NCBI RefSeq assembly: GCF_002305875.1
Contig: NZ_CP022098.1
Span: forward strand, 7,316,001-7,380,000
Reading direction: 5' to 3'
Origin: Cystobacter fuscus
GTDB lineage: Bacteria; Myxococcota; Myxococcia; Myxococcales; Myxococcaceae
DNA length: 64,000 nt
Below are positions 1 through 64,000 of the stretch, in pieces. The notes beneath the pieces are model-generated. The model was not told where the DNA came from. It searched no databases and saw only the letters and a list, made by a program, of their open reading frames with translations. Position 1 is the first letter of the stretch. Each line of letters begins with the position of its first letter. The position numbers were made by a program, and so were the translations under genes.

Positions 1-1316
1 ATCTGAACGACTTCGGCATCGCGAACATGGCGCGCGTGCTCGCCGCGGACGCGAGCCACCCGCGCCACCAGGAGTTCGTCGAGAACGCGGAGTACTTCCT
101 CGATCGCTCGCAGCAGTACGTGAACCTGTTCGATCCGTCGATCCAGTTCTTCCAGGGCAGGACGGCGAGTGGCGCCTTCACGAGTCCAGCGGCGAACTAC
201 GATCCGCGCGTCTGGGGCAACGACTACACCGAGACCAACGGCTGGAACATGGCCTTCGACGCGCCGTACGACGGCCTCGGCCTCGCGGCCCTGTATGGCG
301 GCAGGGCCGGGCTCGCCACGAAGCTCGACCAGTTCTTCGCCACGCCGGAGACCGCGAGCTTCGGCGGAGGCTACGGTGGGGTGATCCACGAGATGGTCGA
401 GGCGCGCGACGTGCGCATGGGGCAGCTCGGCCTGAGCAACCAACCCTCGTTCCACATCCCGTACATGTACACCCACGCCGGTCAGCCGGCGAAGACGCAG
501 GAGAAGGTCCGCGACGCGCTCGCGCGCCTCTTCGTCGGAAGCAACATCGGCCAGGGCTATCTCGGCGATGAGGACAACGGCGCGATGTCGGCGTGGCACC
601 TCTTCAGCGCGCTCGGCTTCTACCCGCTCGGCGTGGGCAGCGAGAACTACGTCATCGGCTCACCGCTCTTCACCCAGGCCGTCGTCCACCTCGAGAACGG
701 CCACGACATCACCATCAACGCGCCGAACAACGGCCCGAAGAACGTCTACGTGCAGGCGCTGCGGGTCAACGGGCAGGCGCAGACGAAGACCTACCTGACG
801 CACGAGCAGCTCTCCGCCGGAGCCACGCTCGACTTCGACATGGGCCCCGCCCCCTCCACGTGGGGCACCGGTGCCGAGGACGCGCCGCCCTCGATCACCA
901 CCGATGGCAACGTCCCGAATCCGCTGCGCGACACCGCGACGGGTGGCGTGGCCACGTCGAGCGATGGCACGGACGCCAGCAAGCTCTTCGATGACACCTC
1001 GGCCACGAGCGTGAGCTTCACCGCGGCGGATCCCGTGCTGGACTACCAGTTCGCCTCGGGCGGGCGGCAGGTCACCTTCTACACGCTGACGTCGGGCACC
1101 GGCACGGTCGACCCGACCGGCTGGACGCTGAGCGGCTCGAACGACGGAGAGAACTTCACGACCCTCGACCAGCGCAGCGCCCAGACGTTCCGCTGGCGCA
1201 CGCAGACGCGCGCCTTCCGGGTCGCCACCCCGGGCAGCTACACGTACTACCGCCTCGAGCTGACCGGCGCGGAGGGCGTGTCGCTCGCCGAGGTCGAGCT
1301 GCTCGCCAGACCCTGA
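1..1316 (+). CDS. GH92 family alpha-mannosidase, 3' part, with C-terminal discoidin-like domain
   Basis: The reading frame is open from the window edge, so the N-terminal half of the protein is missing. The visible part matches the catalytic (alpha/alpha)6 domain of glycoside hydrolase family 92, exo-acting alpha-mannosidases that are normally exported. The family hallmark GDEDNGAMSAW lies about 180 residues after the first visible Met and supplies catalytic acidic residues. It is followed by the usual LGFYPL and IGSPLF segments. The last ~130 residues form a separate beta-rich domain that resembles F5/8 type C (discoidin) carbohydrate-binding modules, with GWTLSGSNDGENF and a final SLAEVELL strand. 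A substrate such as alpha-1,2-linked mannan is a family-level inference. A strong hairpin follows the stop codon. Confidence 0.9.
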   Translation, partial: LNDFGIANMARVLAADASHPRHQEFVENAEYFLDRSQQYVNLFDPSIQFFQGRTASGAFTSPAANYDPRVWGNDYTETNGWNMAFDAPYDGLGLAALYGGRAGLATKLDQFFATPETASFGGGYGGVIHEMVEARDVRMGQLGLSNQPSFHIPYMYTHAGQPAKTQEKVRDALARLFVGSNIGQGYLGDEDNGAMSAWHLFSALGFYPLGVGSENYVIGSPLFTQAVVHLENGHDITINAPNNGPKNVYVQALRVNGQAQTKTYLTHEQLSAGATLDFDMGPAPSTWGTGAEDAPPSITTDGNVPNPLRDTATGGVATSSDGTDASKLFDDTSATSVSFTAADPVLDYQFASGGRQVTFYTLTSGTGTVDPTGWTLSGSNDGENFTTLDQRSAQTFRWRTQTRAFRVATPGSYTYYRLELTGAEGVSLAEVELLARP

Positions 1317-1331
1317 GGAACTTCCGTCCGA

Positions 1332-1389
1332 GGGATGACTCCGCCTCATTGTGTTCGACACCGTCGAGCGCGATGAGGCGGAGCGTCCC
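1332..1389 (+). terminator. Probable intrinsic terminator after the GH92 gene
   Basis: An 11-bp perfect inverted repeat, CTCCGCCTCAT (1339-1349) and ATGAGGCGGAG (1373-1383), has outer GGGA/TCCC arms and an inner TCGA/TCGA pairing. It starts 16 nt after the stop codon. There is no T-run, which is common in high-GC genomes. Confidence 0.6.
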
Positions 1390-1435
1390 ACCCCTTCCAT
1401 CCACGCTCGTCCTCTCGGCCCGACAACCGCCGCAC

Positions 1436-1502
1436 ATGTACACAACCGTGTACATCGCTGGACACAACCCGGTCGTCGTCATAAGTAAACCACCGTGTAC
1501 AT
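1436..1502 (+). promoter_or_regulatory. Palindromic operator of the adjacent TetR regulator
   Basis: ATGTACAC (1436-1443), AACC, GTGTACAT (1448-1455) is a perfect 8-bp inverted repeat with a 4-bp spacer. The half-site GTGTACAT recurs at 1495-1502 and overlaps the start codon region of the TetR gene. A symmetric site just upstream plus a half-site on the start is the usual arrangement for autorepression by a TetR dimer. That role is inferred. Confidence 0.7.
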
Positions 1503-2082
1503 GCCCCGAGCCCCCGAGCCCAAGAAGCCGACGCGCCAGCGCGATGCCGAGCGCACGCGCACCGCGATCCTCGATGCCGCGCAGACGCTGTTCGCCACGC
1601 GAGGCTTCGCCAACACCGGGGTGCGCGAGGTGGCGGAGCTGGCGGGGGTGAATTCAGCGCTCGTCGGCCGCTACTTCGGCTCGAAGGAAGGGCTGTTCCG
1701 GGCGACGTTGGATCGGGCGCTCGACCTGTCCCCGCTGCTGCATGGAGATCGGCGCCGCTTCGGCGTGGACGTGGTGGCGATCTTCTTCGACACGCAGGAG
1801 CTGCCGAGCCCGATGGCGATGATGATCCTCTCGGCGGCGGACCCCGAGGCACACGCGGCGAGCGTCGAGCTGCTGCAGGCGAAGGTGATCGTGCCGTTGG
1901 CCAGGTGGATGGGGCCACCGGACGGAGAGGAGCGCGCGGCGCGGCTCAACATCCTCTGGGGCGGCTTCCTCACCAGTTGGAAGCTGCTGCCCATCCAGCC
2001 GCTCGCCAAGGCGCGCATCGCCTCCACCCGCCGCTGGCTGGAGGCCATGACCCAGGCGATCGTCGACGAAGGCCCGGCCTGA
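1501..2082 (+). CDS. TetR family transcriptional regulator
   Basis: A 193-residue protein of normal TetR length. Residues ~10-65 are the DNA-binding domain, with [19 protein letters not shown] followed by the recognition-helix region [18 protein letters not shown]. The C-terminal ligand and dimer domain is helical and not informative about the ligand. The start could be GTG 1495 or ATG 1501. Neither has a good ribosome binding site, and ATG 1501 was chosen. A perfect palindrome 45 bp upstream and a repeated half-site over the start point to autoregulation. The gene is isolated: GH92 upstream is separated by a terminator, and the downstream gene is convergent, so its target may be only itself or a distant operon. 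Confidence 0.88.
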
Positions 2083-2091
2083 GTGCGGTCT

Positions 2092-2757
2092 TCACGAGCC
2101 CCCCTGCCTGGCGCGGTACTCGAACAGGGCCGCGGGGGGTTGGATGCCCTCGCGAAGCTCCGGAGCAGGCTCGGGTGGAAGGGCCAGGAGGCGCAGCGGG
2201 AGCACCCCCGCCCAACACTCCAGCGGTAGATCCTCGACATCGTCGCGAGGCGGTCCGGTACGAACCTTCGCCGAGGCCTCGTCCAGGGGCAGCCGCAGCA
2301 CGGACGTCGCCTTGAGCTCCTGGGCGTTGGGCGGACGCACCTCGGCCCAGCGGCCGCGCAGGGCGTGATCCGTGATGGCCTCGAGCGCCCGCGTCTTCTC
2401 CTCGCCGTCCGTCACCAGCGCCGCCGTGCCGAGCACCACCACGGAGCGGTAGTTCGCACTGTGGTGGAACGCGGAGCGCGCGAGGACGAGGCCATCCAGC
2501 AACGTCACCGTGAGGCAGACCGGTACGCCCTGGGCGAGTTGCCGGGCCAGCCGGCTCACCGAGGCGCCATGAAGGTACAGGTGCCGTCCGATGCGGCCGT
2601 AGACCATGGGAAGGACATACGGCTGGCCCTCCACCGCCACCCCCACGTGGGCCACCAGGCCCTCATCGAGGATGGAGTGGATGACGGCCTCCTCGTAGGA
2701 GGCGCGCTGCGGGAGCCGGCGGACGGTGCCACGTTCACTGGGGGGAGATGTGTTCAT
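2092..2757 (-). CDS. Pyridoxamine 5'-phosphate oxidase-like FMN-binding protein
   Basis: A 221-residue protein of the PNPOx-like split-barrel family (Pyridox_ox_2 type). It starts with a helical segment (RASYEEAVIHSILDEGLVAHVG), followed by barrel strands and the FMN-contacting stretch containing FHHSANYRSVVVLGTA. Members bind FMN or a related flavin; the substrate of this subfamily is generally unknown. The start ATG at 2757 was chosen because the longer frame runs into the divergent regulator gene. The gene is transcribed away from a MocR-type regulator across a short shared promoter that contains a 12-bp inverted repeat, a common pairing. Regulation of this gene by the MocR protein is therefore likely (inference). 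Confidence 0.82.
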   Translation of the reverse strand: MNTSPPSERGTVRRLPQRASYEEAVIHSILDEGLVAHVGVAVEGQPYVLPMVYGRIGRHLYLHGASVSRLARQLAQGVPVCLTVTLLDGLVLARSAFHHSANYRSVVVLGTAALVTDGEEKTRALEAITDHALRGRWAEVRPPNAQELKATSVLRLPLDEASAKVRTGPPRDDVEDLPLECWAGVLPLRLLALPPEPAPELREGIQPPAALFEYRARQGGS

Positions 2758-2777
2758 GCGCCTGTTCATCACTCCAA

Positions 2778-2824
2778 ACTGGTCCGTCCAACAGGCCCAG
2801 TTCCTCCAATTCGGATGGACCAGT
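2778..2824. promoter_or_regulatory. Inverted repeat in the divergent PNPOx/MocR promoter
   Basis: ACTGGTCCGTCC (2778-2789) and GGATGGACCAGT (2813-2824) pair at 11 of 12 positions across a 23-bp spacer. The repeat lies between the two divergent start codons and fits a MocR-type operator. No promoter elements were identified with confidence. Confidence 0.6.
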
Positions 2825-2852
2825 GCCCGCCGCATGGAACAGGATCTCCTCC

Positions 2853-4322
2853 ATGAAGGGCTGGGACCTGACACTCGACCTCCATGCGCCGTCGCCGACC
2901 CCCCTCTTCGTGCGCATCGCCCGCGCGCTGGAGGAGGACATCCGCCGCGGCCGGCTCCCGCCCGGCGCGCCGCTGCCCGGGAGCCGGACCCTCGCGAAGT
3001 CCCTGGGCGTGCACCGCAACACGGTGCTCGCCGCCTACCAGGAGCTGGCAACGCAGGGCTGGGTCACCACCACGGCGGCACGGGCCACCTCCGTTTCACC
3101 CACGCTGCCGGACGTGCCCGCCCGCTCCACCACCGGCGTCCCCCGCTCGGCCATGCCCTCTCGGGTGGGTTTCTCCCTCCCCGCCGCCTCCCCCCTTCGC
3201 CGTGAGCGCCTCGAGTCACCGCGCGGCGCGCTCGTCATGGCGGGAGGCGAGCCCGATGTCCGACTCCTCCCCTCCTCCGCCCTCGCGCGCGCCTATCGCC
3301 GGGCGTTGAAGCTCGGTGGCAAGCGGCTGCTCGGCTACGGCGACGCGCGCGGCCACCCCCGCCTGCGCGCCGCGCTCGCCGAGATGCTCTCCTCCCTTCG
3401 AGGGCTCGCCGTCCACGCGGACGAGCTCGTCATCACCCGGGGCAGTCAGGGGGCGTTGGATCTGGTGGCTCGCACCCTCTTGCGCCCCGGGGACACCGTG
3501 GCGGTGGAGGCCATTGGCTACCGTCCCGCCTGGCACGCGCTCCAGCTCGCCGGAGCCCGCCTCGCGCCCATCCCGGTGGATGGCGAGGGACTGCGCGTGG
3601 AGGCACTCGAGACGCTCTCCCGGCGCACGCCAGTGCGCGCGGTGTACCTCACGCCCCACCACCACTACCCCACCACCGTGACCCTCTCCCCGGCGCGGCG
3701 GCTCGCGTTGATGGCGTGGGCGCGCACCCACCGCGTGGCCCTCATCGAGGACGATTACGATCACGAGTTCCACTACGACGGCCACCCCGTGCTGCCACTG
3801 GCGAGCGCGGATCGGGACGGGCTGGTGCTGTACGTGGGAACGCTGTCCAAGGTGCTGGCGCCCGGTTTGCGCCTGGGTTTCCTCGCCGCGCCACGCCCCT
3901 TCCTGGAGCACGCCCTCGGGGTGCGCGAGGCGGTGGACCGGCAGGGGGACTTCGCCGTGGAGCTGGCCGTGGCCGAGTTGTTGGAGGAAGGCGAGGTGCA
4001 GCGCCACGTGCGCAAGCTACGCGGCGTCTACCGAGACCGGCGCGATGCCCTGGTGGAGGCGCTCGAGCGGGAGCTGGCGGGGGCGCTCACCGTCTCGCCA
4101 CCCGCGGGGGGAATGGCCCTGTGGGCACGGTGTGCGCCGGACGTGGAGGCCGATGCCTGGGCCCGCGCGGGACGGGAGGAAGGCGTGATCTTCACCCCGG
4201 GGAGCACCTACAGCTTCGACGGGCGTCCCGTGCCCGCCGTGCGGCTGGGCTTCGCGGCCCTGAAGGAGTCCGAGCTCGTGGAGGCCGTGCGGCGCATGGT
4301 GCGCGCGAGGAAGCGCCCGTGA
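2853..4322 (+). CDS. MocR/PdxR-type regulator (GntR HTH fused to a PLP aminotransferase-like domain)
   Basis: A 489-residue protein with the two-domain MocR layout. Residues ~10-75 are a GntR winged helix (PLFVRIARALEEDIRRG, then LAKSLGVHRNTVLAAYQEL). After a variable linker, residues ~115-485 form a fold-type I aminotransferase domain. The PLP lysine is in GTLSKVLAPGLRLGF (Lys ~333) and the pyridine-binding Asp in IEDDYDHEF (~301), so PLP binding looks intact. The reading frame extends upstream into the promoter, and ATG 2853 gives normal family length. MocR proteins usually sense PLP or an amine-PLP adduct; which one applies here is not visible. It is divergent from a PNPOx-like gene and ends 15 bp before a convergent gene. 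Confidence 0.9.
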   Translation: MKGWDLTLDLHAPSPTPLFVRIARALEEDIRRGRLPPGAPLPGSRTLAKSLGVHRNTVLAAYQELATQGWVTTTAARATSVSPTLPDVPARSTTGVPRSAMPSRVGFSLPAASPLRRERLESPRGALVMAGGEPDVRLLPSSALARAYRRALKLGGKRLLGYGDARGHPRLRAALAEMLSSLRGLAVHADELVITRGSQGALDLVARTLLRPGDTVAVEAIGYRPAWHALQLAGARLAPIPVDGEGLRVEALETLSRRTPVRAVYLTPHHHYPTTVTLSPARRLALMAWARTHRVALIEDDYDHEFHYDGHPVLPLASADRDGLVLYVGTLSKVLAPGLRLGFLAAPRPFLEHALGVREAVDRQGDFAVELAVAELLEEGEVQRHVRKLRGVYRDRRDALVEALERELAGALTVSPPAGGMALWARCAPDVEADAWARAGREEGVIFTPGSTYSFDGRPVPAVRLGFAALKESELVEAVRRMVRARKRP

Positions 4323-4337
4323 GGAGATTGTCCGTGT

Positions 4338-5651
4338 TCACGCTCGGCCGCGCGGGCCGGAGACGAGCCGACGCAAATCGCCCGTGAGGCCACGCGCCAA
4401 GGCCCCGAGAAGAACGCCCGGCGGGGCCCACCCCTCCGGGTTGATCCGACGCGCGAGCAGGAGCGAGAAGCGCCGCATGTACTCGCTGTCGGTCATCGTC
4501 CACCGGAGCACGCTCCGGGCCGCCCAGGGAGGAAGCTCGGTGTAGATCTCCCGCTTCACCCGATCGAGCGTGGCGTGGAACATGGCGCGGGTGGCCGAGA
4601 GCGCCTCCTGTTCGTAGCGCTCGATGGCTCGTTCCCAGCTCAGGGCGCCCTGCTTCCAGTCGACCAGCGCGGCCGCGAGCAGCTTGCTCTCGAGCAGGGC
4701 GTCATAGATGCCCTGCGCGTCGATGGAGTCTTTCTGGTGGAAGGCGTCACCGACGAGCGCCCAGCCGGGGCCGCCCGCCTGACGGTAGAGGTTTCCCATC
4801 CGTTTGATACCGCGGATGGAAGACACCTGGGTGGCGTGGGCCAGGCGCCGCCAGATCGCGGGATAGCGGCGGAGACCCTCGAGGTAATAGGCCTGGGCAT
4901 CACCGGACACCTTGAAGCGGTCCGAGCGCCCCTGGAAGACGACGCCGGCACGGCCCTGGGTGGTCGGCATGACGATCATGCAGAACCCGTCCCCCGCGGT
5001 GTGGATCTGGATGCCGGTGGGCTCCGCGTCGTAGGGCGCGAATCCGGACCAATAGGCATACAGCGCCGAGGTATCGACATCCGTGCGCTGCTCGGTGACG
5101 CGCGCACCGGCCTGGCGTGCGACCAGGCTGTAGCGCCCATCGGCGCCGATGACACAGCGGCCCTCGACCACCTGCTCCCCGCCATCCTCGAGGCGGAGAT
5201 TGACCCCGGAGACGCGCCCGGAGGTGTCGCGCTCGAGCGCGAGGACGTGGGCACCCTCGAGCCGTGTGACGGAGTCGAAACGGGAGAGATGGTTCCAAAG
5301 GCAGCCATCGAGGCGTTCACGATCGACGGTGTAGATGTAATCGCGGCCCCCCACCTCGGAGACGGTGTAGTGGGCGCGGAAGTAGTCCTTGTACTCGACG
5401 AAGAAGTGGCGCAGGCGCGGCGCGTCGTGTGCGTACTCGGACTCGGGGACCGCGAGCTCGTCGAGCAGGCTCATGGAGCTGTTCATGAGGAACGGCACCG
5501 AGACGGGCGGCGCGCTGGGGAAGTTCGCCCGATCGATGATCAGGACGCGCATGCCCTGGCGGCCCAGACGCATGGCGAGGCTGGCTCCCGCGGGTCGTCC
5601 GCCGACGATGATGGCGTCGTAGGTCTCTGGGGTGGGTCGCGTGGTGCTCAT
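4338..5651 (-). CDS. FAD-dependent oxidoreductase (geranylgeranyl reductase / PHBH-like family)
   Basis: A 437-residue flavoprotein. Its N-terminal Rossmann motif IIVGGRPAG..LAMRLGRQG..VLIIDR binds the ADP of FAD. Mid-protein it has the conserved DG motif in VIGADGRYSLVARQAG, and around residue 300 the GD motif ALVGDAFHQKDSIDAQG. This is the layout of the p-hydroxybenzoate-hydroxylase-like superfamily that includes geranylgeranyl reductases, monooxygenases and flavin halogenases. The halogenase WxWxIP motif was not seen. The ATG at 5651 is preceded by AGGAG at ideal spacing; the 24-nt longer frame was not used. The substrate is unknown. A tailoring role for the nearby lipopeptide is possible but unsupported, because a decayed toxin patch lies between them. 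Confidence 0.8.
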   Translation of the reverse strand: MSTTRPTPETYDAIIVGGRPAGASLAMRLGRQGMRVLIIDRANFPSAPPVSVPFLMNSSMSLLDELAVPESEYAHDAPRLRHFFVEYKDYFRAHYTVSEVGGRDYIYTVDRERLDGCLWNHLSRFDSVTRLEGAHVLALERDTSGRVSGVNLRLEDGGEQVVEGRCVIGADGRYSLVARQAGARVTEQRTDVDTSALYAYWSGFAPYDAEPTGIQIHTAGDGFCMIVMPTTQGRAGVVFQGRSDRFKVSGDAQAYYLEGLRRYPAIWRRLAHATQVSSIRGIKRMGNLYRQAGGPGWALVGDAFHQKDSIDAQGIYDALLESKLLAAALVDWKQGALSWERAIERYEQEALSATRAMFHATLDRVKREIYTELPPWAARSVLRWTMTDSEYMRRFSLLLARRINPEGWAPPGVLLGALARGLTGDLRRLVSGPRGRA

Positions 5652-5847
5652 GGAGTCTCCTGGTGAGCCGAGCATGGGTTCGCGCGACCTGGGCTGTCAA
5701 AGCGATCCGCGCGGCACGGTGCGCCAGCCATGCAGGCCGGGGAGCTCTCATGGCCCGTGCGTGCCACGTCACCTCCCCTTCCCGAGTTCCTTCCTTGCCA
5801 CGACCCCAGGCGCTACGCTCGCCTCGGTCCAAAGGGCCTCGACTCCC

Positions 5848-6582
5848 TCGAAGGAGGAGCTGGACGAGGCAACTGCTCGCCGGCTGGAAAAGAGGGGTTA
5901 CGCCACTCAACTGCTTCTGGATGGAGGATTGCGTGGTCGCAACGGTTACCAACTCTGGTACCAAGCCCGCCTTCCCTGGCGTATCCCCTCGCCAGACTCC
6001 GTGAGCCTCCTCACCGCGACGCTCCCCACCGAGTACCTGGAGTTGCATGGCCCCATGAGGGTGCGCGAACTAGCCCTGGACATGGCGTCTCAGCTTCGAT
6101 TCGCCTCGGGTCACGTGGGCCTTGCTCTCCACTTCTACTGGATGCTGAGTGCCATGGACGAACCCCTCCGCGCCGAACTCGCCCGATACCCGGGGATTGA
6201 TCTGCGCACGGCCTGGCTTCCTCCGACGCGTCTCGGCACCCGAGTCGATGGCGTCCATTGGCTCAATTTCCTCGCACAGCCCGTGCTCGGCCAGCTCGGT
6301 GGAACCACAGCCCTTCGTTCCCGTATCCTTGCACCGGAAACGACCGTGCACGAACTCGATGGGGAGCGCGTCATTGTCTCTCTGGGAGAGAGCCCCGAGG
6401 CGGGAGACCTGTCCACCGGACAGACCCTTCCCGCGTATCGAGAGTTCGCACGACTGCTGGAGCCCTGGCTCGAGCCTCTGCGCATATCGGAGCAGTCCTG
6501 GTCCGGCGAGCCACCTCGCTACTCCGATATGCGTTTCACCGAGAACGAGGCACGGTGCTGGTGGAGACGATTCCTCGATTGA
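5848..6582 (+). pseudogene. 5'-truncated DUF3396 (type VI immunity-like) gene
   Basis: About 245 codons match the C-terminal two-thirds of the DUF3396 proteins that myxobacteria carry in many copies beside polymorphic toxins. Examples are LPTEYLELHGPMRVRELAL, TRVDGVHWLNFLAQPVLGQLGG, GDLSTGQTLPAYREFARLLEPWL and a final WWRRFLD. The first ~100 residues of the family are absent. The frame stays open upstream, but that part has no family resemblance and overlaps the start of the opposite-strand flavoprotein gene, and no credible start with a ribosome binding site was found. It is read as a decaying immunity gene whose 5' end was lost by recombination. Family assignment is from recall of family consensus, not a search. 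Confidence 0.65.
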
Positions 6583-6735
6583 TGCGGCCGTCCCCCCGTT
6601 GCTCGAATGGTGGGACCCCGCCACCTTCCAAACACGAGTCCTTTGACACCTTCTCGTTGGACAGCCAACCCACTGTGTCCCTCCCATCACTGGCCAACCC
6701 AGTGACTTGACGGGCGCACCCGTCCTTCCGTGTAA

Positions 6736-6879
6736 TTTCGGCGGCTTCAGGATGCAGTCAAGGGCTGCGAAACCACGGCCCAGTGCCGGACGGCTCTCAC
6801 TCGGGAATTGCAGAAGCTGGCCGAGCAACTCCGAAAGGAAGGCTCCAGGCTCAACAAGCTCGTCACCCGGAGCGAGTGA
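6736..6879 (+). pseudogene. 3'-terminal remnant of an AHH-type polymorphic toxin gene
   Basis: After an in-frame TAA at 6733, the frame reads FRRLQDAVKGCETTAQCRTA and ends in RLNKLVTRSE then stop. This resembles the last ~45 residues of AHH-domain nuclease toxins of myxobacteria, which end in a GC...QCR...L...LNKLVT pattern after the catalytic AHH/HH core. The core itself is absent. The remnant ends 15 nt before the start of an Imm11-type gene, the usual toxin-then-immunity order. The assignment rests on remembered family pattern only. Confidence 0.45.
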
Positions 6880-6894
6880 GGTTAGGAGAGGAAC

Positions 6895-7836
6895 ATGGCG
6901 AAGAGGTACTTCGAGCTGGACGAGGACATGAGTAGCGAGGAAGTGCTTTATTGGACCCCTGAAGATGACCGTCCCGACAAGCTTGGGCAATACCGGGCCG
7001 TTTACGGCATGCGCATCGACACCTCCAAGGTAGGCGATGCCAGGATCTTCCGAACCAAGGGGTATCCCAGAGCCCTTCTCGTCGCCGAGGAAGTGAAGGA
7101 GGCACTCGAGCGCACCGGCGCTACGGGCCTGAAGTTCACGGAAGTCACCGGCCCCAGCCCTATCAGCGATGAGGAGCGTGCCTACAAGCGCAGGTGTAAC
7201 GAGCTTCTGGACCCACCCCCTGCCGCCCGACGCGCAGCGTGGAAGTCATTCGGCAAGCTGGACGAGCTGGCCGTCGCCCCACGGGCCATCTGCTACGAAT
7301 GGCCGGGTCACCGGCAGGATTGGGCCATCATCCACCGGGAAGCAGGGCGTCTCCTCCTCGTCTCCGAGGGCCTCTCGGATCCCTTCATCTCGCGTCTGGA
7401 GCCCTCCGTAGGATTTGGTCTGGAGCTCGCCCTGGAGACAGAACAGACGGAGCTTCCCCTCGATGCCATCGAGGGAAGTTGGCCCTACATTCTGCTGGAG
7501 CGAGTCGCCAAGGAACTGGTGGCGCAGGAGAACGTGCGAGAGAGGGCCGAGGCGGGTCTCCTTGCACTGGAGGTGGCGGCGACGGGCATGCCCGCGACCC
7601 TCGTTTCCACTGAGGGTCGCGTGGGGGTGCTGCTCGGCTTGGAGTCGGGCACACTCCCAAAGCATTTTCCCACACCGTTCGGCGACGTGCGGCTCGTCAC
7701 CGTCAAGGCCCTGCTGCCTGCGGAACTGGAATACGTGTTGAAGCGTGGCACGGAGGGCATGGACGAGCTGGCGCGGCGCTTCGCGAAAACCGGGGAGGAA
7801 CATGTCTCCCGCGCCAGTCGGCAAGCGGTGGTGTAG
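6895..7836 (+). CDS. Imm11-type immunity segment fused to a SUFU (suppressor of fused) domain
   Basis: A 313-residue protein with a strong ribosome binding site (TTAGGAGAGG) before ATG 6895. Residues ~1-85 match the C-terminal half of Imm11 immunity proteins (YWTPEDDRPDKLGQYRAVYG, then RIDTSKVGDARIFRT, then GLKFTEV). The expected N-terminal ~100 residues are reduced to MAKRYFELDEDMSSEEV, as if by internal deletion. Residues ~100-300 resemble the SUFU domain, common in bacterial immunity proteins against polymorphic toxins, with WKSFGKLDELAV, DWAIIHREAGRLLLVSEGLSDPF and FGLELALET. It directly follows a toxin-tail remnant, so a cytoplasmic immunity role is likely by context. The fusion may be natural or the result of deletion between neighbouring immunity genes. 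Confidence 0.65.
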   Translation: MAKRYFELDEDMSSEEVLYWTPEDDRPDKLGQYRAVYGMRIDTSKVGDARIFRTKGYPRALLVAEEVKEALERTGATGLKFTEVTGPSPISDEERAYKRRCNELLDPPPAARRAAWKSFGKLDELAVAPRAICYEWPGHRQDWAIIHREAGRLLLVSEGLSDPFISRLEPSVGFGLELALETEQTELPLDAIEGSWPYILLERVAKELVAQENVRERAEAGLLALEVAATGMPATLVSTEGRVGVLLGLESGTLPKHFPTPFGDVRLVTVKALLPAELEYVLKRGTEGMDELARRFAKTGEEHVSRASRQAVV

Positions 7837-7913
7837 TCGGTAAACCGTGAGTAGATGGATTCTTACTCTCAAGGAAGTGATACCACTAAAAACAGCCAAG
7901 TCCCCTGAAATCG

Positions 7914-7949
7914 AAGGCACGGCGCTGGTCGAGACGATTCCTCGACTGA
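7914..7949 (+). repeat. Second copy of the DUF3396 3' tail (36 nt)
   Basis: This 36-nt stretch, ending in a TGA stop, is a near-copy of the end of the truncated DUF3396 gene at 6548-6582. The shared core is GAGACGATTCCTCGA. It looks like all that is left of a second, tandem DUF3396 gene downstream of the Imm11-SUFU gene. Confidence 0.6.
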
Positions 7950-7950
7950 A

Positions 7951-8403
7951 TTAGCCATCACCCCAAGCCGCGGCGGATGTAAACCCCAGGCGGGCCCGCG
8001 AAGAATCAGGGGGCGGTTGACAAGGGGACGCTGTGAGCGAGAACCATCCGCCATTGAGGGCGATATCCGTGAAGGCGCCCACATCGTCCACGATCGTGCC
8101 GTCCTCCAGCCGCACCCGGGCGTGCTGCCGACCCGTGAGGACTCCGACGTCTCCGTAGACATGCACTCGCAGGTCATCGGACTCGACGGACAGGATGGTG
8201 CCAGGAATGGCGAGGATGGCCCCGATGAATCCGGCGCGATCCGCCGTGGGACTCCCCGGGACGCGCAGTTCGAAGCGCTCGTCCAGGATGGACTCGAGCA
8301 ACTGGCGATCCCGTGTCCGGATGGCACTGAACATGTCTTGTTCGAGCTGGCGCAGTTGAGCCTCGTCCGCCGTAGTCACCAGGTCCTCCTCTCGGTCGGC
8401 CAT
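7951..8403 (-). CDS. SnoaL/DUF4440-like NTF2-fold protein, probable C-terminal frameshift
   Basis: Residues ~1-125 have the DUF4440/SnoaL pattern: LRQLEQDMFSAIRTRDRQLL with ILDERFEL, then strands around LRVHVYGDVGVLTGRQHARV and VGAFTDIA. Such proteins form an alpha+beta cone fold and either bind small molecules or act as enzymes. From about nt 8042 the annotated frame runs into low-complexity sequence. A neighbouring frame there reads AHSVPLSTAP and stops at 8006, which is the family-like ending, so a single-base frameshift (mutation or sequencing error) is likely. The start at ATG 8403 was chosen; a GTG at 8475 is possible. It is divergent from the megasynthase gene, so the shared ~115 bp must hold the megasynthase promoter. 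Confidence 0.6.
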   Translation of the reverse strand: MADREEDLVTTADEAQLRQLEQDMFSAIRTRDRQLLESILDERFELRVPGSPTADRAGFIGAILAIPGTILSVESDDLRVHVYGDVGVLTGRQHARVRLEDGTIVDDVGAFTDIALNGGWFSLTASPCQPPPDSSRARLGFTSAAAWGDG

Positions 8404-8519
8404 TCCACCCAGACGAGAAGCCAGGCCCCGGGCTCCTGCCTCGCCGATGTCACCCCGAAGTGACGTAATCTCCACCTAGATACGTCCGCTTCGACACTCC
8501 AGCCCCCGCCCCCCCGCTC

Positions 8520-10510
8520 ATGCCCCAGCCCCGCTCCCTCGTTGATCTGCTCGAAGAGCGCAGTTCCACCCGTGCCGAGCAGCGCCTGTACACCTTCCTG
8601 GATGACGAGGGAGCAGACGAAGCAGCCCTGTCCTACGGCGAGCTGTACACCCGCGCGCGGCGCATCGGGGCCGCCCTCCAGGAGCTGGCTCCCCCCGGTG
8701 AGCGCGCCGTGCTGCTCTACCCCCCCGGCACCGACTACGTCTCCGGCTTCTTCGGCACCCTCTTCTCCGGCCTCGTCGCCGTGCCCGCCTATCCGCCGGA
8801 TCCCTCGCGTCTGGAGCGCACCCTGCCGCGTCTGCGCGCCATCATCCACGACGCCCGCGCCACCGTGGTGCTCACCACTTCCTTCGTCCTGTCCATGGTG
8901 GAGGAGCTCTTCCAGGACGCCCCCGACCTCAAGGCCCTGCGCTGGCTGGCCACCGATACCCTCTCCCCCGGCGGCGAGACGCTCTGGCGCAAGCCCTCCT
9001 TGAGCCCCGAGTCGCTCGCCTTCCTCCAGTACACCTCCGGCTCCACCGGCACGCCCCGCGGTGTGATGCTCAGCCACTCCAATCTGTTGCACAATCTGGC
9101 GCTCATCCGCGGCGCCTTCCAGACACGCGACGACAGCGTGGGCGTCATCTGGCTGCCGCCCTACCACGACATGGGGCTCATCGGCGGCATCCTCGTACCC
9201 CTCGCCCAGGGCTTCCACACCGCCCTCCTGTCGCCGCTGTCCTTCCTCAAGCGCCCCCGCTCCTGGTTGGAGGCCCTCACCCGCCTCGGCGGCACCATCA
9301 GCGGCGGCCCCAACTTCGCCTTCGAGCTGTGCGTGCGCCGCATCCCCCCCGAGCAGCGCGAGGGACTCGACCTGAGCCGCTGGCAGGTCGCCTTCTGCGG
9401 CGCCGAGCCCATCCGCCCCGCCACGCTCGACCGCTTCACCGAGGCCTTCGCCCCCCACGGCTTCCGCCGCGAGTCCTTCTATCCCTGCTACGGCCTCGCC
9501 GAGGCCACCCTCATCGTCTCCGGAGGCCTCGCCTCCGCTCCCCCCCTCCTGCGCGACGTGGACGCCTCCTCGCTGGAGCGGGGTCTCGCCGTGGTTCCCC
9601 CCACCCACGAGGCCGCCCGGACGTTGGTCGGTTGTGGCACGTCGCTCCAGGACCAACGCATCGCCATCGTGGAGCCGGAGTCCCTCCGCGAGCTGCCCCC
9701 GGGCGAGGTCGGCGAAATCTGGGTGAAGGGCCCCAGCGTCGCCCAGGGCTACTGGCAACAGCCCGAGGAGTCCGTGCACAGCTTCTCCGCCCGGACCGCC
9801 AGCGGCGAGGGCCCCTTCCTGCGCACCGGGGACCTCGGGTTCCTCGACGGCCACGAGCTGTACGTCACCGGACGGCGCAAGGATCTGCTCATCCTGCGCG
9901 GCCGCAATCTCTATCCCCAGGATCTCGAGTTCACGGTCGAGCAGAGCCACCCCGCGCTCCGGCCCGGCTGCGGCGCCGCCTTCAGCATCGAGGAGGATGG
10001 CGAGGAGCGTCTCGTCGTCGTGCAGGAGGTGGACGCGCGCAAGCTCGACGGCACCGTGGAGGAGCTCGCCGCCCTCCTCCGGCAACGCCTCGCCGAGCGG
10101 CATGAGGTGCGGCCCCACGCGCTCGTGCTCATCCAGCCCGGCAGTCTTCCCAAGACATCCAGCGGCAAGGTGCAGCGCCGCGCCTGCCGTGCCGCCTTCC
10201 TCGCGGGAGAGCTGCGCGCCGTCCACGTCTGGCGGGCCTCGGAGTCCACGCCTCCTCCCGTCGCGTCACCCGCCTCGCCCGCCACTCCCGCCGACTCCGT
10301 GGAGGCCCGCGTGCTGGCGCTCATCGCCGCACGGCTGGGCGCTCGCGCCCACTCCCTGGAGCCGCACCAGCCCCTCACCCGGCTGGGACTGGATTCCCTC
10401 GCCGCGGTGGAGCTCGCGCACGCACTGGAGCAGGACCTGGGCGTCGCCCTGCCCATGGAGACCCTGCTGCGGGGCGTGAGCGCCTCCGAGCTGGCCCGGG
10501 AGATCTCCGC
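8520..10510 (+). other. Loading module: fatty acyl-AMP ligase (FAAL) and acyl carrier domain
   Basis: Residues 1-570 resemble FAALs, which make acyl-AMP and pass the fatty acid to an ACP. The P-loop motif LQYTSGSTGTPRG is at ~169, then WLPPYHDMGLIG and FYPCYGLAEATL, and the C-terminal catalytic Lys is in LPKTSSGKVQRR. The carrier domain has the phosphopantetheine Ser in LGLDSLA (Ser ~626). The enzyme therefore starts with an N-terminal lipid tail; chain length cannot be read. Confidence 0.88.
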
Positions 10511-13500
10511 GCGTCAGGCGTCCGCCTCGCCCCGAGGCGCCATCCCCCGCGCGCCTCGCGACCGACCCCTGCCCCTCTCCTTCGCCCAGCAGCGCCTGTG
10601 GTTCCTCGACCGGCTCGAGCCCGGCAGCGCCTTCTACAACGTCCCCGTGGTCTCCCGCGTGACGGGCCCCCTCGACGTGTCCGCCTTGGAGAAGAGTCTC
10701 CAGGCCCTCGTGCGCCGCCATGAAACCCTGCGCACCGTGTTCCGCGAGGAGCGCGGCGAGCCCTCCCAGCACATCCTCGACACACTGGCCCTGCCCCTCG
10801 GCGTCGTCGACCTGAGCGCCCTGCCCGAGGACGCCCGCGAACGGGAAGCCCAGCGGCTCGCGCGCGAGGAGGCCCGGCGCCCCTTCGATCTCTCCCGCGG
10901 ACCGCTGCTCCGCGCCTCCCTGGTGCGGCTCGGCGCCGGGCGGCATCTGCTGCTGCTCACGCCCCACCACATCATCTCCGATGGGTGGTCCCTGCGCGTC
11001 CTCGTGCGCGAGTTGGAGGCGCTCTACTCGGCCCTCTCCACCGGCCGCACTCCCTCCCTCCCCGCCCTGCCCCTCCAATACGCCGACTATGCCGTCTGGC
11101 AGCGCGAGTCGCTGCGCGGCGAGCGGCTCGAGGCACTGCTCGGCTGGTGGCGCACGTACCTCGTCGGCGCCCCGCCCGTGCTGGAGCTGCCCGGGGATCG
11201 TCCCCGGCCTCCGTCCCAGTCCTATCAGGGCGCTCACGTGGTGCATCGCCTCGAGCGCGAGTCCTGGGCCCGCGTGAAGGCGCTCGCCCACCACGAAGGC
11301 ACCACCCCCTTCGTCGCCCTGCTCGCTGGCTTCCAGCTCCTGCTCCACCGCTACTCCGGCCAGGAGGAGCTCGTCGTCGGCGTGGACCTCGCCCACCGCA
11401 CGCGGCCCGAGATCGCTGGACTCATCGGCCTCTTCGTCAACCCGCTCCCCGTCCGTGGAGATCTGCGCGGCGCCCCCTCCTTCCGTGAGCTGCTCGCCCG
11501 GGTCCACGCGGGCGTGCTCGGCGTCCAGGCCCACCAGGACCTGCCCTTCGACGAGCTGGTGCGCGCGCTCAACCCCGAGCGCAGCCTCGCCCACGCGCCT
11601 CTCTTCCAGGTGAAGCTCGTGCTCCAGGACGCCCCCTCCACGCCTCCGGGCGCGAGCCTCGTCCTCGACAGCTCCCTCGGGGACACCGGCGCCACCAAGC
11701 TCGACCTCACCCTCTCCCTCACCGAGACCACCCGCGGCCTGGAGCTGCTCGGCGAGTACGCCACCGATCTCTTCGACGCGAGCACCGTCTCGCGCATGCT
11801 CGCGCACCTGTGTCTGCTGCTCGAAGGGGCCGCCGCGGCGCCCGATCGCCCCGTGCACGCCCTGCCTCTGCTCTCCGAGCCCGAGCGCCACCGCGCCCTC
11901 GTGGAGTGGAGCCACACCGCGCCCGCGATCCCTGACTCCCTCGCGCACCTCCTCTTCGAGGAGCAGGTCCGCCGCACCCCCGACGCTCCCGCCGTCTCGC
12001 TCGGCACCCGCACCCTGTCCTATCGGCAGCTCGACGCGCGCGCCAACCAGCTCGCCTGGCACCTGGCCTCGCTCGGCGTCGGGCCCGAGATGGTGGTGGG
12101 CGTGCACCTGGAGCGCACGCCCGAGTGGGCCATCGCCGTGCTCGGCGTGCTCAAGGCTGGCGGCTCCTTCCTGCCGCTCGACCCCAGCTACCCCTCCGCC
12201 CGTCTCGCGCTGATGCTCCGGGAAGCCCAGGTGCCCGTGATCATCTCCCGCGAGGCCCTGGCCGATCAGCTCGCCTCGCAAGGTGAGCTGCTGGTGCTCC
12301 TGGACAGCGATGGTCCCGCCCTGGACGCACGGCCCGAGACGGCGCTCTCTCCCGCCCCCGCCGTCACCCCCGGGCACCTCGCCTACGTCATCTTCACCTC
12401 CGGCTCCACCGGCACGCCCAAGGGCACCCTGCTGGAGCACCGTGGCCTGTGCAACACCGCCCGCGCCACCCACGAGGCACTCGGCCTGCGCCCCGGTGAA
12501 CGGATGCTGCAACTGGCGTCCATCGGCTTCGATGCCTCCGTCAGCGAGCTCTTCTCCACGCTGCTCTCCGGCGCCCACCTGGTGCTCGCTCCGCCCGAGT
12601 CGCTGCTGCCCGGGCCCCCGCTCCAGAAGGTGCTCGCCGACGAGCGCATCACCGTCATCACCGCCACGCCCACCTCGCTCGCCCCGCTGGAGCCCGAGGC
12701 CCTGCCCCACCTGCACGTGGTGGCCTCCGTGGGCGAGGCCTGCACCCCGGAGCTGGCCCGGCGCTGGAAGCCCGGCCGCCGCTTCCTCAACGCCTACGGC
12801 CCCACCGAGGCGAGCGTCTGCGCCACCCTCGATCCCGACGTGGATCCCCGCCAGCCGTCCATCGGCCGGCCCATCGCGGGCGCCCGGACGTACGTGCTCG
12901 ACGCGCGCCTGGAGCCCGTGCCCGTGGGAGTCCCCGGTGAGCTGTACGTGGGCGGCGCGGGCGTGGCCCGGGGCTACCTCCACCGCCCCGCGCTCACCGC
13001 CGAGCGCTTCGTTCCCCACCCCTTCTCCTCCGTCCCCGGTGAGCGGCTGTACCGGACCGGGGACCGCGTGCGCCTGTTGCCGGATGGGCGGCTGGAATTC
13101 CTCGGCCGGCGCGATGCCCAGGTGAAGGTGCGTGGCGTGCGCGTGGAGTTGGGCGAGGTGGAAGCCGCGCTCGCCCAGCACCCCGGCGTACGTCAGGTCG
13201 TGGTGCTCGTGCGGGAGCACGCTGGCGAGTCGCGGCTGGTGGCCTATGTCGTGGCCGGCGAGGACGTGGAGCCCGCGACCCTCCGGCGCCTCCTGCGCGA
13301 GCGGCTCCCCGACGCGCTCGTGCCCTCCGCCATCGTCCGGCTGGACGCGCTGCCCCTGTCCCCGGGCGGCAAGGTGGATCGTCAGGCACTGCCCTCGCCC
13401 GAGCAGGCCAGCCCCGTGCCCCCGGCGCCCTCCGCCGGGCCCCGCTCCGAGCTGGAGCAGCGCATCGCCTCCGTCTGGGCGCGCGTGCTCCAGGTGCCCC

Positions 13501-16500
13501 ACGTGGGGCCGCATGACCATTTCTTCGATGACCTGGGCGGCAGCTCGCTGCTCGTGGTGAAGGCGAGCACGCACCTGCGCGACGAGCTGGGCCACGACGT
13601 CCCCGTCACCCACCTCTTCGAGCACCCCACCGTGAGCGCCCTCGCGGCGCGGCTCCAGAGCGAGCGCCCGGCCCCCGCCGCCGCTCCCGAGCCCCGGCGC
13701 ACGGCCGCCGATGAGGACTCCCACGACATCGCCCTCATCGGCATGGCCGGGCGCTTCCCGGGCGCCGCCGATGTGCACGCCTTCTGGGAGAACCTGCGCC
13801 AGGGCGTGGAGTCCATCTCGCGCTTCGCCCCGGAGGAGCTGGAACCCTCGCCCCTGTTCTCCGAGGCGCTGCGCACCCATCCGGACTTCGTCCCCGCCGG
13901 CGGCGTCCTCGAGGGCGCCGAGGGCTTCGATGCCGGCTTCTTCGAGCTGTCCCCCCGCGAGGCGACGTGGATGGATCCGCAGCAGCGGCTCTTCCTCCAG
14001 TGCGCCTGGCACGCGCTCGAGGACGCCGGCTACGATCCGGAGCGCTTCCACGAGCCCATCTCCCTCTACGCCGGCGCGGGCAGCTCGAGCACGCACGTGC
14101 TGGCGGTGCTCGGGCAGACCCGGAAGGATCCCGCCTCGCTGTTCGAGGCGCTGGGCACCACCACCGGCGAGAACGTGGCCACCAAGACGGCCTACAAGCT
14201 CCAGCTCGGCGGCGAGAGCCTCAACGTCTACACCGCCTGCTCCACGGGGCTCGTGGCCGTGCACCTCGCCTGCCAGAGCCTGCGCACCCGCCAGTCGGAC
14301 CTCGCGCTGGCCGGCGCGGTGAAGGTGTCCCTGCCCCAGCGCACCGGCTACCTCTTCCAGGAGGGGATGATCCTCTCCCCCGACGGCCACTGCCGCGCCT
14401 TCGACGCGAGCGCCCGCGGCACCGTGCTCGGCAACGGCCTGGGCGTGGTGGTGCTCAAGCGGCTCGCGGACGCCGTGCGCGATGGGGACTCCATCTACGC
14501 CGTCATCAAGGGCTCCTCGCTCAACAACGACGCCGCCGCCAAGGTCAGCTACACCGCGCCCAGCGTCCAGGGACAGAGCCAGGTCATCTCCCGCGCGCTC
14601 GCCTCGGCCGGGGTCGACGCCTCCAGCATCGGCTACGTGGAGGCCCATGGCACGGGCACCTCGCTGGGAGATCCGATCGAGATCGCCGCGCTCACCCGCG
14701 CCTTCCGCGCCCAGACGGGCCTCACCGGCTACTGCGCCATCGGCTCGGTGAAGACCAACATCGGGCACCTGGACACCGCCGCGGGCATCGTCGGTCTCAT
14801 CAAGGCCGCCCTCGCGCTGCACCACGGAGAAATCCCCCCGAGCCTCCACTTCGAGCGCCCCAATCCGGAGATCGACTTCGAGCGAGGTCCGTTCTTCGTC
14901 AACACCGCGCTCCGACCCTGGACGCGCACCGAGGGCCCCAGGCGGGCCGGAGTCAGCTCGTTCGGCATCGGTGGCACCAACGCCCACGTGGTGCTGGAAG
15001 AGGCGCCGCGCCAGGACGGCGGGCAGGGCAGCCACCGCCCCCGGCAGCTCGTCACCCTGTCCGCCCGGAGCGCCTCCGCCCTGGAGGCGATGGGCCACGC
15101 GCTGGCCGGCTTCGTGGAGAACCACCCGGAGGTGAACCTCGCGGACCTGGCCTTCACCCACCACGTGGGGCGCAAGGCCTTCGAGTTCCGCCGGGCGTTC
15201 GTCGTGGAGGACGCCGCGGGACTCGTGCGCGCGCTGGAGGAGGCGGGCCCTCCGTCCGAGGTGCGTGACCTGAACGCCGCCCGCTCGCGCCGCGTGGCCT
15301 TCCTCTTCCCCGGACAGGGCGCGCAGTCCGTGCGCATGGCCCAGGAGCTGTACGCCTCCGAGCCCCTCTTCCGGAAGGAGCTGGACGCGTGCCTCGCGCT
15401 CCTGCCCGCCGCGGGCCTCACGGAGCCGCTGCGCCCGGTGCTCTTCCCCGAGCCGGGTGCCGAGGCCGCCGCCGAGTCCCTCCTCTCCTCGCCCCGCATC
15501 GCGCTGCCCGCGCTGCTGGCCGTGGAGATCGCCCTCGCCCGGCTGTGGCGGAGCTTCGGCTTCGAGCCGTCCGCGCTGCTCGGCCACAGCTTCGGCGAGT
15601 ACGCGGCGGCGTGTGTGTCGGGCGTGCTCTCCCTGGAGGACGCGCTCCGGCTGGCCGTCATCCGCGGGGAGCTCATGGCCCAGCTTCCCCCGGGCGGCAT
15701 GCTCGCGGTGGGGCTCTCCGCCGAGGCCCTGGCGCCGCTCCTGCCCGAGGCCGTGGAGATCTCCGCCCTCAATGGCCCGGATCGCTGCACGGTGTCCGGT
15801 CCCCTCGAGGCCCTGGACGCCCTGGAGCGCACGCTCGCCGGACGGCACGTGGGCCTGATGCGCCTGTCCTCGGCGCATGCGTTCCACTCGCGCGCCGTCG
15901 AGCCGTTGATGGCCGGCCTGGAGCGCGCCGTGGCCGGGCTCACCCTGAATCCCCCCGCCATTCCCTACATCTCCAGCCTCACCGGCACGTGGATCCGCCC
16001 CGAGGAGGCGACATCCCCGCGTTACTGGGCCCGGCAGATGCGCGAGCCCGTGCGCTTCGCCTCGGGCTTGAACACGCTCGTGGAGGCGGGCTGGAGCTGG
16101 TTCATCGAGACCGGTCCGGACCAGAACCTCACCGCGCTCGCCCGGCCCCGGTTGCGCGCCGAGAGCACGGCGCTCGGGGTGCCCTCGCTGCGCCGCAATG
16201 GCACGTCCACCTCCGACTCCCAGGCCCTGTTGGAGTCACTGGGCTCGCTCTGGCGCGCGGGCGCGGCCCTGGACTGGAACGGCTTCCACGCCCACGAGCG
16301 CCGCCGCCGCATCCCGCTCCCGGGCTACCCGTTCGAGGAGACTCGCTTCCCCCTGGAGCAGCGGCCCGCCACGCCCACCGAGTCCCTCCCCGTGGTGGCC
16401 GCCGTTCCTCCGCCTCCGCCGCCCCCCGCACCCGTGCCCACCTCCGAGGCCCCCGTGCGCCGCGCGCCCCTCGGCGACATCCAGCAACGGCTGACGGAGC

Positions 16501-19500
16501 TGTGGCGGGAGCGGCTGGGCGTGGAGGAGATCGGCCCGGACGACAACTTCCTCGATCTGGGCGGCAACTCGCTGATGGCGGCGCAGTTGCTCACCCGGTT
16601 GCGCGAGACCTTCCAGGCACGGATTCCGCTCAATGATCTGTTCGAGGCACCCACCATCGCCACCCTGGCCGCGCGCATCGAGGCCCGACTCCAGGAGGAG
16701 CCGCGCTCGGGCGAGGCGGCTGGGACGGCGATGCGGCCCGTGCCCCGCCCCGAGCCCATTCCCCTGTCCTACGTGCAGGAGCGCGTCTGGGAGATGGAGC
16801 TGCGCGAACCGGGCAGCTCCCTCTTCAACGAGCCCCTCGCGGTCCGGCTCTCCGGCGCGCTGCGGCCCGAGCTGCTCGAGCACGGCATCAACGAGGTGAT
16901 CCGCCGGCACGAGTCGCTGCGCACCATCTTCCCCCAGGTGGACGGCAAGGCCTGGCCGCGCATCCTCCCCGAGGTGCGCGTGTCCCTGCCGGTGGTGGAC
17001 CTGAGCGGCTTCGCCGGGGACCGGGAGGCCGAGGCGATGCGCCTGGCCCGCCTCGCGCCCACCGCGCCGTTCCCGCTCGCGTGGGGTCCGCTGGTCCGGG
17101 TGCAACTGCTGCGGATGGCCGAGGCCGAGCACGTGCTGCTGCTCACCATCCATCACCTCGTGGCGGACACGATCTCCCTGGTGAACTTCATCGGGGAGGC
17201 GATGGCCTTCTACGGTGGGCTGCTCACGGGCCAGCCCGTGCCCGTGCCCGTGCCCGCGCTGCCCCTCCAGTACATCGACTTCACCCTCTGGCAGCGCCGC
17301 GCCCTGGCCGATGGCTCGCTCGCGGCCCAGCAGACGTACTGGCGCCAGCGACTCGCGCGGCGTCCCGGACCCCTCCCCCTGCTCCTGGATCGCCCGCGCG
17401 TGCCCGGTGCGCGCCGCCAGGGCGCCCGTCACGCGTTCGCCTTCCCCCGGGCGCTCGGCGCCGCCCTCCACGCCTTCGGCCAACGCGAGGGCCTCACTCC
17501 GTACATGACGCTGCTCGCGGGCTTCAAGGCCTGGCTGGCCCGGTGCACGGGTCAGGACGACATCATTGTCGGCACCTCCATCGGCAACCGGACCCGCCCC
17601 GAGCTGGAGCCGCAGATCGGCTACGTGGCCCATGCCCTGGCGCTGCGCACCTCGCTGGCCGGCGACCCGAGCTTCCGCGCGCTCGCGCTGCGCGTGCGCG
17701 ACACCACCCTCTCCGCCTTCGCCCACCCGGACGTGCCCTACGAGCAGCTCCTCGGAGAGCTGGAGCCCGGTGAGGAGGCCCGGCTGTCGCGTCTGTTCGA
17801 CGCCATCTTCCTGCTGCACACCCAGGGCGTGTCCGCGCCCCTGCTCGAGCTGCCCGGCCCGAAGCTGAGCTACTTCGACGTCACCGGGCTGCCCGCCCAG
17901 TACGGCACCTCGCTCGCGGACATGTCGCTGCTCATGCGCGAGGACGCCCAGGGCTTCTCCGGCACGCTGGAGTACGCCGTCGATCTGTTCGACGCCTCCA
18001 CCATCGTCCGGATGCTCTCTCAACTGGAGGCGTTGCTCACCGACGCGGTGGCCTCTCCGGACAAGCCCCTGTCCCAGCTCTCCCTGGACGGGCCCTCGCG
18101 AGCAGCGGAGCTGCCCGGCGCCTCCATCTCCCAGTGCACCTCCCTGCCCGCCCTGCTGTCCGCCCAGGCCGAACGCACTCCGGACGCGGTGGCGCTCCGC
18201 CAGGGAGACCAGAGCCTGAGCTGGCGGGTTCTGCGCGCCCATGCGCTCGCGCTCGCCTCCCGGCTGAGGGCTCGCGGCGTGGGTCCGGGGATTCCCGTGG
18301 CCGTGAGCCTGGAGCCCTCGCCCGAGCGGGCGGTGGCCCTGTGGGGCGTGCTGGCCGCTGGAGGGGCCTATGCCCTCGTCTCGCCGTCCGAGGAGCTGTC
18401 CTCGCTCGGCCGGGAAGAGGCCGCTCCCCTCCTCATCATGAGCCCCTCGGCCCCGCCGCCTCCGGGGCTGGACGAGGCCCACGTCCTGCGCCTCTCGCTG
18501 TCCGATGCGCGCTCCCCCGAGAGCCTCGCGCCGGCCGTGGATGGCAACGGCCTGGCCTGCCTGGTGCGCGAACCGGAGCACGGCGAGCGGGCCCGGGTCA
18601 TGTGGAGCCACCACAACCTGATCGAGCGCTTCTCCGCGCTGGATGCCCGCGTCGAGGCCCGTCCGGGCGAGACCTGGTGGAGCCTTCCGGACGCCGCCGA
18701 TCCCTCGGGCCTGGAGCTGCTCTGGGCGCTCACCCGAGGACTCCAGGTCGTCTTCCCGGCACGCGCTCCGTCGAGGCTCGTGGCGTTGCGCCCGGAGCGG
18801 TCCGCGACGCGGCCCCTGGACTTCAGCCTCTTCTACTTCGCCAATGACGCGGAGGCCTCGGGGCGGCGCAAATACCAGCTCCTGCTGGATGGGGCGAGGT
18901 TCGCCGACACGCACGGCTTCAGCGCGGTGTGGACGCCCGAGCGGCACTTCCATGCCTTCGGTGGCCCCTACCCGAGCCCCACCGCCACCAGCGCGGCGCT
19001 GGCGATGATCACCGAGCGGGTGTCCCTGCGCGCGGGCAGCGTGGTGCTTCCGCTGCATGATCCCATCCGCGTGGCCGAGGAGTGGTCCGTCATCGACAAC
19101 CTCTCCAACGGCCGGGCCGGCGTGTCCTTCGCCACGGGGTGGAACCCCAACGACTTCGTCTTCGCGCCGGAGAACTTCCAGCAGCGCCCCGAGGCCCTGC
19201 GCAAGGGACTCGAGGAGATCCGCACCTTGTGGAAGGGCGGTGGCGTGCGCCGCGCCAACGGCGCCGGCAACGAGGTGGACATCACCATCCGCCCCCGCCC
19301 GGTGCAGGCGGAGCTGCCCGTGTGGATCACCGCCGCCTTCAACCCGGACACCTTCCGGCTGGCCGGAGCGCTGGGCGCGGGACTGCTCACCAACGTGCTG
19401 GGGCTCGGACAGGACTTCGAGGAGCTGGCGCGGAAGATCGCCCTCTACCGGCAGGCGCGGCGCGAGGCGGGGCATGACCGGGGCCACGTGGTGCTGATGC

Positions 19501-22500
19501 TCCACACCTTCGTGGCGGGCAGCCCGGAGGACGTGAAGCGCCAGGCGCGCGAGCCCCTCACACGCTACTTCCGCAGCTCGGTGGAGCTGTTCAACGGGCT
19601 GGTGGCCAGCCAGGGCCTGGGGCTCGACGTGCGCGACCTCACGCCCCAGGACGTGGAGGTGCTGCTGGAGCGGGGCGTCTCGCGCTACCTGGAGGCGGGG
19701 GGCATGTTCGGCACGCCCCAGACGCTCGCGCCCCGGGTGGAGCAGTTGCGCCGGGCGGACGTGGACGAGGTGGCCTGCCTCGTCGACTTCGGCCTGGCCC
19801 ACGAGGCCGCGATGGAAGGGCTGCGCCACCTGGACGTGCTGCGCCGCCAGAGCCAGGAGCCGGTGGCCGAGCCCACCGCGTCCGTGCTCGTGGAGGCCGA
19901 TGGCATCCAGCTTCTCGCGGAGTCGTTGAAGAGGAGTCCTCCCGCGCACCTGCGCGGCACCGTCGCGCTCGTCGAGGCCCTCGCGCGGATGCCAGATGCC
20001 GCCGAGGTGCTCGGTCCGGTGCGCACGCTGGTACTGGATGGGGCCGACGCGATCCCCGCCCCCCTGGCCACGGCGCTCCAGCGGGTGGCCTCCGCGCGCG
20101 TGGTGGCGCCCGCAACCCTGTTGCCCGGTGCGCGCGAGGACGACTCGCGCGCCTCACGTGTCGTGCTGGACGCCGCCGGACGCCGCGCCCCGGTGGGTGT
20201 GGTGGGCGAGCTGTTCCTGGGCGGCGACGCGGTGCCGCTCGGCTTCTGGAAGGCACCCGAGGTGACGCGTGCCCGGCTCCGCGCCTCGCCCGATGGCTCG
20301 GGAGCCCGCCTCTACGGCACCGGCGCCCCCGCCCGCTACCGCGCGGACGGTGAGGTGGAGCTCCTCTCGACCCTGGCCCGGCAACGTCCCGCCTCCCAGG
20401 AGCTGCCCCCTGTCCCCTCCACTCCGCCCCCCGCGCCCATCCCGGTCCACACCGAGGCTCCCGCGCTCCAGGGCGAGGTCATCCCCCGTGTGTCCCGCGA
20501 GGCGCCCCCGCCACTGTCATTCGCGCAGCAGCGGCTGTGGTTCCTCGACCAGTACCAACCGGGCAGCGCGCTCTACAACATGCCGGCGGCGATGCGCCTG
20601 GAGGGCTCGCTCGACGTGGCCGCCCTGGGACGCGCCTTCGCCGAGTTGACGCGCCGCCACGAGGCCCTGCACACGACCTTCCAGGCGCGGGAGGGCGCTC
20701 CGATCCAGGTGATCTCCCTCCCCGAGCAGCGCGCGCTGGAGGTGGAGGATCTCGGCCACCTGCCCCCGGCCGAGCGGTGGGCCGAGGGACTGCGCCTGGC
20801 GCGCGAGGAGGCATGCCGGCCGTTCGATCTCACCCATGGGCCGCTGATGCGCACGCGCGTGTTGCGGCTCACGGAGAACGAGCACCTGCTGCTGGTGACG
20901 ATGCACCACATCGTCTCGGACAGCTGGTCCATCGCCGTGCTGGTGCGCGAGGTGGTGGCGCTCTACGAGGCGTTCGCCGCGGGGAAGGCCTCGCCCCTGC
21001 CCGAGCTGCCCATTCAATACGCGGACTACGCCGTGTGGCAGCGCGAGTGGCTGCGCGGGCCCACGCTCGCGGGACAGGTGGAGTATTGGAGGAAGCAGCT
21101 CGCGGACGTGCCTCCGGCGCTGGAGCTGCCCACCGACTGGCCCCACACCGCGAACACGAGCAACCCGGGCACCTCGCTCCGGGTGACGTTCTCGCGTGCC
21201 CTGACGCAGGGGCTGAGGACGCTGTGCCGGCATGAGAAGGGCACCCTGTTCATGGGCCTGCTCGCGGGCCTCCAGGCGCTGCTGGCGCGCTACACCGGAC
21301 AGGAGGACATCTGCGTGGGAGCGCCCATCGCCGGCCGCACCCAGCCCCAGACGGAGGCGTTGATTGGCTTCTTCGTCAACACGCTGGTGCTGCGCACGCG
21401 GCTGGAGGGCAACCCCACCTTCCGCGAGCTGCTCGGCCGCGTGCGGGAAGTGACGCTCGGGGCCTACGCCCACCAGGACGTGCCCTTCGAGAAGCTCGTC
21501 GAGGAGTTGCAGCCTCCGCGTCAGCCCGAGCGCACGCCCTTCTTCCAGGTCGCGCTCGTGTTGATCAACACCCCCTCCGCGGAGATCTCCACGCGAGGAC
21601 TCACCTTCCACCCCCTCGAGGTGGACAGCGGGACCTCCAAGTTCGACTTCACTCTGATCCTCACCGAGTCACCCCAGGGAATGAGTGGCGCCCTGGAGTA
21701 CCGGAGCGATCTGCTCTCGGCCGCCACGGCGGCGAGGATGGTGGAACACCTGCGTCTGCTGTTGGAGGACGCCGTGGCCCATCCCGAGCGCCGTGTGTCC
21801 TCGCTCGCGCTTCTCTCCGAGGCGGAGCGGCGTCAGGTGTTGGTGGAGTGGAACGCACGCACCGCGGACTTCCCTCCTCCCGCGCTCGTGCATCAGCTCT
21901 TCGAGGCCCAGGCCGCTCGCACTCCCGACACGCTCGCCGTGGTGTTCGAGGACACTCAGCTCACCTACGTCCGCCTGGAGCGTCAGGCCAATCGCCTCGC
22001 CCACTACCTGCACAGCCTGGGCGTCCGCGCGGGGGATTGCGTCGCGTTGTGCGTGGAACGCTCGCTGGAGTTGGCCGTGGGCGTGCTCGGCGTGCTCAAG
22101 GCCGGTGCGGCCTATGTGCCCCTCGACCCGGCCTACCCCGCCGAGCGTCTGGCCTTCATGGTGGAGGATGCGGGTTCTCCCCTCGTCCTCACCCACTCGC
22201 GTCTCCTCTCCTCTCTGCCTTCGGGCACCCGGGCCCTGTGCCTGGACACCGAGGCCGAGGCCCTCTCGCGCCAGCCCACCTATGCGCCCGCGCTGGAGCT
22301 GTCGCCCGAGGCCCCGTGCTACCTGCTGTACACCTCGGGCAGTACCGGCCAGCCCAAGGGCGTGCTCCTGCCTCACCGCGCACTGAGCCATCTGCTGCAC
22401 TGGCAGTCACTCCAGTCTCCCCTACCCTCGGCCACCACCCTCCAGTTCTCGGCTTTGAGCTTCGACGTCTCCTTCCAGGAGCTCTTCTCCACCTGGTGCT

Positions 22501-25500
22501 CCGGCGGCACCCTCGTGCTCCCCTCCTCCGAGGTGCGTCGCGACATCCCCGCCCTCCTGGCCCTCATGGCTCGCCAGGGGGTGCAACGCCTCTTCCTCCC
22601 CTTCATCGCCCTCCAGGCCCTCGCCGATGCCGTCTCCCACGGCGCTCCTCTTCCCGAGCGCCTGCGTGAGGTGGTGACAGCCGGCGAGCAACTCCAAGTC
22701 ACCCCCGCCCTCGTCTCCTTCTTCCAGCGTCTGCCTCAGTGCGTGCTGGAGAACCAGTACGGCCCCACCGAGAGCCATGTGGTGAGTGCCTACCGCCTGC
22801 GCGGCGCTCCGACTGAATGGCCCCGTCTGCCGCCCATCGGCTCGCCCCTGCCGCACTGCCCGCTCTACGTGCTGGACGCGCACGGACAGCCGTGTGCTCC
22901 CAGCGTACCCGGTGAGCTGTTCATCGGCGGCGAGCAATTGGCGCTCGGCTACCACGCCCGCCCCTCACTCACCGCCGAGCGCTTCGTGCCCGACCCCTTC
23001 AGCACCACGCCCGGCGCCCGCCTGTACCGCACCGGCGACCGGGCCCGGTGGAATGCCGAGGGCGTGCTGGAGTACCTCGGCCGCCTGGATGGACAGGTGA
23101 AGGTGCGTGGCTTCCGCATCGAGATGGGTGAGGTGGAAGCCGCCCTGCGCGAGGCCCCTGGTGTCACCGACGCGGCGGCCGTGGTGCGCGAGGACTCCCC
23201 CGGCGACAAGCGCTTGGTGGGCTACGTCGTGCTCCCCTCCACTACGCCCTGGGAGCCCGAGACCCTGCGTCAGGCCCTGGCGCGCCGCCTGCCCGAGTAC
23301 ATGCTGCCCTCGGCCCTGGTGCGCCTGGACACCCTGCCCCTGACACCCAGTGGCAAGCTGGCCCGCCGTCTGCTGCCCGTGCCCGACGCCGACAGCCTGC
23401 GCGGCGCCGCTCCCTTCGTCGCTCCCTCCTCTCCCCTGGAGCAGACACTGGTGGACACCTTCGCCCAGGTGCTGGGCGTGGCACGCGTGAGCGTGGACGA
23501 CCACTTCTTCAACCTCGGCGGCCACTCCCTGCTCGCCACCCAGGTGGTGTCTCGTCTGCGCAGTGCCCTCGGCGTGGACCTCCCCCTGCGCGAGTTGTTC
23601 GAAGCCCCCACCGTTCGCGCGCTCTCCCGACGCATTCAAACCCTCGCGTCCACGGAGCAGCGGGAGACTCGCGCGACCGTTCGAGTGACTCGCACGGGGC
23701 TGACGGAAGCGGAGCTGTCGTTCGCGCAGCAGCGGCTGTGGTTCCTCGACCAGTACCAACCGGGCAGCGCGCTCTACAACATGCCCGCCGCGCTGCGCGT
23801 GGAGGGAACGATCGACGTGGCTGCCCTGGAGCGAGCCTTCACCGGGTTGATCCACCGTCATGAAGTGCTGCGCACCACCTTCCAGGTCCGCGAGGGCAAG
23901 CCCGTTCAGCTCATCTCGCCCGCGACGACCTGGACACTGAAGGTCGAGGACCTGGGGCACATCCCCCCGGAGCAGCGGCGGGCCGAGGCCCTGCGGCTGG
24001 CACACGAGGACGCGCGCCAGCCGTTCGATCTCGCGCGGGGCCCGCTGCTGCGCACGCGGCTCCTGCGCCTGTCGGAGCGCGAGCACCTGTTGCCCATCAC
24101 GCTGCACCACATCATCTCGGATGGCTGGTCCATCGCCGTGTTGATCCGGGACATGGTGGCCCTCTACGAGTCCTGCATCACCGGCGGACCGTCGCCGCTG
24201 CCGGAGCTGCCCATCCAGTACGTGGACTACACCGTGTGGCAGCGCGAGTGGCTCCAGGGCGAGGTGTTGAAGCAACAGCTCGACTACTGGAGAACGCAGC
24301 TCGCGGATGTCCCGCCCGCGCTGGAGCTGCCCACCGACTGGCCACACACCGCGGATACCCGCCACCCAGGCGCCTCGATGCGGGTGGAGCTGCCGCATGA
24401 GCTGATCCAGGGACTCGGAGCGCTGTGCCAGCGCGAGGGCGCCACGTTGTTCATGGGTCTGCTGGCGGGTCTCCAGACCCTGCTGGCGCGCTACACCGGG
24501 CAGGACGACATCTGTGTCGGAGCGCCCATCGCCGGCCGCACCCAGACCCAGACCGAGGGACTCGTCGGCTTCTTCGTCAACACGCTGGTGCTGCGCACGC
24601 GGATGGAGGGCAACCCCACCTTCCGCGAGCTGCTCGGCCGCGTGCGGGAAGTCACGCTCGGAGCCTATGCCCACCAGGACGTGCCCTTCGAGAAGCTCGT
24701 CGAGGAGCTCCAGCCTCCGCGTCAGCCCGAGCGCACGCCCTTCTTCCAGGTCGCGCTCGTGTTGCTCAACGCGCCCTCCGCGCGGCTCAGCGTGCCCGGG
24801 CTCGAACTCGAGATGTTGGACCTGGACACGGGCACGTCCAAGTTCGACTTCACCCTGCTGCTCACCGAGACCCCGGGAGGCTTGAACGCCACGCTGGAGT
24901 ACCGGAGCGATCTGTTCTCGGCCGCCACGGCGGCGCGGATGATGGAGCACCTGCGTCTGTTGTTGGAGGACGCCGTGGCCCATCCCGAGCGCCGCCTGTT
25001 CTCGCTGTCCCTCTTCTCCGAGGCGGAACGGCGGCGGGTGTTGGTGGAGTGGAACGCACGTACCGCGGACTTCCCGCCTCCCGCGCTCGTGCATCAGCTC
25101 TTCGAGGCCCAGGCCGCTCGCACTCCCGACACGCTCGCCGTGGTGTTCGAGGACTCCCAGCTCACCTACGCCCGCCTGGAGCGTCAGGCCAATCGTCTCG
25201 CCCACTACCTGCACAGCCTGGGCGTGCGTCCCGGTGACCGCGTCGCCCTGTGCGTGGAGCGCTCTCTGGAGCTGACGGTGGGCGTGCTCGGCGTGCTCAA
25301 GGCCGGCGCGGCCTATGTGCCCCTCGACCCGGCCTACCCCGCCGAGCGTCTGGCCTTCATGGTGGAGGATGCGGGTTCTCCCCTCGTCCTCACCCACTCG
25401 CGTCTCCTCTCCTCTCTGCCTTCGGGCACCCGGGCCCTGTGCCTGGACACCGAGGCCGAGGCCCTCTCGCGCCAGCCCACCTACGCCCCCGCGCTGGAGC

Positions 25501-28500
25501 TGTCGCCCGAGGCCCCGTGCTACCTGCTGTACACCTCGGGCAGCACCGGCCAGCCCAAGGGCGTGCTCCTGCCTCACCGCGCACTGAGCCACCTGCTGCA
25601 CTGGCAGTCGCTCCAGTCGCCCCTGCCCTCGGCCACCACCCTCCAGTTCTCGGCGTTGAGCTTTGACGTCTCCTTCCAGGAGCTCTTCTCCACCTGGTTC
25701 TCCGGCGGCACCCTCGTGCTCCCCTCCTCCGAGGTGCGTCGCGACATCCCCGCCCTCCTGGCCCTCATGGCTCGCCAGGGCGTGCAGCGTCTCTTCCTGC
25801 CCTTCGTCGCCCTCCAGTCCCTCGCCGATGCCGTCTCCCACGGCGCTCCTCTTCCCGAGCGCCTGCGCGAAGTCGTCACCGCGGGCGAGCAGCTCCAAGT
25901 CACCCCCGCCCTCGTCTCCTTCTTCCAGCGCCTGCCGCAGTGCGTGCTGGAGAACCAGTACGGCCCCACCGAGAGCCATGTGGTGAGTGCCTACCGGCTG
26001 CGCGGCGCTCCGGCAGAATGGCCCCGCCTGCCACCCATCGGCTCGCCCCTGCCCCACTGCCCGCTCTACGTCCTGGACCCGCACGGCCAGCCGTGTGCCC
26101 CCGGCGTGCCCGGGGAGCTGTTCATCGGTGGCGAGCAACTCGCCCTCGGCTACCACGCCCGCCCCTCACTCACCGCCGAGCGCTTCGTCCCCGATCCCTT
26201 CAGCACCACGCCCGGCGCCCGCCTGTACCGCACCGGAGACCGGGCGCGGTGGAACGCCGAGGGCATGCTGGAGTACCTCGGCCGCCTGGACGGACAGGTG
26301 AAGGTGCGTGGCTTCCGCATCGAAACCGGCGAGGTGGAAGCCGCCCTGCGCGAGGCCCCCGGCGTCACCGACGCGGCGGCCGTGGTGCGCGAGGACTCCC
26401 CCGGCGACAAGCGCCTGGTGGGCTACGTCGTGCTCCCCTCCACTACACCCTGGGAGCCCGAGGCCCTGCGTCAAACCCTGACCCGCCGCCTGCCCGAGTA
26501 CATGCTGCCCTCGGCCCTGGTGCGCCTGGATGCCCTGCCCCTGACACCCAGTGGCAAGCTGGCTCGCCGCCTGCTGCCCGTGCCCGACTCTGACAGTCTG
26601 CGCGGCGCCGCCCCCTTCGTCGCTCCCTCCTCTCCCCTGGAGCAGACACTGGTGGACACCTTCGCCCAGGTGCTGGGCGTGGTACGCGTGAGCGTGGACG
26701 ACCACTTCTTCAACCTCGGCGGCCACTCCCTGCTCGCCACCCAGGTGGTGTCTCGTCTGCGCAGTGCCCTCGGCGTGGACCTCCCCCTGCGCGAGTTGTT
26801 CGAGGCTCCCACCGTTCGCGCGCTCGCCCAGCGCCTCCAGGCAATCATCCCAGCCCCGACCCGCCGGGTATCCGCTCCGGTCATCGTCCCCCGCTCGGTC
26901 GAGGCGGAGCTGTCGTTCGCGCAGCAGCGGCTGTGGTTCCTCGACCAGTACCAACCGGGCAGCGCGCTCTACAACATGCCCGCCGCGCTGCGACTGGAAG
27001 GCCCGCTCGATGTAAGCGCCCTGCGCAACACGTTCACCGAGCTGGTGCGTCGCCATCAGGTACTGCGCACCACCTTCCGGATCCGCGAGGAAGTCGCCCG
27101 CCAGGTCATCGCGCCCGCGACGGGTTGGACGCTGGACATCGAGGACCTGGCGCAGCTCCCCTCGGAGCAGCGGCGAGCCGAGGCCCTGCGGCTGGCCCGT
27201 GACGAGGCCCGCATGCCCTTCGATCTCGCGCGGGGCCCGCTGTTGCGCACGCGCGTGCTGCGGCTGTCTCCCCGGGAGCACCTGCTGCTGGTGACGATGC
27301 ACCACATCATCTCGGATGGCTGGTCCATGGCCGTGCTGATCCGCGAGGTGGTGGCGCTCTACGAGGCCTTCTCCACGGGCAAGCCATCACCCCTGCCCGA
27401 GCTGCCCATCCAGTACGTGGACTACGCCGTGTGGCAGCGCGAGTGGCTCCAGGGCGAGGTACTGGAGCAACAACTCGCCTACTGGAAACAGCAGCTCGAG
27501 GACGTGCCCCCCGCGCTGGAGCTGCCCACCGACTGGCCGCGCACCGCGGATCCGCTCAACCCAGGCGCCTCGCTGAAGGTCGAGCTGTCGCCGAGGTTGA
27601 TGCACGGGCTGAAGGCACTGTGCCAGCGCGAGGGCGCCACGCTGTTCATGGGCCTGCTGGCGGGCTTCCAGCTCCTGCTGGCGCGCTACAGCGGGCAGGA
27701 GGACCTGTGCGTGGGAGCGCCCATCGCCGGCCGCACCCAGGCACAGACCGAGGGGCTCATCGGCTTCTTCGTCAACACGCTGGTGCTGCGCACGCGGCTG
27801 GAGGGCAATCCCACCTTCCGCGAGCTGCTCGGCCGCGTGCGGGAAGTGACACTCGGGGCCTATGCCCACCAGGACGTGCCCTTCGAGAAGCTCGTCGAGG
27901 TGCTGCAACCCCCGCGTCAGCTCGGACGTACGCCTTTCTTCCAGGTGATGTTGGCCCTGCTCAACACGCCCTCGGAGACGCTGTCCGTCTCCGGGCTGAG
28001 GATCGAGCCGATGCCCCTGGACGGTGGCACGTCCCGGTTCGACTTCTCGCTCTCCCTCACCGAGACCCCGGGCGGGTTGAGCGGCGAGCTCGAGTACCGG
28101 ACGGATCTGTTCTCGGCCGGCACGGCGGCGCGGATGATGGAGCACCTGCGCCTGCTGCTGGAGGACGCGGTGGCACATCCCGAGCGCCGTGTGTCCTCGC
28201 TGTCCTTCCTGTCCGAGACGGAGCGGCACCGGGTGCTGGTGGAATGGAACGCCACCGCGGCGGACTTCCCACGGGACACCCTGGTCCACTCGCTCTTCGA
28301 GACCCAGGCCGCGCGCACGCCCGAGGCGGTGGCGGTGGAGTTCCAGGGCTCCACCCTCACCTATGCCTGGTTGGAGCGGCGCGCGCGCCGGCTCGCCCAC
28401 CACCTGCGAGGGCTCGGCGTGCGCGCGGGGGACCGGGTCGCGCTGTGCGTGGAACGATCGCTGGAGATGATGGTGGGCCTGGTGGGCATCCTCCAGGCGG

Positions 28501-31500
28501 GCGCCGCGTACGTCCCGATGGATCCCTCCACGCCCCCCGAGCGCCTGGCCTTCATGCTGGCGGACACCGGTGCGCCCGTGCTGCTCACCCAGGAGCACCT
28601 GCGCGCCACGCTGCCCTCCTTCGCGGGCCACCTCGTGACGCTCGAGTCGGGCGAGTGGATGCGCTCGGACGACGCGCCCGCGCCGCTCGACTCCGGCGTG
28701 ACGGCGGAGCATCCCGCCTACGTCATCTACACCTCCGGGAGCACGGGCCAACCCAAGGGCACGCTGCTGAGCCACCGGGGCCTGGTCAACAACATGACGT
28801 GGCTCATCTCCACGTTCGGCCTGAGCGCCGGGGATCGGGTGCTCCAGAAGACGACCCTGAGCTTCGATGCCGCGGTCTCGGAGTGCTGGGCCTCGCTGCT
28901 GGTCGGCGGCCCGCTGGTGCTCGCCCCGCCCACGGCCCACCGGGATCCCACCGCCCTGGTGGACTGCGTGGTGCGCGAGCGCATCCACGTGCTGCAACTG
29001 GTGCCCTCGCTGCTGCGCTTCATGCTGGAGGAGCCCGGCCTCGCCCGAGCCACGCACCTGCGCTTGATTCTCTGCGGCGGTGAAGCGCTGAGCGCGGAGC
29101 TGGGCGTGCGCCTGCGCGCGATCCTGCCCCAGGTCCGACTGGCCAACCTCTACGGCCCCACCGAGACCACCATCGATGCCACCTGGGCCTCCGTCTCGGG
29201 AGAGGAGTCCACCGGGGCCCCGCTGCCCATCGGACGGCCGGTGACCAACACCCAGGCGTACGTGCTGGATGGCGCGGGGAGCCCGGTGCCCGTGGGCGTG
29301 CCCGGAGAGCTGTACATCGGCGGCGTGCAACTGGCCCACGGCTACCTGGGCCGGCCCGCGCTCACCGCCGAGCGCTTCGTGCCCCATCCCTTCAGCTCCG
29401 AGCCCGGAGCGCGGCTGTACCGCACGGGAGACCGGGCCCGGTGGTCGCCGGACGGGCAGCTCCAGTTCCTGGGGCGTGTCGACTTCCAGGTGAAGCTGCG
29501 CGGCCTGCGCATCGAGCTGGGGGAGATCGAGAGCGTGCTCTCCCGCCACCCGGCGGTGCGGGAGGTGGCGGTGCTGGCGCGCGAGGATCTCCCGGGAGGC
29601 GAGGGCCTGGTGGCCTATGTCACCCCACGTCCGGGCCAGGTGCTGGAGGAAGCCGCCCTGCGTGCCGTCCTGCGCCAGGGCCTGCCCGAGTACATGGTGC
29701 CCGCGGCCTTCGTGGTGCTGGACGCCCTGCCCCTCACGCGCAGCGGCAAGCTGGATCGCAAGGCGCTCCCGGCGCCCGTGGCGTCCGCCTCCGAGGAGAG
29801 CTTCCTCGCGCCGGACACGGAGACGGGCAAGCGGCTCGCCGCGCTCTGGGGGGAGTTGCTCGGCCTGGAGCGGGTGGGAGCGCGGGATGACTTCTTCGCG
29901 CTGGGTGGCCACTCGCTGCTCGCCACGCGGTTGCAGTCGCGCATCCGCGGGGCCTTCGAGGTGGAGCTGCCCCTGCAGGCGCTCTTCGAGGCGAGGACCC
30001 TGGAGCAGCAGGCCGCGCGCGTGGAGGCGCTCCTGGGGCTGGCCCGGCCGCTCCAGGTGCCCCCACTGCGACCCATGCCTCGCCAGGCGCTCATGCCGCT
30101 GTCCTTCGCCCAGCAGCGGCTGTGGTTCCTGGAGCAGCTCGAGCTGGGCCTGCCCACCTTCAACGTCCCCATCGTCCTGCGACTGCGGGGGGTGCTGGAC
30201 GTGGCGGGGCTCGAGCACTCCTTCCAGGAGATCCTGCGCCGGCACGAGGCGCTCCGGACGAGCTTCGAGCAGGGGCCGGAGGGTCCCGCGCAGAGGGTGC
30301 ACCCCTCGGTGGAGTGGGTGCTCGGCCGGGTGGACCTGAGAGCGATGCCCACCGAGGCGCGTGAGCGCGAGGAGCGGCGGCTGGCGAATGAGGAGGCACG
30401 CAAGCCCTTCGTGCTGACCGAGGGGAGACTCCTGCGCGCCTCGTTGCTGTGGCTCCAGGACGAGGAGCACCTGCTGCTGTTGACCCTGCACCACATCGTC
30501 TCGGACGGCTGGAGCCTGGGCGTGCTGGTGCGCGAGCTGATGGAGCTGTACGCGGCGCGCTACGAGGGGAGGACGGCGCGGCTGCCCGCGCTGCCGGTGC
30601 AGTACGCGGACTACGCGGCCTGGCAGCGGCAGTGGCTGCGGGACGAGGTGCTGGAGGAGCAGCTCGGGTACTGGCGGCGGCGGTTGGAGGGAGCGCCGGC
30701 GGTGCTGGAGCTGCCGGCGGATCGACCCCGGCCCGCGACGCGCACGTACCGGGGAGGCCGGCTGCTGTCGAGGTGGAGCGGAGAGCTGACACGGAAGTTG
30801 GAGGCACTCGCCCTGCGCGAGCACTCCACGCTCTTCATGGTGCTGCTGGCGGGCTTCCACACGCTGCTGCACCGCTATACGGGGCAGACGGACGTGGTGG
30901 TGGGCACGGACGTGGCCAACCGCAACCGCCTGGAGACCGAGCCGCTCATCGGCTTCTTCATCAACCAGCTCGTGCTCCGGCTGGGACTGGAGGGCAACCC
31001 CACCTTCGGCGAGCTGCTCGCCCAGGCGAAGCGGGTGTCGATGGAGGCCCACACGCACCAGGACGTGCCCTTCGAGGAGGTGGTGCGCGCGCTCAACCCG
31101 GAGCGCAGCACGGCCCACGCGCCGCTCTTCCAGGTGAAGCTGGTGCTGCACAACGCGCCCCTGCCGATGCCCAGGCTGCCCGGATTGACGCTGAGCAGCG
31201 AGCACCCGGCCGAGGCGATGTCCAAGCTGGACCTGACGCTGCTGGTGAACCCCACGGCCGAGGGACTGGTGTGCGAGTGGATGTACAGCACGGACCTCTT
31301 CGACGCCTCCACGGTGGAGCGCATGGCCCGGCACTTCGAGCGCCTGATGGAGGGCGTGGTGGCCGGAGGAGGACGGTCGCGGCTGTCCGAGCTGCCGCTG
31401 CTGACGGAGGAGGAGCGACGGCGGGTGCTGGTGGAGTGGAACGACACCGCGAGGCCCTACGCGCGGCGGTGCCTGCATGAGCTCGTCTCCGAGCAGGCGA

Positions 31501-34079
31501 AGAGGACGCCCGAGGCGGTGGCGGTGAGCGCGGGCGGCGAGCGGCTCACCTACGGGGAGCTGGAGCGGCGGGCCAACCAGCTCGCGCATTGGCTCCAGGC
31601 GTTGGGAGTGGGAGCGGAGACGCGGGTGGGCCTGTTCGTGGAGCGGCGGGCGCACGCGCTGGTGGGCCTGCTGGGCATCCTCAAGGCGGGAGGGGCCTAC
31701 GTGGCGTTGGATCCCTCGGCCGCGCGCGTGCCGACGCGGGTGCGGCACGTGCTCGAGGACGCGAGGATCCAGATCATCGTCACCGAGGAGTCCCTGGCGA
31801 ACGAGCTGCCCGCGCAGGGCGAGTTCCTGGTGAGCCTGGACGCCGGGGACGGGCTGCTGGAGGCGCAACCCGAGGAGCCGCCCGAGTCCCGGGCGGGGCC
31901 GGACAACGTGGCGTACGTCATCTACACGTCCGGGAGCACGGGGCAGCCCAAGGGGGTGTGCATCGAGCACCAGCACCTGGCGAGCTACGTGGCGGCGGTG
32001 AGCGAGCGCCTGGAGCTGCCCCGGGGGATGAGCTTCGCGTCGGTATCGACGCTGGCCGCGGACCTGGGCCACACGGCGCTCTTCCCCACGCTGTGCGCGG
32101 GGGGCGCGGTGCACCTGGTGGACAAGGAGACGGCCTCGGACGCGGCGCGGATGGCGGCCCATGGGCGGGAGCACGGCGTGGAGGGGTTGAAGATCGTCCC
32201 GACGCACCTGGAGGCGCTGTTGTCGGGCGCGGACGCCGCGGCGGTGCTGCCGCGCCGACGCCTGGTGCTGGGTGGGGATCGCTCGGAGTGGGCGCTGGTG
32301 GAAAAGGTGCACGCCCTGGCGCCGGAGTGCGAGGTGTTCAACCACTACGGCCCGACGGAGACGACGGTGGGGGTGCTGGCGGAGAAGCTGGAGCGCGGGG
32401 CACGGGGCTCGGGAACGGTGCCACTGGGCCGGCCACTGGGGAACGTGCGGGCCTACGTGCTGGACGGGTACGGCCAGCCCGTGCCGCCGGGCGTGCCGGG
32501 CGAGCTGTTCATCGGCGGGCGGAGCGTGGGCCGAGGCTACCTGGGCCGGCCGGACCTGACGGCGGAGCGCTTCGTGCCGGATGGCTTCAGTGGGGAGGCC
32601 GGGGCGCGGCTGTACCGGACGGGAGACCGGGTGCGGTGGCTGGAGACGGGCCGCATCGAGTTCCTCGGCCGAGTGGATCACCAGTTGAAGATCCGCGGCT
32701 ACCGGGTGGAGCTGGGCGAGGTGGAGGCGGAGCTGGGCCAGCACCCCGGCGTGAGCGAGTGCGTGGTGGTGGCGCGCGAGGAGGCCGGAGGGAGCAAGCA
32801 CCTGGTGGCGTACGCGGTGGGCAAGCCGGGGCACGCGCTCGAGGAGCGAGGACTGCGCGTGTTCCTGGAGCAGCGGCTGCCGGACTACATGGTGCCCACG
32901 GCCTTCGTGGTGCTGGAGGCGATGCCGCTCACCTCGAACGGAAAGGTGGATCGCAAGGCACTGCCCGCCCCCGCCCAGCGGGAGGCGAGCGAGGCGTACG
33001 TGGAACCGCGCACGGAGACGGAGCGGAAGCTGGCGGAGCTGTGGAGGGAGTTGCTCGGCGTGCCGCGCGTGGGCGTGCACGACGACTTCTTCGAGCTGGG
33101 CGGACACTCGCTGCTGGCCACGCAGGTGGTGGCGCGCGTGGGCACCCTGTTCGACGTGCAGATCGCGGTGATTGATCTGTTCGAGGCGCCGCGGCTGGAG
33201 GGACTGGCGGCGCGCATCGACTCGGGCCGCACGTCGGACTCGCCGCTGGTGGCACTGAGGAAGGGAGGCGGCGCGAGGCCCTTCTTCTGCGTGCACGGCG
33301 TGGACGGCGACGCGATGACCTACCTGGAGCTGGCGAAGCGGATGGAGGCGGACCAGCCCTTCTACGCCCTCCGGTCGCTGGAGAACGGGACCGAGAAGAC
33401 GGTGGAGGAGATGGCCGCGCGCTACCTGGAGGCCATCCAGGAGGTGCAGCCCGAGGGCCCCTACCTGTTGGGCGGCTGGTCCATGGGAGCGCGCGTGGTC
33501 TACGAGATGGCGCGGCAGCTCGAGGAGCGGGGCGAACGGGTGGATCTGCTGGTCATCATGGACGCGCGCGCCCATGACGGAGACTTCAAGCTGGAGCCGC
33601 TCGAGCCGGGGATGATGAACCCGGCGGTGTTCAAGTTCACCAACCACCTGCGGCGGATAGGAGCGCACCACCCGCGGGCGGCGGACCTCCTCCAGCAGTT
33701 GGATTCGGCGGAGCTGTGGTCGGTGCTGGACGGGCCTCCGGAGGCGAGCACCGCGCTCCAGTTGGACGAGGAGGCATGCGCGGAGCTGCGGACCCTGTGG
33801 CGGGTGTACGAGCGCAACTGGACCGCCGCGCGGATGTACGCCCCGAAGCCGTACGGAGGCCCGCTGGTGCTGCTGCGCGCCAGCGACGCCTACCCCGGCG
33901 AGAAGGCGGTAACAGCGGAGGAGTACGGCTGGGAGCCGCTGGCCCGGGGAGGCGTGGAGGTGCACGAGCAGCCGGGCACGCACATTGGCATCGTCACCCT
34001 GCCCCTGGTGGAGCACCTGGCCGCGCGGCTGAGGAGCCTGCTCAAGCGGACGCGGGAGCCGGGGACGGAGGCCGGGTAG
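8520..34079 (+). CDS. Single-gene hybrid NRPS-PKS lipopeptide synthetase (8519 aa)
   Basis: One uninterrupted frame of 8519 codons. The domain order (residues approximate) is FAAL 1-570, ACP 600-665, C 681-1125, A 1141-1627, T 1640-1715, KS 1734-2160, AT 2259-2550, ACP 2650-2725, C 2743-3180, dead A part 3205-3420, luciferase-like monooxygenase 3431-3780, dead A part 3784-3965, then C-A-T four times (3996-5040, 5062-6106, 6128-7166, 7188-8232) and TE 8237-8515. It should load a fatty acid as acyl-AMP, add an amino acid, one malonate and four amino acids, and release by TE. Five A domains keep the core motifs and the A10 Lys. No KR, DH, ER, epimerisation or methylation domain was seen, and no mbtH-like gene is in the window. 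Start ATG 8520 lacks an obvious ribosome binding site. The product is unknown; functions are inferred by collinearity. Confidence 0.95.
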   Translation: MPQPRSLVDLLEERSSTRAEQRLYTFLDDEGADEAALSYGELYTRARRIGAALQELAPPGERAVLLYPPGTDYVSGFFGTLFSGLVAVPAYPPDPSRLERTLPRLRAIIHDARATVVLTTSFVLSMVEELFQDAPDLKALRWLATDTLSPGGETLWRKPSLSPESLAFLQYTSGSTGTPRGVMLSHSNLLHNLALIRGAFQTRDDSVGVIWLPPYHDMGLIGGILVPLAQGFHTALLSPLSFLKRPRSWLEALTRLGGTISGGPNFAFELCVRRIPPEQREGLDLSRWQVAFCGAEPIRPATLDRFTEAFAPHGFRRESFYPCYGLAEATLIVSGGLASAPPLLRDVDASSLERGLAVVPPTHEAARTLVGCGTSLQDQRIAIVEPESLRELPPGEVGEIWVKGPSVAQGYWQQPEESVHSFSARTASGEGPFLRTGDLGFLDGHELYVTGRRKDLLILRGRNLYPQDLEFTVEQSHPALRPGCGAAFSIEEDGEERLVVVQEVDARKLDGTVEELAALLRQRLAERHEVRPHALVLIQPGSLPKTSSGKVQRRACRAAFLAGELRAVHVWRASESTPPPVASPASPATPADSVEARVLALIAARLGARAHSLEPHQPLTRLGLDSLAAVELAHALEQDLGVALPMETLLRGVSASELAREISARQASASPRGAIPRAPRDRPLPLSFAQQRLWFLDRLEPGSAFYNVPVVSRVTGPLDVSALEKSLQALVRRHETLRTVFREERGEPSQHILDTLALPLGVVDLSALPEDAREREAQRLAREEARRPFDLSRGPLLRASLVRLGAGRHLLLLTPHHIISDGWSLRVLVRELEALYSALSTGRTPSLPALPLQYADYAVWQRESLRGERLEALLGWWRTYLVGAPPVLELPGDRPRPPSQSYQGAHVVHRLERESWARVKALAHHEGTTPFVALLAGFQLLLHRYSGQEELVVGVDLAHRTRPEIAGLIGLFVNPLPVRGDLRGAPSFRELLARVHAGVLGVQAHQDLPFDELVRALNPERSLAHAPLFQVKLVLQDAPSTPPGASLVLDSSLGDTGATKLDLTLSLTETTRGLELLGEYATDLFDASTVSRMLAHLCLLLEGAAAAPDRPVHALPLLSEPERHRALVEWSHTAPAIPDSLAHLLFEEQVRRTPDAPAVSLGTRTLSYRQLDARANQLAWHLASLGVGPEMVVGVHLERTPEWAIAVLGVLKAGGSFLPLDPSYPSARLALMLREAQVPVIISREALADQLASQGELLVLLDSDGPALDARPETALSPAPAVTPGHLAYVIFTSGSTGTPKGTLLEHRGLCNTARATHEALGLRPGERMLQLASIGFDASVSELFSTLLSGAHLVLAPPESLLPGPPLQKVLADERITVITATPTSLAPLEPEALPHLHVVASVGEACTPELARRWKPGRRFLNAYGPTEASVCATLDPDVDPRQPSIGRPIAGARTYVLDARLEPVPVGVPGELYVGGAGVARGYLHRPALTAERFVPHPFSSVPGERLYRTGDRVRLLPDGRLEFLGRRDAQVKVRGVRVELGEVEAALAQHPGVRQVVVLVREHAGESRLVAYVVAGEDVEPATLRRLLRERLPDALVPSAIVRLDALPLSPGGKVDRQALPSPEQASPVPPAPSAGPRSELEQRIASVWARVLQVPHVGPHDHFFDDLGGSSLLVVKASTHLRDELGHDVPVTHLFEHPTVSALAARLQSERPAPAAAPEPRRTAADEDSHDIALIGMAGRFPGAADVHAFWENLRQGVESISRFAPEELEPSPLFSEALRTHPDFVPAGGVLEGAEGFDAGFFELSPREATWMDPQQRLFLQCAWHALEDAGYDPERFHEPISLYAGAGSSSTHVLAVLGQTRKDPASLFEALGTTTGENVATKTAYKLQLGGESLNVYTACSTGLVAVHLACQSLRTRQSDLALAGAVKVSLPQRTGYLFQEGMILSPDGHCRAFDASARGTVLGNGLGVVVLKRLADAVRDGDSIYAVIKGSSLNNDAAAKVSYTAPSVQGQSQVISRALASAGVDASSIGYVEAHGTGTSLGDPIEIAALTRAFRAQTGLTGYCAIGSVKTNIGHLDTAAGIVGLIKAALALHHGEIPPSLHFERPNPEIDFERGPFFVNTALRPWTRTEGPRRAGVSSFGIGGTNAHVVLEEAPRQDGGQGSHRPRQLVTLSARSASALEAMGHALAGFVENHPEVNLADLAFTHHVGRKAFEFRRAFVVEDAAGLVRALEEAGPPSEVRDLNAARSRRVAFLFPGQGAQSVRMAQELYASEPLFRKELDACLALLPAAGLTEPLRPVLFPEPGAEAAAESLLSSPRIALPALLAVEIALARLWRSFGFEPSALLGHSFGEYAAACVSGVLSLEDALRLAVIRGELMAQLPPGGMLAVGLSAEALAPLLPEAVEISALNGPDRCTVSGPLEALDALERTLAGRHVGLMRLSSAHAFHSRAVEPLMAGLERAVAGLTLNPPAIPYISSLTGTWIRPEEATSPRYWARQMREPVRFASGLNTLVEAGWSWFIETGPDQNLTALARPRLRAESTALGVPSLRRNGTSTSDSQALLESLGSLWRAGAALDWNGFHAHERRRRIPLPGYPFEETRFPLEQRPATPTESLPVVAAVPPPPPPPAPVPTSEAPVRRAPLGDIQQRLTELWRERLGVEEIGPDDNFLDLGGNSLMAAQLLTRLRETFQARIPLNDLFEAPTIATLAARIEARLQEEPRSGEAAGTAMRPVPRPEPIPLSYVQERVWEMELREPGSSLFNEPLAVRLSGALRPELLEHGINEVIRRHESLRTIFPQVDGKAWPRILPEVRVSLPVVDLSGFAGDREAEAMRLARLAPTAPFPLAWGPLVRVQLLRMAEAEHVLLLTIHHLVADTISLVNFIGEAMAFYGGLLTGQPVPVPVPALPLQYIDFTLWQRRALADGSLAAQQTYWRQRLARRPGPLPLLLDRPRVPGARRQGARHAFAFPRALGAALHAFGQREGLTPYMTLLAGFKAWLARCTGQDDIIVGTSIGNRTRPELEPQIGYVAHALALRTSLAGDPSFRALALRVRDTTLSAFAHPDVPYEQLLGELEPGEEARLSRLFDAIFLLHTQGVSAPLLELPGPKLSYFDVTGLPAQYGTSLADMSLLMREDAQGFSGTLEYAVDLFDASTIVRMLSQLEALLTDAVASPDKPLSQLSLDGPSRAAELPGASISQCTSLPALLSAQAERTPDAVALRQGDQSLSWRVLRAHALALASRLRARGVGPGIPVAVSLEPSPERAVALWGVLAAGGAYALVSPSEELSSLGREEAAPLLIMSPSAPPPPGLDEAHVLRLSLSDARSPESLAPAVDGNGLACLVREPEHGERARVMWSHHNLIERFSALDARVEARPGETWWSLPDAADPSGLELLWALTRGLQVVFPARAPSRLVALRPERSATRPLDFSLFYFANDAEASGRRKYQLLLDGARFADTHGFSAVWTPERHFHAFGGPYPSPTATSAALAMITERVSLRAGSVVLPLHDPIRVAEEWSVIDNLSNGRAGVSFATGWNPNDFVFAPENFQQRPEALRKGLEEIRTLWKGGGVRRANGAGNEVDITIRPRPVQAELPVWITAAFNPDTFRLAGALGAGLLTNVLGLGQDFEELARKIALYRQARREAGHDRGHVVLMLHTFVAGSPEDVKRQAREPLTRYFRSSVELFNGLVASQGLGLDVRDLTPQDVEVLLERGVSRYLEAGGMFGTPQTLAPRVEQLRRADVDEVACLVDFGLAHEAAMEGLRHLDVLRRQSQEPVAEPTASVLVEADGIQLLAESLKRSPPAHLRGTVALVEALARMPDAAEVLGPVRTLVLDGADAIPAPLATALQRVASARVVAPATLLPGAREDDSRASRVVLDAAGRRAPVGVVGELFLGGDAVPLGFWKAPEVTRARLRASPDGSGARLYGTGAPARYRADGEVELLSTLARQRPASQELPPVPSTPPPAPIPVHTEAPALQGEVIPRVSREAPPPLSFAQQRLWFLDQYQPGSALYNMPAAMRLEGSLDVAALGRAFAELTRRHEALHTTFQAREGAPIQVISLPEQRALEVEDLGHLPPAERWAEGLRLAREEACRPFDLTHGPLMRTRVLRLTENEHLLLVTMHHIVSDSWSIAVLVREVVALYEAFAAGKASPLPELPIQYADYAVWQREWLRGPTLAGQVEYWRKQLADVPPALELPTDWPHTANTSNPGTSLRVTFSRALTQGLRTLCRHEKGTLFMGLLAGLQALLARYTGQEDICVGAPIAGRTQPQTEALIGFFVNTLVLRTRLEGNPTFRELLGRVREVTLGAYAHQDVPFEKLVEELQPPRQPERTPFFQVALVLINTPSAEISTRGLTFHPLEVDSGTSKFDFTLILTESPQGMSGALEYRSDLLSAATAARMVEHLRLLLEDAVAHPERRVSSLALLSEAERRQVLVEWNARTADFPPPALVHQLFEAQAARTPDTLAVVFEDTQLTYVRLERQANRLAHYLHSLGVRAGDCVALCVERSLELAVGVLGVLKAGAAYVPLDPAYPAERLAFMVEDAGSPLVLTHSRLLSSLPSGTRALCLDTEAEALSRQPTYAPALELSPEAPCYLLYTSGSTGQPKGVLLPHRALSHLLHWQSLQSPLPSATTLQFSALSFDVSFQELFSTWCSGGTLVLPSSEVRRDIPALLALMARQGVQRLFLPFIALQALADAVSHGAPLPERLREVVTAGEQLQVTPALVSFFQRLPQCVLENQYGPTESHVVSAYRLRGAPTEWPRLPPIGSPLPHCPLYVLDAHGQPCAPSVPGELFIGGEQLALGYHARPSLTAERFVPDPFSTTPGARLYRTGDRARWNAEGVLEYLGRLDGQVKVRGFRIEMGEVEAALREAPGVTDAAAVVREDSPGDKRLVGYVVLPSTTPWEPETLRQALARRLPEYMLPSALVRLDTLPLTPSGKLARRLLPVPDADSLRGAAPFVAPSSPLEQTLVDTFAQVLGVARVSVDDHFFNLGGHSLLATQVVSRLRSALGVDLPLRELFEAPTVRALSRRIQTLASTEQRETRATVRVTRTGLTEAELSFAQQRLWFLDQYQPGSALYNMPAALRVEGTIDVAALERAFTGLIHRHEVLRTTFQVREGKPVQLISPATTWTLKVEDLGHIPPEQRRAEALRLAHEDARQPFDLARGPLLRTRLLRLSEREHLLPITLHHIISDGWSIAVLIRDMVALYESCITGGPSPLPELPIQYVDYTVWQREWLQGEVLKQQLDYWRTQLADVPPALELPTDWPHTADTRHPGASMRVELPHELIQGLGALCQREGATLFMGLLAGLQTLLARYTGQDDICVGAPIAGRTQTQTEGLVGFFVNTLVLRTRMEGNPTFRELLGRVREVTLGAYAHQDVPFEKLVEELQPPRQPERTPFFQVALVLLNAPSARLSVPGLELEMLDLDTGTSKFDFTLLLTETPGGLNATLEYRSDLFSAATAARMMEHLRLLLEDAVAHPERRLFSLSLFSEAERRRVLVEWNARTADFPPPALVHQLFEAQAARTPDTLAVVFEDSQLTYARLERQANRLAHYLHSLGVRPGDRVALCVERSLELTVGVLGVLKAGAAYVPLDPAYPAERLAFMVEDAGSPLVLTHSRLLSSLPSGTRALCLDTEAEALSRQPTYAPALELSPEAPCYLLYTSGSTGQPKGVLLPHRALSHLLHWQSLQSPLPSATTLQFSALSFDVSFQELFSTWFSGGTLVLPSSEVRRDIPALLALMARQGVQRLFLPFVALQSLADAVSHGAPLPERLREVVTAGEQLQVTPALVSFFQRLPQCVLENQYGPTESHVVSAYRLRGAPAEWPRLPPIGSPLPHCPLYVLDPHGQPCAPGVPGELFIGGEQLALGYHARPSLTAERFVPDPFSTTPGARLYRTGDRARWNAEGMLEYLGRLDGQVKVRGFRIETGEVEAALREAPGVTDAAAVVREDSPGDKRLVGYVVLPSTTPWEPEALRQTLTRRLPEYMLPSALVRLDALPLTPSGKLARRLLPVPDSDSLRGAAPFVAPSSPLEQTLVDTFAQVLGVVRVSVDDHFFNLGGHSLLATQVVSRLRSALGVDLPLRELFEAPTVRALAQRLQAIIPAPTRRVSAPVIVPRSVEAELSFAQQRLWFLDQYQPGSALYNMPAALRLEGPLDVSALRNTFTELVRRHQVLRTTFRIREEVARQVIAPATGWTLDIEDLAQLPSEQRRAEALRLARDEARMPFDLARGPLLRTRVLRLSPREHLLLVTMHHIISDGWSMAVLIREVVALYEAFSTGKPSPLPELPIQYVDYAVWQREWLQGEVLEQQLAYWKQQLEDVPPALELPTDWPRTADPLNPGASLKVELSPRLMHGLKALCQREGATLFMGLLAGFQLLLARYSGQEDLCVGAPIAGRTQAQTEGLIGFFVNTLVLRTRLEGNPTFRELLGRVREVTLGAYAHQDVPFEKLVEVLQPPRQLGRTPFFQVMLALLNTPSETLSVSGLRIEPMPLDGGTSRFDFSLSLTETPGGLSGELEYRTDLFSAGTAARMMEHLRLLLEDAVAHPERRVSSLSFLSETERHRVLVEWNATAADFPRDTLVHSLFETQAARTPEAVAVEFQGSTLTYAWLERRARRLAHHLRGLGVRAGDRVALCVERSLEMMVGLVGILQAGAAYVPMDPSTPPERLAFMLADTGAPVLLTQEHLRATLPSFAGHLVTLESGEWMRSDDAPAPLDSGVTAEHPAYVIYTSGSTGQPKGTLLSHRGLVNNMTWLISTFGLSAGDRVLQKTTLSFDAAVSECWASLLVGGPLVLAPPTAHRDPTALVDCVVRERIHVLQLVPSLLRFMLEEPGLARATHLRLILCGGEALSAELGVRLRAILPQVRLANLYGPTETTIDATWASVSGEESTGAPLPIGRPVTNTQAYVLDGAGSPVPVGVPGELYIGGVQLAHGYLGRPALTAERFVPHPFSSEPGARLYRTGDRARWSPDGQLQFLGRVDFQVKLRGLRIELGEIESVLSRHPAVREVAVLAREDLPGGEGLVAYVTPRPGQVLEEAALRAVLRQGLPEYMVPAAFVVLDALPLTRSGKLDRKALPAPVASASEESFLAPDTETGKRLAALWGELLGLERVGARDDFFALGGHSLLATRLQSRIRGAFEVELPLQALFEARTLEQQAARVEALLGLARPLQVPPLRPMPRQALMPLSFAQQRLWFLEQLELGLPTFNVPIVLRLRGVLDVAGLEHSFQEILRRHEALRTSFEQGPEGPAQRVHPSVEWVLGRVDLRAMPTEAREREERRLANEEARKPFVLTEGRLLRASLLWLQDEEHLLLLTLHHIVSDGWSLGVLVRELMELYAARYEGRTARLPALPVQYADYAAWQRQWLRDEVLEEQLGYWRRRLEGAPAVLELPADRPRPATRTYRGGRLLSRWSGELTRKLEALALREHSTLFMVLLAGFHTLLHRYTGQTDVVVGTDVANRNRLETEPLIGFFINQLVLRLGLEGNPTFGELLAQAKRVSMEAHTHQDVPFEEVVRALNPERSTAHAPLFQVKLVLHNAPLPMPRLPGLTLSSEHPAEAMSKLDLTLLVNPTAEGLVCEWMYSTDLFDASTVERMARHFERLMEGVVAGGGRSRLSELPLLTEEERRRVLVEWNDTARPYARRCLHELVSEQAKRTPEAVAVSAGGERLTYGELERRANQLAHWLQALGVGAETRVGLFVERRAHALVGLLGILKAGGAYVALDPSAARVPTRVRHVLEDARIQIIVTEESLANELPAQGEFLVSLDAGDGLLEAQPEEPPESRAGPDNVAYVIYTSGSTGQPKGVCIEHQHLASYVAAVSERLELPRGMSFASVSTLAADLGHTALFPTLCAGGAVHLVDKETASDAARMAAHGREHGVEGLKIVPTHLEALLSGADAAAVLPRRRLVLGGDRSEWALVEKVHALAPECEVFNHYGPTETTVGVLAEKLERGARGSGTVPLGRPLGNVRAYVLDGYGQPVPPGVPGELFIGGRSVGRGYLGRPDLTAERFVPDGFSGEAGARLYRTGDRVRWLETGRIEFLGRVDHQLKIRGYRVELGEVEAELGQHPGVSECVVVAREEAGGSKHLVAYAVGKPGHALEERGLRVFLEQRLPDYMVPTAFVVLEAMPLTSNGKVDRKALPAPAQREASEAYVEPRTETERKLAELWRELLGVPRVGVHDDFFELGGHSLLATQVVARVGTLFDVQIAVIDLFEAPRLEGLAARIDSGRTSDSPLVALRKGGGARPFFCVHGVDGDAMTYLELAKRMEADQPFYALRSLENGTEKTVEEMAARYLEAIQEVQPEGPYLLGGWSMGARVVYEMARQLEERGERVDLLVIMDARAHDGDFKLEPLEPGMMNPAVFKFTNHLRRIGAHHPRAADLLQQLDSAELWSVLDGPPEASTALQLDEEACAELRTLWRVYERNWTAARMYAPKPYGGPLVLLRASDAYPGEKAVTAEEYGWEPLARGGVEVHEQPGTHIGIVTLPLVEHLAARLRSLLKRTREPGTEAG
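10560..13665 (+). other. NRPS module 1 (C-A-T), predicted aromatic, Tyr-like amino acid
   Basis: The C domain has HHIISDGWS (first His ~816). The A domain has FTSGSTGTPKG and NAYGPTEASVC. Aligning its pocket by hand to GrsA gives the ten-residue code DASTAVAVCK, closest to a published Tyr-type code (DASTVAAVCK). The specificity is a prediction. The T domain carries its Ser in DLGGSSL (~1676). This C domain should attach the fatty acyl group to the first amino acid. Confidence 0.75.
13719..16690 (+). other. PKS module (KS-AT-ACP) without reductive domains
   Basis: The KS has catalytic Cys ~1907 in YTACSTG plus EAHGTGTSLGD and KTNIGHLDTAAG, so all three catalytic residues are present. The AT has GHSFGEY (Ser ~2357) and HAFH (~2453), a motif associated with malonyl-CoA. 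The post-AT segment LPGYPFEETRF runs straight into a Pro-rich linker and an ACP with LGGNSL (Ser ~2684). There is no room for KR, DH or ER, so the extended unit should remain a beta-ketone. Confidence 0.85.
16746..20410 (+). other. C domain plus dead A domain interrupted by a luciferase-like monooxygenase; no carrier
   Basis: The C domain keeps HHxxxD but has T where G is usual (HHLVADT, ~2878). The following A-like region lacks the A3 P-loop (CLVREPEHGERARVMW at that place), the A5 motif and the A10 Lys, and keeps only traces of A6/A7 (GELFLGGDAVPLGFW, LYGTG). Between its halves sits a ~350-residue FMN-dependent luciferase-like monooxygenase of the natural-product type. It begins LDFSLFYFANDAEA and contains FSAVWTPERHFHAFGG and RAGVSFATGWNPNDF. 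No T domain follows; a Pro-rich linker leads to the next C domain. The MOX most likely acts on the chain held by the upstream PKS ACP (inference). Confidence 0.85.
20505..23640 (+). other. NRPS module (C-A-T), predicted Pro-like
   Basis: The C domain has HHIVSDSWS (~4129). The hand-aligned A-domain code is DVQFVAQVVK, which differs at two of ten positions from Pro-type codes such as DVQFIAHVVK. The Gln in place of the usual His is a possible sign of an altered cyclic substrate. The T domain has NLGGHSLLATQ. The A-T DNA is almost identical to that of the next module. Confidence 0.7.
21885..23640 (+). repeat. Duplicated A-T segment, copy 1
   Basis: About 1.75 kb covering an A domain and its T domain is nearly identical, including at silent positions, to 25085-26830. 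The spacing between copies (~3.2 kb) is one module. Confidence 0.85.
23707..26840 (+). other. NRPS module (C-A-T), same Pro-like specificity
   Basis: The C domain has HHIISDGWS. The A domain has the same ten-residue code, DVQFVAQVVK, as the preceding module, and the T domain has NLGGHSLLATQ. Two identical consecutive residues are therefore predicted in the product. Local identity to the previous module marks a recent duplication or gene conversion. Confidence 0.7.
25085..26830 (+). repeat. Duplicated A-T segment, copy 2
   Basis: Partner of the segment at 21885-23640. Only scattered silent and conservative changes are seen. The C domains between the copies are less alike, except for short shared blocks. 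Confidence 0.85.
26905..30020 (+). other. NRPS module (C-A-T), predicted Gln-like
   Basis: The C domain has HHIISDGWS and starts with the same ~70 bp as the two preceding C domains. The A domain is clearly different. It has IYTSGSTGQPKG and NLYGPTETTID, with hand-aligned code DASQLGLIDK, closest to a published Gln code (DAWQFGLIDK). The T domain has ALGGHSLLATR. Specificity is a prediction. Confidence 0.65.
30085..33215 (+). other. NRPS module (C-A-T), predicted Asp-like
   Basis: The C domain has HHIVSDGWS. The A domain has STLAADLGHTALF in place of the usual FDxS segment. Its hand-aligned code is DLTKVGHVGK, nine of ten identical to the published Asp code DLTKVGHIGK. The T domain has ELGGHSLLATQ. 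This is the last residue before release. Confidence 0.72.
33230..34070 (+). other. C-terminal type I thioesterase domain
   Basis: An alpha/beta hydrolase of ~280 residues at the end of the synthetase. The nucleophile motif is GWSMGA (Ser ~8321), an acidic residue follows in VIMDARAHDGD, and the distal His is in PGTHIGI. All triad members appear present. Whether it hydrolyses or cyclises the chain cannot be read. Confidence 0.85.
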
Positions 34080-34183
34080 CGCAGGGGCCGTCCGCAGGCG
34101 GCTCTCTCGCCTTTTGTGGCTTCGACGGTGGCGGAGGAGACATTCTGCTTCGCGCCGATGAACTTCACTCCTTGGGGAAGGCG

Positions 34184-34336
34184 ATGACCGACAGACGTTC
34201 CTGGGAGGGCAACTGGGTGGCCCGCCTGTATGAGCGGGTCCACGAGCGGGGTTACGATTCGCTCACCGCCTTCGCGGATGCACGCCCCACCATGCCACTG
34301 CATTTGCTGAACCTCACCCGCTGGAGAGGACCATGA
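34184..34336 (+). pseudogene. Truncated copy of the 156-aa tandem protein family
   Basis: Fifty codons from ATG 34184 match the first ~43 residues of the three genes that follow (WEGNWVARLYERVHERGYDS, then LTAFADARPT). The sequence then jumps to NLTRWRGP and a stop that overlaps the next start. The remaining ~110 residues of the family are missing, so the copy was probably cut by recombination within the array. Confidence 0.7.
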
Positions 34337-34803
34337 GCGACAGACATCCTTTTCAGGGCAACTGGGTGGCACGCCTGTACGAGCGGGTCCGCGAGCGAGG
34401 TTACGATTCACTCACGGCTTTCGCTGAGGCGCGCCCCACCACCTCGCTGGTGGCTCTGGCCGAAGAGCTTGGTCCAAACGACGTCGCAGGAGTGCAAGTG
34501 TTCAAAGGACTGGTGGCCGAAGCAGAGCGAAGTCGTCGGGTCACACGCCTTGTGCGCGGACAACTCGTGCGAGAACTGTGGGCGTGTCTCCCAAACGGCT
34601 GGCCGGCCGTGCTCGACGACGCAAACCGTTTCGACGTCGCCCATGCACTCGGTGCGTGGGCTGCCTTCACCCCAGAAACCCATAAGGATCGTGCCGACAA
34701 GGCCGGCGATGCGCTACTCGCTACGCCGCCGCCCCCCGGCTGGCGCCCGTTCGGCCCCGACGACGAGTTGCTGCTTACGCTCCTGCCCGATGAAGAAGCC
34801 TGA
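34333..34803 (+). CDS. Tandem paralogue 1, 156-aa protein of unknown function
   Basis: An acidic, soluble-looking protein with no signal peptide or membrane segment. The N-terminal third (FQGNWVARLYERVRERGYDS, then LTAFAEARPT) is nearly invariant among the copies. The middle (ELGPNDVAGVQVFKGLVAEA) is helical. The C-terminus ends PPPPGWRPFGPDDELLLTLL then PDEEA. I do not recognise a catalytic motif. Small repeated genes of this kind in myxobacteria often accompany polymorphic toxins as immunity genes, but no toxin gene is next to them here, and a role in protection from the neighbouring lipopeptide is equally open. The start overlaps the truncated upstream copy (ATGA), which suggests coupled translation. 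An AGAGGA ribosome binding site precedes ATG 34333. Confidence 0.8.
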   Translation: MSDRHPFQGNWVARLYERVRERGYDSLTAFAEARPTTSLVALAEELGPNDVAGVQVFKGLVAEAERSRRVTRLVRGQLVRELWACLPNGWPAVLDDANRFDVAHALGAWAAFTPETHKDRADKAGDALLATPPPPGWRPFGPDDELLLTLLPDEEA

Positions 34804-34824
34804 GCTTCACCGACAGGAGAGACC

Positions 34825-35295
34825 ATGAGCGGCGGACATGCCTGGGAAGGCAACTGGGTAGCCCGACTGTACGAGCGGGTGCGCGAGCACGGTTACGACT
34901 CGTTGACCGCCTTTGCCGAGGCGCGCCCCGCCGTTCCCCTGAATTTGCTGGCCGAGGAGCTTGGTCCGGACGACATCGCCGGGGTGCAGGTGTTCAGAGG
35001 GTTGCTTGCCGAGGCGGAGCGAGGCCACCGGGTCACACGCTTCGTGCGCGATGTTCTCGTGCGCGAACTTGCAGAGAGCCTCCCTGACGGCTGGCCGACC
35101 GTGCTGGACGACACAAGCCGTGGAGAGATTGCCATGGCGCTCGGCACGTGGACCGCCGACACCCCAGAAACGCATAAGGAGCGTGTCAGGCAGGCCCGCG
35201 CAGCTCTGCGTGCCACGCCACCACCGCCCGGCTGGCGCCCACTCAGCCCTGACGATGAACTGCTGCTCACGCTCCTGCCTGACGAGGAAGTCTGA
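34825..35295 (+). CDS. Tandem paralogue 2, 156-aa protein of unknown function
   Basis: It has exactly the same length as its neighbours and starts 21 nt after the previous stop, with an AGGAGA ribosome binding site. The N-terminal third and the C-terminal PPPGWRPLSPDDELLLTLLP are shared, while the middle differs (HRVTRFVRDVLVRELAESLP, then DTSRGEIAMALGTWTADTPE). This is a conserved scaffold with a variable central part. The function is unknown. Probably one transcript carries all copies. Confidence 0.8.
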   Translation: MSGGHAWEGNWVARLYERVREHGYDSLTAFAEARPAVPLNLLAEELGPDDIAGVQVFRGLLAEAERGHRVTRFVRDVLVRELAESLPDGWPTVLDDTSRGEIAMALGTWTADTPETHKERVRQARAALRATPPPPGWRPLSPDDELLLTLLPDEEV

Positions 35296-35317
35296 ATTTC
35301 ATCCCCTGGATAGGGCC

Positions 35318-35788
35318 ATGAGCGACGGACATCCTTTTCAGGGCAACTGGGTGGCACGCCTGTACGAGCGGGTCCGCGAGCGCGGCTACGATTCGCTCAC
35401 CGCTTTCGCCGAGGCGCGCCCCACAGCCTCGTTGGTGGCACTGGCCAAGGAACTTGGCAAGGACGACATTGCCGGAATGCAGGTGTTCCAGGGGCTGGTG
35501 GCCGAAGCGGAACGAAGCCATGAGATCACCCGCCTGGTGCGCGGCCAATTCGTGCGTGAACTGTACGAGAGCCTCCCCGACGGCTGGCCCACCGTGATGG
35601 ATGACGCAAACCGTTTCAAGGTTGCAAAGGCGCTCGGCTCGTGGACTGCTTTCACCCCAGAAAGCCATGAAGAGCGTGTCAGGCAGGCCAGGGCGGTGCT
35701 CCGGGCAACGCCGCCTCCGCCCGGTTGGCGACCACTCGGCCCTGACGACAAACTGCTCCTCTCACTTCTACCCGACGAGGAAGTCTGA
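35318..35788 (+). CDS. Tandem paralogue 3, 156-aa protein of unknown function
   Basis: The third full copy starts at ATG 35318, 22 nt after the previous stop. It is closest to copy 1 (DDANRFKVAKALGSWTAFTPE versus DDANRFDVAHALGAWAAFTPE), and copy 2 is the most divergent of the three. The frame stays open far upstream, but family alignment fixes the start. It ends 57 bp before the 3' end of the convergent ABC transporter gene. No function assigned. Confidence 0.8.
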   Translation: MSDGHPFQGNWVARLYERVRERGYDSLTAFAEARPTASLVALAKELGKDDIAGMQVFQGLVAEAERSHEITRLVRGQFVRELYESLPDGWPTVMDDANRFKVAKALGSWTAFTPESHEERVRQARAVLRATPPPPGWRPLGPDDKLLLSLLPDEEV

Positions 35789-35845
35789 CCTTCACAATCC
35801 AGCCGCGGCGTCCGCTCCTTGTTCGGCTCCGCTTCCGCGGCTGCC

Positions 35846-37591
35846 TCAAGCGGCCACGAACTGCCGCGCAACCAGGCGGCGGTAGAGGCCCTCCTGGGCC
35901 ATGAGGGCGGCATGGCTGCCGCTCTGCACCACCCGGCCGCCCTCCACCACCAGCACCCGGTCCGCGCCCGTCACCGTGGACAGGCGGTGGGCGATGATGA
36001 GCGTGGTGCGCCCCCGCATGAGCCGATCCAGGGCCTCCTGCACCAGGTGCTCACTCTCGGCGTCCAGGGCGCTGGTGGCCTCGTCGAGCACCAACAGGCG
36101 TGGATCCTTGAGCACTGCGCGGGCGATGGCGATGCGCTGCTTCTGCCCACCAGAGAGCTGCACCCCGCGCTCACCCACGTGAGTGCGGTAGCCCTCGGGG
36201 AAGCGGGAGATGAACTCGTGGGCGTTGGCGGCGCGAGCAGCGGCCTCCACCTCGGCGTCGGTGGCATCCATGCGGCCGTAGCGGATGTTGTCCGCGATGG
36301 AGTCGGAGAAGAGCAACGGCTCCTGCGCCACCGAGCCCACCTGCTGGCGCAGCCACTCCGGATCCAGCGTGCGCAGATCCACGCCATCCAGCATCACGCG
36401 CCCCCCTTGAGGGTCGTACAGACGCACCAGCAGGCTGGCGATGGTGGACTTGCCCCCGCCCGAGGGGCCGACCAGGGCCACCACCTCGCCCGGTTGCAGT
36501 TCCAGGTCAATCTCCTGGAGCACGGGCACGTCCGAGCGCGCGGGATAGGCGAAGCGCACTGCCTGGTAGGTGACGCGGCCCTTCACCTCCGGGAGCTGCT
36601 CGCCACCCGTGGAGGGAATGGCCGGGACGCGATCGATCATCTCGAAGACGCGCTCGGCCGCGCCGGAGGCCCGCAGCAGCTCCGCCCACAGGTCCGTCAG
36701 CCCGCTCAGGGCCACGGAGACCAGCGTGGTGTAGACGAGGAAGGAGGTGAGGCTGCCCATGGTGAGCTCGCCCCGCAGCATCAACCGGGTGCCGTACCAC
36801 AGCACCAGGGCCGCGGCGGCGAGCCCCCCGAACGAGGTGCCCACGACATAACCCGTGGACAGGCGGGTGCGCTCGCGCGCCAGTTCGAAGGCGGTGCCCA
36901 GCCGCTGACGGTAGCGGCCCACCTCGTGGCGCTCGGCGGCGAAGGCGCGCACCGTGCGGATGCCGGAGAGGATCTCGTCCGCCACGCCGGTGGCCTCGGC
37001 GAGCGCGGCGTGCACCCGGCGCGAGCTCAGCCGGATGCGGCGGCCGAAGAGCACGGTGGTGATGACCATGGGCGGCACGACGGCCAGCATCAACAGGGTG
37101 AGCCGGGGCGAGGTGTAGAGGAGCATGCCCAGCCCCCCCACCACCTGCGCGCCGCTGCGCAGCGCCGTGGCGATGTTGGCGCTCACCACGTTCTGCAACA
37201 CCGTGGTGTCCGCGCTCAGGCGGCTGGTGAGCTCCCCCGTCTTGTGCTGATCGAAGAAGCCCACCTCCTGGGCCACCAGCCGCGAGAACAGCTCGTGCCG
37301 CAGCCGGACCACGATGCGCTCACCCGTCTGGGTGAAGAAGTAGTAGCGCAGCGAATCGGCGCCGGCCTGCACCGCGAAGACGACGACCATGGCGAGCACG
37401 ACCCGGTCGATGAGGGTGGCGTCCTTCGACCCGAGCGCCTCGTCGATGATGAAGCGCACGGCCTGGGGGTAGACGAGGGACAAGCCGCTGCCGAGCAGCA
37501 GGAAGAACAAGGCCACGCACAGGGTCCGCCACTCGGGCTGGACCAGGGCCAGGAGGCGGCGCACGACACCGGAGGAGGAGACCTGGGACAT
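35846..37591 (-). CDS. ABC exporter, fused membrane and ATPase domains (ABCB/MsbA-like half-transporter)
   Basis: A 581-residue half-transporter that should work as a homodimer in the inner membrane. Residues ~15-310 contain six predicted transmembrane helices of the type I exporter fold, starting with LCVALFFLLLGSGLSLVYPQA. The ATPase domain has Walker A GPSGGGKST (~375), Q-loop VAQEPLLFS, signature LSGGQKQR (~476), Walker B LLVLDEATSALD (~498) and the H-loop His in IIAHRLST. All are intact. Family members flip lipids or export drugs and peptides. Adjacency to the lipopeptide synthetase makes it the best candidate for product export or self-protection (inference). It lies 16 bp downstream of a nucleotidyltransferase-like gene on the same strand, so the two are probably one operon. 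Confidence 0.9.
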   Translation of the reverse strand: MSQVSSSGVVRRLLALVQPEWRTLCVALFFLLLGSGLSLVYPQAVRFIIDEALGSKDATLIDRVVLAMVVVFAVQAGADSLRYYFFTQTGERIVVRLRHELFSRLVAQEVGFFDQHKTGELTSRLSADTTVLQNVVSANIATALRSGAQVVGGLGMLLYTSPRLTLLMLAVVPPMVITTVLFGRRIRLSSRRVHAALAEATGVADEILSGIRTVRAFAAERHEVGRYRQRLGTAFELARERTRLSTGYVVGTSFGGLAAAALVLWYGTRLMLRGELTMGSLTSFLVYTTLVSVALSGLTDLWAELLRASGAAERVFEMIDRVPAIPSTGGEQLPEVKGRVTYQAVRFAYPARSDVPVLQEIDLELQPGEVVALVGPSGGGKSTIASLLVRLYDPQGGRVMLDGVDLRTLDPEWLRQQVGSVAQEPLLFSDSIADNIRYGRMDATDAEVEAAARAANAHEFISRFPEGYRTHVGERGVQLSGGQKQRIAIARAVLKDPRLLVLDEATSALDAESEHLVQEALDRLMRGRTTLIIAHRLSTVTGADRVLVVEGGRVVQSGSHAALMAQEGLYRRLVARQFVAA

Positions 37592-37607
37592 GAGACGGGA
37601 GCCCCGC

Positions 37608-38639
37608 TCAAACCGCGGGCGCGGGAGGAGAGGAGTATCGGGCGATGCGGCGGAGCGACTCCCGGGCGGCCTCGCGCACTTCCGGCTCGGGCGCGTCCTC
37701 CAGCCGCTTCAAGGCGGTGGGGACCTCGTCACCGGCATAAAGGATGTCACCCAGCCGCCGGGCCGCCAGCGCCCGGGAGCCCACCCCACCCCGCTCCAAC
37801 TCGGCCAGCAGGAAGTCCCTGTAGAGGCCCAGGAACCGGTTCTCCGCGTCCAGCATGCCCTCGCACAGCGAGCGCAGATACGCCCGGTCCTCCTCGGCGG
37901 AAGGCACCTGATAGCCCCAGCGCGCACGGCACTCATAGATGCGCTCGAACAGGAGCGTCCGCTCGTCGTTCACGTGCTGGCGATGCGCCTCGATGGAGGC
38001 GCGCTTGAAGAAGGCCTGGGCTCCGGACTTCAGCGCCGCCTCGGCCGCCGCGATCCGGGCCGCGATGGAGACGAGCTCCTTGAAGCCCGGCTGGGGCTGG
38101 CCCCGCGCGTCCATCACCGCGGAGTAGTCGTAGCCGAGGAACGCTCCGCGCGGATCCGGATACGCGAGGGGGTAGCGCAGCGGTTCGCCCTCGGCGCGCG
38201 AGCGGGCGCGCTCCATGAAGGCGTAGGGACGGTGCATGGCGACGCGCACCCACTCCTCGACGGGCATCAGCGGAATGCGCTCGCGGAGGTCCTCTCCCGC
38301 GAGGAACAGGGAGGCCTGCTTGAGGTTGACGGCCCCGTCGCGCAACAGCCGGGACTCCTCCACCGCGCTCGAGTCCACGGGGATGCGGCTCAACAGGCCC
38401 ACGGACTGGCGCAGGCGCTCGTGCCGCGCCTGCTCGCCCTCGAGGAAGCGGTCCTTGAAGACCAGGGTCACGTCGAGGTCGCTGTCGGCCACGGCCTCGC
38501 CCATGGCGTGGCTGCCCAGCAGGTAGCAGGCCCGGAGGCGCCCCGGGAAGGCCATCTGACACAGGCTGATGAAGCCATAGAGGACGGAGTTGGCCGCCAT
38601 GTCCTCCGTCATGCCGACCAACGACAGCTCTTCATCCAT
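37608..38639 (-). CDS. Nucleotidyltransferase-domain protein
   Basis: A 343-residue protein. Residues ~38-60 read CYLLGSHAMGEAVADSDLDV then TLVF, the GS..(x)..DxD signature of the pol-beta-type nucleotidyltransferase superfamily. The middle (~100-260) resembles the helical part of cytoplasmic nucleotidyltransferases that modify small molecules such as aminoglycosides. The last ~70 residues are helical and HEAT-like (ALAARRLGDILYAGDE, ALKRLEDAPEPEVREAARES). ATG 38639 was preferred over GTG 38642 because a GGGAG lies at proper spacing. It is the first gene of a two-gene operon with the ABC exporter. Chemical modification of a small molecule for resistance is possible, but the substrate cannot be read. 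Confidence 0.75.
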   Translation of the reverse strand: MDEELSLVGMTEDMAANSVLYGFISLCQMAFPGRLRACYLLGSHAMGEAVADSDLDVTLVFKDRFLEGEQARHERLRQSVGLLSRIPVDSSAVEESRLLRDGAVNLKQASLFLAGEDLRERIPLMPVEEWVRVAMHRPYAFMERARSRAEGEPLRYPLAYPDPRGAFLGYDYSAVMDARGQPQPGFKELVSIAARIAAAEAALKSGAQAFFKRASIEAHRQHVNDERTLLFERIYECRARWGYQVPSAEEDRAYLRSLCEGMLDAENRFLGLYRDFLLAELERGGVGSRALAARRLGDILYAGDEVPTALKRLEDAPEPEVREAARESLRRIARYSSPPAPAV

Positions 38640-38687
38640 CACACGGCTCCCTCGTGCCCACCGGCGCGGCGGCGGACAGTCTATCGA

Positions 38688-39953
38688 CTAGTTGTCGAGC
38701 GCGCCCGCGAGGATCCACGAGCGGATCTGCGTGAGCTCTCCCGGGTTGGAATCGAAGTAGTCGGAATTGCCCATGGGCATCCGGGTGCCGCACTCCTCGC
38801 CGCTGATGCGCCTGACCAGCAGGGACTCCTCGGGGCGGCCGGGCGAGACCCGGGGGCCCGAGGCACACGCCCCCACCCCCGACGCCATCAGCGAGGCGTG
38901 GGACTTGCCCACCAGCAGGTTCAGTCCCTCGAGGCCATTCTCGTTGTGGCAGCTCGAGCACCGCGAGCTCCACAGGGGCTCGATGTCCCGGGCATAGGAG
39001 GGAACGCCCACCTGCACGGGCACCGAGCGGGTCTCCGAGCTGGTGCCATCGGACACGGTGACCTTCACGGTGTAGGAGGCGGGCTGGCTGAGTTCCCCCG
39101 AGCGCCACTCGGAGGAGGGCTGGTCCGGATGGGAGAAGACCCCCGCGCCGGGGGGCTCCGTCGTCCAGGAATAGGTGAGCGGATCCCCATCCGGATCCCT
39201 CGCGGAGACGAAGAAGGGGTGCGACCTGCCCGCGACGAGCGCCTCGGGCTCCTCGAGCGCGTCCACGCTGGGTTTCTGGTTGAGGGCGGGAACGTTCACG
39301 ACGTTGACGGACACCGTGCCCTGGGTCGAGCCGCCCCTCCCGTCGGAGACCGTCACCTTCAGGAGGAAGGTCGTGTCGCGGGAGATGAACGGCGCGGTCC
39401 ACGAGGGGGTGGCGTTGCTGCCTTCGGCGAACGTCCCCAGGGGCGCGAACGGGCTCTGGGTCCAGGAATAGGTGAGCGTGTCGCCATCGGGATCCGTGGC
39501 GGTCACCGCGAGGCTCGCGGCGGAGCCCTCGTCGAGGCTCTTGCGCGTCGTGGTCACCGGACCGAGCGTGGGAGCGCGGTTGGCCGCCAGGACGGTGATG
39601 GAGATGGGCGCGGAGAGGGCGCTGTTGCCCGCGGCGTCCTGGGCCTTCACGGTGAGCTGGTGGTCTCCCGCGGGGGTGGTGGACGAGTCCCAGGTGCACG
39701 AGAAGGTCGAACCGGAGCGCCGTGCGATGTCGTCCACGCACACCGGCGAGCCGGCGACGGAGAACTCCACCCGGGCCACCGTGCCCGAGTTGTCCTCGGC
39801 GGTGGCCCGGAGGATCCGCGAGCCCGAGACGCGCTCGCCAGGCGTCACTCCCTCCACCACCCGGACATTCACCGGCGCGACGGAGTCCGCGTCCCCGCCA
39901 CACCCGAGCATCCCCAAGACAAGACAGCCCGCGACGAGCCGAATCGTTTTCAT
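38688..39953 (-). CDS. Secreted lipoprotein with Ig-like/PKD-like domains and a C-terminal c-type haem motif
   Basis: A 421-residue protein. The N-terminus MKTIRLVAGCLVLGMLGCGG is a lipoprotein signal with a probable acylated Cys at 18. Three Ig-like beta-sandwich domains follow: a BIG-type domain with FSVAGSPVCVDDIARRSG, then two PKD/cadherin-like domains each with TATDPDGDTLTYSW-type strands. The last ~90 residues contain one CxxCH motif (CSSCHN) within SYARDIEPLWSSRCSSCH, typical of the single-haem or haem-like domain in myxobacterial outer-membrane lipoproteins. The conserved RMPMG near the end could supply the sixth ligand Met. Likely extracytoplasmic and anchored; the biological role is unknown. 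It is divergent from the CmlA-like gene. Confidence 0.8.
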   Translation of the reverse strand: MKTIRLVAGCLVLGMLGCGGDADSVAPVNVRVVEGVTPGERVSGSRILRATAEDNSGTVARVEFSVAGSPVCVDDIARRSGSTFSCTWDSSTTPAGDHQLTVKAQDAAGNSALSAPISITVLAANRAPTLGPVTTTRKSLDEGSAASLAVTATDPDGDTLTYSWTQSPFAPLGTFAEGSNATPSWTAPFISRDTTFLLKVTVSDGRGGSTQGTVSVNVVNVPALNQKPSVDALEEPEALVAGRSHPFFVSARDPDGDPLTYSWTTEPPGAGVFSHPDQPSSEWRSGELSQPASYTVKVTVSDGTSSETRSVPVQVGVPSYARDIEPLWSSRCSSCHNENGLEGLNLLVGKSHASLMASGVGACASGPRVSPGRPEESLLVRRISGEECGTRMPMGNSDYFDSNPGELTQIRSWILAGALDN

Positions 39954-40106
39954 GGGGCGACACTATCGCATGCCCCCAAGGCCGTTCCGCATCCGCCCCG
40001 GGGACGCCCCACGGCCATGTGGGATGGCGGCGCTCCAACGAGTCCGAACCGGATACACTGCCGCTCCTGGTGGTTGCGCGGGGCCACGTCCCGCCGAGGA
40101 ACACGC

Positions 40107-41699
40107 ATGTCTTCGTCGCCCATGTACCTGAAGCAGAACGTCGTCTCCGAGCCTCTCTACAACCAGTGGTACGCGTGGTGGTTCCTGGCCTCGCCGATGA
40201 CGGCCCCGCTCTTCGTGGCCAACCTGCACCTCAAGGTCATGGAGTCCTTCGTGGCCAACCCGGCCATCCACGTGGCGGCCCTGAAGAGTCCCGCCCTGCG
40301 GGGTGGGCCGTACATCAACTACGGCGTGGACAAGGTGAAGGAAGTCCAGGCGTTGCTGGAGCGCACGCGCGCGGAAGAGGCGCTGTCCTTGCGGTACGCG
40401 CAGGCCATGCTGGAGCTGCACAAGCTGCTGGACACGGCGGAGGGCTTCTCGCTGGAGGAGCTGTACCCGCGGGTGCCGGACCTGCTGCGAGGCTACGTGG
40501 AGCTCACGTATGACCTGAACCACCGGGCCTCGCCGCGCTTCTTCGAGTCGCTGCTCTATCGCAGCCCCTTCCACCGCGAGTCCTCGCAGAGCCTGTCCAT
40601 GCGGCTCATCCACCAGGACGCCCGGCCGTATGTCTTCAGCACGCCCCGGCTGGATTCGGTGGACGGCGCCCTGCAGATCAAGCGGCCGTACCGGGACGCG
40701 GCCCTGGATCGGCTCTACGCCATGACGCGCACACCCGGGCCGGTGGAGCCGGTGCGCGAGGCCCTGGGCATCGAGCCGAAGGACCACGACACCTTCGCCT
40801 CCTTCTTCACGCCCGAGCCTCCGCGCCCCGCGCCCCGGTACGACGGCGAGGGGGTGCGCGTGCGCTACTTCGGCCACGCGTGCGTGCTCATCGAGTCGCG
40901 CGGTGTCAGCCTGATGACGGATCCGGTCATCAGCTATGACTTCCCCTCGGAGCTGCCGCGCTACACCTTCGCGGACCTGCCCGAGCGCATCGACTACGTC
41001 CTCATCACCCACGGCCACGCGGACCACTTGATGTTCGAGCCGCTGCTGCAATTGCGCCACCGCATCGGCACCATCGTAGTGCCCGCGAGCAGCGGCGGCG
41101 GGCTGGCGGATCCCTCGCTCAAGCTGATGCTCAAGCATGCCGGCTTCAACAACGTGGTGGCGCTGTCGGAGCTGGACTCGCTGCCGCTGCCGGGGGGAGA
41201 GCTCATCGGCCTGCCCTTCATCGGCGAGCATGGGGATCTCAACATCCAGGCGAAGATCGCCCACCTGGTGCGGCTGGAGGGCAAGAACCTGCTCATGGCG
41301 GCGGACTCCAACGCGCTCGAGCCGCGCCTGTACGAGCACGTGCACCGCGAGGTGGGCGACATCGACATGCTGTGGCTGGGCATGGAGTCGGAGGGAGGCC
41401 CGCTGAGCTGGATGTATGGTCCGCTGCTGCCCGCCCCCATCCAGCGCAAGATGGATCAATCGCGGCGGCTCAACGGCTCCAATGCGGCGCGCGCCATCGA
41501 CATCGTCCAGCGGCTCAATCCCAAGCAGGTGCGCATCTACGCCATGGGCCGCGAGCCCTGGCTCGGCCATGTCATGGTGATGGGCTACCACGAGAACTCG
41601 CCGCAGTTGGTGGAGGCACGCAAGCTGATCGAGTACTGCCGCGAGCGGGGCATCTCCGGGGAGATGCCCTACGGTCAGGCCGAGATGTTGCTGCGCTGA
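40107..41699 (+). CDS. CmlA-type diiron beta-hydroxylase (metallo-beta-lactamase fold)
   Basis: A 530-residue protein with a GAGGA ribosome binding site; CmlA of chloramphenicol synthesis is 532. The N-terminal ~245 residues follow the CmlA-family pattern (YLKQNVVSEPLYNQWYAW, ALRGGPYINYG, LYPRVPDLLRGYVEL, FFESLLYRSPF). The C-terminal half is a metallo-beta-lactamase fold with THGHADH giving H302, H304, D306 and H307. Adding E374 (PFIGEHGDL) and D400 (LMAADSN) reproduces, with a constant offset of three, the iron ligands I recall for CmlA (H305, H307, D309, H310, E377, D403). CmlA hydroxylates the beta-carbon of an amino acid held on an NRPS carrier. A residue of the nearby synthetase, aromatic or Asp, is the likely substrate (inference). 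The reading frame runs 2.5 kb further upstream without a stop, but that part is antisense to other genes. Confidence 0.82.
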   Translation: MSSSPMYLKQNVVSEPLYNQWYAWWFLASPMTAPLFVANLHLKVMESFVANPAIHVAALKSPALRGGPYINYGVDKVKEVQALLERTRAEEALSLRYAQAMLELHKLLDTAEGFSLEELYPRVPDLLRGYVELTYDLNHRASPRFFESLLYRSPFHRESSQSLSMRLIHQDARPYVFSTPRLDSVDGALQIKRPYRDAALDRLYAMTRTPGPVEPVREALGIEPKDHDTFASFFTPEPPRPAPRYDGEGVRVRYFGHACVLIESRGVSLMTDPVISYDFPSELPRYTFADLPERIDYVLITHGHADHLMFEPLLQLRHRIGTIVVPASSGGGLADPSLKLMLKHAGFNNVVALSELDSLPLPGGELIGLPFIGEHGDLNIQAKIAHLVRLEGKNLLMAADSNALEPRLYEHVHREVGDIDMLWLGMESEGGPLSWMYGPLLPAPIQRKMDQSRRLNGSNAARAIDIVQRLNPKQVRIYAMGREPWLGHVMVMGYHENSPQLVEARKLIEYCRERGISGEMPYGQAEMLLR

Positions 41700-41727
41700 G
41701 CGGAGTGCCTGACGGCGCACTCCGCTC
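41698..41727. terminator. Bidirectional terminator hairpin between convergent genes
   Basis: GAGCGGAGTGC and GCACTCCGCTC form a perfect 11-bp stem with an 8-nt loop. It sits exactly in the 40-bp gap between the 3' ends of the CmlA-like and HerA-like genes. Confidence 0.75.
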
Positions 41728-41739
41728 GGTCAGGAAGTC

Positions 41740-44082
41740 TCAGTCCACGGGCAGGCACCTCACGGGGGCGGGGTCCACCGTGACCATCAACGGTCGGAGG
41801 AAGTTGCGGAAGGCGACGATGGCCTGACCGGGGGCGAGCCGGGAGACCCGCTCCCACAGGTCCTCGTCGATGCCGCCCACGGACCGTCGCAGGTGAGAGA
41901 TGGCGGAGCTGTCCGTGATCTGGTGGATGATGAAGTTGTTGAGCAGACCCAGCACCTCAGTGGGGAGGTGCCGTGGCGACTGGGTAGCGAAGACAAGCCC
42001 CAACCCGTGCTTGCGTCCTCGTCTGGCGATGCGCGTCACCTGTTCGAACAACACCGGCATCCGCGAGATGCGGCTGGCCGACAGGAACTCGTGTGCCTTC
42101 TCGAGAATGATGAGGACCGGGGTGGTGGGGTTCCCACCCGCGCTGGCCCGCTGGTGGCGTACCTCCTGCTCCTCGTGCAGTCGCCGGAGGAGGTCGGAGA
42201 CGACGAGGTTGTTGAGCTGGGACGAGTCCGTGCCCGACAGATCGATCACCGAGACCCGGCCGGGCGTGAGCATGGTGCCAGGATCCACGCCGGGAGCCGT
42301 ATCGACGTCGAAGATCTTGAGCCGGCCCAGCTGGTGGAGCTTGCCCGCCAGCGCCTTCCAGCTGATCTCGTTCTTGCGGCTCTGGGCATGGACTCGGGCC
42401 ATCACACGCCGCACGTCGCGGCCGAATCCACTGAGCAGGCGGGGACCACGTGGCGTGAGTTCCCCGTGCTCCCTCTCACCGCGCGACCTGCTCCGGCCCT
42501 CTGCCCTGCCTTCTGCACTGAAGCAGTAGAGGTACGCGTTCACGACGTCCAGCAGATGCTGGAGGGTCATCCCGGGATGGCCCGTCGTGAACTCATCGGC
42601 ATCCAGCAACCGCTGACGATCTTCCTCGCTCTCGGGCCGGGGGAAGATCCCGAAGTCCTCCAGTAGCAGTTTCGTGACGTCATGGGCCTTGAGGAAGCAC
42701 TCCTGCTGTGTCTCCGGGAGATCGAGGAGTTCCGCGATGGCGTAGGGTGAAAAGCTGGAGAAGCTCAGCGAGAAGCCGTGCGAATCCTCGTGACTGGGAT
42801 TGCGACTCGCATGCCCCACGAGGTGATGGATGTGGAGTTCCTCGACTCCTTCGGCTGTCTGTCCCCGGCGATCGAGGGCCTCGAGCATCGCCGTATGATC
42901 CGTGGGTTCATCCACATGCGTGTATTCCCCCTCGACGTCGAAGACGATGGTCGCGATGCCGGCGGCCTGGGCGCGGTGGATGAGGGTGGCGACCGTGGTG
43001 GATTTGCCACCCTCGGCCGTTCCGATGATCCCCGTATGCCTTGGCAGCACGGACTTGTCGCGGGGATCCAGGCGGACTTCCATCCGGTCGTGACCCGAGA
43101 CCACGCCCAGACACAGCTCTCCCTCCATGCCGAGAACCGCCGCCCCCTCTCCCTCCTCCAGCAGGAAGACAGGACTCCTGGGCTCGGGCAGTCGTCCGGA
43201 AGGAACGAGTTTCCCGCCAAGTTCTTCTCCCAGGAGTTCGATCTCCACGTGCCCATCGGATATGGCATTGGAATCAGAGAATGGTCCTCGGACGACCACT
43301 CCCAGGCTGGAATGATTGTCCGCTCGCGACTTCACCCGGACGAAAGTCTGGGAGGCAAGCAGGTGGAGATTCTCTCGGGTCGTCAGGACAGTGAGGAGGT
43401 TGTCGTTACCTGCATTGGGGCCGAAATCGATGAATCCCACGGCCCTGTCCAGGTCAGGCTCCATCACCGCGCTGAGCCTTGACCGCCGCTCGGCGAGCGC
43501 GAGGGTTCGCAGCAACCCCTCGAATCGGGCGGGCATCTCCTGACGGAAGCTCCCCCGCGAGGAAGCATCCGAGGTACCACCATGGCTGACGATGGCGGCG
43601 CTCATCCGCGTTACACCGATGGGCAAGTCACGACGGGAGGTCACCCCATGACTCACGGCCTCGACGTGACCCGGAAGCACCAACGTCTCACCCATGAAGC
43701 TCGAGTGCTCGGTACCCGCCAGGTTGACTCCCGCGTGAGAAGACGCGAGCTTTACCTGCCTGGGACGGAGGAAGAACCTTGATGCATCCTTGGCATCCTG
43801 GCTCGCGGAGCGTTCCACGCGCCGGATGACCTCGGTGAGACCTTTGGGCTCCACATTGAAGCGCTTCGCGATGACTTTCAGCTCCTCGGCGAATCGGTCC
43901 GCGCTGGGACGGCGGCAGAGCGCGAGCCAGGCCAGCGTCTCCAGCGAGCAACCCAACCGCGTGGCGAGTTCCTCGGATGATTCGCGCTCGAGCTGCCGGT
44001 ATTTCATGAACACATGACCGAGCAGCCACGCGTGTTCCTCGCTCCGCCGGGCCGCAGTCCTCAACCAGCTAGGCTGGCTCAT
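41740..44082 (-). CDS. HerA/DUF87-type hexameric ATPase with N-terminal HTH-like region
   Basis: A 780-residue protein. Residues ~20-95 are helical and HTH-like (LERESSEELATRLGCSLETL, then FAEELKVIAKRFNVEPKGLT). Residues ~230-340 resemble the HAS-barrel that precedes HerA ATPase domains. Walker A is GTAEGGKSTT (~355), followed by IVFDVEGEYTH. The Walker B region is VLIILEKAHEFL (~655), where the usual second acidic residue is Lys. Then come the sensor-like ATQSPRHLP and FIIHQITDSSAISHLRRSVG. HerA proteins translocate DNA and normally pair with a nuclease such as NurA or a defence effector. None is adjacent; the partner here is a sigma-like gene whose 3' end overlaps this start by 14 nt. Role unknown. 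Confidence 0.8.
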   Translation of the reverse strand: MSQPSWLRTAARRSEEHAWLLGHVFMKYRQLERESSEELATRLGCSLETLAWLALCRRPSADRFAEELKVIAKRFNVEPKGLTEVIRRVERSASQDAKDASRFFLRPRQVKLASSHAGVNLAGTEHSSFMGETLVLPGHVEAVSHGVTSRRDLPIGVTRMSAAIVSHGGTSDASSRGSFRQEMPARFEGLLRTLALAERRSRLSAVMEPDLDRAVGFIDFGPNAGNDNLLTVLTTRENLHLLASQTFVRVKSRADNHSSLGVVVRGPFSDSNAISDGHVEIELLGEELGGKLVPSGRLPEPRSPVFLLEEGEGAAVLGMEGELCLGVVSGHDRMEVRLDPRDKSVLPRHTGIIGTAEGGKSTTVATLIHRAQAAGIATIVFDVEGEYTHVDEPTDHTAMLEALDRRGQTAEGVEELHIHHLVGHASRNPSHEDSHGFSLSFSSFSPYAIAELLDLPETQQECFLKAHDVTKLLLEDFGIFPRPESEEDRQRLLDADEFTTGHPGMTLQHLLDVVNAYLYCFSAEGRAEGRSRSRGEREHGELTPRGPRLLSGFGRDVRRVMARVHAQSRKNEISWKALAGKLHQLGRLKIFDVDTAPGVDPGTMLTPGRVSVIDLSGTDSSQLNNLVVSDLLRRLHEEQEVRHQRASAGGNPTTPVLIILEKAHEFLSASRISRMPVLFEQVTRIARRGRKHGLGLVFATQSPRHLPTEVLGLLNNFIIHQITDSSAISHLRRSVGGIDEDLWERVSRLAPGQAIVAFRNFLRPLMVTVDPAPVRCLPVD

Positions 44083-44680
44083 CGGGGTCCTCCTTTCCGA
44101 AACGCTCCAGTATCTTCATGAGTCGATCCCGATGCCTCTTCACTGCCCGTCGCTTTTGCTCCAGGGGTGATGAACCCAGTCCCAGCACTTCCGCCAACCG
44201 CTCGGTGGACCGTTCCCCGCTCAGGAACAGCCTGAGAAAGGCCACGTCCCGCTCGTCTTTCAGGTGACCTCGTTCGACGAGTCGATCCAGTGCACGTATT
44301 GCCTCCACGAAGTTCTCCATTTCCTCCTTCGGAGTCCTTCGCCAGAGTTCGACAGCGCGGCCAAATTCTCGCTCCCTCCGGGCTGCCGATTTTTCTGATC
44401 TGCTCCGATCCCACGCCTGATGCTTGGCCGCCCGGGTCAGGTAGGTGATCAATCGAGCTTTCTGGGGATCGTACCGGTCGGGCTGCTTCACGTAGGCCAG
44501 GAGCGTATCGAAGATGGCGTCGTCAGCCGCGTCCTTGCCGCACCTCAGATCGTCTCTCAGGAACCGGGTGATCTGCTGGGCGAAGAACTCGAAGAGATCA
44601 GTCAGGATGACTGGATCTCGCTGAAGTGCTCGTCTGTGCAGTTCCAGTTCATCTATCGGTGGTTCTCGTCGTCGTGGCAT
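44069..44680 (-). CDS. RNA polymerase sigma-70/ECF-like protein
   Basis: About 203 residues. Residues ~18-95 resemble sigma region 2 (LFEFFAQQITRFLRDDLRCG, then AADDAIFDTLLAYVKQPDRY and ARLITYLTRAAKHQAWD). Residues ~135-190 resemble region 4 (LDRLVERGHLKDERDVAFL, RSTERLAEVLGLGSSPLEQK). It could be a real alternative sigma factor or a sigma-like DNA-binding protein. AGGAGG lies 8 nt before ATG 44680 and only 2 nt before ATG 44686, which decides the start; a much longer upstream frame lacks support. Its 3' end overlaps the HerA-like gene, so the two should be co-translated. Confidence 0.72.
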   Translation of the reverse strand: MPRRREPPIDELELHRRALQRDPVILTDLFEFFAQQITRFLRDDLRCGKDAADDAIFDTLLAYVKQPDRYDPQKARLITYLTRAAKHQAWDRSRSEKSAARREREFGRAVELWRRTPKEEMENFVEAIRALDRLVERGHLKDERDVAFLRLFLSGERSTERLAEVLGLGSSPLEQKRRAVKRHRDRLMKILERFGKEDPDEPA

Positions 44681-44882
44681 CCTCATCCCCTCCTCGCCAG
44701 GTGCGGTCGACCTCGCGCTCTCGGTGTTTCGCCGCATCCTTCGCTCTCGTGCTGGGGAGTTCGACGCCCGGTCCGTCACCCCACGTATGCGGTTGAGCCA
44801 GGAAGGAAGGCGCGGGCGGAATAAAAAACACCGCGCGGCGAACTCGAGCCTCCGGCGGCGAATGAAAAGAAGAAGACACGGC

Positions 44883-44897
44883 GAGACGCCGCGTCTC
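44883..44897. promoter_or_regulatory. Short palindrome upstream of the acyltransferase gene
   Basis: GAGACG CCG CGTCTC, a perfect 6-bp inverted repeat, lies just before the ribosome binding site (GGAGGGG) of the acyltransferase gene. It could be an operator or an mRNA hairpin. No regulator is assigned. Confidence 0.35.
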
Positions 44898-44919
44898 TCA
44901 TTCCCTACGGAGGGGAACC

Positions 44920-45717
44920 ATGACACCGCTGTCTTGCCGCGTCGCCACGACCCAGCGTGAGCTGGACGATGCGCTGCGCATCCGCTGGGCTGTCTTTGGC
45001 GCGGAGATGGGGCTGCTCGGAAATACCATCCCGCCCGCGCCCCGGGAGGTGAACTGCTTCGACACGCTGGAGACCACCGTGCATCTCATCGTCTACGCGG
45101 GCGACGCGCCGGTGGCCACCTCGCGGTTGTTGTTGCCCAACCCCGAGGTGGCACGCGCCATGGGCGGGCGGCTGGGGATCGACCTGGAGCGCAAGCTGGA
45201 TTTGTCGGCGATGGAGGGCCCGGGGCTCCTGTTCGCGGAGACCACGCGCCTGTGCGTCCTCAAGCCCTGGCGCAACTCCGAGGCGACCCTGCGGTTGCAG
45301 GCGGGGATCTACCGGGAGAGCCGCCAGCGGGGGGTGACGCATTGGATTGCCTCGGCGAACATGGACACGGATTGGGCGGAGGACGCGTGGATCGCCGCCC
45401 AGGTGGCCTCGCATCGGGGACTGATGAGTCCGAGGTGGCGGGCCCGGGCCCTCGCGCCCCAGACGCCTCCGGCCGCCGCGGACACGCCCATCTACACGGA
45501 GCAGGAGCGCGAGCGCGCCCGGCGGGGGCACTTCGAGGGACTGCGGCTGCCCCGGGTCCTCTCCTTCCTCGCCGACAAGATGGGCGCGCGCTTCATCGCC
45601 GACCCGCTCTATGACTCGGGCTTCCGGCGCTTCTCCCTGCCGCTGGTCGCGGCGCTGGATGAGGTTCCGGCCCGTACCCTGGCGCGCTTCGAGTCCCTGA
45701 ACGTCCGCGAGTCCTGA
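44920..45717 (+). CDS. GNAT-fold acyltransferase of the AHL-synthase/FeeM-like type
   Basis: A 265-residue protein with a strong GGAGG ribosome binding site. The N-terminal half follows the LuxI/FeeM fold: VATTQRELDDALRIRWAVF, then an acidic linker, LIVYAGDAPVATSRLLLPN, GRLGIDLERKLDLSAM and ETTRLCVLKPWRN, with further helices RLQAGIYRESRQRGVTHWI. Proteins of this family join a fatty acyl group from ACP or CoA to an amine such as homoserine lactone or tyrosine. The strictly conserved Arg/Trp/Asp/Glu set of true AHL synthases was not verified. It is followed after 85 bp by a haem-oxygenase-like protein gene, and they may form a small metabolite operon. Substrates unknown. Confidence 0.7.
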   Translation: MTPLSCRVATTQRELDDALRIRWAVFGAEMGLLGNTIPPAPREVNCFDTLETTVHLIVYAGDAPVATSRLLLPNPEVARAMGGRLGIDLERKLDLSAMEGPGLLFAETTRLCVLKPWRNSEATLRLQAGIYRESRQRGVTHWIASANMDTDWAEDAWIAAQVASHRGLMSPRWRARALAPQTPPAAADTPIYTEQERERARRGHFEGLRLPRVLSFLADKMGARFIADPLYDSGFRRFSLPLVAALDEVPARTLARFESLNVRES

Positions 45718-45802
45718 ACCGGACGCCGCTTCTTCCCCCTACCCCTCTCACCCCTTCACCCCACGAACGGGACCGCACCACGGCCCCGAACAGGAGACGT
45801 AC

Positions 45803-46516
45803 ATGCACACGCAGAATGGAACGCAGTCACGGATGGATTGGATGGAGACCCTGGAGCACGAGGCGCGCACGCTGGTGGAGGACCTGGAGGCGCACCCCAC
45901 CGCCCGGAGGCTCTTCGACGGCAGCATCGACGCGGCCAGCTACACCCGCTACCTGGTGCAGGCCTACCACTACGTGCAGTGGACGACGCCGTTGTTGATG
46001 GAGTCGGGCGAGCGCATGAAGCGCGCGGGGAGCCACACCGCGCTCGGGGAGTTGTTCCTGCACAAGGCGGCCGAGGAGCGGGGCCACGAGCGCTGGCTGC
46101 TCTCGGACCTGAGGAACCTGGGCTGGTCGACCGAGCGGGTCAAGGCGGTGGGCCGTTGCCCGGCGGTCAACGCCTACATCGCCTGGAACCAGTACACGGC
46201 GCTGGCGGGCATCCCCCTGGCCTTCCTGGGCACCGCGTATGTGTTGGAGTACCTCGCCGTGCATCGCGCTCCCCAGGCGGTGGAGCGGCTGCTCGCGGCC
46301 CGGAACATCCCCAACATCCACAAGGCCGTCACCTTCTTGCGCGGTCATGGGGAGGCGGATGGAGAGCACGTGGCCGAGCTGACCCGGCTGTTGCGCTCGA
46401 TGAAGGATCCGCGCGAGCAGTCCGCCATGCTCCTGTCCGCGCGCACCACCCGCTCGCTCTACCTGGGGCTCTTCTCCAGTGAGGCGCGGAAGGCTCCGAA
46501 GCACACTACATCCTAA
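45803..46516 (+). CDS. Haem-oxygenase-like diiron (TenA/PqqC-fold) protein
   Basis: A 237-residue all-helical protein with an AGGAGA ribosome binding site. Metal-ligand candidates lie in HKAAEERGHERWLLSDL (E..H pattern, ~85-100) and in the C-terminal FLRGHGEADGEHVAEL (H...D..H pattern, ~180-195), as expected for the haem-oxygenase-like diiron oxidase superfamily. Members catalyse varied oxidations, N-oxygenations and C-C cleavages on small molecules, sometimes on carrier-bound amino acids. The paired upstream acyltransferase suggests that it modifies the acylated product (inference). A six-base-pair GC hairpin follows the stop. Confidence 0.72.
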   Translation: MHTQNGTQSRMDWMETLEHEARTLVEDLEAHPTARRLFDGSIDAASYTRYLVQAYHYVQWTTPLLMESGERMKRAGSHTALGELFLHKAAEERGHERWLLSDLRNLGWSTERVKAVGRCPAVNAYIAWNQYTALAGIPLAFLGTAYVLEYLAVHRAPQAVERLLAARNIPNIHKAVTFLRGHGEADGEHVAELTRLLRSMKDPREQSAMLLSARTTRSLYLGLFSSEARKAPKHTTS

Positions 46517-46526
46517 GGGGTACAGA

Positions 46527-46545
46527 CGCCGCCGGCCCCGCGGCG
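46527..46545 (+). terminator. Possible weak terminator after the haem-oxygenase-like gene
   Basis: CGCCGC, a 7-nt loop and GCGGCG form a 6-bp GC-only stem 10 nt after the stop codon, followed by a mildly T-rich stretch. Confidence 0.35.
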
Positions 46546-46637
46546 CATCTTGCTTCGCGTGAACTCACCGGACGCGTGAGTCCACGGCATCCCTCGCCCG
46601 GCCGGTGGTGTGTCCGCCGTGCCGGGCGAACGGGCTT

Positions 46638-47744
46638 TCACGAGCGTGTGGTCCGGAGCATGAGCGCGGCCCGGTACATGAGCGCGGCCCGGCTATGGAC
46701 ACCCAACTTGTCGAAGATGCTATTCAGCTGCTTCTTCACCGTTCCCGTGGCGCTTCGACGATGTTCCGCGATGGTCTGATTCTCCCACCCCTGAAGAACC
46801 CCGCTCGCGACCTCGGCCTCGCCTTTCGTGAGCAGCGAGCGCCAGGCCGGAGGCAAGGGCATGGAATAAGGAATCTCCTTGAGCACCAGGGCCCACTGCC
46901 GGGGCCCCGACTCCGAGGGCAGTGGCACGAACACCACGTTCAGGAACCGGTCCAGTCCCGGCCGCTCCCTTTCCCAGACATCCCAGTGGGACGTCTCGAG
47001 CGCGTCCTGTCGCGACAACATCGACAGTTGCTCGACGAGAACCTGGGGAAGATCCATGGGGCCGAACTCGGAAGGAGCGAACCAGTCCTTCAACAACGCC
47101 ATGGCACCCGGTGTCCGCAGGATGACCCGCGTGGGAGGAATCAGGACGACGCACTCCGCGCCCTGGTGCTCGAAGAGCGCGTCCAACAGGTGACCCCGGC
47201 TCGTCTGCTCGCTCAGGAACCGCCGGTCACGGACGGTCTTGGCCAATCTGGGCGTGAGCCATTGGAGAAGCGCTCGCTCGCGATCCGAGAAGGGACGACG
47301 TCCATCGCGGTACAAGGTGAGGCCGCCATGCCAGTCCTGGTTCACATCCAGCATGACCGCCATGGCGTACTCCGCCGGCATCCCCGTCTTGCGGCAGTAC
47401 TGATACAGCTTGCTGCGCTTGAGTGCCTGGCGAGGCAGCATCTCCGAGTCCCTCATCACCCGGTTGGGACCGCGCATGACCGATTGCCGGACGAAGTCGT
47501 CTCCCGCGACTTCCGCGTACTGGGCGAAGAACGATGAGGGGGCGTTCACCAGCAGCCAATCGTACGGGGCGGATGGATTCAGGGTGGAGACGCACAATGC
47601 CATCGCGTCCGAGGGGAGCAGGCGAGACAGGGGTTGCCGGGCTCGCTGGAACGCCTCCGAGAGGTCCTCGGAACCGAGGAGCACATCGAACAACTCCAGG
47701 ATCAGCGCCTCCTCACGAGAATTCATTTGTGGCCTGGTGCTCAT
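46638..47744 (-). CDS. LuxR-type (FixJ/NarL HTH) transcriptional regulator with sensory N-terminus
   Basis: A 368-residue protein. The ATG at 47744 follows GGAGGG at good spacing; the longer upstream frame is unlikely. The C-terminal ~60 residues are a LuxR-type HTH (EAEVASGVLQGWENQTIAEH, then TGTVKKQLNSIFDKLGVHSR). The N-terminal ~290 residues are not a LuxR autoinducer-binding domain by pattern and look like a GAF/PAS-like sensory region (SDAMALCVSTLNPSAPYDWL, GGLTLYRDGRRPFSDRERAL). No phospho-acceptor receiver domain is present. It is convergent with the acyltransferase/diiron pair and divergent from the TetR-desaturase operon, whose promoter region it shares. Confidence 0.8.
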   Translation of the reverse strand: MSTRPQMNSREEALILELFDVLLGSEDLSEAFQRARQPLSRLLPSDAMALCVSTLNPSAPYDWLLVNAPSSFFAQYAEVAGDDFVRQSVMRGPNRVMRDSEMLPRQALKRSKLYQYCRKTGMPAEYAMAVMLDVNQDWHGGLTLYRDGRRPFSDRERALLQWLTPRLAKTVRDRRFLSEQTSRGHLLDALFEHQGAECVVLIPPTRVILRTPGAMALLKDWFAPSEFGPMDLPQVLVEQLSMLSRQDALETSHWDVWERERPGLDRFLNVVFVPLPSESGPRQWALVLKEIPYSMPLPPAWRSLLTKGEAEVASGVLQGWENQTIAEHRRSATGTVKKQLNSIFDKLGVHSRAALMYRAALMLRTTRS

Positions 47745-47885
47745 GCGCCCTCCGCGTCCTGACCGGGTGGAATGACAGGTCCGAGTCGTGAGCCTTGCTC
47801 TAGGCGCCTTCCCTTCCCCTGTCTGCGCCTCCGAAGAGCCATGCCCCAAGGACCCACATCCAGGGGGACAAGCGCCCCAAACAGG

Positions 47886-47901
47886 AAGTGAGTACTCACT
47901 T
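47886..47901. promoter_or_regulatory. Perfect 16-bp palindrome, TetR operator of the desaturase operon
   Basis: AAGTGAGTACTCACTT is fully self-complementary and ends 33 bp before the TetR start codon. Sites with a GTGAGT/ACTCAC core are typical for TetR regulators of lipid-modifying genes. Autoregulation of the tetR-desaturase operon is inferred. Confidence 0.75.
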
Positions 47902-47934
47902 TCTTTTTGGAGCGGAGCCACTCATACTTCTGGC

Positions 47935-48576
47935 ATGTCCGATTCCTTCCTCCGCATCGACGACGCGCCGCCCGTCCGGCGCACCCAGCAGGAGCGCCGG
48001 GATTCCACGCGCCAGAAGCTGCTGGACGCCACCGTCGAGTGCCTCGTGGAGCTGGGCTATGCGCACACGACCACGATCGCGGTCGCCCAGCGCGCCGAGG
48101 TGTCCCACGGGGCCCTGTTCAAGCACTTCCCCACCAAGGCGGCGCTGCTGGCCGCGGCGGTCGAGCGCCTCTTCCCCCGGCTCATCGCCCGCTACCGCGA
48201 CGAGCTCGCCGACCTGCCGGCCGCGCCGGAGGATCGCATCGCCGAGGCCATCGAGCGGCTGTGGTTCATCTACCAGCGGCCCGAGCTGCTCGCCGCCATC
48301 GAGCTGTACGTCGCCGCGCGCACCGACGCCGAGCTGGCCGCGGCCCTGAGCGTGGTGGACCCGCCGCACCGCCGCCACCTGCACCGCGTGGCGCGCGAGC
48401 TCTTCCCCGAGGTCGCCGCCGCCCACCCCGGCTTCGATGCGCTCATCGAGCTCATCCTCAACGCCGTGCAGGGCGCGGCCGTGGGAGGCGCGGCCCTGCC
48501 CGCCAATCCGGACCACCGGGCGATGCTCACCCTGCTCGTCCAGCTCTCCCGCCGCGCCTTTTCGTCCCCCGCATAA
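47935..48576 (+). CDS. TetR family regulator of a fatty-acid/sterol desaturase-like gene
   Basis: A 213-residue protein. The HTH is at residues ~22-68 (RQKLLDATVECLVELGYAHT, then AEVSHGALFKHFPTKAALLA). The C-terminal domain is helical (DRIAEAIERLWFIYQRPELL), of the type common in lipid-responsive TetR proteins. ATG 47935 was chosen because it lies just after the palindromic operator; the longer frame would put the operator inside the coding region. The desaturase-like gene starts 17 bp after its stop, so the two form an operon, probably self-repressed through the palindrome. Confidence 0.85.
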   Translation: MSDSFLRIDDAPPVRRTQQERRDSTRQKLLDATVECLVELGYAHTTTIAVAQRAEVSHGALFKHFPTKAALLAAAVERLFPRLIARYRDELADLPAAPEDRIAEAIERLWFIYQRPELLAAIELYVAARTDAELAAALSVVDPPHRRHLHRVARELFPEVAAAHPGFDALIELILNAVQGAAVGGAALPANPDHRAMLTLLVQLSRRAFSSPA

Positions 48577-48593
48577 GCACAAGGAGCCGCCCC

Positions 48594-49490
48594 ATGGCCG
48601 ACACGCCCATCGATCTCACCCTGTACGCCATCCCGGCGTTCATCTTCCTGATGGCCGTGGAAGGGCTCTACCTGTGGCGCCACCGCGAGTCGGGCCTCCA
48701 GGGCTATGCCTCCCGGGACACCGCGGCCAGCCTGTCCATGGGGCTCGGCTACTCGGCCATCAACATGGTGTGGAAGGGCATCGCCTTCGCCTTCTACACC
48801 GCGCTCTACCAGCTCACCCCGCTGCGGCTGGGCACCGGGCCGCTCGTCTGGGTCGCCCTGCTGTTCGCCGACGACCTCTGCTACTACTGGTTCCACCGCA
48901 TCCATCACGAGTCGCGCTTCTTCTGGGCCTCGCACGTGGTGCACCACTCCAGCCAGCACTACAACCTGTCCACCGCCCTGCGCCAGACGTGGACGCCCAT
49001 GACGAACACGCTGTTCTGGGCCCCGCTCGCCCTGCTCGGCTTCCACCCGGTGATGATCGTCACCCAGCAGGCCATCAGCCTGCTCTACCAGTTCTGGATC
49101 CACACCGAGGCGGTCAACCGGCTGGGGCCCCTGGAGTGGGTGCTCAACACGCCCTCGCACCACCGCGTGCACCACGGCTCCAACCCGCGCTACCTGGACC
49201 GCAACTACGCGGGCATCTTCATCATCTGGGATCGGCTCTTCGGCACCTTCCAGGCGGAGGACGAGCGCCCCGTCTACGGCCTCACCCACAACTTGAAGAC
49301 ATACAACCCGGTGCGCATCGCCTTCCACGAGTTCGCCGCCATCCTGCGCGACGTGCGGCGCCCCGCCCCGCTGCGCGTCCGCCTGGGCCTGGTGTTTCGG
49401 GGGCCCGCCTGGAAGGCTCCGGGCGACAACACCGAGGCCCTCCCGGCGCCGACAACGGCTCCCGCGGGCGAGCACGTCTCCTCCGCGTGA
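48594..49490 (+). CDS. Sterol desaturase / fatty acid hydroxylase family membrane protein
   Basis: A 298-residue inner-membrane protein with an AAGGAG ribosome binding site. It has about four hydrophobic helices (TLYAIPAFIFLMAVEGLYL, WVALLFADDLCYYW, TLFWAPLALLGF and others) and the three histidine clusters of the non-haem diiron family: HRIHHE (~100), HVVHHSSQHYN (~115) and HHRVHHG (~190). The enzyme should use O2 to hydroxylate or desaturate a lipid, but the substrate is not readable. It is cotranscribed with a TetR regulator. Its C-terminal ~40 residues are Pro/Ala-rich and probably disordered. Confidence 0.88.
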   Translation: MADTPIDLTLYAIPAFIFLMAVEGLYLWRHRESGLQGYASRDTAASLSMGLGYSAINMVWKGIAFAFYTALYQLTPLRLGTGPLVWVALLFADDLCYYWFHRIHHESRFFWASHVVHHSSQHYNLSTALRQTWTPMTNTLFWAPLALLGFHPVMIVTQQAISLLYQFWIHTEAVNRLGPLEWVLNTPSHHRVHHGSNPRYLDRNYAGIFIIWDRLFGTFQAEDERPVYGLTHNLKTYNPVRIAFHEFAAILRDVRRPAPLRVRLGLVFRGPAWKAPGDNTEALPAPTTAPAGEHVSSA

Positions 49491-49499
49491 GGGGCGGGG

Positions 49500-49618
49500 T
49501 CTACTCGGCCCAGACGAGCGCCAGCTCGAGCTCGACGGCCTCGAACGGCTCGGCACGCACCCGCTCGTCTCCGGCGAAGGTGTCGACGAGGAGCCAGTGG
49601 CATCCCTCGAGTCGGAAG
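49500..49618 (-). pseudogene. Orphan 3' end of a Uma2 family endonuclease gene
   Basis: About 119 bp, including the stop codon, match the last ~40 codons of the full Uma2 gene at 52059-52177 (coding FAGDERVRAEPFEAVELELA) with roughly nine in ten bases identical by eye. Homology ends two bases before the stop codon of the immunity-like gene. It is the scar of a recombination that duplicated or displaced the Uma2 tail across the toxin cassette. Confidence 0.8.
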
Positions 49619-49620
49619 AT

Positions 49621-50253
49621 TCAGTAGAGGATGCAGTCGAACCTCTCGATGACTGCCCGGATCTCTTCCGGGGTGGTGTCAAACCGCTTCGCAATGGCGG
49701 TGGCGTCCTCGGTCAAGGCCACTGTGCCGGGCGGCTGCTTTCCCAGCGTTTCGATAACGATGGGGCCGACTTTTCCAGGCCACTGGACGCTGTTGAGCTC
49801 ACGGCTTCTGCCAATAGGGTCCAGGATGGTGAAGCAGGGCCACTTGGGAAAGCGAAGGGTGGCGGGGTCCGCGCCCATGATGCGGCAGCCATTCAATCGG
49901 GCTTCGGTGAAGTCGCAGTCCTCGATGGAGCCGTGCTGAAACCCCGGCAGGCTCATGTACTCGGGCCAGTGCCCGAAGTCGCACCCCGACAGCCGTCCCT
50001 TGAACCGACAGCCCTTCAGCGACGCCGCCAGCCATTGCTGGTGGTTGTTCAACTCCTGCTTCACCTCGAAGGTGCAGCTGATGAAACGCGCTCCATCGAA
50101 GAACAGACGCCGAGAGGACACCTTCAGCACGAGGGTGCAGTTCTTCATCGTCAGGTTGGGGCCCAGGAAGTAGTGCGCCTCCTTATCCGTCAACTCCAGC
50201 CGTTCGTTTTCAATCTCCTTGCTCTCGAAGAGGACATTACCGAACCGGTCCAT
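49621..50253 (-). CDS. Probable immunity protein of the SitA-type toxin (pentapeptide-like)
   Basis: A 210-residue protein starting 14 nt after the toxin gene's stop. The middle has irregular pentapeptide-like repeats (FFDGARFISCTFEV, SLKGCRFKGRLSGCDFGH, SIEDCDFTEARLNGC), which suggests a right-handed beta-helix. The C-terminal ~40 residues are helical (ALTEDATAIAKRFDTTPEE). There is no signal peptide or lipobox, so it is probably cytoplasmic. Position directly after a toxin gene and on the same strand makes it the likely antidote, but the family is not one I can name. ATG 50253 has AGGGG at good spacing; GTG 50259 is the alternative. The stop codon abuts the orphan Uma2 tail. Confidence 0.6.
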   Translation of the reverse strand: MDRFGNVLFESKEIENERLELTDKEAHYFLGPNLTMKNCTLVLKVSSRRLFFDGARFISCTFEVKQELNNHQQWLAASLKGCRFKGRLSGCDFGHWPEYMSLPGFQHGSIEDCDFTEARLNGCRIMGADPATLRFPKWPCFTILDPIGRSRELNSVQWPGKVGPIVIETLGKQPPGTVALTEDATAIAKRFDTTPEEIRAVIERFDCILY

Positions 50254-50267
50254 GGCCACCGCCCCTT

Positions 50268-51941
50268 TCAGAAGGTGAGCATCCGGAAGAACTCGCCCGC
50301 CATGCGCCTGCCGTGCCGAGCCAGGTTCGACTCCGTTCCGGAGAGCATCTCGTACCGGCGGTTGTTCGTCAGATCAACCACGTCGACGCCCTGGTGGTTG
50401 AAGCGAAGGCGGCCTTTGAATTGTGCCTCCACCTTGGCGTGCACGAACCGCCCCCGGGCCTCGCGCTCCAGCAGCCGGGCCAGCCAGTACTCGCCCTTCT
50501 TCAGGGCTTCGTCGATGGCGATTTGCTCTTGGCGGCTGAGCCTGTGGGGCCCCCAGTCCTTCGCGGCCTGGGTGACGGCCTCCTGGAGCATGTCCCCCAC
50601 CTTGTCCTCGGCGGGAATGTCCGCGGCCGACTTGCCGCGTGGCAAGTGCCAACGCTGGCCGTCGCTGAGTTCCACCTGCCGGTTGCCGCCTCGGTGGCGG
50701 ATGACGGTTTCCGCAAAGCGGCCTCCTGGGGCCTGACCTCTCCCACCACCCGTCCCTTTCTTGAGCATCACCACTGCCAGGGGGCCTTGCGGAGACGTGG
50801 CCACCGTCTCCGCCGTCGCAATGGCCTTGGCCAGGGCACCCTCCGTCGCGAGCGCCACCTCCGTCACCTCCAGGCGCCCCATGACCGCGGTGCCGCCCTG
50901 CGCCTCGAACTGCTTGCCCGCGAGGTTGAAGCGCGGAAGCGACTTCACCCGCGGCAGCACCTGCCCCAGCGTGTGCCCGCCCAGCGTGGCCACGGCGAGA
51001 ATCATGGCCCGGGCCGCGTCCTCGCCCAGCACCTTGCCGAATTGCTCACCCGCCGCGCGCAACTCCTCGAAGGTGGTGGCGTGGTGCGCCGCATCCGCCA
51101 TCCGAGCCCACCCGTCCATGAGGCCGTACAGCGTCTCGAGGCCCAGGTAGCCCATCAGCAGGAGGGTCATGCCGGCGGCCAAGGCCTTGGTCGTGGGCTC
51201 GGGCACCACCCACATCATGCAGTAGAGCGCCACCGTCCAGACGACCGTGGAGACGAGCATTCGCACGTCCAGCAGCTCGCGCGCCAGAGCCCCGCGCGTC
51301 TCATCGAGGACGCGGCCGAAGGCCAGGGCCAGGGCGAAGGCCCGCCGGTCATCCGTGCGCAGGTAGGGCCCATCGTCCAGCAGGCCCAGGCAATCACCGC
51401 CTCCTCGAGGCACGCACCACTGGAGGTACCTGGCCCTCAGGGCTTCATCCGCCGCGGGGGTGAGGACCACCGGACCCGCCTGGCGCTCGGGCACCAGGGT
51501 GTAGGCCTGGTCGCGATACACTTCCAGCAGCCAGTCTCCCTGGCTGTCCACGGTCTCCACGCCCTTGGGGGGCGGCAGCAGGTGGAGCAACTCCCGGGCG
51601 GCCGCTTGTGGAGTCTTCGCCCCCAGCCGCACGTCGCGGGATAAGCGCAGGAAGGCCTGTTGGAACTCGGCCCTGGGGAGGGGCACCGTCCGGGTGGCCA
51701 TGGAGCCGGGCTCCAGGAAGTCCGCGACGTACACGGTGGCGGACTCGAAGCCAGGCTCCGCCGTGGCGGCCATACGCTCCTTGGGAGCCGGTGGGGGCGT
51801 CAGCGAGTGGTAGAGGGAGGCCACGAAGCTGCCCCGTGGGCTGCCCGTGGCACACGACAATTGGGAGAGGAGGGCCCAAGCGCCAAGGCAAAGGCCCAGC
51901 CGCGCGCTCGCAGGGCGAGCGCCAGGAAGACGAGTGGACAC
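50268..51941 (-). CDS. SitA-type lipoprotein polymorphic toxin
   Basis: A 557-residue protein with a GTG start and an ideal GGAGG site. An N-terminal lipoprotein-like signal ends LLSQLSC (Cys 30; Gln at -3 is atypical). Residues ~165-340 match the shared N-terminal region of SitA swarming-inhibition toxins of Myxococcus (LRARYLQWC, CLGLLDDG, then two hydrophobic helices at ~225-275 and TTFEELRAAGEQFGKVLGED). SitA proteins pass between kin by outer-membrane exchange and kill cells that lack the matching immunity protein. Residues ~410-557 are the variable toxic domain. It ends with QFKGRLRFNHQGVDVVDLTN, NRRYEML and LARHGRRM, which fits a restriction-endonuclease-like core (D..xYE) but is not proved. 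It is followed at once by a probable immunity gene. Confidence 0.75.
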   Translation of the reverse strand: MSTRLPGARPASARLGLCLGAWALLSQLSCATGSPRGSFVASLYHSLTPPPAPKERMAATAEPGFESATVYVADFLEPGSMATRTVPLPRAEFQQAFLRLSRDVRLGAKTPQAAARELLHLLPPPKGVETVDSQGDWLLEVYRDQAYTLVPERQAGPVVLTPAADEALRARYLQWCVPRGGGDCLGLLDDGPYLRTDDRRAFALALAFGRVLDETRGALARELLDVRMLVSTVVWTVALYCMMWVVPEPTTKALAAGMTLLLMGYLGLETLYGLMDGWARMADAAHHATTFEELRAAGEQFGKVLGEDAARAMILAVATLGGHTLGQVLPRVKSLPRFNLAGKQFEAQGGTAVMGRLEVTEVALATEGALAKAIATAETVATSPQGPLAVVMLKKGTGGGRGQAPGGRFAETVIRHRGGNRQVELSDGQRWHLPRGKSAADIPAEDKVGDMLQEAVTQAAKDWGPHRLSRQEQIAIDEALKKGEYWLARLLEREARGRFVHAKVEAQFKGRLRFNHQGVDVVDLTNNRRYEMLSGTESNLARHGRRMAGEFFRMLTF

Positions 51942-52058
51942 GGCGCACCTCCGGAAGCGACGCAGCTCAAAGCCGTCGCTCCGGAACTACACGAAAATGC
52001 AGGTGGACCCGTCAAGCCACTGGAAGACCGCTCCACATGAGGAGAGGCCGCCGAGCCT

Positions 52059-52682
52059 CTACTCGGCCCAGACGAGCGCCAGCTCGAGCTCGACGGCCTC
52101 GAATGGCTCGGCGCGAACCCGCTCATCCCCGGCGAAGGTATCGACGAGCAGCCAGTGACGCCCCTCGAGCCGGAAGAGGTCGAGCGTCTGGGCGATCGGG
52201 TCCACGTGCCAGACATGGCGCACGCCTTCCCGGGCGTAGATGCGCATCTTCTGGACCTTGTCGATGCGCCGCGTGCGATCAGAAAGGACTTCGCACACCC
52301 AGTCCGGGGCGAGGTCGTAGTGCGCAGGGGCGTCTTCTCCTCCGATGGCCCGCGGCAGGCGCTCGCGCCTCCACCCCGCGATGTCCGGCACGAGCTTGTC
52401 CGGCCGGGGGCCGAGGTGCAGCTCCGGCTCATCGAGGATGACCCATCCACCCGGCCCCCCTCTGCCGAACAAGAAGGGCATCGAGAGCAGAGCGCCCAGG
52501 CGTGACGCCGCGTTGGTGTGCGGGCGGGCCGGACGAGGGCCGAGGTGCAGCTCGCCGTCGAGGATCTCCGTCACCATCTCCGGAGGCGCCGCCTGGAAGG
52601 CGGCCTCGATGGACGGGGCGTTTCGCTCGGTGGACTCGGGATCGTCGGGGTGGCGCGGGGCCATGAGTGGAAGATTCATCAT
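52059..52682 (-). CDS. Uma2 family endonuclease-like protein
   Basis: About 207 residues of the Uma2 (DUF820) family, a PD-(D/E)XK-fold group that is greatly expanded in myxobacteria and cyanobacteria. Core elements are EMVTEILDGELHLGPRPA, GGWVILDEPELHLG, LVPDIAGWRRERLP (the catalytic PD), LAPDWVCEVLSDRTRRIDK (the ExxS..K part) and MRIYAREGVRHVWHVDP. Start choice is uncertain (52682, 52679 or 52664), with no clear ribosome binding site. The biological role of Uma2 proteins is poorly known. The last 119 bp are duplicated 2.5 kb downstream beyond the toxin cassette. Confidence 0.82.
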   Translation of the reverse strand: MMNLPLMAPRHPDDPESTERNAPSIEAAFQAAPPEMVTEILDGELHLGPRPARPHTNAASRLGALLSMPFLFGRGGPGGWVILDEPELHLGPRPDKLVPDIAGWRRERLPRAIGGEDAPAHYDLAPDWVCEVLSDRTRRIDKVQKMRIYAREGVRHVWHVDPIAQTLDLFRLEGRHWLLVDTFAGDERVRAEPFEAVELELALVWAE

Positions 52683-52737
52683 GACCCAGGCACCGTGCAA
52701 TCACGGCGCCGTCCGGAGTCGGGGGCTCCCCCGGAAC

Positions 52738-53412
52738 TCAGGGCCTCGCCTCGAGCTCCAGCGCTCCGCCGAGGAAGCGCACGAACCAGTCCCCCGCCAG
52801 CTTCGCCACCCGCTCCAGCGCGCCCGGCTCGGGGAACAGGTGCGTTGCCCCCGGAATCACTTCCAGCGCCTTGGGTGGGTGCAACCGCTCCAGCGCCTCC
52901 TGGTTCAGATCCAGCACGATGTCATCCGCCCCGCCCACGATGAGCAGCGTCGGCGCCCGCACCCGCTCCAGCGCGTCCCCCGCCAGGTCCGGCCTCCCGC
53001 CCCGCGACACCACCACCCCGATGGACTCCGCCCGGTCCGCCGCCGCCACCAACGCCGCCGCCGCCCCCGTGCTCGAGCCGAAGTAGCCCACCCGCAGGTG
53101 GCTCAACCGCGGATGCTGGAACACCCAGTCCGTCACCTTCCCCAGCCGCCTCGCCAGGAAGCCGATGTCGAAGCGCAGCCCCGCCGTGATCGCGTCCTCC
53201 GCCTCCTCGTCCTCCGTCAGCAGATCGAACAGCAGCGTCCCCACCCCCGCCATCCGCAGCGAGTAGGCCACGTAGCGGTTGCGCGGACTGTGCCGGCTGC
53301 TCCCACTGCCGTGCGCGAAGATGACCAGCCCCCGCGCGCCCTCCGGTACCGCGAGCGTCCCACCCAGCCTCGCCTCTCCCGCCATCACCCAGACTTCCCG
53401 TTCCATCGCCAT
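52738..53412 (-). CDS. Alpha/beta hydrolase (dienelactone hydrolase-like)
   Basis: A 224-residue serine hydrolase with an AGGAGG site 6 nt before ATG 53412. The oxyanion region is VIFAHGSGSSRHSPRN, the nucleophile elbow is GYFGSSTGAAAA (Ser ~112), the acid is in LIVGGADDIV and the base is His in VIPGATHLFPEPG. It is the partner of a phosphoribosyltransferase gene 20 bp upstream. This pair, often fused in other bacteria, is common but its substrate is unknown. Confidence 0.85.
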   Translation of the reverse strand: MAMEREVWVMAGEARLGGTLAVPEGARGLVIFAHGSGSSRHSPRNRYVAYSLRMAGVGTLLFDLLTEDEEAEDAITAGLRFDIGFLARRLGKVTDWVFQHPRLSHLRVGYFGSSTGAAAALVAAADRAESIGVVVSRGGRPDLAGDALERVRAPTLLIVGGADDIVLDLNQEALERLHPPKALEVIPGATHLFPEPGALERVAKLAGDWFVRFLGGALELEARP

Positions 53413-53432
53413 GTCGCTCCTCCTGTCCACGC

Positions 53433-54128
53433 TCAAACCCACCAGGTGTCCCCGGAATCCAGCGCCGTCTCGGGGCCACCCGACTCCGGGCGCTCACCCC
53501 GCGCCCGCGCCAGCAGGTCCCGCACCTCCTCGTCCGAGGTCTGACGGAAGTTGTCGTAGAATTCGCCCACCGCCATCATGAACGCGGCCGGGTACACGCA
53601 GACCAGGTCGTCCACCTCGGCGCGCAGCGAGTCCAGTGACTCCACCGCGCCCACCGGCACCGCGAGGACGATCTTCCCCGGCCGATGCTGCCGCAACGCT
53701 CCGATGGCCGCGCGCATCGTGCCGCCCGTGGCCACGCCGTCGTCCACCAGGAGGACCGTGCGCCCCTCGAGCCGTGGGGCGGGACGCGAGCCCCGGAAGC
53801 GCGCGACGCGGGCCGTCACCTCGTCCGCCTCACGCTCGGCCACCCGCGACACCTCCGCCTCGGAGTAGCCCAGCGAGCGCATCATTCCCCGGTCCAGGAA
53901 GAGCACTCCGCCCTCGGCCACCGCGCCCAGCCCCAGCTCCGCGTGTCCCGGTGCCCCCACCTTGCGCACCACCCACACGTCCAGCGGCGCGCCGAGCGCC
54001 CGGGCGACCTCGTAGGCCACGGGAACGCCACCGCGCGGCAGGCCGAGCACCAGGGGCGACCCGGCCCGGTACCCTGTCAGCAGGGCCGCCAATCGCTGGC
54101 CCGCGTCCGTCCTGTTTCGAAAGCGCAT
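53433..54128 (-). CDS. Phosphoribosyltransferase family protein
   Basis: A 231-residue PRTase-fold protein. The PRPP-binding motif VLLVDDGVATGGTMRAA (~128-145) is intact. PLVLGLPRGGVPVAYEVA near the N-terminus is the PPi loop region. The C-terminal FYDNFRQTSDEEVRDLL is typical of the subfamily that is paired or fused with dienelactone-hydrolase-like proteins. The start at ATG 54128 excludes an unsupported 21-codon extension. It is the first gene of a two-gene operon. The exact base substrate is unknown. Confidence 0.85.
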   Translation of the reverse strand: MRFRNRTDAGQRLAALLTGYRAGSPLVLGLPRGGVPVAYEVARALGAPLDVWVVRKVGAPGHAELGLGAVAEGGVLFLDRGMMRSLGYSEAEVSRVAEREADEVTARVARFRGSRPAPRLEGRTVLLVDDGVATGGTMRAAIGALRQHRPGKIVLAVPVGAVESLDSLRAEVDDLVCVYPAAFMMAVGEFYDNFRQTSDEEVRDLLARARGERPESGGPETALDSGDTWWV

Positions 54129-54366
54129 GGATCCCCCAAGGAAGAGTCTTCCTCTAGGAGAAGCACCGCATGCGCCATTGGCTCCTGGCACCCCATCGAG
54201 GGCCCGGCCCCCCGGAGCTTGGATGAGCGCTTCTTCGCGCCCCCGCGCCTGCCGCTGGCCTGCCCAGGCGCTCCGGTTGCCCGTCGGCTCGTAGAAGTCG
54301 ATGCCTGAGCGGAAGCGGTGCGGCCCGTGGGGCCGCCGGTCGCCGCGCGGAGCGGACGCGCTCGCG

Positions 54367-55419
54367 CTACGCGCGCTCGAGGCTCGCGATGTCGATGACG
54401 AAGCGGTAGCGCACGTCGCCCTTCATCATGCGCTCGTAGGCCTCGTTGATCTTCTGGATGGGGATGATCTCGATGTCCGACACGATGTTGTGCTTCGCGC
54501 AGTAGTCGAGCATCTCCTGCGTCTCGGCGATGCCGCCGATCATCGACCCGACCAGGCGCTTGTTCCCGCCGATGAGCGAGAACGCGTGCACGGGCACCGC
54601 CTCCGGCGGCGCGCCGACCACCACCAGGGTGCCCTGGGGGCGCAGCATGCCCAGGTACTGGTTGTAGTCATGCGGGGCGGAGATGGTGTCGATGATGAGA
54701 TCGAAGCGGCCCGACAGCTTCTTGAAGGTGTCCGCGTCCTTGGTGACCTCGAAGCCCTGGGCGCCCAGGCGGCGCGCGTCGGCCTCCTTGGTGCGGGACG
54801 TGCTGAGCACCGTCACCTCCGCGCCCATGGACGCGGCGAGCTTCACGGCCATGTGGCCCAGCCCGCCCAGGCCCACCACGCCCACGCGGTCGCCCTTCTT
54901 GCAGTTCCACTGGCGCAGCGGCGAGTACGTGGTGATGCCGGCGCACAGCAGCGGCGCGGCGGCGGCGGGGTCGAGCCCTTCGGGCACCTTCAGCGCGAAG
55001 TGCTCGGTGACGACGATGCGGGACGCGTAGCCGCCGTAGGTCGGCGTCTTCCGGTCCATGTACGTGCCGTTGTACGTGGAGGCCATGCCCCGCTCGCAGA
55101 ACTGCTCCAGGTCGCGGCGGCACGTCTGGCAGTCGCGGCACGAGTCCACCATGCAGCCGACGCCCGCCATGTCGCCCACCTTCAGCTTCGTGACGTGCTG
55201 GCCCACCTGCTTGACGCGGCCGATGATCTCGTGGCCCGGCACCATGGGGAAGAGGGCGCCGCCCCACTCGTCACGGGCCTGGTGGATGTCGGAGTGGCAG
55301 ACCCCGCTGTAGAGGATGTCGATGAGCACGTCATGGGGGCCGACCTCGCGCTGCTCGAACGAGAAGGGCGCCAGCGGCTTGCCAGCGGCGGGGGCGGCAT
55401 AGGCGGGAGTCTTCGGCAT
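54367..55419 (-). CDS. Zinc-dependent NAD(P)-alcohol dehydrogenase (YahK-like)
   Basis: A 350-residue medium-chain dehydrogenase with an AAGGAG site before ATG 55419. Catalytic zinc ligands are in GVCHSDIHQ and PGHEIIG. The four structural-zinc Cys are in CRDCQTCRRDLEQFC. The cofactor fold is marked by VGVVGLGGLGHMAVKLAASM, followed by STSRTKEADARR, which suggests NADP preference as in YahK/AdhC-type aldehyde reductases. It should reduce aldehydes to alcohols. It is divergent from a LysR regulator with 115 bp between them and is probably its target. Confidence 0.9.
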   Translation of the reverse strand: MPKTPAYAAPAAGKPLAPFSFEQREVGPHDVLIDILYSGVCHSDIHQARDEWGGALFPMVPGHEIIGRVKQVGQHVTKLKVGDMAGVGCMVDSCRDCQTCRRDLEQFCERGMASTYNGTYMDRKTPTYGGYASRIVVTEHFALKVPEGLDPAAAAPLLCAGITTYSPLRQWNCKKGDRVGVVGLGGLGHMAVKLAASMGAEVTVLSTSRTKEADARRLGAQGFEVTKDADTFKKLSGRFDLIIDTISAPHDYNQYLGMLRPQGTLVVVGAPPEAVPVHAFSLIGGNKRLVGSMIGGIAETQEMLDYCAKHNIVSDIEIIPIQKINEAYERMMKGDVRYRFVIDIASLERA

Positions 55420-55512
55420 GGGGTTCTCCTTGGGAGTTTTCGTGACCTGGGGGCCACGCGTCCCCAGGTATGCGCTCCGGGAACAGCGGGCGATACTGGC
55501 AGGATCCACATG

Positions 55513-55540
55513 GGCCATTTAGAAATACTTCAAGATGGCC
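55513..55540. promoter_or_regulatory. Possible LysR binding site over the lysR start
   Basis: GGCCAT (55513-55518) and ATGGCC (55535-55540) form a 6-bp inverted repeat with a 16-bp AT-rich spacer. It overlaps the start codon of the LysR gene in the shared divergent promoter, as an autoregulatory site would. The evidence is weak. Confidence 0.35.
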
Positions 55541-56491
55541 TCCGCCTCGCTCAATGCCCTGAATGCGTTCCTCACCGTGGCCCGGAAGCGTGGCTTCACG
55601 GCCGCCGCCGCCGAGCTCGGCATCTCTCCGTCCGCGCTGAGCCAGTCCGTCCGCCAGCTCGAGGAGCGGCTTGGCGTCCCCCTGCTCACGCGGACCACCC
55701 GGAGCGTGGCGCTGACGGAGGCCGGGCGGCGCCTGCTGGAGAACGCCGGACCGGCGGTGGACCAGGCGATGGAGGCGCTGAGGACGGCCGCGGTGCAGCC
55801 GGGGGAGGTGACGGGCCGGGTGCGGCTGACGGTTCCCACCATGGCGGTGTCCACCCTCATCGCGCCGCTGCTGCCACGGTTCCTCGCGCGCTACCCGAAG
55901 GTAGAGGTGGACGTCCGGGTGGAGGACCGCTTCGTGGACATCGTGGCCGAAGGGCTGGACGCGGGGATCCGGCTGACGGAGTCCATCGAGCGGGACATGG
56001 TGCAGGTCCGGCTGTCGGACGCGTGCCGGTTCGTGGTGGTGGCCGCGCCCTCGTACCTGGAGCGCAGGGGCACGCCGGAGACGCCGGACGACCTGCTGTC
56101 CCATGACTGCATCTGCATCCGCTCCCCCACGACGTCAGGCATCTACCATTGGGAGCTGGAGCGCGGGCCGCGGAGCTGGCGCGTGCCGGTGCGGGGGCCC
56201 GTCATCACCTCGGACAGCCACCTGCTGCTGCGGATGGCGGAGGCCGGGGTGGGGCTCACCTACGCGTTCGAGCCCATGGTGACGGAGGAACTGCGGCGAG
56301 GCACCCTGCGCGTGGTGCTGGAGCCCTACGCGGCGTTGGTGCCGGGCCTGTTCCTCTACTTCCCCAGCCGCGCGCAGGTATCGCCCGCGCTGCGGGCCTT
56401 CGTGGACGTGGCCCGCGAGGCGGCGCCCCGGAAGAAGCGGGAGGCCCCGGAAGGCGCAAGGGGCCCGCGAGCCCGCGCCCACCGCGAATAG
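55535..56491 (+). CDS. LysR family transcriptional regulator
   Basis: A 318-residue protein. The N-terminal winged HTH (LNALNAFLTVARKRGFTAAA, then ELGISPSALSQSVRQLEERL) and the RTTRSVALTEAGRRLL hinge are standard. Residues ~90-295 form the two-lobed effector-binding domain (VRLTVPTMAVSTLIAPLLPR, MAEAGVGLTYAFEPMV). The basic Pro/Ala tail after ~300 is extra. The divergent alcohol dehydrogenase is the likely target. The effector is unknown. Confidence 0.92.
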   Translation: MASASLNALNAFLTVARKRGFTAAAAELGISPSALSQSVRQLEERLGVPLLTRTTRSVALTEAGRRLLENAGPAVDQAMEALRTAAVQPGEVTGRVRLTVPTMAVSTLIAPLLPRFLARYPKVEVDVRVEDRFVDIVAEGLDAGIRLTESIERDMVQVRLSDACRFVVVAAPSYLERRGTPETPDDLLSHDCICIRSPTTSGIYHWELERGPRSWRVPVRGPVITSDSHLLLRMAEAGVGLTYAFEPMVTEELRRGTLRVVLEPYAALVPGLFLYFPSRAQVSPALRAFVDVAREAAPRKKREAPEGARGPRARAHRE

Positions 56492-56577
56492 TGTGCTTCT
56501 CCTCGCGAGTGGACACTTCGCCGGGTTCTCCTTGCCAGCGTGAGAGCATGGGGAATGGGGCTTGTTAGCCTCTGGTC

Positions 56578-57045
56578 ATGGCCTTCACGCTGACCGTCAA
56601 TGGAGCGACCCACTCCATCGACACCGACGAGGACACGCCCCTTCTCTACGTCCTGCGCGACGAGCTGGGGCTCCATGGCGCCAGATACGGATGCGGCGTG
56701 GGCCAGTGCGGCGCCTGCACCGTGCTGAGTGATGGCGCCCCCCTGCGCTCGTGTTTCGTTCCCGCCGCCTCGCTGAGTGGCCGCGCCATCACCACGCTCG
56801 AGGGTCTGCGGGCACCGGATGGAACGCCGCACCCGCTCCAGCGCGCCTTCCTGACCGAGCAGGCGGGACAGTGCGCGTACTGCATTCCGGGGATGATCCT
56901 CGCGGCCGAGGCGCTGCTGCGGGAAAAGCCCGCGCCGAGCGAGGCGGAGATCCGCACCGCCCTGGACGCCAACCTGTGCCGGTGTGGCTCGCACAACCGC
57001 ATCGTGCGCGCCATTCAGCGCGCCGCGGCGGAGCGCCAGCGATGA
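56578..57045 (+). CDS. [2Fe-2S] subunit of a molybdenum hydroxylase (IorA/CoxS-like)
   Basis: A 155-residue ferredoxin-type subunit. The plant-type cluster motif is GCGVGQCGACTVL with a further Cys in PLRSC. The second cluster in the helical domain uses CAYC and CRC (QAGQCAYCIPGMILAAEALL, LCRCGSHNRI). It carries electrons from the molybdenum site to an acceptor. The stop overlaps the start of the large subunit (ATGA). The substrate class of isoquinoline or aldehyde oxidoreductases is inferred from the partner. Confidence 0.9.
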   Translation: MAFTLTVNGATHSIDTDEDTPLLYVLRDELGLHGARYGCGVGQCGACTVLSDGAPLRSCFVPAASLSGRAITTLEGLRAPDGTPHPLQRAFLTEQAGQCAYCIPGMILAAEALLREKPAPSEAEIRTALDANLCRCGSHNRIVRAIQRAAAERQR

Positions 57046-59252
57046 GCGCGCGCCTCGAGCGGCGAGCGGTGCTCCAGGGCGCGCTGGTGCTGGCCTTCTC
57101 CCTCGCGGGTCCGCCGGGACTCGGAGCCCAGACGGCACCCGGGAGGCTGCCGGGAGATCTCGAGCGCAATCCCCAGCTCGACGCCTGGTTGCGCATCGGC
57201 GCGGACGGCGTGGTCACGCTCAAGACAGGCAAGGTGGAGCTGGGCCAGGGGGTGCTGACGGCCTTCGCGCAGCTATGCGCCGACGAGCTGGACATCGAGC
57301 TGTCACGGCTGGTCATCGTCTCCGGTGACACCCGGCACTCGCCCCGTCAGGGGGCCACGGCGGGGAGCATGTCCATGCCCGAAGGGGGCGTGGCGGTGCG
57401 CGCCGCCGCCGCCGAGGCGCGCTCGCTCCTGCTGGCCATGGCCGGCGAGCGGCTGGGTGTTCCCGTCACCCGGTTGACGGTCCAGGACGGCACCATCACC
57501 GCTTCCACCGGGGGCGACTCCATCACCTATTGGCGATTGATGGGGGGACGCACCTGGAACCGGAAGGCCACGGGCACCGTCGCGCCCAAGCCCGCCTCCG
57601 CGCGGCGCTACATCGGCCAGCCCATCGCGCGCGTGGATCTTCCCGGCAAGCTCACCGGCGAGCCGAGCTTCGTGCAGGATCTGCGTCCCGCCGGGCTGGC
57701 GCATGGCCGTGTCGTGCGGGCCCCGTCCCAGGGCGCGACGCTGCTCGAGGCCGACATGGCCTCGGTGCGAAACATGCCGGGAGTGCTCGGGGTGGTGCGC
57801 GACGGGGACTTCCTGGGCGTCATCGCGGAGAAGGAGTGGCAGGCCCACAAGGCGGCGACGCGCCTCGCGGCGAGCGCCCGGTGGAGGGAACACGCCCGTC
57901 TTCCGGAGGACCCCTACGCCTGGCTGCTGGGGCAGAAGACCCGGGACACGGTCATCGACCACGCCGAACGCCCGGAGGGTCCCGCCCCGGCGCGAACCCT
58001 GGAGGCCAGCTACCGCCGCCCGTATGTGATGCACGGCGCCATCGGCCCGTCGTGCGCGGTGGCGCACTGGGACGGGGACGTGCTGACGCTCCACTCCCAC
58101 AGCCAGACCATCTTCGAGACGAGCGCGGCGATCGCGAAGATGCTGGGCCTGCCCGCGGAGAAGGTGTGGGGCCGGCACCTGAGCGGCTCGGGCTGCTATG
58201 GCCACAATGGGGCGGATGATGCCGCCGCGGACGCCGCGCTCCTGGCCCGCGCCCTGCCCGGCCGCCCCGTCCGGGTACAGTGGTCGCGCCAGGACGAGCA
58301 CACGTGCGAGCCCTATGGCCCGGCGATGGTGACGAAGGTGCGCGCCAGCGTGGACGCGGCGGGCAACGTGCTCGACTGGACGTACGAGCTGTGGTCCACG
58401 TCGCATGGCACACGCCCGGGGGGAGATCCCGGCAACCTGCTCGCGGGCCGCTCCCTGGCCAAGCCCTTCCCCCAGCCCGTCCCCAGGAATGGCGGACCGC
58501 CCAACTACGCCGCCGACCGCAACGCCATTCCGCTCTACGTGTTTCCCGGGCGCCGGGTGACCACGCACTTCGTCACCGAGATGCCCGTGCGGACCTCGTC
58601 CCACCGCGCCCTCGGCGCCCACGCGAATGTCTTCTCCATCGAGAGCTTCATGGACGAGCTGGCCCACGCGGCGGGCGTGGATCCGCTCACCTACCGGCTG
58701 CGCCACCTGGAGGATCCCCGCGCGAAGGACGTCCTGCACAAGGCGGCCTCGCTCCTGGGTGGCTCCGCCCGCCCACCCCACCATGGGCGGGGCCTCGCCT
58801 TCGCGCGCTACAAGAACCTCGCGAGCTACTGCGCCGTGGGGCTCGAGGTCTTCGTGGAGCCCACCACCCATGCGCTCCGGGTGACGCGGGCCGTGCTGGC
58901 CGCCGACGCGGGAGAGATCGTCAATCCCGACGGGCTCACCAACCAGCTCGAGGGCGGCCTCATCCAGACCCTGAGCTGGAGTCTCAAGGAGGAGGTGCGT
59001 CACGACACGCGGCGCATCCTCTCGCGCGATTGGAGCAGCTACCCGGTGCTCACCTTCTCGGAGGTGCCGCCCGTGGAGGTCGCGCTCATCGACCGCCCGG
59101 GCGAGCCCTTCCTGGGAGCTGGAGAGGCCGCGCAGGGGCCCACGGCGGCGGCCCTGGCCAACGCCGTCTTCGACGCGACGGGCCTCCGGGCGCGGGAGCT
59201 GCCCCTGACGCCCGAGCGCCTGGCCGCGCTCCGGAAGGCGGCCGGGCGGTGA
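57042..59252 (+). CDS. Molybdopterin-binding subunit of an IorB-like xanthine dehydrogenase family enzyme
   Basis: A 736-residue protein with a twin-arginine-like signal (ERRAVLQGALVLAFSLAG) predicting export to the periplasm. Residues ~40-180 form the N-terminal small domain of the IorB type (RIGADGVVTLKTGKVELGQG). The molybdenum cofactor domains include GATAGSMSMPEGG, HSHSQTIFETSAAIAKMLGL, GSGCYGHNGADDAAADAALL and, near the end, GAGEAAQGPTAAALANAVFD, which holds the catalytic Glu region. The enzyme would hydroxylate an N-heterocycle or aldehyde. The cytochrome subunit often found with periplasmic members is not adjacent. It is translationally coupled to the small subunit. Confidence 0.9.
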   Translation: MSARLERRAVLQGALVLAFSLAGPPGLGAQTAPGRLPGDLERNPQLDAWLRIGADGVVTLKTGKVELGQGVLTAFAQLCADELDIELSRLVIVSGDTRHSPRQGATAGSMSMPEGGVAVRAAAAEARSLLLAMAGERLGVPVTRLTVQDGTITASTGGDSITYWRLMGGRTWNRKATGTVAPKPASARRYIGQPIARVDLPGKLTGEPSFVQDLRPAGLAHGRVVRAPSQGATLLEADMASVRNMPGVLGVVRDGDFLGVIAEKEWQAHKAATRLAASARWREHARLPEDPYAWLLGQKTRDTVIDHAERPEGPAPARTLEASYRRPYVMHGAIGPSCAVAHWDGDVLTLHSHSQTIFETSAAIAKMLGLPAEKVWGRHLSGSGCYGHNGADDAAADAALLARALPGRPVRVQWSRQDEHTCEPYGPAMVTKVRASVDAAGNVLDWTYELWSTSHGTRPGGDPGNLLAGRSLAKPFPQPVPRNGGPPNYAADRNAIPLYVFPGRRVTTHFVTEMPVRTSSHRALGAHANVFSIESFMDELAHAAGVDPLTYRLRHLEDPRAKDVLHKAASLLGGSARPPHHGRGLAFARYKNLASYCAVGLEVFVEPTTHALRVTRAVLAADAGEIVNPDGLTNQLEGGLIQTLSWSLKEEVRHDTRRILSRDWSSYPVLTFSEVPPVEVALIDRPGEPFLGAGEAAQGPTAAALANAVFDATGLRARELPLTPERLAALRKAAGR

Positions 59253-59355
59253 CCGGCTGGTAAATACTCGCTGAGCCCCGTGGTCGAGGCGCTTAACGAC
59301 GAGCGCAGGGCATGAGGGGGCGCTCACTGCGGTGCGACAGCCACCGCGGCGCCGG

Positions 59356-59895
59356 TCAGCTCAAGACAGACAGGAGAGAGCAGCGTGGCGCATCAGCCCT
59401 CGGCGGACTGCGCGAGCTGGTTGGGTGGGGAATCGGTTCCCCGTGCAGGGCGGCCATCGCGGCATCCCCCAGGTAGCGCTTGGGGTCCACCCCACCCAGC
59501 TTCACCGACTCCAGCAGACTGTAGAAGAGGGCGGCCACCTCGGTGCCGCGCCGGCTCCGGCTGCCGTAGTGGTTCTTGCGGCCCACCGCCGGCCCACGCA
59601 TGGCGCGCTCGGTGGCGCCGTTGTCCAGGGGCACGCGCGGGTCCGACAGAAACCGAGTCAGTCCCGTCCATCGGTTGCTCATGTATTTGATTGCCTGGCC
59701 CAGCGCCGATTACGGCAGGGCGCGCTGCTCGCATGCCCACTGTTGCAGCCGCTCGATGAGGGGATGGCTCTTCTGTTGTCGCAGCTCCAGCAGGCGCTCC
59801 AGGTTCTCCGGCCCCTGCTTGTACTCCCGCTCCCAGCTCCGCCGCCTCGTCCTCTGGAAGAAGCTGCTCAAGCACGTGCTGTATGCCTTCCGCAA
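59356..59895 (-). pseudogene. IS66 family transposase remnant with in-frame stop
   Basis: The piece at 59356-59682 encodes the conserved C-terminus of IS66 transposases (WTGLTRFLSDPRVPLDNGAT, RAMRGPAVGRKNHYGSRS, AALFYSLLESVKLGGVDP). The piece at 59710-59895 encodes the preceding helical part (EREYKQGPENLERLLELRQQ, ERLQQWACEQRALP). They are in the same frame, separated by a TAA where the family has a sense codon, followed by SALGQAIKYMSNRW. The N-terminal DDE part and both IS ends are missing. It is a dead fragment, probably of an old insertion that joined unrelated flanks. Confidence 0.85.
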
Positions 59896-59923
59896 AGTGC
59901 TCTGCGCTGACCCCCCGCTTCAG

Positions 59924-59957
59924 CGAGCGCTCCGGCGAGTGTTCACCGGAGCGCTCG
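59924..59957. terminator. 12-bp perfect hairpin after the unknown membrane-protein operon
   Basis: CGAGCGCTCCGG and CCGGAGCGCTCG pair perfectly across a 10-nt loop. The hairpin starts 23 nt beyond the stop of the minus-strand gene ending at 59981, where a terminator would be expected. No T-run is present. Confidence 0.55.
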
Positions 59958-59980
59958 AAGAGGGCAGGAGTGGGTCCACC

Positions 59981-60451
59981 TCAATCAGGACGGATCGGTG
60001 TGCCCCGGTTGCCGAGGTCGAGCATCAAACAATACAACCGTCGATCCTCGTCGAAGTCACCCTTTGTGAAGGTGTAGACGTTCTTAGGGTATTCGCACCT
60101 TCCGTCCGTGTCTTGCCACATGTCGCGGGCACAATTGGGGAACCCAGGCACCTCCACGCCAGGACACTGGGCGGAGGGATGGGCGGGCTGGTCATCATCG
60201 GACAGAAGCTGCCCTTTAACAACCTGGATGACCCCGAGCGTGAGGGGAACCAGCCATACGCACACGCCCATGGTGGCAAGAACCAAACGGGCATGGACTC
60301 CCAGGTCGAAGTGGATTCTGGCGAGCCATGTGAGTGGCTTGGTTAGCTCGGGACGCTCCGCCGAGGGCTTGCTGATCCCCACGGCCGCAGCCAAGATCGA
60401 GCCCATCAGGGCGAACAAACCTGACAGCAGAGGGAGATGTTCGGGCTTCAT
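59981..60451 (-). CDS. Small membrane protein of unknown function
   Basis: A 156-residue protein with an excellent ribosome binding site (GGAGGAG). Two hydrophobic segments at ~8-28 (LLSGLFALMGSILAAAVG) and ~55-80 (LVLATMGVCVWLVPLTLGVI) are followed by a ~75-residue soluble tail with four Cys (AQCPGVEVPGFPNCARDMWQ, CEYPKNVYTF, YCLML). If the tail is periplasmic these could form disulfides. No family recognised. The start overlaps the preceding gene's stop (ATGA), so both are in one operon. Confidence 0.75.
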   Translation of the reverse strand: MKPEHLPLLSGLFALMGSILAAAVGISKPSAERPELTKPLTWLARIHFDLGVHARLVLATMGVCVWLVPLTLGVIQVVKGQLLSDDDQPAHPSAQCPGVEVPGFPNCARDMWQDTDGRCEYPKNVYTFTKGDFDEDRRLYCLMLDLGNRGTPIRPD

Positions 60452-61296
60452 TTCTCCTCCTCACGAACGCGCCAACCCGACCGCTCAAGCAGATTGACCA
60501 TCGGCGTCCGGTTCGCACTGTTGCTCAGCCCGATACGGAGCGTGGCGCTGAGCGTGGCGCCGCGGTACTGGGGGCCGACCCTTTCCGTTTCCCGGGGGAT
60601 AACGGTCCAGTGAAGGACCACGATTTCGGAGGCTCTCGGGTTCTCCGCGAGCAGTCGCTCGATGTGCCTCCTCGCGCCATTCAGTAGATGCATGGCTCGC
60701 GTGGTCGCGAGAATCGAGTTCCGGTTCTCCGGCAGGTTCTTGAGCACGGGGTGGCCGTATCGAGAAGCCAACGCCAAGTACGTGGCATAGCGCGCCTCAT
60801 TCAGCTTCATGTCATCCTGCCATGGAAGTCCATCCGCCCAACCCACTGCGGTGATGGACAGGTCGAGATAAATGACAGGTGCAATTTCCTGGATTTTCTT
60901 TACTTGAAGGATAAGCCCTATTGCACCCCTGAGGGATTCCAGGAATCCATTGAACCTCGTGCCCAAGCGCAGGTCACAGGTGGGCTCGGCCTCCCCGGGC
61001 TCTGCCCCGAGGCAGTTCATCTCGAAGGGGATAGGCTCTCTATCCTCAAGATACGCGACGAGGAGCTTGAGGCGGACCTCACGTGTCGTCTCTGATTCCG
61101 GAGCGGGGATGGGAGGCGTGTTTACCTGTGTGGAGCCGTCGCGCGACTCGCCGTGTGGCGCCGGCGAGCCACCACGAGAGCAATCCGCGAGCAGGAGCAG
61201 CAAGACGGTTAAGCCAATGGTGGGGGACTGTGACGGTGTCGTAGTTGTAGCTGGGAAGGTCCTTCTCCTTGGTATGCGCTTCTCGCACATCTGCAT
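60448..61296 (-). CDS. Putative exported protein of unknown function
   Basis: A 282-residue protein. AGGAGGG lies 7 nt before ATG 61296, which sets the start. A basic N-terminus and a hydrophobic stretch (TIGLTVLLLLLADC) suggest export, perhaps as a lipoprotein, although Asp before the Cys is not a standard lipobox. The C-terminal ~150 residues (LDLSITAVGWADGLPWQDDM, LNEARYATYLALASRYG, then EIVVLHWTVIPRETERVG) vaguely recall OmpA-like domains, but conserved residues cannot be confirmed. It is translationally coupled to the membrane protein gene downstream. Base composition is less GC-rich than most of the window. Confidence 0.65.
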   Translation of the reverse strand: MQMCEKRIPRRRTFPATTTTPSQSPTIGLTVLLLLLADCSRGGSPAPHGESRDGSTQVNTPPIPAPESETTREVRLKLLVAYLEDREPIPFEMNCLGAEPGEAEPTCDLRLGTRFNGFLESLRGAIGLILQVKKIQEIAPVIYLDLSITAVGWADGLPWQDDMKLNEARYATYLALASRYGHPVLKNLPENRNSILATTRAMHLLNGARRHIERLLAENPRASEIVVLHWTVIPRETERVGPQYRGATLSATLRIGLSNSANRTPMVNLLERSGWRVREEEK

Positions 61297-61464
61297 CGCA
61301 CACCCTCCTGGACGAACCGGGTCGAACGACTGAGATCGTTCCGAGGCCCGCCATCTCCATTGAGGGTGCAAGAAGGCACGAGCAAATGCAATCGTTGGTA
61401 CAAGTCGTTCTTTGAAGCCGTTGGAAGCGCCTGGGCACGTGTCCGTGCTCTCCTGCGGAACCCG

Positions 61465-63465
61465 TCACCGATTGTTCGGCTTGGCCGCCTGGGCAGGCCG
61501 CCTCTTAGAAGGACTTTGAAGTGACCCGTCGTTCCACTCACGAATGACGGCGATCGTCCCGTTGCCGATCGTCAGGCGTACCTTGAAATCCAACTTCTCC
61601 ACGGACTTCTTGACTCCTCGACCGGGGATCATGGCAACGGTGCAGAGGCCCTTGAGTTGGGTATTGAGTGGTTTGATGATCTTGCTCTCTATTTCGCTGA
61701 TGCTGTAGGGCTTGTCCGTGTCGCGAATGTCATTCAAGGCTTCGGCCAGGGTGCTGCCTTCGAGAGTGCTACTGTCCTTGTTCATGTTCCTGAAGAGCAG
61801 GTCGAGCGTCAGATACGCCTGCTTCAAGACGGGGCTATCCAATTTGACGGCTTGGTCATTGAGGAAAAGACTACCACCGCTCATGTGCTCGCCGTTCGGC
61901 TCAAAAGCCAGATCACATCTCTTCCTGTTTTTGATCCAGGCGCTGCGGCTGATGTAGCGGTCTAACCGGCGCTCTCCAGCCTTCCAAGAGTGGAGTACCA
62001 GAAGGGGTTCGCCATCCGGCGTGAGGTAGCGCCGACTGTCGAAGTCCTGCTCGACCCTGAGGGCGGTGCCTTGGGGGCTATAACCCTCACGTTCCGAGAA
62101 CCAATGGCAGTTCACGGCCCCCGTCATGCCCGGATTGACTGCCTTCTGCACCTTTTGGAGGAGATAGGGCAGAGCGTGCCTGAGGCTACCACGCGCAGCC
62201 AGAATCAGGAGGCAGCCGGCACGTCCCGGTCCAACCAGCCGAACGCCGACCTTCTGGCGCAGCAGTCTTCGCGCATGACTGCGCAAAACATGGATAGGTT
62301 CATCGACGTAGCCCGAGGACAGCTCGAGTAGCCGGTAGAGATCCTGCGCACGGTCCACCTGTTTGACAAAATCGCGCAGCAAGTCCGCGGCGATACCTCC
62401 GTGCACCATCCGGCGGAGCGCATCGAAGGTCTTCATGGATTGCACCACGAGGAGATCCATCGCGCTGTTACCCGGCGTGGCCCCATCACCGGAGGAATCG
62501 AGTATCGCGAAGCGTGGGCATTCCCGCTCTGGTCTCCCGGCGAAGAAGCCACGGAGCTGGTCCATGGTTCTCCGATACTGCTCGTTCTGTTTGCGGAACA
62601 GATTGTCTCGTCGCGCGAGGAGCACTTCTTTCGAGTCTGCTTCCCTGCCGAGAAAGATCAACGCAGCGTCCAGTGAGGATGTCGGGTTGTGGAGATGGGT
62701 CTGGAGCGTCTCGTTGGCCCTCTCTAGCGCTTGCTCTTGGTCCTCCGGCGAGATCTCCGTGAGCCGGCGGCCCTCGGGCTTCAGAACGAAGGGGTCGGTG
62801 GTGGGGGACGAGGCATTACCCATGCAACGCCAGAAGACGACGGGTTCCGCCGAACGCACGAGGAGTGAGAACGTATGGTGTCCCTCAGGCTGGTACCCTG
62901 TTATCGACCATTCGAGTGCCCAGGCCAGTCCAAAGATGGACTTGTAGTGCCGGTCGCCATTGAGCTCCGCTGTATTGCTCTCGGTCAGAGCGTGCAGCGC
63001 GTCCGCTCCGATCTTCCCGTGATACACGTGGAGCGCGGCCGCGAGTGCCGTTGAGAGAGTTGCATCGGCCTGAAGGCCGCGATAGAAGGGAAACTCGGAG
63101 AGGACGTGGATGGAGACAGGTTTGTTGAACAGCCCTCCCGCATGATTTGCGAGTGTCTGCTGAAGCTGGCTCTGAAGGGTGTGGTGCTTGTCATCCGGCA
63201 ATGTCGCGAATTTCTTTCGCTCCGGTTGGAAATGCCGCACGTATCCCAGTTCGATAGTATCCGACTCGCTCTCCCCCAGGCCGATGTACATCCGCAAGCC
63301 GAGCTTGCTCGTCAAGCCGAGGCCGCCGTAGCCCACGGCATACGGCGGTGACCACTCGATCGTCTGAGGGGCCGAGACGATCACCTTGCATTTGCAGATG
63401 AACTCGTTCTTCTCACGAGAGGGGATGGTGCAGGGATCGTCCATCTGAAACTGTGCGGTTTCCAT
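61465..63465 (-). CDS. GHMP-kinase-fold protein with C-terminal winged-helix-like domain
   Basis: A 666-residue protein. The first ~200 residues follow the GHMP kinase plan: VSAPQTIEWSPPYAVGYGGL is like motif 1 of mevalonate kinases, and SEFPFYRGLQADATLSTALA sits at the ATP-loop position, where PxGxGLGSSAA is expected. The two Ser that contact phosphate are missing. VGVRLVGPGRAGCLLILAA (~420) resembles motif 3 with an altered Gly-rich loop. After a charged region, residues ~540-640 are winged-helix-like (LTLDLLFRNMNKDSSTLEGS, YSISEIESKIIKPLNTQLKG, then a beta hairpin). It may therefore be a ligand-binding or DNA-binding derivative and not an active kinase. GC content and codon bias are lower than in neighbouring genes, suggesting acquired DNA. 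The next gene follows after 168 bp. Confidence 0.6.
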   Translation of the reverse strand: METAQFQMDDPCTIPSREKNEFICKCKVIVSAPQTIEWSPPYAVGYGGLGLTSKLGLRMYIGLGESESDTIELGYVRHFQPERKKFATLPDDKHHTLQSQLQQTLANHAGGLFNKPVSIHVLSEFPFYRGLQADATLSTALAAALHVYHGKIGADALHALTESNTAELNGDRHYKSIFGLAWALEWSITGYQPEGHHTFSLLVRSAEPVVFWRCMGNASSPTTDPFVLKPEGRRLTEISPEDQEQALERANETLQTHLHNPTSSLDAALIFLGREADSKEVLLARRDNLFRKQNEQYRRTMDQLRGFFAGRPERECPRFAILDSSGDGATPGNSAMDLLVVQSMKTFDALRRMVHGGIAADLLRDFVKQVDRAQDLYRLLELSSGYVDEPIHVLRSHARRLLRQKVGVRLVGPGRAGCLLILAARGSLRHALPYLLQKVQKAVNPGMTGAVNCHWFSEREGYSPQGTALRVEQDFDSRRYLTPDGEPLLVLHSWKAGERRLDRYISRSAWIKNRKRCDLAFEPNGEHMSGGSLFLNDQAVKLDSPVLKQAYLTLDLLFRNMNKDSSTLEGSTLAEALNDIRDTDKPYSISEIESKIIKPLNTQLKGLCTVAMIPGRGVKKSVEKLDFKVRLTIGNGTIAVIREWNDGSLQSPSKRRPAQAAKPNNR

Positions 63466-64000
63466 AGGTAAGAGGCATCTTCCGTAAGGTCCTGTCTGGC
63501 GGCAAGCCAGTTTAGACTTGCCCCGGTTACGTGGCTCTCCCTCGCTTCGTATGGCTCAGGGGCGACGAATAGGATGTGGGATACGCAACCAGACAGGAGG
63601 GAGGAAGGCACTCACGCGGGGAAGAGTGGACACGGGGAGGCCAATTCACCAGCGCACGCATGACGCCGGCAACAACTCCCCGGGAGAGTAGCCGCTCGCC
63701 TCCGAAGAGCTCAAGAGGAAGCACTACGCTCGCTCTGCTGCTCACGTGCGTTGACGTTCCCGCCGAGGTGACGCTCGCCGTCACCCCGTGCGTCCCCTCC
63801 ACAGGGCCTGTCCACGCCTGAAAGATGAAGCCGCCTTCTGGAAGCGGCTCTTGCTCCGCGCGAAGAAGCGCGCGAAGTCCTCTCGTGTCGGCTCAAAGCC
63901 GAGCTGCAGCGACTCCTCGGCCGAGCGGCCCTCCTCGTACCAGTGAGTTAAACTCGGATGGCACTCCTCCTATAAAGTATAAAGGGAAGAACGTCTCCGC
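63466..64000. other. Right-end region without a confirmed gene
   Basis: These 535 bp show no complete gene. A minus-strand open stretch (63527-63802) has a coding-like middle (LPLELFGGERLLSRGVVAGV, then MRALVNWPP) but no recognised family or convincing start. A second minus-strand fragment lies at 63781-63948. Both may be broken genes at the edge of the IS66/GHMP insertion. The promoter of the GHMP-like gene should lie just after 63465. Confidence 0.4.
63781..63948 (-). pseudogene. Possible broken gene fragment of unknown family
   Basis: The frame reads LTHWYEEGRSAEESLQLGFE, then PTREDFARFFARSKSRFQK, and stops at 63781. It has the amphipathic, strongly GC3-biased look of real coding sequence. 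Upstream there is AGGAGG followed by GTG, but that GTG is one base out of frame, and an in-frame TAG lies just before. A single-base shift would restore a start, so it may be a frameshifted small gene. Unrecognised family. Confidence 0.3.

Follow-up and report, generated by a model that had tools for sequence, protein, structure and literature searches.

A CmlA/FrsH-type diiron hydroxylase in a Cystobacter fuscus lipopeptide cluster, with a terminal aspartate as its favoured substrate

Introduction

The chloramphenicol pathway, a small actinobacterial one, employs CmlA, whose substrate is L-p-aminophenylalanine bound to CmlP. FrsH of FR900359 biosynthesis is a related non-heme diiron monooxygenase that acts on a carrier-bound amino acid (PMC7794379). 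Beta-hydroxylated residues, among them beta-OH-Asp, are likewise found in the chitinopeptins (PMC9248904). The CmlA/FrsH family is hence already known, and the new point of the locus described here is the strict pairing of one of its members with an AadA-like O-adenylyltransferase. The locus lies in a window of 64,000 nucleotides (the whole stretch of DNA that was analysed, from Cystobacter fuscus contig NZ_CP022098.1, the single contig of a 12.35-Mb genome), to which all positions refer unless another locus is named.

Results

The gene product is a complete CmlA/FrsH-type protein

The features of the gene are as follows.
40107..41699, plus strand: CmlA-type diiron beta-hydroxylase, 530 aa (Pfam, phmmer against the PDB, alignment, model)
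40125..40820, plus strand: CmlA_N domain, residues 7-238 (Pfam)
40857..41693, plus strand: metallo-beta-lactamase-fold catalytic domain, about residues 251-529 (Pfam, structure search)
41010..41027, plus strand: HGHADH, predicted diiron ligands H302, H304, D306 and H307 (alignment)
41226..41228, plus strand: E374 (= CmlA E377), the Glu typical of the CmlA family (alignment, title of 5kil)
41304..41306, plus strand: D400 (= CmlA D403) (alignment)

The gene starts with the ATG at 40107, which has a GAGG about 10 bases upstream, and the alignment of relatives begins at residue 1 of the protein. A longer frame of 1369 aa (37590-41699) was considered as a fusion protein and discarded, as over its first 839 codons it covers only the unused strand of genes that run in the minus direction. 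An earlier reading made from the DNA letters alone (hereafter the sequence-only reading) had recognised an N-terminal domain that follows the family. The Pfam search bore this out with a complete match to CmlA_N (PF18456, 1-232 of 232, 270 bits), followed by a Lactamase_B-family domain, while no TauD match was found by Pfam in the protein. When the PDB was searched with phmmer, FrsH (8a90) ranked top with 446 bits, and CmlA (4jo0/5kik) reached 391 bits.

The CmlA-type assignment had been based on six residues, H302, H304, D306, H307, E374 and D400, said to match the diiron ligands of CmlA at a constant offset of three. Alignment with CmlA and its homologues, in which this ligand set could have failed, confirmed it. 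Residues 302-400 align to CmlA free of gaps, and therefore the offset stays constant at +3. Together with H375, the six residues are invariant in 55/55 aligned homologues including CmlA and FrsH. PDB entry 5kil, titled 'E377D mutant', is consistent with the ligand numbering of CmlA and with E374 being the counterpart of CmlA E377. A Glu at this position, where metallo-beta-lactamase hydrolases have His, is a feature of the CmlA family.

An AlphaFold2 model of the protein (25 aligned relatives as input; pLDDT 84, pTM 0.88) matched FrsH with Z 46.9, TM 0.95 and an rmsd of 2.0 A over 526 residues, and CmlA with Z 44.4 and TM 0.90 over 513 residues. The best metallo-beta-lactamase hydrolase reached a Z of only 19.6 over 214 residues, so that a hydrolase-like fold is not favoured. 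Judged from the alignment and the model, the classification of the gene product as an intact CmlA/FrsH-type diiron beta-hydroxylase is not in doubt. It is predicted to bind two Fe, to be catalytically competent and to act on a carrier-bound residue.

The partner synthetase

The relevant parts of the synthetase are listed below.
8520..34079, plus strand: assembly line, 8519 aa (domain search, A codes)
12045..13562, plus strand: A1, code DASTAVAVC (aromatic-like), with T1 (LGGSSL) at 13533; the rival hydroxylation site
31575..33125, plus strand: A5, code DLTKVGHVG, read as Asp, with T5 (LGGHSL) at 33096; the favoured hydroxylation site
33315..34019, plus strand: thioesterase after T5, with GWSMG at 33474

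The synthetase stops at 34079, which leaves a gap of 6.0 kb to the CmlA-type gene and agrees with the 6 kb noted before. It is the sole NRPS in the window, as had also been stated. Its domains follow the order FAAL-T-C-A1-T1-KS-AT-T-C-LLM monooxygenase-C-A2-T2-C-A3-T3-C-A4-T4-C-A5-T5-TE. The codes of A2 (DVQFVAQVV) and A3 (DVQFVAQVS) are Pro-like, that of A4 (DASQLGLID) comes near to DAWQFGLID, a Gln-type code in relatives, and A1 is closest to DAWTTAAIC, DAATIAAVC and DACTIAAIC domains, i.e. to the aromatic type. These readings, including that of DLTKVGHV as Asp, follow the published specificity code; a literature search for the Asp code string returned no paper. Membership of the Leu-specific FrsH subgroup was not borne out, as none of the five partner A codes is recognisable as a Leu code.

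The luciferase-like (LLM, TIGR04020-type) monooxygenase is encoded at 18810-19799 (plus strand) inside a broken A domain; it follows KS-AT-T and has no carrier of its own. This architecture may give rise to an alpha-oxidised beta-amino acid unit, as in myxoprincomide. The code readings were anchored in a cystomanamide-like cluster of the same genome, where DLTKIGEVC and DASTVAAVC fit two residues of the published product, Asn and Tyr (PMC9581180).

A conserved operon links the gene to the lipopeptide cluster

Two further genes of the interval are of importance.
35846..37591, minus strand: ABC exporter, MsbA-type, permease plus ATPase, cluster copy (Pfam, orthologues)
37608..38642, minus strand: Pol-beta-type nucleotidyltransferase, 344 aa, AadA/ANT(3'')-like model (Pfam, co-occurrence, Foldseek)

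Between the synthetase and the CmlA-type gene lie three tandem 156-aa ORFs, the ABC exporter, the nucleotidyltransferase and an Ig/PKD-repeat protein; a HerA-like ATPase is encoded downstream. The three ORF copies (34333-35788, plus strand), located between the NRPS and the exporter, have no Pfam match. One relative of 145 aa (73%) occurs in genome G003, and none was seen in the A. violaceum cluster.

A spacing of 6 kb is no proof by itself, as the same NRPS occurs in several genomes with no CmlA gene adjoining it. No close CmlA stands beside the orthologous synthetase in G010, G030, G032, G034 and G019, and the accidental neighbourhood that these genomes suggested was overturned by A. violaceum and Corallococcus. 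In A. violaceum, nucleotidyltransferase(+), CmlA(+) and ABC(+) genes form an operon that is followed by the convergent orthologous NRPS (71, 86, 79 and 76% identity, respectively), while the same three genes are adjacent in the same order in Corallococcus (59-61, 80-83 and 74%). The conserved operon adjoins the orthologous NRPS in the former and lies near it in the latter, in line with the rule that enzymes of the CmlA/FrsH family are encoded together with an NRPS. Orthologues of the exporter (73-79%) sit in the cassette or adjoin the NRPS. The three-gene cassette is found about 10 kb from the NRPS in G067; it is missing from G032, where all flanking genes match those of G067 and the Asp module is also absent. 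In the window and in G003, the distance between the nucleotidyltransferase and ABC genes is 16 bp. CmlA has been flipped to the opposite side there, separated from the nucleotidyltransferase by the Ig/PKD gene. This gene, at 38.7-40.0 kb and absent from the other cassettes seen, is an interloper. Comparison of these loci thus supports, through the conserved operon, the view that the CmlA-type gene is part of the same lipopeptide cluster as the synthetase at 8.5-34.1 kb. The earlier proposal that the cluster reaches 41.7 kb is backed by comparative genomics and not by distance.

G010 and G030 carry a CmlA copy elsewhere in the genome and an LLM-type NRPS with no CmlA beside it; such a copy would therefore have to act on the LLM-type NRPS in trans. 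The second CmlA of the window's genome (49%) adjoins an NRPS of its own. Cystomanamides contain two beta-hydroxylated residues (PMC9581180), and the cystomanamide-like cluster, 2.5 Mb away in the same genome, holds its only FkbH. Trans action on cystomanamide was rejected, as a TauD-type hydroxylase of that cluster itself is encoded between its NRPS genes. This 338-aa enzyme (L152:12453-13469; G000 9.86 Mb) is the likely source of the beta-OH residues of the cystomanamide-like cluster.

CmlA homologues with no nearby NRPS were found in Myxococcus and in G019/G025/G034. A relative of 60-64% identity, with no NRPS within about 10 kb and in similar context, recurs at loci L105-L111, L113, L064, L065 and L066; L105-L111 and L113 are from Myxococcus spp., with L111 carrying the label Comamonas. 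This relative is a candidate enzyme for the beta-hydroxy-valine of myxoprincomide, the origin of which was described as unknown (PMC10099666). Two divergent CmlA genes per locus are present in A. violaceum and G002 (L092:6231-7820; L114:3228-4817; L060), suggesting two hydroxylated residues there.

The CmlA subclade co-occurs with a terminal Asp module

The distribution of the enzyme was surveyed in a sample of 96 Myxococcaceae genomes. The subclade that includes the window CmlA (at least 76% identity) is monophyletic with support of 100/99, and the terminal Asp-A-T-TE module was counted at 63% identity or more. The subclade is present in 21/96 genomes and the nucleotidyltransferase in exactly the same 21, while the Asp module occurs in all of them and otherwise in G081 only. 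Hence, the subclade accompanies the module in 21/22 genomes versus 0/74 without it (Fisher p 3e-20, ignoring phylogeny). The same test within single genera gave 6/6 versus 0/21 for g23 and 8/9 versus 0/7 for g26 (p 3e-6 and 1e-3, respectively). As a predictor of CmlA, the synthetase lineage as a whole performed less well (20 shared, 1 and 4 exceptions). In the exceptional G081, which has the Asp module without the window CmlA, the contig stops short of where the cassette would lie, and one of the modules is irregular.

Several different NRPSs adjoin the subclade: the line of the LLM type, lines of seven modules in G010, G087, G096 and G101, and, in G112, a short Ser-Aro-Asp line. Across these NRPSs, the A domains for Asp form one lineage with 70-84% identity, the next relative being at 47%, and the Asp-A-T-TE module is the sole demonstrated shared lineage. 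Being a correlation, the link to the Asp module may have either CmlA or the nucleotidyltransferase as its partner. Separately, a third assembly line in G010 (L157, 9473000-9484999) ends with DLTKVGHVG-TE and is followed by a distant CmlA (about 40%); it is a second case of CmlA beside a terminal Asp-TE module.

The same enzyme in the same cluster might instead hydroxylate the aromatic residue on T1, with the Asp module merely travelling with the nucleotidyltransferase. CmlA itself, which acts on p-aminophenylalanine, is a precedent for such a substrate, and A1 is nearest to aromatic-type A domains. A domain of this type is present in every decoded line linked to the CmlA subclade and in most lines decoded beside related CmlAs (G002, G010, G016, G017, G060, G086, G087, G112). 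None was found, however, in the lines that were decoded next to more distant CmlAs in G032 (contig C20) and G000. Subclade-specific residues are few, with only V13, S61 and H169 fixed in the subclade and rare in sister clades; none is near the ligands in sequence, and there is no clear sign of an altered substrate pocket. In addition, Phe is the residue to which the kasumigamide enzyme KasD was assigned (PMC5061366). The genomes that separate the two sites are G019, G034, G032 and G081, which have an LLM-type NRPS without the window CmlA. A1 is kept in 4/4 of them, whereas the Asp-TE module is detectable in 1/4 (G081) and nowhere in the other three, the synthetase being interrupted by a contig end in G019 and G034. 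Because these four CmlA-less genomes keep A1 and three of them have no Asp-TE, Asp on T5 is favoured over the aromatic residue on T1, which we regard as rather unlikely. The sequence-only reading had named an aromatic or an Asp residue, on T1 or T5; co-occurrence narrows this to Asp on the terminal carrier, with the aromatic residue on T1 staying the main rival.

Every LLM-type line that goes with the window CmlA also has the Pro-like modules, and these are altered in G032 and G081, as would suit an enzyme that modifies Pro (A2, A3). Such modules are absent, however, from the NRPSs beside this CmlA in G010, G087, G096, G101 and G112 (contig C5). For the Gln-like residue (A4) as the target, it counts against the idea that A4 varies between lines. 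Loss of catalytic activity is opposed by the intact state of all ligands and by the 98% identity that the protein retains in G003. We consider it improbable that any of these three situations applies.

The nucleotidyltransferase resembles antibiotic adenylyltransferases

The nucleotidyltransferase has the G[ST]..SDxD motif, the third carboxylate and the C-terminal helical domain of AadA/ANT(3'')-like proteins, and its residues S54, D55, D57 and D90 are invariant in 16/16. With its model (pLDDT 81), Foldseek gave AadA and AAD(9) as best matches at TM 0.41-0.57 and an identity of only 13-14%. AadA and AAD(9) adenylylate hydroxyls of streptomycin and spectinomycin. The resemblance of the model points to a possible role in masking and self-protection or in tailoring; a literature search on NRPS/adenylyltransferase self-resistance found nothing. 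The idea that it belongs to a G010-like cluster that has been lost was dismissed, as the protein is 70-71% identical to the LLM-linked copies of G030 and A. violaceum versus 53-55% to those of G010 and G006. Next to the nucleotidyltransferase of A. violaceum, L092:8012-8833 encodes a protein with the C-terminal domain of a 5'-nucleotidase but no catalytic domain.

Discussion

We think it probable, with some reserve, that the CmlA/FrsH-type diiron enzyme of this cluster hydroxylates T5-bound Asp to give a C-terminal beta-hydroxy-Asp. A5 would load Asp onto T5 (~33.1 kb), and the CmlA-type enzyme would dock on this last carrier and hydroxylate the beta-carbon of the bound Asp by using O2 and its diiron centre. 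This step would precede chain release by the thioesterase, so that the lipopeptide would end in beta-hydroxy-aspartate. The nucleotidyltransferase and the ABC exporter would belong to the same functional unit.

A bolder version, which we hold to be distinctly unlikely as a whole, is that the CmlA/AadA-like pair first places a hydroxyl on the terminal residue and then transfers AMP onto the hydroxylated residue or another hydroxyl of the peptide, masking the product before ABC export. The pair would then be an add-on cassette that tracks one type of end module between assembly lines.

If Asp is indeed the substrate, the cluster would encode an Asp beta-hydroxylase of the diiron (CmlA) type; those established so far are, as far as is known, all Fe/2-oxoglutarate enzymes. 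For this family of myxobacterial lipopeptides, so far uncharacterised, T5 would also provide a precise address of the hydroxyl. That the enzyme is strictly paired with one like the antibiotic adenylyltransferases suggests a step of self-protection or tailoring, and module-level co-occurrence can be used for assigning trans-acting tailoring enzymes to residues. The triad of hydroxylase, adenylyltransferase and Asp module is the point worth following.

Compared with described systems, FrsH (8a90) is the closest solved relative over the full length, with 38-40% identity and the same ligands, although it belongs to a different lineage and cluster. FrsH hydroxylates Leu on FrsA/FrsD, whereas no Leu code is recognisable in the present synthetase, for which Asp on its last carrier is favoured. 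CmlA of chloramphenicol biosynthesis (4jo0, 5kik) shares the domain order, the ligands at an offset of 3 and the full-length fold at 36% identity. TauD-type Asp/Asn beta-hydroxylases (SyrP/AspH kind, ctm cluster) carry out the same overall reaction on carrier-bound Asp or Asn but, unlike the window enzyme, have an unrelated fold and use Fe/2-oxoglutarate as cofactor. KasD of kasumigamide and the chitinopeptin enzymes are likewise CmlA homologues in NRPS clusters that make beta-OH peptides (PMC5061366, PMC9248904). Their link from enzyme to residue is a prediction as it is here, where module-level co-occurrence has narrowed it.
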